Shown in pieces: positions 1 to 22,894 of a stretch of 22,894 nt of DNA. Position 1 is the first letter of the stretch, and the number at the start of each line of letters is the position of its first letter. Location: the NCBI GenBank assembly GCA_002707085.1, contig PALY01000067.1, positions 1-22,894 of the forward strand, written 5' to 3'. A program made the position numbers and the translations under genes. This DNA is from Deltaproteobacteria bacterium (GTDB lineage: Bacteria > Myxococcota_A > UBA796). The notes beneath the pieces are model-generated. The model was not told the origin of the DNA. It ran no database searches and worked only from the letters and a program-made list of their open reading frames with translations.

Positions 1-557
1 TCAGCGTCATCCGCTGCCGCTGCGCGTTCATGGCTTTCAAGTGAATATGCATCGAGTTCTTCACGAGACAATTGAAACCGCTGCGCAACCAGCTCTGCAG
101 AAAGACCTTGTGGGATGATGTTGTACTTCCAGTTCATCTTTTCACTGGGAGTGACCATTTCACCTTGCATGAACATGTCTGATCCCATCGTGATGCGACT
201 CATGTTTTCCACACCGGCTGCGATCACCAAGTCTTGGTGACCCGAAGCTACACCCATGGCAGCAAAATTCAGGGCTTGTTGAGAAGAGCCACACAAGCGA
301 TTGACGGTTGTTCCTGTGACATCAACAGGAAATCCGGCAATGAGTGCTGCGTTGCGAGAAACGTTTAAGCTTTGCTCATGGACTTGGGTGACACACCCCA
401 TGACCACGTCTTCGATCGCATTGGGATCTACACCGGTACGCTCTACCAATTCGGCCAAAGGGATGGCTGCGAGTTCGTCTGCTCGAACGCCTGCGAGGGC
501 GCCGTTTCGGCGACCTACTGGAGTACGGACACTGTCGATGATGTAAGCTTCGCCCAT
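1..557 (-). CDS. Thiolase (acetyl-CoA acetyl/acyltransferase), 3' end cut by window edge
   Basis: N-terminal 185 residues of a thiolase, which condenses or cleaves acyl-CoA in beta-oxidation or acetoacetyl-CoA formation in the cytoplasm. The protein opens MGEAYIIDSVRTPVGRRNG, a typical thiolase start. The acyl-accepting nucleophile is Cys89 in NRLCGSSQQAL, and the ENMSR segment follows near residue 115. The ATG at 557 has a good AGGAGG ribosome site at 563-569. The reading frame stays open to base 1, so the C-terminal His and Cys motifs lie outside the window. It is divergent from a small membrane protein, and two palindromes sit in the shared intergenic region. Family assignment is firm. Whether it is degradative (FadA-like) or biosynthetic cannot be told from this half. 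Confidence 0.93.
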   Translation of the reverse strand, partial: MGEAYIIDSVRTPVGRRNGALAGVRADELAAIPLAELVERTGVDPNAIEDVVMGCVTQVHEQSLNVSRNAALIAGFPVDVTGTTVNRLCGSSQQALNFAAMGVASGHQDLVIAAGVENMSRITMGSDMFMQGEMVTPSEKMNWKYNIIPQGLSAELVAQRFQLSREELDAYSLESHERAAAADDA

Positions 558-575
558 GGGATTCCTCCTGGAAAA

Positions 576-589
576 TGAATGACCGTTCA
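576..589. promoter_or_regulatory. Candidate TetR-type operator upstream of the thiolase
   Basis: TGAATGACCGTTCA is an imperfect inverted repeat (10 of 14 positions symmetric, outer TGAA/TTCA perfect). It lies 19-32 bases upstream of the thiolase start, just beyond its ribosome site. The TGAATGA half resembles operators of TetR-family fatty-acid degradation regulators. This is inference from one site; no regulator gene is in the window. Confidence 0.35.
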
Positions 590-592
590 GCA

Positions 593-607
593 ATACCCCG
601 GGGGTAT
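593..607. promoter_or_regulatory. Perfect 15-bp palindrome ATACCCCGGGGGTAT
   Basis: Seven-base arms (ATACCCC / GGGGTAT) flank a central G, four bases beyond the TetR-like site and about 90 bases before the small membrane protein. Arms of the TACCCC/GGGGTA kind are typical of operators of the CsoR/RcnR/FrmR (DUF156) repressor family. Function here is unproven. Confidence 0.35.
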
Positions 608-694
608 GCTGTGCGCTACCGGATTTGTGATGCGCTGCCGTCGAGGTTAGGTCAGGCTGCCACGTGTTCTAATGGGCGCGTACTGGAGACGATA

Positions 695-940
695 ATGCGG
701 ACAATTTTCTGGCTTTCGGGCGGCATCTGTGCCGGTTTGGGTATTCTTACTGCAACCGTGTATGGCTTTGATCAGCCGGGTGGCGAAGTGTCGGCGAACA
801 TCTCACGGTGGGGTGCGGATGCACTTCCAAACCTCACGATCAACACAAGCGGGTATGTCGCAATACTCATGATCGGTATTGGTGCTTGGATGATGATCAA
901 GGCGAACTCCACAGCGTGGAAACAGACGGGGGGCTACTAA
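695..940 (+). CDS. Small two-helix membrane protein, unknown function
   Basis: 81 residues beginning MRTIFWLSGG. Two hydrophobic stretches are visible, about residues 4-24 and 53-69 (YVAILMIGIGAWMMI), separated by a polar loop with DQPGGEVSANISRWG. This predicts a small inner-membrane protein with two helices. The ATG at 695 is preceded by GGAG, which makes it a better start than the in-frame GTG/ATG codons up to 120 bases upstream, where the predicted peptide loses membrane character. The stop is 19 bases before the polyprenyl-synthetase-like gene, so the two are probably cotranscribed. I do not recognise the family. Confidence 0.6.
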   Translation: MRTIFWLSGGICAGLGILTATVYGFDQPGGEVSANISRWGADALPNLTINTSGYVAILMIGIGAWMMIKANSTAWKQTGGY

Positions 941-959
941 GCCTCGGACCGGAAATCTT

Positions 960-1970
960 ATGAGTACACGAAGCCGTTTAGGATCCCGCATGGACATTGA
1001 CGTCCTTGGTTCTGAAGTTCGTGAGCGACTCAATCGCTTGGAATCAGCATTGCAAGATCTCGCTTTGGGGCAAGGCGCCCCCAGTGATTTCGATCCACAT
1101 TTATTCCTGGCGCCTGGAATTCCCCGTGTTCGGCCCCTGCTTGTTTTACTGAGTGAACGTGCCACGCGCGCTCATGTCACGGGTGGAGAGTTGGTACCAT
1201 CTGAAGATGATGCTGCAGAGCATGTTGCCGTAGCTGCCGAATTGCTCCACTTGGCGATTCTTGTACACGATCGCGCTTTGGGTTTACCCGGAGGCCGTCG
1301 GCGCCGTGCAGCACGGAAATTGTTGGGCGCTGTGGGTTGGTTGGGTGCAAACCACCTGACTTTACGCGCGCTGGAGTTGTCGAGGCACGCCCCCACCCCT
1401 GATTTGGTGGGCGATATTTTGGACACACTTAGAGAAATTGCGGAAGGACACGCGTTGTCGGAATCTATTCGTGGACGGGTTGCTTCTCCTGAAGAGTGTG
1501 CTGAATTGGCAGAAGGCTACTCGGGTGCTGTTTTTGACTTCTCTTGTCGTTCTGGGGCACGAATTGCTGGAGGGGATCGTTCGATTGTGAGTGGTTTGGG
1601 CCGGTTTGGTCGGCATGCGGGAACGGCCTGGCACATGGCGGACGATATGTCGGTCATGGATGAGTCCGACGATGCCTTGGTTGACGCCATTGAGGAGCGT
1701 CTGAACAAGCGCAGTCCGAACTTTGCGGTCAGTCTGGGTGCAGTTCGCGATGAAGGTGTCGGTGAGTTGTGGATGCAGCTTCGCAATGGCGCGCTTGATG
1801 GTGATTTGGCCAATGAACTCAAGGAAAGAGTATTGCGTTCTGGAGCGATGTCAGAAGGGAGGAAAAGGCTCACTCATGAGACATGGCAGGCCAGAAAGTC
1901 TCTGCAGGGTCTCAGTCCTTCTCCCGATCGTGAAGCACTGGACAAACTCGCGGCTGCGATTGCCAAGTAG
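960..1970 (+). CDS. Polyprenyl-synthetase-fold protein with degenerate first Asp-rich motif
   Basis: 336 residues matching the layout of trans-isoprenyl diphosphate synthases. RVRPLLVLLSERA (56-68) corresponds to the K/R-R-L-R-P-L motif, AAELLHLAILVHDRA (92-106) to the helix that normally ends in the first DDxxD motif, YSGAVFDFSCRSGA (187-200) to the mid-protein helix, and GRHAGTAWHMADDMSVMD (217-234) to the helix with the second Asp-rich motif. The first motif is reduced to HDRALGLP, while the second keeps D228, D229 and D234. The usual G-K-x-T-L-P segment reads NKRSPNF. It may be a weak or altered synthase, a non-catalytic partner subunit, or a protein that reuses the fold. A start at the in-frame ATG at 990, with AGGA upstream, is also possible. 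It follows the small membrane protein gene by 19 bases. Confidence 0.72.
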   Translation: MSTRSRLGSRMDIDVLGSEVRERLNRLESALQDLALGQGAPSDFDPHLFLAPGIPRVRPLLVLLSERATRAHVTGGELVPSEDDAAEHVAVAAELLHLAILVHDRALGLPGGRRRRAARKLLGAVGWLGANHLTLRALELSRHAPTPDLVGDILDTLREIAEGHALSESIRGRVASPEECAELAEGYSGAVFDFSCRSGARIAGGDRSIVSGLGRFGRHAGTAWHMADDMSVMDESDDALVDAIEERLNKRSPNFAVSLGAVRDEGVGELWMQLRNGALDGDLANELKERVLRSGAMSEGRKRLTHETWQARKSLQGLSPSPDREALDKLAAAIAK

Positions 1971-1976
1971 GCTTGG

Positions 1977-3446
1977 CTATGGGCAGGTATAGCCGCCGTC
2001 TTCATAGGATGTGACCGGAAAGGACGCGACGTAGGTTTTGATTCGGTACCATTCGTTGGGGAGTCCGATGGTGTCTGGACCTGGATCGACATGCAGGTAT
2101 ACCGATTCCCCCGGAGTCAGTTCTACATTTTCAATGCGCAGATTGGGCGTTCCCTCGATGTCTCCTTCCGCTTCCGCAAGTACATCTCCATCCATGCTGA
2201 CTACGGAGATATTGGGTGCAATGGTAGAACCCCAGCGGGCGCTGTTCATGCAAACAACCAACCATTGTGCTTCTTCATCGTCATCATTGAGTCCCGAGGC
2301 ATCACCGGTTGCGCCCACGCTGAACCAGTCGGTGTCGCCGGGTGTATCGACCCAGCCTTGGATGTATCCATACCAAAACGGTTTATCGCTGCCGTTGACG
2401 GTTTCCGTCATTTCGAAAGCATCTGCTTGGGCTTCGATGTCGTTGGGTTCCGTTTCTTCATCCACCATGCTGTCGGCATCGCCTGCATTGAGGAACACCA
2501 TGAACCAGTGGTTGGCTCCACCACCACCATCGGCATCCGAAATTTCCATGATGTAGCTGCCTTCAGTCATTGCAGGAAAGAATGCAGGACCATTCGGACC
2601 CACCTGATCACGGCGGGTAAGAAGAATGTCGTCAGCGGTGTACAGGGCCACTTGGGGGTTGGCATCAGAACCGGACAGGTCTTCAATGCCATCCAAAATA
2701 AGGCCAGCATTGTTCCATTCAAAGTCGATAGCGACGTAGTCGATGTCTCCTTCCTCTTCGAGAAGGACGCCGACCGAATGCCAGGTGCTTTCTTGAATTG
2801 TTAGCGGACCATCGCTTCCAAACAGGAATGGTTCTTCAAAAGTGCTGTCCGAACCCCATGTGGACTGGTTCCAAGAACCCAACTCCATGCTGTATGAGTA
2901 TGAAGAGCCTCCCCAGGGATCATTTCCCAACATGGGGTTCGCATCTTTGACTTCAAATACATAATCGCCGGCCATGGATAGGTATGCATAAACGACAGAG
3001 TCGTAATTAGAGACACTGCCTCCGTTCGGGTAATCATCTGCTGATGTCACAACACTGCCGTCGGGTGCGTACAAGGTCAAGAACAGATCCGCTTGGGGGC
3101 TTCCTTCCGGAGCGACATCATGTGGGTCAATTGCGGCTCGAATAAATTCTCCACCACCGGATGTGTATCGCCAATAATCGACATCATTCGCGACGTTGAT
3201 GAAGTCGCTGACGCGTTCTTCTTCACCTTGTCGAATGGTTTGGGCTTCTTCAAAAGCGTTGTTGCGGTCTCCGTCTTCGCAGTCGTAATCCTCACAAATC
3301 TGCCAATCGGAACAATCACTGTCTTCTTCGCAACCTTCATCGTCACCGTCTGCATTGGATGAAAACTCATCTTCTGGTTCCGAATCAACGGTGACATCTT
3401 TCGTGCAGGAGGCCAGTGAAATAAGGACTATAAACATTGGTCGCAT
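1977..3446 (-). CDS. Lipoprotein with three PPC-like beta-sandwich modules
   Basis: 489 residues. MRPMFIVLISLASC is a short type-II signal peptide with lipobox LASC (Cys14). An acidic Cys-containing segment follows (about 32-52, with C-x-x-D-S-D-C type spacing). Three modules then resemble bacterial pre-peptidase C-terminal (PPC) domains, each with the D-x-D-Y/W and 'G-x-Y-x-x-E/V' signatures: about 55-185 (NVANDVDYWRYT), 200-330 (EEGDIDYVAIDF, GSYIMEISDADG) and 335-480 (ETEPNDIEAQADAF, DTPGDTDWFSV). No catalytic domain is seen. It is probably an outer-membrane or periplasmic protein with an adhesive or binding role, but the actual function is unknown. The ATG at 3446 with AGAGGG upstream is preferred over a start 36 bases upstream because only it gives a clean signal peptide. 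It is divergent from trpS. Confidence 0.8.
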   Translation of the reverse strand: MRPMFIVLISLASCTKDVTVDSEPEDEFSSNADGDDEGCEEDSDCSDWQICEDYDCEDGDRNNAFEEAQTIRQGEEERVSDFINVANDVDYWRYTSGGGEFIRAAIDPHDVAPEGSPQADLFLTLYAPDGSVVTSADDYPNGGSVSNYDSVVYAYLSMAGDYVFEVKDANPMLGNDPWGGSSYSYSMELGSWNQSTWGSDSTFEEPFLFGSDGPLTIQESTWHSVGVLLEEEGDIDYVAIDFEWNNAGLILDGIEDLSGSDANPQVALYTADDILLTRRDQVGPNGPAFFPAMTEGSYIMEISDADGGGGANHWFMVFLNAGDADSMVDEETEPNDIEAQADAFEMTETVNGSDKPFWYGYIQGWVDTPGDTDWFSVGATGDASGLNDDDEEAQWLVVCMNSARWGSTIAPNISVVSMDGDVLAEAEGDIEGTPNLRIENVELTPGESVYLHVDPGPDTIGLPNEWYRIKTYVASFPVTSYEDGGYTCP

Positions 3447-3514
3447 GGGAATCCCTCTTCTGTAGGTTGCCGATGGTACCACTGCATGCGATGAAAGGGA
3501 CTCGGAGATTGCAC

Positions 3515-4480
3515 ATGGCCCAAAGAACTTTGACAGGAATCAAGCCCACAGGAATGCCGCATATTGGCAACCTGTTGGGGATGTATCGTCCTGCACTCGC
3601 ACGACAGCAAGAGAGCGAATGTTTCTTTTTTGTGGCGAGCTACCACGCGTTGACCACCATGCGCGATCCGGCACTTTTGCGTGACCAAACGCTTGATGTG
3701 GCGGCCAATTGGCTGGCCCTGGGCTTAGACCCTTCCCGATCCGTAATATGGTCGCAGCACGATGTTCCGGAGGTCACAGAGTTGGCCTGGATCCTCTCTT
3801 GTATCACCAGCAAGGGAATGACCGATAAAGCTCACGCGTTCAAGGACGCTGTAGCGAAGGGACTCGATGTAAATGTCGGTCTCTATACGTACCCGATTCT
3901 TATGGCGGCAGACATTTTGGCTTTTGATAGTCATGTGGTTCCGGTCGGTAAAGATCAAAAACAGCATGTGGAGATGACCCGTGACATGGCCCAACGTTTC
4001 AATCACTTATTCGGCGAGACCCTCGTGGTCCCTGAGCCGCTCATTCGTGATGACGTTGCCACAGTCCCAGGTTTGGATGGGCAGAAAATGTCCAAGTCGT
4101 ATGGCAATACGATTGAGATCTTCCTCCCCCCCAAAAAGCTTCGTAAGAAATTCATGTCCATCGTCACAGACTCTAAAGGTGTGGACGATCCCAAGGACCC
4201 AGAGTCCTGCAACGTCTTTGGCTTGTACAAGTTGTTCGCAACCGAAGAGCAACAACAAGATTTGGCAGAACAGTACCGAGCGGGTGGTTTGGGCTACGGA
4301 CACGCCAAACAAGCGTTGTTCGAAGTGGTGGATGAGCAACTCGCTGAACCGCGAGAAAAATACAACGAACTTAAGGCCAATCCAGATGAGATCCGAGCGG
4401 TCTTGGAAGACGGTTCGAACCGCGCCAGAACTGTCGCTCGAGCGACAATTGACAGAGTTCGCTCAGCAGTCGGTTTGTAG
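3515..4480 (+). CDS. trpS: Tryptophanyl-tRNA synthetase
   Basis: 321 residues. A class-I aminoacyl-tRNA synthetase that activates tryptophan with ATP and charges tRNA-Trp in the cytoplasm. The family motifs are intact: TGIKPTGMPHIGNLLG with the HIGH-type PHIG at 15-18, and GQKMSKSYGN with KMSKS at 191-195. GLYTYPILMAADIL (122-135) and VPVGKDQKQHVEMTRD (142-157) are the tryptophan-pocket and dimer-core segments typical of TrpRS. Length is normal. The ATG at 3515 has GGAG about seven bases upstream; earlier in-frame starts at 3437-3491 would overlap or abut the divergent lipoprotein start and add non-homologous residues. It is a single housekeeping gene with its own short 68-base divergent promoter region. 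Confidence 0.97.
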   Translation: MAQRTLTGIKPTGMPHIGNLLGMYRPALARQQESECFFFVASYHALTTMRDPALLRDQTLDVAANWLALGLDPSRSVIWSQHDVPEVTELAWILSCITSKGMTDKAHAFKDAVAKGLDVNVGLYTYPILMAADILAFDSHVVPVGKDQKQHVEMTRDMAQRFNHLFGETLVVPEPLIRDDVATVPGLDGQKMSKSYGNTIEIFLPPKKLRKKFMSIVTDSKGVDDPKDPESCNVFGLYKLFATEEQQQDLAEQYRAGGLGYGHAKQALFEVVDEQLAEPREKYNELKANPDEIRAVLEDGSNRARTVARATIDRVRSAVGL

Positions 4481-4572
4481 CGATTTCGATCACTTTTTGG
4501 CCCAATTAGGTCAAAAAAACGCCTGTTTTGGCCCTCAAATGGCAGTTGTCACATTCCCGGCACAATTTTGTC

Positions 4573-4601
4573 TTGACATCGACCTTCGATTGCGCGAAAA
4601 C
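4573..4601 (+). promoter_or_regulatory. Weak candidate promoter in the leader of the sigma factor gene
   Basis: A perfect TTGACA (4573-4578) lies within the 256-base gap between trpS and the sigma gene. The hexamer 17 bases downstream, GAAAAC, is a poor -10. If it is used, the transcript would have an untranslated leader of roughly 130 bases. Only the -35 is convincing. Confidence 0.25.
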
Positions 4602-4736
4602 CCGACCGCCGAGAGAAGCGGGACCGGAAAAAAACAAGGTATCTTTTTAAGATCCAAAACCAGTCACGGAACCACGCGGAATCGACCTCACAATTTCGAA
4701 AAAATTATCTCCAACTGGCTCTAGGAGAGTGTGATT

Positions 4737-5783
4737 ATGTCGCTCGCTCAACTTCGTACCCCTAAAATGACCGATACCAAACCTTTCTTCACCGAGCGGT
4801 TGACCGCCGAAGAAGAAAAGCAAATGGCTCGGGAAATTCGTAAAGCTGAACAAGACGCTCGTGAAGCGGTTGCAGGCATTGACGAGGCCGACTCGATTCT
4901 GATGCGTCGCCCGGATCGTGCGGAACGTACCCGTGCTGGTGCGGTTGATCGTCTTGAAGAAGCCGTCAAAGCAACGATGAAGGCTGCACGGAAGGATTCA
5001 GAACTCAAAGAGTATGCGCAAGTCGCCGCTCGTTCTTGGAACCTTGCAGAAAGCCTTCGCTGGCGCTTGGCCATGTCTGGTCGTCGGATCGCCCACGGTG
5101 AAGCGCGTAAGCTTGCCGGGCCTTTCATGGACGAAGAGGATTTGGTCCAAGAAGGCTACATTGGCCTCCTTCGCGCCGCAAAGCGTTTCGACCCTGACCG
5201 CGGTATTCGTTTCTCGACATACGCACGGTGGTGGGTTCGCGCACAAATGACGCGTGCCATCGACCATACAGGTCGTCCGGTTCGTCTCCCTGGTTGTGCT
5301 GTGGAGCAAACACGGAATCTTCGGAAAGCAATGAAGCGATTTGAGTCGGTCGGTATGGAATACACGACTGCTGATCTTGCTCAAGAGGTCGGTATCGACA
5401 AAGAACGTGCCGAATTGCTTTTGAGTCAAGGAAATACGATTTCTCTTGAACAGCCTGTAGACGACGGCCCTCGTCCTCGTCCATTGGACCGGTTCCTTTC
5501 TGATGATGACGCGCCAGCGCCAGATCGGGAAGCGATCAACACCCAAGAGTTGAACCGCATGGAAGAAGCATTCCATGAATTGCTGACAGAGCGTCAACGC
5601 TTCGTGTTGACCCGTCGCTATGGTTTGGACGACGGTGAGTTCCGTACACTCAGCGAAGTGGGTAAAGAGATGAGCTTGTCTCGTGAGCGTGTTCGTCAGA
5701 TTGAACGTGAAGCGTTGACTCGTCTTCGGGACTGTTCAGGTATTCGCAGTGACTTGACCGCTATGTTGAGTGCTGGCGCTTAA
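4737..5783 (+). CDS. Sigma-70 family RNA polymerase sigma factor (group 2/3)
   Basis: 348 residues. It directs RNA polymerase to a promoter class. A charged N-terminal segment (21-47, LTAEEEKQMAREIRKAEQDA) may be a region 1.2 remnant. Region 2 spans about 97-178, with DLVQEGYIGLLRAAKRFDPD (135-154) for core binding and GIRFSTYARWWVRAQMTRAI (156-175) for -10 recognition and melting. Region 3 starts near GRPVRLP (179-185). Region 4 spans 272-335, with the helix-turn-helix RTLSEVGKEMSLSRERVRQI (303-322). There is no long region 1.1 and no RpoH box (QRKLFFNLR) in region 2, so it is neither the housekeeping factor nor an obvious RpoH; a stress or developmental alternative factor is likely. The ATG at 4737 has AGGAGAG seven bases upstream; the GTG at 4731 is too close. 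A strong terminator follows. Confidence 0.9.
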   Translation: MSLAQLRTPKMTDTKPFFTERLTAEEEKQMAREIRKAEQDAREAVAGIDEADSILMRRPDRAERTRAGAVDRLEEAVKATMKAARKDSELKEYAQVAARSWNLAESLRWRLAMSGRRIAHGEARKLAGPFMDEEDLVQEGYIGLLRAAKRFDPDRGIRFSTYARWWVRAQMTRAIDHTGRPVRLPGCAVEQTRNLRKAMKRFESVGMEYTTADLAQEVGIDKERAELLLSQGNTISLEQPVDDGPRPRPLDRFLSDDDAPAPDREAINTQELNRMEEAFHELLTERQRFVLTRRYGLDDGEFRTLSEVGKEMSLSRERVRQIEREALTRLRDCSGIRSDLTAMLSAGA

Positions 5784-5805
5784 AGTAGCTGGACACTGAC
5801 CAATG

Positions 5806-5833
5806 AAACGGCCCCGTTCGGGGCCGTTTTTTT
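5806..5833 (+). terminator. Intrinsic terminator of the sigma factor gene
   Basis: A perfect 10-bp stem (AAACGGCCCC / GGGGCCGTTT) with loop GTTC is followed by a T run reaching 5833, 23 bases after the stop codon. On the opposite strand only three T follow the stem, so termination of the converging peptidase gene there would be weaker. Confidence 0.93.
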
Positions 5834-5852
5834 GTGCTTTGAATATGGAAGA

Positions 5853-7133
5853 TTATTCATCATCCGGAAATGGTGGTGGAATGGGCCCAGGGTGGGCTTC
5901 GCCGAGTTGGAACATCACGAAATAGGCCACCGCCATTGTGAATCCCTCTAAATTTCCAAGTACAGAGAGGTCGTTGGATTCGATGGCTTTGTCGAGTTCC
6001 CCAATCACCCAGTTTGCATAGTCCCGTTCGTCAAAAGTGAGGTGTTCACTGGTGAGCAGCCCCTCAAGGAGCAGCTTTACATCGACTGCATCGCTGCCAT
6101 CCAAGACCGGTTCAGATTCGAAGCTATAGGCCTGCGTTTCTGCACCTGCGCTTGTCAGTGCATTTGCAAGAAAACGAACGTCTTCCTTTAGAATTCGGTA
6201 ATCGATGGTGTCGGGTGTGTCATTCACGGTGTGATAGAAACTAAACCCTGGATTTACAAACCAAAAGCCCGGAATGGGCGGATCCACCTTGTACAGTTCG
6301 TCTTGATCACTGGCGAATACGGGGACCAAATCCCTGTTGAGAAACAGGGTTGGGAGACCACTCCATTTGGCCATGTCTCTCCACATCCCATCGAGTTCTG
6401 GGCTGCGTTCTGTACCAATAAGGAGGATGGGCCAATAGTCTGGCAATGCGGGTCTTCCGACCGGGTCAATGCTGAGTCCAAAAATGATTTGTTCTCGTGG
6501 AATGGTTGAATCTTCCAGCCACGCTCTTGCGCCATCTAGACCCGTCTCTTCTTCGTCGGTGAGTAGAAACAGAATGGACCGGTCTGGTGGTTGGGCGGAG
6601 AGTACGCGTGCCAGTTCCAATGCTGCGGCTACGCCGGTAGCATTGTCGAAGGCTCCGTTGTAGATTTCTCCTTCGTTGGTGACGCCCAGGTGGTCGTAGT
6701 GCGCCATGACGAGAATGTGTTCCTGGGCCAGTGTGGGGTCGGCGCCTGGCAGTCGACCCACCAAATCGTAGGCCACTTCTGAATTGGACAATGATACGCC
6801 CCCGTCAGCGTCAAGTTGGTACCAATCCGAGGGACCTGTTGCTGCATAGGGGTAGACGAAGTCTCCTTCTAAGCCCACCGGCTCCAGTCCGATGTCTTCC
6901 ATTTCTTGAACAATCCACTCGATGGCAGCCGCATGCCCTGGAGATCCAGTCAAGCGTCCGCCGAGGGCATCATCTGCCAAAAAGTCCACAGCATCTCTCA
7001 TTCGTGATGCAGATATTTCACTCAGTATGTCTTCACTGAGCGGTAGATCGATAATCTCAGCGGCTTCTACACCCGTGTCTTTTTCTTTTTGGCCACAAGA
7101 GCAAAGAACCATCAGTACCACCCAGCGCTTCAT
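5853..7133 (-). CDS. M28-family zinc aminopeptidase-like lipoprotein
   Basis: 426 residues. MKRWVVLMVLCSC is a short lipoprotein signal (Cys13), so the enzyme should be membrane-anchored outside the cytoplasm. The catalytic core follows the M28 (co-catalytic zinc) order: MAHYDHLG with His145; NGAFDNATG with bridging Asp163; LLTDEEETG with Glu194/Glu195 as general base and ligand; SIDPVG with Asp223; and FYHTVNDTPD with the last His ligand. All expected ligands are present, so it is probably active in peptide scavenging or turnover, releasing N-terminal residues. About 80 residues after the last ligand resemble no domain I know. The ATG at 7133 has GGAGG upstream. It lies downstream of the sulfotransferase on the same strand (115-base gap) and converges on the sigma gene. 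Confidence 0.9.
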   Translation of the reverse strand: MKRWVVLMVLCSCGQKEKDTGVEAAEIIDLPLSEDILSEISASRMRDAVDFLADDALGGRLTGSPGHAAAIEWIVQEMEDIGLEPVGLEGDFVYPYAATGPSDWYQLDADGGVSLSNSEVAYDLVGRLPGADPTLAQEHILVMAHYDHLGVTNEGEIYNGAFDNATGVAAALELARVLSAQPPDRSILFLLTDEEETGLDGARAWLEDSTIPREQIIFGLSIDPVGRPALPDYWPILLIGTERSPELDGMWRDMAKWSGLPTLFLNRDLVPVFASDQDELYKVDPPIPGFWFVNPGFSFYHTVNDTPDTIDYRILKEDVRFLANALTSAGAETQAYSFESEPVLDGSDAVDVKLLLEGLLTSEHLTFDERDYANWVIGELDKAIESNDLSVLGNLEGFTMAVAYFVMFQLGEAHPGPIPPPFPDDE

Positions 7134-7248
7134 CGATACCTCCACGAGACCAGTGTAGCTTAGGCTGAATTTCTACAGGGTATGAGGCACGCTTTGTTTG
7201 GCCATCAACTGTGGAGATATCGGCTTGTATGTGGGTTCGGTTGGTCCT

Positions 7249-7860
7249 CTAAAAGTCGAACTTGAACAGTTGAATATCTACTTTGTAAAACTGGCTGGCC
7301 AACGCTTTCGTCGTGTCGTCGTAGTAGTCACGGTAGCGGGTGTGCGAAGACTGATTGAGGCGTCCCAGTGGGGCGCACTCGATATTCCATAAAGCACACA
7401 AGTTGGCGAAGTCTTTTTCCAAGTTTGAACAGTTCAGGATTTGTTGAACTTTGGATACCAGTTGGCCGTTTTCATGGCTTACCAGCCATGGAAATTGTGG
7501 GTGCCAAGATTCGTGCTTGAGGCGATCTCTTTCGTGGATAAGCATCTGCACACAGTCGGAGAAACTCTTTCCTTTCAGTGTGTCGAAATCGGGGTGTTTG
7601 GCGTGGTGTCCATCGTGCCAATGACTGTTTTCCATTTGGGCGTATGAGAAAGCGGACACCAGTCGTTCCCACGGGTTTCGAACCACAGAAAAAGTTCGGT
7701 AATTCTGCCAGCGTTCAGGGAAATTCTTCTCAAAATGCATCCAGGTTGGATGTCCGCCCCCGGGCATATCGAGGGCTTTTTTGATGCTGGTACCTGCCGC
7801 TTTTGGGACATGTACAAAAATGCATCGGTGCGCATCAGAGATGTTGAGAGGGCGGGTCAC
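7249..7860 (-). CDS. Sulfotransferase family protein (PAPS-dependent, carbohydrate type)
   Basis: 203 residues. The 5'-phosphosulfate loop is CIFVHVPKAAGTSIKKAL (13-30) and the 3'-phosphate-binding segment is FSVVRNPWERLVSAFSYAQ (about 57-75). The C terminus (RYRDYYDDTTKALASQFYKV...LFKFDF) is typical of the Sulfotransfer_2 group, which transfers sulfate from PAPS to polysaccharide hydroxyls. Length is close to the shorter bacterial members. The start is GTG at 7860 with AAGGA seven bases upstream; no ATG is available before the nucleotide-binding loop. It is divergent from the GT41 glycosyltransferase across 106 bases, which suggests a joint role in a surface glycan or glycoprotein. Acceptor unknown. 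Confidence 0.9.
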   Translation of the reverse strand: MTRPLNISDAHRCIFVHVPKAAGTSIKKALDMPGGGHPTWMHFEKNFPERWQNYRTFSVVRNPWERLVSAFSYAQMENSHWHDGHHAKHPDFDTLKGKSFSDCVQMLIHERDRLKHESWHPQFPWLVSHENGQLVSKVQQILNCSNLEKDFANLCALWNIECAPLGRLNQSSHTRYRDYYDDTTKALASQFYKVDIQLFKFDF

Positions 7861-7966
7861 GTAAAGGTCCTTTCTTCTCGGGTATCGCGGAAGAGATCGA
7901 ACGGCCCGATCCTATCGTGGGCTGAAACTGGATCGCGGCTGTTTGGGGCAATACAGTGCAGCTACG

Positions 7967-9529
7967 ATGAATCCCAGCGATTTGGTCCAGCAAAGCCGGC
8001 AGCAGACCCAGAAGGGAGACCTTGTCGGGGCTGTAGACACGTTGAGACAGCTTGCCCAGCTTGTCCGAAGCCCAGGGGTACATGCGACCATGGGGGGCCT
8101 CCTGCGGGATTTGTGCGACATAGATGGCGCCCTCGCAGCGTATCAACAGGCCTACGAACTCTCGGGAGATGATGCATACAGGCTTCGTGCTGCACTCACC
8201 ATGCCCCCCATCATGCGATCTCGACAAGCGATCGCTGAAACTCGGACCCGGATGGAAGGTTCACTTCGATCTTTGCTTGCTGAGAATATTCGAATCGATG
8301 ACCCAGTTCGGATGATTCCTCATTTGGCTTTCTATCTTGCCTACCATGGGGAGAATGACCATGATTTGCAGCAACTGATTGCTCAGGTCATTCGGAAAGC
8401 ATGCCCGTCTTTACAGCATACAGCGCCTCACATTGCTGATTGGGGTGGATGTGCTGACCGAAAAGTAGAAGTGGTTTTTGTTTCATCGCATTTGAAGAAC
8501 CACACCATCGGCCGCCTGAATCGAGAGTTGATACGGCTTCTTGATCGCTCGCGTTACCGTGTGACGGTTGTATTTGTGGGTCAACCCAAAGATGCGTTTG
8601 CACAAGAGATAGCAGCGAGCGCGGATTCGGTCGTTGTTGTTTCTCGAAACATTGCAGAAGCTCAATCGACCATTGCAGGCTTGCAGTGTGATTTGCTGTA
8701 TTACACCGATATCGGCATGGACCCGTTCACGTGGCTGCTGGCTCATTCACAATTGGCCCCCGTCCAGTGTGTGACATGGGGTCATTCGATGACCACCGGA
8801 CTCGACACTCTGGATTGTTGGATCAGTGGTAAAGACACCGAAGTCGATACGGGACAAGCCCATTACACAGAGCCATTGGTTCGGCTCACAGACCCAACTG
8901 TGACCTATCGTCGCCCCGTACTGGATGGACCTGTTCCGAGCCGACGGGCCCTTGGGATGCCATCTGAAGGGACGATTTACTTGTGTCCTCAGACGACCTT
9001 CAAGCTTCATCCAGACTTTGATCCGGTCATGGGAGAAATCCTGCGGAGAGACCCAACAGGGCATATTGTCCTTCCGTCTCCACGTGTTCCATCATGGAAG
9101 TCGGTTCTGTTTGAACGAATGCGTCCTCACTTTGATGTGAATCGTCTGGTGTGGCTGCCTTCCGCTCCTCATCAGCAGTTTTTGGCGACTTTGGCGGCAG
9201 CAGATGTGTTGATCGATCCAATCATCTACGGTGGATGCAACACATCCTTGGAAGCGTTGGCCATGCGCACCCCCATTGTGACGCTACCGTCTCCATTTTT
9301 GAGAGATCGATATACTGCTGCTTGGTATCGGTGCGTGGGTGTGACCGATTGCATCGTCGAAACCAAAGAAGAATATGTAGATTTGGCAATTCGGCTTGGT
9401 CAGAATCCGAGCTTGCGGTCTTCCATCATGGATCGAGTAGCGGAAAACGATGCCGTACTCTTTGATAATCCTCGTGCTGTTCGAGAACATGAGGCTTTGT
9501 TTGAGAAACTGCTGGCAGACAAAAGCTGA
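7967..9529 (+). CDS. TPR/GT41 (O-GlcNAc transferase, SPINDLY-like) glycosyltransferase
   Basis: 520 residues. The N terminus (1-75) is helical with TPR-like spacing. The linker PPIMRSRQAIAETRTRM (80-96) is the conserved P-x-I-x-x-S...R-x-R segment found before GT41 domains. The catalytic region starts at VEVVFVSSHLKNHTIGRL (167-184), equivalent to the S-x-D-F-x-x-H-x-x-G segment of OGT. LAPVQCVTWGHSMTTGLDTL matches LAPVQ-x-x-W-x-G-x-x-x-TTG, and DPIIYGGCNTSLEALAMRTP matches the sugar-nucleotide-binding D-x-x-Y-x-G-x-T-T-x-x-E-A-L motif, with Cys-Asn in place of the usual Thr-Thr. It probably transfers a hexose or HexNAc to Ser/Thr of proteins or to a glycan. The ATG at 7967 lacks a clear ribosome site, and a TTG at 7943 is the alternative. 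Its stop lies one base from the converging CotH-like gene. Confidence 0.86.
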   Translation: MNPSDLVQQSRQQTQKGDLVGAVDTLRQLAQLVRSPGVHATMGGLLRDLCDIDGALAAYQQAYELSGDDAYRLRAALTMPPIMRSRQAIAETRTRMEGSLRSLLAENIRIDDPVRMIPHLAFYLAYHGENDHDLQQLIAQVIRKACPSLQHTAPHIADWGGCADRKVEVVFVSSHLKNHTIGRLNRELIRLLDRSRYRVTVVFVGQPKDAFAQEIAASADSVVVVSRNIAEAQSTIAGLQCDLLYYTDIGMDPFTWLLAHSQLAPVQCVTWGHSMTTGLDTLDCWISGKDTEVDTGQAHYTEPLVRLTDPTVTYRRPVLDGPVPSRRALGMPSEGTIYLCPQTTFKLHPDFDPVMGEILRRDPTGHIVLPSPRVPSWKSVLFERMRPHFDVNRLVWLPSAPHQQFLATLAAADVLIDPIIYGGCNTSLEALAMRTPIVTLPSPFLRDRYTAAWYRCVGVTDCIVETKEEYVDLAIRLGQNPSLRSSIMDRVAENDAVLFDNPRAVREHEALFEKLLADKS

Positions 9530-9530
9530 A

Positions 9531-11201
9531 CTATAGCTCTTGACCGAAGTACCAATCTCTTTCGTCGAAGGTCAGCGAATAGCCATTTGGAACTTCTAGC
9601 CATTGGTCTTCGGTGTAGGTCAGCAATCCATGGATCTCATACTCATCGTCCTCAAAGACGATTGAAGTGGTTTCACCGAAGATGAAGAAGCGGCCATCGA
9701 TGCCCGTTTCTTCGGCCGTACATCCTTCTCCGCTTACGATTCGTAGATCCGATAGGGTCATACCCATGGCGAAACTACAGTCATCTCCACAGTCTTCTAT
9801 AGACTCCAGATCAACAAGGTCCGCTTCCATTTCACACCCAGAACCATCTTCTCCAATGCGGTAATAGCTGAACTCACCGCTGCTTTCGCCGAGGGGAATA
9901 TAGGCTCCCCACTCACTTTCCTGATTGTCGTCAAAACCATCGCAAAAGTCCCCGCGTAGCGGTGTGTCCCATACTTCAGGACCCGAGTCGATTTCCTCTC
10001 GGATTCGTTCGCCATGTTCGGCGATATATTCGATGGTTTCGTGCATGGCATCACGCACATCGTCCTCTTCATCTTCTGAGATTTGAGGTCCGATAACGCT
10101 GGCCATTTCGATCACGGATTGTTCAAAAGCTTCGACATCCCAGTGGGTGTCCAGAAGCGACTGCAATCGATTGAGGTACAACTCTTGTCCTTCGGTACTC
10201 AGATACATGCGGCGAGCAAGCAATCCAGCCGCATTGATGGACCGCGGCGCAACTTTGTCTTCAAACAGCATGTAAGGACCCACAAATGTTCCGTCTGTTC
10301 CCCAAGGAAGGAAGTGGGTCAATCCTGATTCTGGGTCTTCATACAGATAATAATTGTTGGTATTTCCCGCGTATCCATCCCAGTGAGCGGTCATGGTTTC
10401 AACCGCCCAGAAAGTGAGGAATGCGTCCATGTCTAGAACCGCTTCCAACTGTTCGACGAGTTCATCATCGGGTGCTTCAAGTGCAGTCGCTATGGCATTG
10501 ATGGGTCGATGAGTGGGTTCGTCTTCATTGGTTTTTTGTTCAAATGTGCCGTCCCACCCTTCTCGGAAGTCGCTCAATGTTCCTTCATAGAGGTATCCGT
10601 CATTGTCGTCGAAGTGACGGCCAATCAGTTGTTTCTTCATGCTTTCGACATTGACGTATATGCCTAGATTTTCTCCATTCAGGAACACTTGAGCGAAGTT
10701 GCATCTTGGAGCGGGTGTGCCGGCCGCTGTTAAAAGATCATAGGCAAGACATTGACGAATATAGGACTCATCTTGAATGGAATTGTTCAATGTCAGTCTT
10801 TCGGAATCTAAGAAGGTTTGGTCCTCGACAAATTTATCAAATTTGAGTTTGAGTGAAGGCTTTTCTTCATCCATGGAACCCACAAAACCTTTCTTTCGGA
10901 TTCCAACATTATCGAAGGTTTCACCGTCGATGGTGATGGCAGCAGAGAACCAAGTAAAGGGCGATTCTGGCCAGTCGCATTCATCGTTTAGATACACATC
11001 TCCACGATCCTGGAATCGCAAGACATCCCAATCATCGTTGTTGATTTCAATGTGGACATCCAAAAGATGGGAGCGCTCAAAGATTTCATCGGTTCGATCG
11101 CTTTCGGAGTCTTCCACATCCTCTTTGGGGCTTGTACAGCCGATGAACCCTACAGCGAGTGCGGTGACCCAGGAAAGAGATGTGGTCTGTGACTGCAACA
11201 T
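9531..11201 (-). CDS. CotH-family (kinase-like) lipoprotein
   Basis: 556 residues. The ATG at 11201 with TTTGGAG upstream gives MLQSQTTSLSW plus a hydrophobic stretch ending FIGC, a lipobox-like Cys22, although the n-region has no Lys or Arg. The CotH fold is recognisable: HLLDVHIEINNDDWDVLR, the KPSLKLKFDKF segment (K-P-S-x-K-x-K-F-D), RLTLNNSIQDESYIRQCLAYDLL, and FLPWGTDGTF, which replaces the usual P-W-D-x-D. CotH proteins of spore coats and of the wider secreted family have atypical kinase folds that phosphorylate extracellular proteins. Retention of the second Asp leaves activity possible. The last ~150 residues form a separate domain with six Cys. The neighbouring lipoproteins, glycosyltransferase and sulfotransferase suggest a cell-surface role. 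Confidence 0.87.
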   Translation of the reverse strand: MLQSQTTSLSWVTALAVGFIGCTSPKEDVEDSESDRTDEIFERSHLLDVHIEINNDDWDVLRFQDRGDVYLNDECDWPESPFTWFSAAITIDGETFDNVGIRKKGFVGSMDEEKPSLKLKFDKFVEDQTFLDSERLTLNNSIQDESYIRQCLAYDLLTAAGTPAPRCNFAQVFLNGENLGIYVNVESMKKQLIGRHFDDNDGYLYEGTLSDFREGWDGTFEQKTNEDEPTHRPINAIATALEAPDDELVEQLEAVLDMDAFLTFWAVETMTAHWDGYAGNTNNYYLYEDPESGLTHFLPWGTDGTFVGPYMLFEDKVAPRSINAAGLLARRMYLSTEGQELYLNRLQSLLDTHWDVEAFEQSVIEMASVIGPQISEDEEDDVRDAMHETIEYIAEHGERIREEIDSGPEVWDTPLRGDFCDGFDDNQESEWGAYIPLGESSGEFSYYRIGEDGSGCEMEADLVDLESIEDCGDDCSFAMGMTLSDLRIVSGEGCTAEETGIDGRFFIFGETTSIVFEDDEYEIHGLLTYTEDQWLEVPNGYSLTFDERDWYFGQEL

Positions 11202-11318
11202 GGTGGATGACTCCAAAACGTTTTGTTCTAGAAGAAGGTACCACTTTCTTGAAGGCCATTTTTAGAGAAGTGTATGAGCACAACAGTACGTCAGCCGAGA
11301 ACGCTTGCTGAAACGATG

Positions 11319-11861
11319 CTAGTCCACAGGGTTGATGGACGCTTCGGATATGTGTCCAGCCTGATCTTGAAGCCAGAGCAATAGCGTTGTGGTGTCATCT
11401 CTTTCGGCGATGATGGCGAAGAAGAGTTCACCTGCAACGGGGTTGTGAAGCACATGAATTCCATCGATACGGAGGTCCAATTCGTGGACTTCGCTTGAAA
11501 ACGCAGCATGACCGAGAACCCGTCCTCCATCCATGTCCATATCGGGATCACTGTAGTTAATCGTGACCTCGATTACGGATCCGAAATCTGGGTATTCATC
11601 CCATTGGGCGCTGACAGAGAGGATGACGGGTCCATCAGGGTGTGGTTCTGTGTCCGGCTCGTCTGTGTCGGTCGGTGTGCCCGTGTCGGCGCCAGTGTCT
11701 CGTTGTCCGCCTGTGTCTATCGGCCCTGTAGAGCCGCTATCGCCTGCTTCTGTCGAGTTACTGACATCTGTTGATCCGGTGTCGTCTGGTGTGTCACGGC
11801 CATCTGATTTGCCCGAGGTGCAGGCAAAGAGCGAGAGCAGGATCCAACAGAAAAAGGGCAC
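11319..11861 (-). CDS. Short lipoprotein with Asp/Thr/Gly-rich linker
   Basis: 180 residues, not recognised. The signal is MPFFCWILLSLFAC (lipobox LFAC, Cys14), followed by a roughly 60-residue low-complexity linker of D-T-G, S-T and T-D units (DTGSTD, DTGADTGTPTDTDE). A C-terminal beta-rich domain of about 100 residues (PVILSVSAQWDEYPD...) may be an Ig- or cadherin-like module. The only usable start is GTG at 11861; it lacks a ribosome site, the n-region has no positive residue, and the codon lies inside the 3' arm of a terminator-like hairpin. Expression may therefore be low or conditional. It lies 40 bases downstream of the MopE-motif lipoprotein on the same strand. Confidence 0.62.
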   Translation of the reverse strand: MPFFCWILLSLFACTSGKSDGRDTPDDTGSTDVSNSTEAGDSGSTGPIDTGGQRDTGADTGTPTDTDEPDTEPHPDGPVILSVSAQWDEYPDFGSVIEVTINYSDPDMDMDGGRVLGHAAFSSEVHELDLRIDGIHVLHNPVAGELFFAIIAERDDTTTLLLWLQDQAGHISEASINPVD

Positions 11862-11885
11862 GGAAACAGTGTACCGCGCCCTTTT
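11851..11885 (-). terminator. Hairpin plus T run after the MopE-motif lipoprotein, overlapping the next start
   Basis: Read on the minus strand, AAAAGGGCGCGG (11885-11874) pairs with CCGTGCCCTTTT over 12 positions with one G-T wobble, leaving a 10-base loop and ending in TTTTT. It begins 16 bases after the stop codon at 11902. The 3' arm contains the GTG start of the next lipoprotein. It has the form of an intrinsic terminator or attenuator and is roughly symmetric, with TTTT on the other strand. Confidence 0.7.
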
Positions 11886-11901
11886 AAAGATGTGGAGAAA
11901 A

Positions 11902-13044
11902 TCAGGATTCGATGGTCAAGTCGTAGAGACCTTCTTCACAGGTGATTTCGTCCCATTCACCTGCGTCGGTGTACACCCGGACGTACCAAGTGTCCCAGTC
12001 ATCTTCCCACCACCAGCCTTCGCCATCCACTTCAAAGTCGTCTTCGACGATGTGGATGCCGCCGTACCCGTACGCAGTTGCGATGGGGTGAGATGCGTCC
12101 CACTCTACGGCGTATACCTCGACAAAATAGTAGGTGTAATCGCTGCCTTCCAAGATAACGGCAATGTCTGGATCTTCGAACCAGTCGTCATCTGCATCCC
12201 ACATGAACCAGTCTTCATCCACGGGGTTGTCCAAGTTCAGGTTGCTGATGGTCACAGATGCGGTGTCTCCACTAAACCAGTCCTCATCAATTTCACCGAG
12301 GTCTACAGCGGTTGTCATGTACTCGTTGGGTTCGTATGCGTCCCAAAATTCGGAGTCAACGTCACCATCACAGTTGTTGTCCAACCCGTCGCACCATTCA
12401 TCTGCACCAGGGTATGTCCAGTAGTCTTCATCATCACAGTCACCGTCTTCAACGGACCATCCATCACCGTCTTCATCGGTGTCGGCATCGGTGTCGGCAT
12501 CGGCATCGGCATCGGCATCGGCATCGGCATCGGCATCGGCGTCTGCATCGGCATCATCCGAGCCACCTTCGATGGTGACGATGACTGTGGCTGACGTGGA
12601 CTCACCGGCGGAGTCTGTCGCTTCCAGAGAAACAGCATGACGGCCTGGCTCCAGCGCATCGGTGGTGAAGTTGACATCACCTGCACCGGACGCTGCGTCG
12701 TCATTTAGGTCTCCTTGAAGGTCGGAACTCCAATTGAGTTCAAGGGTTGCCGGATCATCTAGATCGTCGGTCACGGCTGCAATAAATGTGATGGTGTCGC
12801 CATTTTCAAAGACCTCGCCATCGACGGGAGCCGATATTTCAACAGATGGAGGCAAGTTGTCCGCATCTGCGTCAGCATCGGCATCGGCATCGGCATCGGC
12901 ATCGGCATCGGCATCGGCATCTGCATCTGCATCTGCATCACCAAGATCAAGGTCAAAGCCTGTATCTCCAGCTTTTTCGTCGCCGGAACATGCAGCGATT
13001 GCAAAGGCTAACGTCAGTAAAGTAAGTCGTGTTCGGATGTGCAT
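11902..13044 (-). CDS. Lipoprotein with two (Asp-Ala)n tracts, Ig-like domain and MopE-type metal-binding motif
   Basis: 380 residues. MHIRTRLTLLTLAFAIAAC is a lipoprotein signal (Cys19). The order after it is: a first (Asp-Ala) tract of about 27 residues; an Ig/PKD-like domain (PPSVEISAPVDGEVFENGD ... SATVIVTIEG); a second (Asp-Ala/Thr) tract; and a MopE-type motif with D-x-D-G-D-G-W, GDCDDED, YPGADEWCDG and DNNCDGDVD, which in that family binds copper or calcium. An acidic Trp-rich C-terminal beta domain of about 150 residues resembles a PPC module (NPVDEDWFMWDADDDWFED). It is probably surface-exposed and metal-binding, with the repeats as extended negative stalks. The ATG at 13044 has GAGGTG upstream. 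It sits 94 bases after the other (Asp-Ala)n lipoprotein and may share its transcript. Confidence 0.85.
   Translation of the reverse strand: MHIRTRLTLLTLAFAIAACSGDEKAGDTGFDLDLGDADADADADADADADADADADADADADNLPPSVEISAPVDGEVFENGDTITFIAAVTDDLDDPATLELNWSSDLQGDLNDDAASGAGDVNFTTDALEPGRHAVSLEATDSAGESTSATVIVTIEGGSDDADADADADADADADADADADTDADTDEDGDGWSVEDGDCDDEDYWTYPGADEWCDGLDNNCDGDVDSEFWDAYEPNEYMTTAVDLGEIDEDWFSGDTASVTISNLNLDNPVDEDWFMWDADDDWFEDPDIAVILEGSDYTYYFVEVYAVEWDASHPIATAYGYGGIHIVEDDFEVDGEGWWWEDDWDTWYVRVYTDAGEWDEITCEEGLYDLTIES
12481..12558 (-). repeat. Hexanucleotide repeat encoding second Asp-Ala tract of the MopE-motif lipoprotein
   Basis: Tandem 6-base units, plus-strand GGCATC, encode Asp-Ala on the minus strand (GAT GCC). 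Seven pure copies lie at 12496-12537, flanked by variant units (GGTGTC, TGCATC, GGCGTC) that introduce Thr or synonymous codons. Unit length is a multiple of three, so copy-number change would keep the frame. Confidence 0.95.
12862..12941 (-). repeat. Hexanucleotide repeat encoding first Asp-Ala tract of the MopE-motif lipoprotein
   Basis: Thirteen six-base units. Seven are identical GGCATC copies at 12880-12921, followed by three TGCATC copies. They encode (Asp-Ala)13 directly after the lipidated N-terminal segment. Confidence 0.95.
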
Positions 13045-13138
13045 AGGGCACCTCTATTGGGTTTAGGTGTGTCCTTTTTACAACGATGGCGGGGGCTTCG
13101 TGGTGACGAGTATGTGACCCCTCTGTCACCAGTTTGTG

Positions 13139-14731
13139 TCAGCTTCCACCCTCTGCTGTGCTGGATGCGTCTGTGTCTGTCGTTTCTGGGTCGGTACTGC
13201 CCGTATCTTCGATGGGGTCTGAGGTTGCTCCAGTGTCCGCATCCACATCCGCATCTGGGCAGGCCTCGTCGCTGTACGAGTCGGTGCAAGGCACCCAACC
13301 CTCGGGCGCGCAGGTTGTGGAGAACATGTGGCAATCGGACTCATCAGCACCCGCAGGTTTGGCGTATGAAAGAGCCTCCCCGCAGAACATGGTGATGTCG
13401 ATGCAACCTTCGGCGATATCGGTGGCGTCATAGTCCACGCAGGCACCATCGGTATCGACGGGAAGCCCTGTAATCGGGACACATGCATCATCCGCAACAC
13501 AAGCGGCCCGGTCGAGGTCGGCACAACTCATGACTGAGCCGGTGTCGTCGGCATCGGCATCTGCGTCGGCATCTGCATCTGCATCTGCATCGGTATCGGC
13601 ATCGGCATCTGCATCGGCATCTGCATCTGCATCTGCATCGGCATCTGCATCCGCATCCGCATCCGCATCCGCATCCGCATCCGCATCCGCATCCGCGTCA
13701 GCATCTGCTTCCCACGTCATGTCCGTCAACTCTCTTGAAAGAATAATGGATTCTGTTTCTGTGTCTGTATGCAGCTCTTTCACGAGCCCCATGCCTTCGA
13801 CATACCAAAAGTCAGCACTCGCTGGATAATCGCGTGTGAAGCCGAGTCCAGAAGCGGTGAGTGCCATGATGTATTCAGACTGAATGTGCCATGCCTCTTC
13901 GTACATGACACCCGCAACGGTGACTGAAACAATGCCCAGGTCGGTATATGTTCCACTCACAGGAATGGTTGTGACTGGGATTCCGGTGGCTGGGTACGAC
14001 ATGTCATAGCTGAAGTCCCATGTTGTATCCGTCCCCACAGTACCCGGTTCGTTCAGGTACATGCGTGGTTCTGAGTGGACCATTTCGACCAAGCCAAGTT
14101 CATATGTGTCGTAGCTGATGTCGTGGGCCCACCCGAACGTGTGCATTCCCATCGAACCTTCTAATCCACAGCCCACATAGGTTTCTCCTGCCCATATGGT
14201 GCGGCCGTCTTGAATGAGTTCTTCATGTCGCGCCCAGACAGTGATTCTATCGTCACCCCATTCTACGATTCTTCCTGAAGGAGACTCTACGGATGTAGCA
14301 CTGCCATCGATGAATGTGGCATCGAAGGTCTTGGTCCAGCCAGTACGGTCTACAGGGTCGAACGGATGCGCACAAAAAGTGTAGTCGGGTCCGGGTCCGG
14401 GATCGCCACCATCGGCGTCTGCGTCTGCGTCAGCGTCTGCATCAGCATCGGCGTCAGCATCGGCGTCAGCATCGGTGTCAGCATCGGTGTCTGCATCTGA
14501 ATCTGCGTCAGCGTCAGCGTCTGCATCGGCGTCAGCATCAGCATCGGCGTCAGCATCGGCATCGGCATCTGCATCGGTATCGGCATCGGCGTCAGCATCT
14601 GCATCGGCGTCAGCATCGGCATCTGCATCGGCATCTGCATCCAATTCGTTTCCGTCAATGGAGCCACTGTCTACAGAAGACTTGTCTCCACATCCCACGA
14701 TTGTCATGGCAAAAAATATCCAGCTTCGCAT
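13139..14731 (-). CDS. Lipoprotein with two long (Asp-Ala)n tracts and a Cys-rich C-terminal domain
   Basis: 530 residues. [14 protein letters not shown] is a lipoprotein signal (Cys14). A 75-80 residue Asp-Ala tract with some Thr and Ser follows, then a beta-rich domain of about 230 residues ([13 protein letters not shown] ... [14 protein letters not shown]) with [20 protein letters not shown] second tract of about 55 residues leads to a C-terminal domain with about ten Cys ([19 protein letters not shown] ... [16 protein letters not shown]), ending in a D/T-rich tail. I do not recognise either globular domain. The ATG at 14731 has GGAGAG seven bases upstream and is one base from the stop of the LuxC-like gene, which implies translational coupling. 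Starts up to 200 bases upstream would overlap that gene and lose the signal peptide. Probably an outer-surface protein. Confidence 0.85.
13547..13708 (-). repeat. Hexanucleotide repeat encoding second Asp-Ala tract of the Cys-rich lipoprotein
   Basis: About 27 six-base units. A run of eight identical GCATCC units fills 13647-13694 (Asp-Ala with the GCG alanine codon). The rest is mainly GGCATC and TGCATC (GCC and GCA codons). The GCG block occurs nowhere else in the window's tracts and suggests recent local expansion. Confidence 0.95.
14411..14642 (-). repeat. Long mixed hexa/dodecanucleotide repeat encoding first Asp-Ala tract of the Cys-rich lipoprotein
   Basis: About 38 six-base units encode Asp-Ala with scattered Asp-Thr and Asp-Ser. 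Unlike the other tracts it mixes GGCATC, GGCGTC, AGCATC and TGCATC. A 12-base higher-order unit, GCATCGGCGTCA, recurs several times. It has more synonymous variation than the other tracts and so looks older. Confidence 0.93.
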
Positions 14732-14732
14732 A

Positions 14733-15734
14733 TCAAATCTCTCCAGATGCGCGTTGTAGGCCAGATAGCATTGCTCGTCCATCATGATTTCGAGGAAATG
14801 GTGGTGCTTGCATCCAGCCCAAGGCACAGATCCGGTGGAAATCTTCCCCTGCGAGGGTGGGCGAATCGGTACCGCAGGTAGATAACCATGGCTTTTGTTG
14901 TGCCATGAGGGCCTGAAATTCGGCGGCATCTTGGACCGGGTGAATGATCACCATTCGTGGCAAAGCACTTGGTGTAAAATATTGAGAAGGCAGTGTCACG
15001 ACCGCCCAGTTGGTGCCTTTGTGAACGATGCCCAAGACTTGAGCGAGGCCCAAGCGTCTTCTCCATTCGGGTCCAAGTGCAGGATCGACAGTCCCTCTGG
15101 GCCATTGATGTTCCGCGTTCTGCATGGCTTTTGCGAGGGATGCTGCCAGGGCGACAGGATCGCCTGTCGTAAACACTGCTGTTGGTGCCATGCAGCCGCG
15201 GGTGTCATACCTTGAGACATCGAGTGCGAGTGCAGTCGCCGCATCATCGGGAGAACCGGTCACAAAAGCTACACTGAATCGGTGTCCATACAATGCGTGG
15301 CGAGCAAGCGGTGTTGATTCGGCTACGGTTTTGATGGAGTCATCATCTCCGAAGGCAACGACTGCATCGGTTTTTGGGATCGCTCTGTCCGTACTCCATG
15401 TGATGGGCAAACCTTCTTTCTGCATGTCTTCAACCAAAGCACGAACGAGTGCAGGATCTTGAGAGGGTGCTTTGATGTGAACGGTCGCTCCACCCGCAAG
15501 AGCCAATGCAACCCATTCGATGGGTGAAGAGAACACTCCATAGGCAATGACAAATGCAATGGATCCAGGGATCGGACCTGAATCCTGTAAGGCTGCATTG
15601 ATGCTGTGTACGTTGAGGGGGCGAATCGCCTGATGCAGACACGCCTGGGCATTTTCGGGACTGAGTCCCTGAGATAATGGTCCCGCCTCTCTCGCCCTGA
15701 GCCGCGCCAAGCCCCGAATTACCTGTTCAACCAT
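14733..15734 (-). CDS. LuxC-like acyl-CoA/acyl-protein reductase
   Basis: 333 residues of the aldehyde-dehydrogenase superfamily, LuxC branch, which reduces an enzyme-bound fatty acyl thioester with NADPH to an aldehyde. [20 protein letters not shown] (63-82) and [15 protein letters not shown] (82-96) match the LuxC nucleotide-binding half. [12 protein letters not shown] (129-140) follows. [15 protein letters not shown] (174-188) carries the acyl-accepting Cys181. Canonical LuxC is about 480 residues, so this is a compact form lacking much of the N-terminal region. The ATG at 15734 has GAGGAAG upstream and overlaps the LuxE-like stop by eight bases; a start at 15764 would lengthen that overlap without a better ribosome site. 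It acts with the LuxE-like protein upstream. No luciferase genes are present, so luminescence is not implied. Confidence 0.85.
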
Positions 15735-16692
15735 TGGCTTCCTCGACTGAAAGGCTGCACCCACGGGGTGAAGCGCCCACCAAACGGCCCTCTAGAGTGA
15801 CATCGCCGTTGGAATGAACCACACCCACATCTTGGGTTTCGATGGCGATCACAGTCTGATGATTGGCCAAATCATAAAAACGGAGGAGTCCTCTGGTTGT
15901 GGGTTCTCCTGTCCAAGGATCGACGGCTTGCACACGCATCCATGGTGGGGGTCGATATGGACTTCCTGCGGGTACCGCCCAAAGTTGGCTCGACAGTTCG
16001 CTCATGCCGTACTCGCCGACGATTTGAGCGCCGCGTAGGCGCTGAGCGAGTGTGGAGTACAAAACATCATCTGTGACCAACCGCGTTCGTCCTTTGAACC
16101 CTCCGGTCACCATGATGATGCTTCCAGGAGGCACTTCACATGAAACATCCGAACCGTTTATCAAGTCCGCCAAAGCGAATGCAGTGCCTGGGATAAAGAG
16201 GGGCTTTCCTTTGGCGGAGGCTTCTTGAATGGCGTTCCATCCTTCATGGATTCGCACTCCAGATTCTGCTGAAAAATGGTTGCTCATGCCGGGAGTGAAT
16301 TGAGCGCACATGTGTCCGAGTGAACTATCCGCAGCTGTCGGAGTAAATGACACACCATGCCTTGGGAGTGGACCCAAACACGCCTCGGCGTGGCGCCGAG
16401 ATGCGAGATTGTAAATATCCGTATCTACCAGCCGTACGCAGCCTCTTTGTCCGCTTGTTGTTCCACTGGTACGAAACGTGACCTGTGCATCCTCGGGGGG
16501 AAAACATGTGAGGGTGAGGTCGCGAAAAAGAGTGGTGGGTACCGCTGGAATCTCTTGCCAGGACCGCACGTGGATGTCTCCGCAGAAACGATCATATTGA
16601 GCATTGTGGTTTCGTTGCCAATCATAAACTTCAAGCGCCATCTTTTCGAAGTCACCGCCGTGTTCAATGAATTCACGGATTTGTTCCTTCAT
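15727..16692 (-). CDS. LuxE-like acyl-protein synthetase
   Basis: 321 residues of the adenylate-forming superfamily, LuxE branch, which activates a carboxylic acid with ATP and holds the acyl group on a Cys before reduction by LuxC. IPAVPTTLFRDLTL (48-61) and VTFRTSGTTSGQRG (71-84, the P-loop-like ATP segment) are diagnostic. VTGGFKGRTRLV and GEYGMSELSSQLW (adenylation core) follow. The C terminus reads RLVGASPRGCSLSVEE; this near-terminal Cys (about residue 312) matches the acylated Cys near the end of luminescent-bacteria LuxE. Its ATG overlaps the aminotransferase stop as ATGA, with GGAG upstream, and its own stop overlaps LuxC by eight bases. Acid substrate unknown. Confidence 0.88.
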   Translation of the reverse strand: MKEQIREFIEHGGDFEKMALEVYDWQRNHNAQYDRFCGDIHVRSWQEIPAVPTTLFRDLTLTCFPPEDAQVTFRTSGTTSGQRGCVRLVDTDIYNLASRRHAEACLGPLPRHGVSFTPTAADSSLGHMCAQFTPGMSNHFSAESGVRIHEGWNAIQEASAKGKPLFIPGTAFALADLINGSDVSCEVPPGSIIMVTGGFKGRTRLVTDDVLYSTLAQRLRGAQIVGEYGMSELSSQLWAVPAGSPYRPPPWMRVQAVDPWTGEPTTRGLLRFYDLANHQTVIAIETQDVGVVHSNGDVTLEGRLVGASPRGCSLSVEEANG

Positions 16693-17936
16693 GATCGCTC
16701 CGCGTCGAGTGCCTCAAGAAAGCATTGCAACTGCGCTTGCGTTGTCGTCAACGGTGGCGTGACTCCCAAGACTTCCCCAGATTCACCGGCAGGGAGTGCA
16801 ATAAATCCTCGACGCAACAAGGCTCGACTAACGGCGAGCGTATTTTGCATTTCGATTCCGAGCATCATTCCCCGTCCTCTTACCGTGAGGCCTCGACTCA
16901 CCAGTTCGTCCATCAACCAACGTCCAGTATCCACCGATGATGGAATGACATGTTCCAGCTCTTGAATGCATGCCAAGGCCATTGCGCAGCCAACGGGGTT
17001 TCCGAGAAAGGTTTGCGTATGGAGTGCCTCTCCTGTTGAAGCCCCCCACGCATCCATGGCTTCGGCAGTTCCAATGCAGGCAGAGATTGGAAATCCGCCC
17101 GCCATGCCTTTGCCCAACACCAAGATGTCCGGACGGACATTTTCATCTTGAAATGCGAACCAATTCCCGGTGCGTCCAAACCCTGTATAGACCTCATCAA
17201 AAACCAATACAGCTCCGGCTGCACGGGTTTTGTCCGCCAGCTCTTGTAGCCATCCAGCGGGCGGAACGCGGATGCCGCCACGCCCTTGTATGGGTTCCAC
17301 CAGCACCGTTCCTATGGTGGATAAATCGGGTATTTGACCCCCAAATTCAGCCCGGACTACATGATCGCCGAGTTGGGCTTGGAATGGACCCCGAAAGGCG
17401 TCTCCATGATAGCCCGTCACGGGCAATGCCCCGTAGCTGAGTCCATGGTAGGCGCCGGTAAAGGCCAAAACTTGAGGTCTGCCGCTCATGATACGGCCAG
17501 TTTTTAGTGCCGCTTCTACTCCATCTGATCCACTGCTTCCGAGAATTGCGCGCGCCAACCCTGTTTTTTTGGCGAGCATTTCAAGCAAACGAATTCGTCC
17601 GGTGTCAGGGTATGCATCGCCCATGACATGAACAAGAGTATTCATCTGTTCTTGGCCGGCAGCGATGACTTTTGGATTGCGGTGACCGACACTTGCAACA
17701 CCGAAACCTGCGGTCAGATCGATGTACCGGTTTCCGTCTACATCGATGACATTGGACCCCATAGCTTCGGCCCAAACGATGGGGTCGTCATCTACAGCCC
17801 CCAACGCAGATGCTCTTCGTGCGCGCCTGGCTGTGATGGCAGGACACTCTCTCTCAGCCAGCCGGTCTACCCAATTGCGGCTCTCAGGTCCGGGTATGGG
17901 GGTAAGGATCTTGGGCAATGTGTCATCAGCTTTCAT
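16689..17936 (-). CDS. Class-III PLP-dependent aminotransferase (omega-transaminase type)
   Basis: 415 residues. Fold-type I class-III transaminases move an amino group between an amine or omega-amino acid and a keto acid or aldehyde. Visible motifs are GSSGSDGVEAALK (133-145, cofactor phosphate region), GAYHGLSYGALPVTG (161-175), VLVFDEVYTGFGRTG (243-257, with the pyridine-N-binding Asp247), ILVLGKGMAGGFPIS (271-285, Schiff-base Lys276) and HTQTFLGNPVGCA. All catalytic residues are intact and length is normal. It is the first gene of a tightly packed set with LuxE- and LuxC-like genes, so an aldehyde made by those enzymes is the natural candidate amino acceptor (inference). It is divergent from the rhomboid gene across 77 bases; AGGT lies upstream of the ATG. 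Confidence 0.9.
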   Translation of the reverse strand: MKADDTLPKILTPIPGPESRNWVDRLAERECPAITARRARRASALGAVDDDPIVWAEAMGSNVIDVDGNRYIDLTAGFGVASVGHRNPKVIAAGQEQMNTLVHVMGDAYPDTGRIRLLEMLAKKTGLARAILGSSGSDGVEAALKTGRIMSGRPQVLAFTGAYHGLSYGALPVTGYHGDAFRGPFQAQLGDHVVRAEFGGQIPDLSTIGTVLVEPIQGRGGIRVPPAGWLQELADKTRAAGAVLVFDEVYTGFGRTGNWFAFQDENVRPDILVLGKGMAGGFPISACIGTAEAMDAWGASTGEALHTQTFLGNPVGCAMALACIQELEHVIPSSVDTGRWLMDELVSRGLTVRGRGMMLGIEMQNTLAVSRALLRRGFIALPAGESGEVLGVTPPLTTTQAQLQCFLEALDAERS

Positions 17937-18013
17937 GTCGACGACCTATCGGAACCAGGGCGATCCTGCCCGTTCATGCTGTATCGTGACCCTGACATGA
18001 CTTGGGAGTATGG

Positions 18014-19717
18014 TTGATCATCGAACTACAGCGGGGTGGACACATTCAAAGAATGGTCTACGACGATTTTGAGGCGCGGATTCGCAATGGGGAGATTCCG
18101 CCTGATCTACCGATCCGTTTTGAGGCGGTCACCGGCGATGATTTCGTTCCCGTAGGCCAACTGGAGTTGTATCAGGTACTCGCGGACCCAAAGCGAAGGG
18201 AATTTAGGAGGAAGCTCACCACATCCGGTGTGCCCTTAATTACCGCACTTTTAGTGGGTGTTCAGATACGGATTTACCTGGCCAGTTGGACACCGGGTGC
18301 CGAAGACTTCTTGCAGTCTGCATTTACCAATTGGGCGCCTGGAGTTTTAGAACAGGCTCAGGTGTACCGTTTGTTGACCTATGGTCTGCTGCACATCAGT
18401 TTCACGCACCTTCTGTTTAATCTGACCTTTCTCGCCTATACCGGGTACAACTTGGAGCGTGCATTGGGCCGTTTGAACCTGTTGGTTCTCTATTTTGGGA
18501 GTGTCTTTACAGGAGGCGTGCTGTCGATGTGGATGGCACCAGAACGACCCAGCCTGGGGGCGAGCGGTGGCGATTTTGGTTTGATTGCAGCGGCTGTTGT
18601 GTTTGGTTGGAAGCACTGGGATGACATTCCAAAACAGGCCCGGGCGAAGTTTGGGTGGGCCCTTGCGCCATACTTGGGGTTTTCTTTGATCAGTGGGCTG
18701 AGCGCCGAAAATGTGGACAATTGGGGACACTTGGGTGGTCTACTTGGTGGTGCTTTTTTGATGACCCTCCTGACCCCCGAGATTGCACCTGAACACGCTC
18801 AACGAAACCGGCGTGTGCGTCGGATGGCTGTGGCGGCAGGTTTGAGTCTGTCCTTCTTGTTTGGCATTTGGGGTCCATCACTGATTTCCATGACATCTCG
18901 AGGCGAGGGCAGTTGGACCGTTCCCGTTCCTTCATATTGGAGAGAAGGTTGGACGTTTACAGGCGATCGTGGATGGTTTTCTCCAACGGGTGAAGCAACC
19001 ATGGTGGTTACCCGAACAGTGCAAGATCGCCCATTAAGCGATGCTGCAGCGGTCGATAAACTGATTGATCGAATTGCGGCTGCCGGCCATGAACCCCAAG
19101 TTTTGGAACGGACGCCGCTTGAGGTGGCCGGTCATGAAGGTGTTTTATTGGTCATTCAATTCTCTTTGGCCGGTGAACTGCAGGAGCTTCGTTCAGTGGT
19201 GTTGACCCGAGGCGTGGTGACCTACCGCGCGCATTTGCAGTCATCTGCCCATCGGGCTTCACATTACGGACCCGTCCTACAACGCGCATTGACGGCCGCA
19301 AGGCTTGATGTGCCAGAAGAACTGACCTTGGCGTATGAACGGGCTGCAACCCACCCTCGATCTTGGCAACCTGCTGTAGAGCTTGCGGACGCCTTGTATC
19401 GGACAGGGGAGCCGGTGAAAGCATTGGCAGAATACGAGCGAGCTCTGTCCTTTTCTCCTGTTCAAACCCAAGCGCTGGTGGGTAGGCTTAGGGTGTATGC
19501 CTTCTATGGTTTGGATGGTGGTTTGGCTGTAGCCAGAGAGAGCATTTCCACCGCCTCTGAAGATGTTCGTGTTTTGGTTGCTGCAACGGATGTGTTTGAT
19601 TCTGTTGGAGCAACGGAAGAATCGATTGATGTTCTGGATCAAGCCTGGATTGCGTTGCCCGGCAATGGGATCATTCGAAGAGCAAGGCTTCGTCGGGGTC
19701 TACCGGTCGATATTTAA
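18014..19717 (+). CDS. Rhomboid-family intramembrane serine protease with C-terminal TPR-like region
   Basis: 567 residues. Residues 1-62 form a soluble cap (IIELQRGGHIQRMVYDDFE ... FVPVGQLELYQVL) resembling GYF_2/DUF4339-type sensory caps. The rhomboid core (about 70-275) has HISFTHLLFNLTFL (the H-x-x-x-N oxyanion pair), LGASGGDFGLIAAAVVFG with catalytic Ser184, and NWGHLGGLLGG with catalytic His239, so the Ser-His dyad is intact; a Gly replaces the usual Ala after SG. A further hydrophobic segment lies near 268-290. After an extracytoplasmic-looking domain (290-420), the last 150 residues are helical with TPR-like repeats (SWQPAVELADALYRTGEPV, EESIDVLDQAWIALPG). The TTG at 18014 with GGGAG five bases upstream is preferred over the TTG at 18002. 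The stop overlaps rsmB by four bases. Confidence 0.87.
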   Translation: MIIELQRGGHIQRMVYDDFEARIRNGEIPPDLPIRFEAVTGDDFVPVGQLELYQVLADPKRREFRRKLTTSGVPLITALLVGVQIRIYLASWTPGAEDFLQSAFTNWAPGVLEQAQVYRLLTYGLLHISFTHLLFNLTFLAYTGYNLERALGRLNLLVLYFGSVFTGGVLSMWMAPERPSLGASGGDFGLIAAAVVFGWKHWDDIPKQARAKFGWALAPYLGFSLISGLSAENVDNWGHLGGLLGGAFLMTLLTPEIAPEHAQRNRRVRRMAVAAGLSLSFLFGIWGPSLISMTSRGEGSWTVPVPSYWREGWTFTGDRGWFSPTGEATMVVTRTVQDRPLSDAAAVDKLIDRIAAAGHEPQVLERTPLEVAGHEGVLLVIQFSLAGELQELRSVVLTRGVVTYRAHLQSSAHRASHYGPVLQRALTAARLDVPEELTLAYERAATHPRSWQPAVELADALYRTGEPVKALAEYERALSFSPVQTQALVGRLRVYAFYGLDGGLAVARESISTASEDVRVLVAATDVFDSVGATEESIDVLDQAWIALPGNGIIRRARLRRGLPVDI

Positions 19718-20853
19718 TCGCGTCTCCACAGCGCCCAGAAAAATCCATCTGTTTCATCTCTGTGGGGCCACAAAGTTTGTTCTTCTATCCGTGTCCATTC
19801 ATTGCCTGAAGGAGCATGTTGATTTTCACGCATCAGGATGGAACATGTGGCGTAGGCCAGAAGCCCGCCAGGTTGAACCAAAGATGCTCCAGCATCTATG
19901 AGTTCACGTTGTGCTTCAAGGTGGGTGGCATCTGTCAGTCCCCACCGGAGTGCGGGGTTTCTTCTCAGCCTTCCAGAACCAGAACAAGGAGCATCGACAA
20001 CAACAATTGGCGCGGGTTCAGGTGTATCGATTGCGATGGCGGCCTTTGCGCGCGTGGCGCGTTCAACCAGTTCTTGGAGTGCATTGTCTCGAATGTCATA
20101 GGCGGAGACGCGGGCGCCTCTGGCAGCAAGTGCTAGACTTTTTCCGCCAGCACCCGCACATAAATCAAGTACCCGTTGACCGGGTTTAATGGGTATGGCG
20201 TTGCAGAATCGTTGACTCGATGCATCTTGGACTTCAAACAGACCCTTCTTGAATGCGTTGGTTCCCAAGAGGTTTGCGCGCCCTTTCAACGTCAATGCAG
20301 TGTCGACTCCTTCCACAGCCACCGTTTCGATGTTTTCGGCCAACAGTGCTGAGGCCAATGTTTCTCGGTCGGTACGAAGAAGATTGGCTCGAATCTGCAT
20401 CGGTGGTCTGTGTGAAATCGCCTGTGCGTAGGCGGCAGCTTCCTCTACCCCCAGTACGTTCAGCCACTCTCTGGCCACATCACCAGGGACATTCAATGCC
20501 GTCGCATAGTCTTCAGCCGCACTGCTGGAGGCTGTAGATTCAAAACGATCGCCGTCCATCATGTCAGCCCAACGTTCGACCAGTTCGGTGGGGCTTCTCG
20601 CCCCTACCCGCAACAAAAGGGCTTCATGTCGAATGATTCCATGGATAATTTCACCGACGATTTTTCTGTCCCGACTTCCCAGTTTTCTATTTTTTCTGAA
20701 CCAACGAGCCAGATGAGGGGTGGCATGAGAAGGCATGCGCCGGGCCTCTTTCAGGCCGAGCAATGCCTGCTCTACAATCCATGGCTTTCGAGATGCGGTG
20801 GCCAGTTGAGGATTCGGCTCCTTTGGCAGGGCGCATCGAAGTAAATCTGTCAT
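19714..20853 (-). CDS. rsmB: RsmB-type 16S rRNA (cytosine-C5)-methyltransferase
   Basis: 379 residues. It methylates C5 of a cytosine (C967 in E. coli) of 16S rRNA using S-adenosylmethionine. The N-terminal helical region (about 20-80, RKPWIVEQALLGLKEARRM ... IVGEIIHGIIRHEALLL) resembles the NusB-like domain in shortened form. The Rossmann core has VLDLCAGAGGKSLALAARGA (SAM motif I) and SAYDIRDNALQEL (motif II). VVDAPCSGSGRLRRNPALRW (motif IV) holds the product-release Cys, and LAYATCSILMREN (motif VI) the catalytic Cys. It is shorter than E. coli RsmB (429 residues), mostly at the N terminus. The ATG at 20853 overlaps the upstream stop as ATGA; there is no ribosome site of its own, so translation is probably coupled. 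Confidence 0.88.
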   Translation of the reverse strand: MTDLLRCALPKEPNPQLATASRKPWIVEQALLGLKEARRMPSHATPHLARWFRKNRKLGSRDRKIVGEIIHGIIRHEALLLRVGARSPTELVERWADMMDGDRFESTASSSAAEDYATALNVPGDVAREWLNVLGVEEAAAYAQAISHRPPMQIRANLLRTDRETLASALLAENIETVAVEGVDTALTLKGRANLLGTNAFKKGLFEVQDASSQRFCNAIPIKPGQRVLDLCAGAGGKSLALAARGARVSAYDIRDNALQELVERATRAKAAIAIDTPEPAPIVVVDAPCSGSGRLRRNPALRWGLTDATHLEAQRELIDAGASLVQPGGLLAYATCSILMRENQHAPSGNEWTRIEEQTLWPHRDETDGFFWALWRRD

Positions 20854-21296
20854 GTGCGCATGTAGGACATCTGGACGCGGGGTGCATCTTCTTCCACCGA
20901 TTGGATGGTATATGTGATGCCGTCTTTTGTTTTTCGGAAGTGCAACTGTGGTGAGCCTGGACCGGTAATCCACCGGAATCCATCGGTGGTCATTTCCACC
21001 GTATGTGTACTCATGTGTGCATGTTCGAACAGCTGCATGACCTGCAAAGCATCACTTTCCGAGTCGAATCTGTAGAAGGTTCGATCTGTGAGGGGGGAAC
21101 CATCAGACTCTTCAAGAATGGTTTCGTTGGCTTCGATCCATGAGCCATCTAAAATCGCCTTCACATCCAAGTGTCCAGTCACCTTTTTGCCATAGTAGTG
21201 ACCGTGACCGACCCATGTACCGATCATGAACGAGAGAGAACGGATCTCTTCCCTCGCGCGACGTCCTTGTTCTGTCCATTGTTGTTCGTTCATCAT
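20850..21296 (-). CDS. Small beta-barrel-like protein (DUF1579/nitrobindin-like)
   Basis: 148 residues, probably cytoplasmic (no signal). LSFMIGTWVGHGHYYGK (21-37) has the G-x-W-x-G-x-G signature that opens lipocalin-like ten-stranded barrels of the DUF1579 and nitrobindin (THAP4-like) families. The rest alternates short beta strands (VKAILDGSWIEANETIL, RTFYRFDSESDALQVMQLFE, TYTIQSVEE). Nitrobindins bind haem through a C-terminal His in a C-x-x-x-H-x-type context that I cannot identify here, so haem binding is not claimed. Two consecutive ATG codons start the gene (21296 and 21293). Its stop overlaps the rsmB start as ATGA, which makes a two-gene unit. Confidence 0.75.
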   Translation of the reverse strand: MMNEQQWTEQGRRAREEIRSLSFMIGTWVGHGHYYGKKVTGHLDVKAILDGSWIEANETILEESDGSPLTDRTFYRFDSESDALQVMQLFEHAHMSTHTVEMTTDGFRWITGPGSPQLHFRKTKDGITYTIQSVEEDAPRVQMSYMRT

Positions 21297-21472
21297 TGGT
21301 GTAGAGCCATCATGCCATGACCGGCAAGAGTATGTGTTGTATGGTTCCTGTGTTTTGGTCTGTATCTCCTAAAATGACGTCGAAACTGGGGATGAAACAA
21401 CAGATTGACCACCATCCAGCGCTGACGCCGACTGCTGGTTGAGATACGCAGGATGCCTGTATGGAGGCCTCC

Positions 21473-22300
21473 ATGTCGTGGACGCTTGGATTTGTCGGTT
21501 GTGGTGTCATGGCAGAAGTCATGATTGCCGGTTTGTTGGAAGAGGGCTTGTTGGCCCCCAATCAGATTCTCGCGAGCAATCGCCGTGAATCACGGGGTGC
21601 AGAACTTCGGGATGCCTATGGCATCCGCACGACGACGGATAATCGTGAAGTCGTCTCCGCGTCGGATGTCATTGTATTGAGCGTAAAGCCTCAAACTTTG
21701 GCCGGAGTATTGTCTGAAATCACGGATTCTGTTCCTTCCTCAGCATTGGTATTGAGCATTGTGGCGGGTGCCAGCATGCGTGTTCTATCGCAAGGGCTGG
21801 ACCACAAACGCGTGGCGAGGTGTATGCCAAATTTACCGTGTCGAATTCGAGAAGGGATGACGGTTTGGGCTGCGCCCGCAGACACGACAGATACGGATGT
21901 GGATCGCATTGAACAAATACTGGGTGTCATGGGGGGTGTGATCCGTGTGGATGATGAAAGTCACGTTGACAAAGCCACCGCGGTAAATGGAACCGGTCCA
22001 GCCATTGTGGCGCAGTTCGTGAAGGCCATGCTGGAGGGTGCTGCCTATATTGGAGAATCTCGCTCGGTCGCCAAAGAGACGGTTTTGGCGACCCTGGTTG
22101 GGACTGCCAAGATGCTGCAACAGTCTGACGGTCACGTTGCAGAGTTAATCGATGAGGTCACAAGCCCTGGAGGGACCACATCCCGCGCGCTTCAGGTTCT
22201 CAAGCAAGGACGTTTTTCTGCAGTTTTGACCGAGTCGGTGGATGCTGCGTATCAACGAACACTTGAACTTGGTGCCCAGCTTGAAGATACGCTTTCTTAG
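21473..22300 (+). CDS. proC: Pyrroline-5-carboxylate reductase
   Basis: 275 residues. It catalyses the last step of proline synthesis, NAD(P)H-dependent reduction of pyrroline-5-carboxylate, in the cytoplasm. The Rossmann dinucleotide site is LGFVGCGVMAEVMIAGLLE (4-22), with ASNRRES for the 2'-phosphate region. SVKPQTL and the mid-domain RCMPNLPCRIREGMTVW (P-N-x-P) follow. The C-terminal dimer domain has AVNGTGPAIVAQFVKAMLEG and the family signature VTSPGGTTSRALQVL. Length is normal. The ATG at 21473 follows GGAGG at 21463-21467; an in-frame ATG at 21461 lacks a ribosome site. It converges with the TldD-like gene, overlapping by three bases at the stop codons. Confidence 0.95.
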   Translation: MSWTLGFVGCGVMAEVMIAGLLEEGLLAPNQILASNRRESRGAELRDAYGIRTTTDNREVVSASDVIVLSVKPQTLAGVLSEITDSVPSSALVLSIVAGASMRVLSQGLDHKRVARCMPNLPCRIREGMTVWAAPADTTDTDVDRIEQILGVMGGVIRVDDESHVDKATAVNGTGPAIVAQFVKAMLEGAAYIGESRSVAKETVLATLVGTAKMLQQSDGHVAELIDEVTSPGGTTSRALQVLKQGRFSAVLTESVDAAYQRTLELGAQLEDTLS

Positions 22301-22894
22301 GGTTTGGGAATGACTCGGTGTTCGCCACCGCCCGTTCCGTGCAGCTCCAACTCCCCAATGACGACCTCTGGAGCGGCCCACATGACAGGAAGTCCACTCA
22401 AATGACCCAATGTAAATCGGCCCGATGCATTCGGTGAGTCCAAGAGATTTCGGGGGGGTGATGCTTTACCGCTGGCCATGATGTCTCGAAGCACTCTTCG
22501 GTCTACACCCACAAAGCGCAACCCTCGAACCGGCTCCTCTCTGCCGTCTGGGTACAGGCGATAGACTTCTGTGGGGCTTGTAAGGCCGGCAAGCGGCGCC
22601 CCACCTGGGATTGCGAATTGAAAGTCTTCACTGATCGCTGGGGGTGTCATTCTGCGCACCACCAGTACGTATGGAAGGTCCGCTTCGCGGGCATACTGAA
22701 TGGCTTTTCGACGCAGGGCTTTTGTACTTTTTCCACGATGAGGCGTGACGGTCACTTGTGCAGGCATTGCGACCCTGCGATCGGCGCCCATTGAGCGTCC
22801 ATGGCCCGTGCTTTCAAACCGTTTTGCTCTCGGGATTCGGCTCATGATGACATCTTTAAGGACACCATCGGTCACGACTTCCACACGCTTTGCT
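22297..22894 (-). CDS. TldD/PmbA-related protein, C-terminal part, cut by window edge
   Basis: The C-terminal 198 residues of a longer protein; the frame is open to the window edge. AKRVEVVTDGVLKDVIMSR, RFESTGHGRSMG, the YAREADLPYVLVVRRM helix-strand, EVYRLYPDGREEPVRGLRF and the near-terminal APEVVIGELELHGTGGG match the C-terminal halves of TldD/PmbA family members. That family contains metallo-protease subunits that trim modified peptides and degrade antitoxins. The zinc motif H-E-x-x-x-H, if present, would lie further upstream, beyond the window. The GTG at 22884 is internal, not the start. It converges on proC with overlapping stop codons. Confidence 0.78.
   Translation of the reverse strand, partial: AKRVEVVTDGVLKDVIMSRIPRAKRFESTGHGRSMGADRRVAMPAQVTVTPHRGKSTKALRRKAIQYAREADLPYVLVVRRMTPPAISEDFQFAIPGGAPLAGLTSPTEVYRLYPDGREEPVRGLRFVGVDRRVLRDIMASGKASPPRNLLDSPNASGRFTLGHLSGLPVMWAAPEVVIGELELHGTGGGEHRVIPKP

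Follow-up and report, generated by a model that had tools for sequence, protein, structure and literature searches.

The aminotransferase, LuxE and LuxC genes

The window, i.e., the whole stretch of 22,894 nucleotides that was analyzed, carries on its minus strand three overlapping genes, which encode a class-III aminotransferase (AT), a LuxE-like acyl-protein synthetase and a LuxC-like acyl-thioester reductase (Table 1). An earlier interpretation made without database searches (the sequence-only reading) had placed the three genes here, and the trio was confirmed to be real. The AT and LuxE genes share an ATGA overlap. The overlap of the LuxE and LuxC genes amounts to 38 bases from the GTG start of the latter and to 8 bases from an in-frame ATG at 15734, so the 8 bases reported before hold for the ATG start. 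The catalytic residues previously described as intact, namely Lys276 and Asp247 of the AT, the cysteine in the RGCSL motif of LuxE and Cys191 of LuxC, are all present in our alignments. The trio was also said to lack a luciferase and LuxD, and indeed neither a luxAB nor a luxD family was found in a Pfam scan of the 20 ORFs of the window.

Table 1. Positions of the three genes and of selected residues in the window.
Feature	Position	Strand	Evidence
Class-III PLP aminotransferase (AT), 415 aa	16689..17936	-	PF00202 (Aminotran_3), E 7e-77; adjoins LuxE in 42/51 stretches
AT Lys276, PLP Schiff-base lysine	17109..17111	-	K in 108/108 aligned rows
AT Arg219, at the acidic switch residue position of related transaminases	17280..17282	-	R in 72/72 distinct ATs
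AT Gly391, Arg in nearest solved relatives	16764..16766	-	no R in 72 distinct ATs
LuxE-like acyl-protein synthetase, 321 aa	15727..16692	-	NCBIfam LuxE, E 6e-10; profile vs 7xc6_E, E 5e-20
LuxE Cys312 in C-terminal RGCSL, proposed acyl-carrier cysteine	15757..15759	-	nearly invariant; aligns with GCSL of solved LuxE
LuxC-like acyl-thioester reductase, 343 aa (GTG 15764) or 333 aa (ATG 15734)	14733..15764	-	PF05893, E 4e-23
LuxC Cys191, proposed catalytic thiol	15192..15194	-	invariant in alignment A2 (18 sequences)

The LuxE of the window yielded no Pfam match at E 0.01. Its match to the NCBIfam LuxE model is partial and, with 38.6 bits, lies far under the equivalog cut-off of 550, which marks the protein as a relative of luminous LuxE and not as a luminous LuxE itself. 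The profile of its relatives (alignment A1; 20 LuxE sequences, including one truncated at a contig end) matches 7xc6_E over nearly the full length (positions 15-313 of 316), and the cysteine of the C-terminal RGCSL or GCSL motif, which we take to be the acyl carrier of LuxE, is nearly invariant among these sequences. LuxC belongs to PF05893 (82.3 bits, cut-off 21) with its catalytic cysteine kept, and its profile matches 7xc6_A (E 2e-17), but the NCBIfam LuxC equivalog is not reached (29.9 vs. 750 bits).

The AT retains Asp247 in all 108 aligned rows, yet differs from its relatives at two other positions of the active site. The switch position, occupied by Arg219, is E or D in ArgD, putrescine AT and Ala/Ser racemase, while the position of Gly391 is R in 7nn1, 4uox and 9wqz. 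All 72 distinct ATs have thus swapped an active-site arginine, gaining the one at the switch and losing the one near the C-terminus. The protein scores below the cut-off of every family among the 25 listed of 69 matched NCBIfam models; for PigE it reaches 194 of the required 850 bits. The sequence-only reading had conceded that its proposal would fail if the AT turned out to be, for example, a GABA- or ornithine-type enzyme that does not accept aldehydes; the low family scores and a signature of its own argue against such an assignment. These residues and scores, together with a lack of matching genes among the neighbors read, led us to reject GABA/ornithine/putrescine AT, prodigiosin-type and fatty-amine readings.

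Conservation of the trio

LuxE was present in 52 of 58 genomes (that of the window and 57 relatives). In the 51 stretches with LuxE, an AT gene adjoins it on the same strand 42 times and a LuxC gene 35 times, with both doing so in 32 stretches; gene models at the relatives' loci are homology- and codon-based calls. Given the frequency of LuxE and the repeated adjacency, this arrangement is not due to chance. Conserved synteny, the check which the sequence-only reading had put forward, was therefore found, as the trio is kept together within Myxococcota and beyond. In one genus (L072, L073, L076, L081 and L082) the neighborhood search found no LuxC near AT and LuxE. Phage-borne copies were not detected for the LuxE of the window, and a search of Verrucomicrobiota LuxE against phages gave one partial match (24% identity), with none confirmed in viral contigs. 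An M19 dipeptidase cluster lies near the trio in 14 of 52 loci, one member being confirmed as PF01244.

Queuosine genes in genomes with the trio

Among tRNA modifications queuosine is very widespread, and its known bacterial synthesis proceeds via preQ0 by QueC and QueF. The genome of the window encodes Tgt, QueA and FolE2 above curated cut-offs. Its QueE (265 bits) falls below the curated cut-off of 300, and a QueD-like PTPS adjoining FolE2 exceeds the Pfam cut-off but scores 45 bits against the 89 of the QueD model. No QueF was found in this genome, and for QueC nothing beyond a partial match at 9e-4. QueE, Tgt and QueA are hence present without QueC and QueF, with the above reservation for QueE. 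As the assembly is 72% complete, these two absences rest also on the relatives.

Among the 58 genomes, Tgt was found in 57, most of them having two or more TGT matches. The QueE model matched with E < 1e-70 in 41 genomes and more weakly in eight, and gave no hit in nine; no QueE match reached the curated cut-off, and only four QueD matches did. Strong QueC (E < 1e-50) was limited to one genome, where it lies inside a DpdA/DpdB/DpdC island; Pfam's loose QueC cut-off was passed in 28 genomes, nearly all by partial matches. QueF of a divergent type exceeded the cut-off in ten genomes, and in all eight of these that were read the catalytic cysteine is missing. No preQ1 riboswitch was found at Rfam gathering thresholds in the window or in 15 loci.

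In a sample of 377 genomes of the phylum, with up to six LuxE candidates scored per genome, LuxE was found in 298 genomes (294 strong) and strong QueF in 47, and not a single genome combined strong LuxE with strong QueF, where 36.7 would be expected (Fisher p 2e-37, uncorrected for relatedness among the genomes, which inflates such values). Two of the 47 genomes with strong QueF have a weak LuxE, and the 45 LuxE families and 12 QueF families of this sample have none in common. QueC occurred in 56 genomes, and alongside strong LuxE in four (expected 43.7, again uncorrected for relatedness); G170, G186 and G278 contain both. In G311, which belongs to the order of the window, QueC is present and LuxE was not found.

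Queuosine genes are also physically associated with the trio in some loci. Among the 37 outgroup loci, direct contact is confined to five: L132, L135 and L150 have QueE upstream of the AT, and L123 and L134 have QueD downstream of LuxC. One relative (L049) has FolE2 directly next to the AT. A further 70 loci from Myxococcota yielded a single QueE, about 4 kb away. At E 1e-10 no QueC was detected in 28 of the 37 outgroup genomes, and the other nine keep a divergent paralogue of QueC, in which the PP-loop and the zinc cysteines are present. These nine include L135 and L150, i.e., two of the three loci with queE beside the AT. An acetylornithine-type (ArgBCD) replacement was set aside once the queuosine genes appeared.

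Proposed route to preQ1 and alternative explanations

The gene identities, the catalytic residues, the queuosine genes found and not found, the exclusion of QueF and, at some loci, the position next to queE, queD or folE2 can be read directly from the genomes. On these grounds it appears quite likely that the trio forms an alternative branch of queuosine synthesis, which leads from 7-carboxy-7-deazaguanine (CDG) to preQ1 and replaces QueC and QueF. From here on we infer which substrate is used, in what order the steps occur, that an aldehyde is the intermediate, and which cofactors and amino donor take part. CDG, the carboxylic acid made by QueE, would be activated by LuxE with ATP and bound in thioester linkage to the C-terminal cysteine of this enzyme. 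The acyl group would then move to the cysteine of LuxC and be reduced with NAD(P)H to 7-formyl-7-deazaguanine, whose aldehyde the AT would convert to the aminomethyl group of preQ1. Tgt would place preQ1 in tRNA, where QueA would elaborate it. The loss of the usual arginine in the AT, which bears on the amino donor, was counted against this reading, as were the small number of loci in which queuosine genes directly adjoin the trio, the genus with no LuxC nearby, the divergent QueC of nine outgroup genomes, the genomes with both QueC and strong LuxE, and the absence of a preQ1 riboswitch from the loci scanned. The sequence-only reading had left product and role unnamed; CDG to preQ1 is a specific proposal that can take their place.

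That reading had also suggested C8-C18 acids as substrates, to be turned into alkylamines. Its logic of thioester, aldehyde and amine fits the trio, while its choice of substrate finds no support. In luminous bacteria, LuxE and LuxC work on fatty acyl groups, and in one genus a KAS III gene adjoins LuxE; both would suit an envelope alkylamine made from a fatty or other lipid acid by reduction and amination. However, no other recurrent lipid gene was seen among the neighbors read (not all of which are annotated), and LuxC, with 343 aa, falls far short of the 477 aa of its luminous counterpart. Moreover, in several loci the trio has queuosine genes as neighbors, it closes the gap that the missing QueC and QueF leave, and a fatty substrate would not explain the exclusion of QueF. 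An envelope alkylamine is thus highly improbable and the substrate acid is probably not fatty; lipid synthesis via KAS III was rejected as well, since this gene was seen in a single genus.

The trio might instead act in 7-deazaguanine metabolism with another product, e.g., a modified base for a second Tgt-like gene. The multiple TGT matches, the divergent QueC of some trio genomes and sister LuxE-LuxC-SDR operons, which suggest that members of the family act on several acids, would agree with this. Yet the genome of the window, with QueC and QueF missing, has no other visible source of preQ1 while containing Tgt and QueA, which makes a different product very unlikely. It is also very unlikely that QueC and QueF are missing because preQ1 or queuine is salvaged, with the trio forming some unrelated amine. 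Salvagers that have lost early genes are known, but those described in PMC5372724 lack queD, queE and queC, whereas a QueE match is kept in 49 of the 58 genomes here, QueA in the genome of the window points to insertion of preQ1 and not queuine, and trio genes adjoin queE and queD.

Relation to known systems

The proposed CDG to preQ1 branch would share its start, end and partners (FolE2, QueD, QueE, Tgt and QueA) with the QueC-QueF branch, but its enzymes are unrelated and would take an acyl-thioester/aldehyde route in place of the amide/nitrile one. Taken more broadly, LuxE, LuxC and the distinctive transaminase are likely to represent a second, non-orthologous de novo route to preQ1, which would bypass preQ0 via 7-formyl-7-deazaguanine and serve as the main queuosine route in most Myxococcota and also in Verrucomicrobiota and Omnitrophota. 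No earlier description of the trio in this role was found in the literature searched. A genome that has QueE, Tgt and QueA but neither QueC nor QueF would be rated incomplete or assigned to a salvager, and the bypass, if true, would correct predictions of queuosine makers across much of a large phylum. It would set queuosine synthesis apart from the DNA modification and antibiotic pathways that depend on preQ0, offer a simple set of enzymes for turning a heterocyclic acid into an amine, and give a function to a widespread gene set. Genes of this type are named in the sources only as hypothetical, as acyl-CoA or acyl-protein synthetase, or as AMP-binding protein.

With the LuxE-LuxC system of bioluminescence (7xc6) the trio shares the C-terminal GCSL cysteine of LuxE, the catalytic cysteine of LuxC and presumably acid reduction with ATP and NADPH; it differs in the shorter LuxC, the missing luciferase and LuxD, the coupling to a transaminase and the proposed heterocyclic acid. 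PigE of prodigiosin biosynthesis, a thioester reductase fused to a class-III transaminase, follows the same chemical logic, but the trio consists of three separate proteins and its AT misses the PigE cut-off by far. ArgD, GABA-AT and putrescine aminotransferase have the class-III fold, the PLP lysine and the aspartate in common with the AT, but not its swapped arginines.

Relatives of LuxE also occur on plasmids of Azospirillum, Pantoea, Priestia and Lactiplantibacillus, where they are 34-41% identical to the LuxE of L132. As they sit in LuxE-LuxC-SDR operons with no annotated AT nearby, LuxE alone is not a marker of queuosine synthesis. LuxC adjoins LuxE there as in the trio, but an SDR takes the place of the AT and transporters are added, and these operons probably yield an alcohol.

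Conservation of the trio

The overlapping genes for a class-III aminotransferase, a LuxE-like synthetase and a LuxC-like reductase, which had been described in the sequence-only reading, were confirmed on the minus strand of contig C67 (26,285 bases; the window covers bases 1 to 22,894) from a genome that is 72% complete. The overlaps reported between these genes are correct provided that luxC starts with the ATG at 15734. A large open reading frame with Asp-Ala type repeats and no Pfam match lies next to a MopE-motif protein in the same window.

Coordinates of the trio and of other features
Feature	Record	Position	Strand
Class-III aminotransferase	window	16689-17936	minus
LuxE-like protein	window	15727-16692	minus
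LuxC-like protein	window	14733-15764	minus
Asp-Ala repeat ORF	window	13139-14929	minus
MopE-motif protein	window	11902-13044	
Second, divergent LuxE-LuxC pair	L038 (G002:C375)	4114-6530	
Peptidase M19 after LuxC (PF01244, E 2e-75)	L039	11450-12442	
Dpd island	L238 (G035:C41)	about 8716-18208	

LuxE was found in 52 of 58 genomes (the own genome and 57 relatives, out to the order), a count that includes a match of only 26% identity in G020 and a few fragments, and in 26 of the 27 genomes with at least 90% completeness and at most 5% contamination. Among 51 fetched stretches, LuxE has a same-strand neighbouring aminotransferase in 42, LuxC in 35 and both in 32; this sample also takes in stretches truncated at contig ends, the weak locus of G020 and the divergent pair of L038. 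Another 70 Myxococcota loci, which partly coincide with named loci, come from outside the order; within 0.7 kb, on either strand, 52 of them have an aminotransferase, 54 LuxC and 43 both. A scan of genome contigs confirmed at least 566 relatives, the best 80 of which carry labels of Myxococcota, Verrucomicrobiota, Omnitrophota, Sumerlaeota and others; among the matches listed, aminotransferase and LuxC are also near LuxE in Verrucomicrobiota and Omnitrophota loci. As some flanking genes recur inside the order (of 52 loci, 30 have cluster c2 and 26 have c3) but were not seen to recur across phyla, the trio probably represents the unit.

Other arrangements were also observed. The divergent pair of L038, from the genus of the window, has no aminotransferase nearby. 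In another genus (L072, L073, L076, L081, L082) aminotransferase and LuxE are on opposite strands with no LuxC nearby; KAS III is found beside LuxE, and four of these five loci also contain a gene that appears cyclase-like by eye. The Peptidase M19 cluster is present in 14 of 52 loci, some copies being beside LuxE without LuxC.

All 72 distinct LuxE-near aminotransferases carry Arg where ArgD, putrescine aminotransferase and Ala/Ser racemase have Glu or Asp, and none of the 72 has the C-terminal Arg common to these three enzymes. By sequence, this Arg swap sets them apart as a separate subfamily and argues against an ordinary amino-acid or diamine role, given the functions which we take the acidic position and the C-terminal Arg to have in class-III aminotransferases. 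Arg219 may bind the donor carboxylate.

A putative route to preQ1

In a few loci, genes of queuosine synthesis are found directly beside the trio. Among 37 outgroup loci, queE is upstream of the aminotransferase gene in L132, where both overlap by one base, L135 and L150 (TIGR04349: 296, 303 and 304 bits; cut-off 300), and queD is downstream of luxC in L123 and L134 (TIGR03367: 78 and 107 bits; cut-off 89); in L126, a weaker QueD match lies on the opposite strand beyond luxC. Four of the five queE- or queD-flanked records are labelled Verrucomicrobia or Verrucomicrobium, and L134 is unlabelled. Within the order of the window, G045 (L049) shows the order folE2-aminotransferase-luxE-luxC, with folE2 abutting the aminotransferase gene (predicted ends overlap by 13 bases).

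According to two papers, the QueE product is an acid, 7-carboxy-7-deazaguanine (CDG), the Tgt substrate preQ1 is its aminomethyl counterpart, and QueC and QueF are the known enzymes converting the one into the other (PMC5372724, PMC11130926). The chemistry of the trio would link these two compounds. The acid-to-aldehyde-to-amine pathway proposed earlier is upheld in form, and, judged from gene content and context, CDG is most likely the substrate and preQ1 the product. In the open-licence PMC literature no paper was found on queuosine together with LuxE or on formyl-7-deazaguanine, nor, among the titles and openings of abstracts listed, any description of such a route; earlier work elsewhere is possible.

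Co-occurrence of LuxE with QueC and QueF

Across 377 genomes of the phylum, LuxE was detected in 298 (E <= 1e-10; scoring was limited to six candidates in each genome), or 294 after dropping G020, G177, G239 and G366 (weaker than 1e-20). QueC (E <= 1e-25) occurs in 56 genomes, of which four contain strong LuxE (43.7 expected; Fisher p 5e-37) and two weak LuxE. QueF (E <= 1e-8) occurs in 59, namely 12 with a divergent form, all from the order of the window (eight read), and 47 with matches of 2e-20 or better; none of these 47 contains strong LuxE (36.7 expected; p 2e-37) and two contain weak LuxE (G239, G366). The 45 LuxE families and 12 strong-QueF families have none in common (p 1e-9, assuming 61 families, the highest number seen); all these p-values are overstated, as genomes share ancestry, which is uncorrected, and both the counts and the lists of families were taken from the outputs by hand.

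The four genomes with both QueC and strong LuxE are G035, G170 (canonical QueC, L301), G186 (nearly full QueC) and G278 (QueC cut by the contig end). G311, a genome of the window's order with 7% contamination, carries QueC next to genes for FolE2 and a QueE-like protein, and the phylum search found no LuxE in it.

Among the 58 genomes, strong QueC is found only in G035 (2e-74). There, the QueC pair lies in a Dpd island with DpdA (1e-152), two DpdB (2e-137), DpdC (8e-42), FolE2-HTH, a radical-SAM QueE-like gene and PTPS, and therefore most likely serves DNA modification. Some QueC match exists in 33 genomes (28 over the Pfam cut-off of 22 bits); G035 aside, the best full-length one reaches 2.2e-7 and the remaining ones are partial, probably representing other PP-loop ATPases. 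QueF exceeds its cut-off in ten genomes, in a divergent form. Two strong QueF sequences show FTC(V/L)CP.TGQPDF, the Cys of which we take to be catalytic; at this position the eight genomes read (G011, G015, G023, G029, G033, G038, G045, G055; G020 and G051 were left out) have FTF(L/V/M)G(V/T)..QPD(F/Y), and thus the catalytic Cys is gone. QueF-like proteins lacking the catalytic Cys are encoded at L166-L169 and L239-L245, adjoining, by eye, an M19 dipeptidase-like gene in L243 and L244.

Tgt is present in 57 of the 58 genomes, most having two or more matches. The QueE model matched 41 at E < 1e-70 and eight more weakly (1.1e-29 to 7.6e-12); nine gave no match, and none of the 58 exceeded the curated cut-off. 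QueD matched in 42, four over its cut-off. LuxE, any QueE match and Tgt, without strong QueC or non-divergent QueF, coincide in 41 of 58 genomes by hand tally, or 34 with strong QueE only. In the own genome, FolE2, QueA and Tgt score above their cut-offs, QueE reaches 265 bits (cut-off 300), and a PTPS passes the Pfam cut-off and gives 45 bits with the QueD model (cut-off 89).

QueC in other phyla and a plasmid sister system

The 37 genomes behind the outgroup loci belong to other phyla or, in some cases, to other orders of Myxococcota. QueC at E <= 1e-10 was not found in 28 of them and was found in nine (1e-20 to 1e-36; four labelled Verrucomicrobiota, five Omnitrophota), including two of the three with queE beside the aminotransferase gene (those of L135 and L150). 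In their ten sequences (L288-L297, one incomplete), the SGG.(D/E)S loop and the zinc cysteines are conserved, and the NA.DY(S/A)GYPDCRPE motif of strong QueC is missing. This divergent QueC weighs against a simple replacement of QueC in those genomes, and, together with the genus without nearby LuxC, leaves some doubt over the conversion of CDG to preQ1.

LuxE alone is no proof of a queuosine role, as plasmid relatives from Azospirillum, Pantoea, Priestia and Lactiplantibacillus (34-41% identical to L132 LuxE) warn. Six annotated plasmid regions (of L374-L380; L378 carries no annotation) contain LuxE-LuxC-SDR sets, and no annotated aminotransferase was found in them. A quick tree built on 133 LuxE rows, in which several deep forks are weak, groups the seven plasmid rows together (support 99) inside the wider set. 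The plasmid relatives suggest a range of acids, perhaps heterocyclic ones, as substrates of this LuxE branch. An ABC importer lies inside the set in three of the six regions and an SLC23-type permease in one; these operons are a possible acid-to-alcohol salvage pathway.
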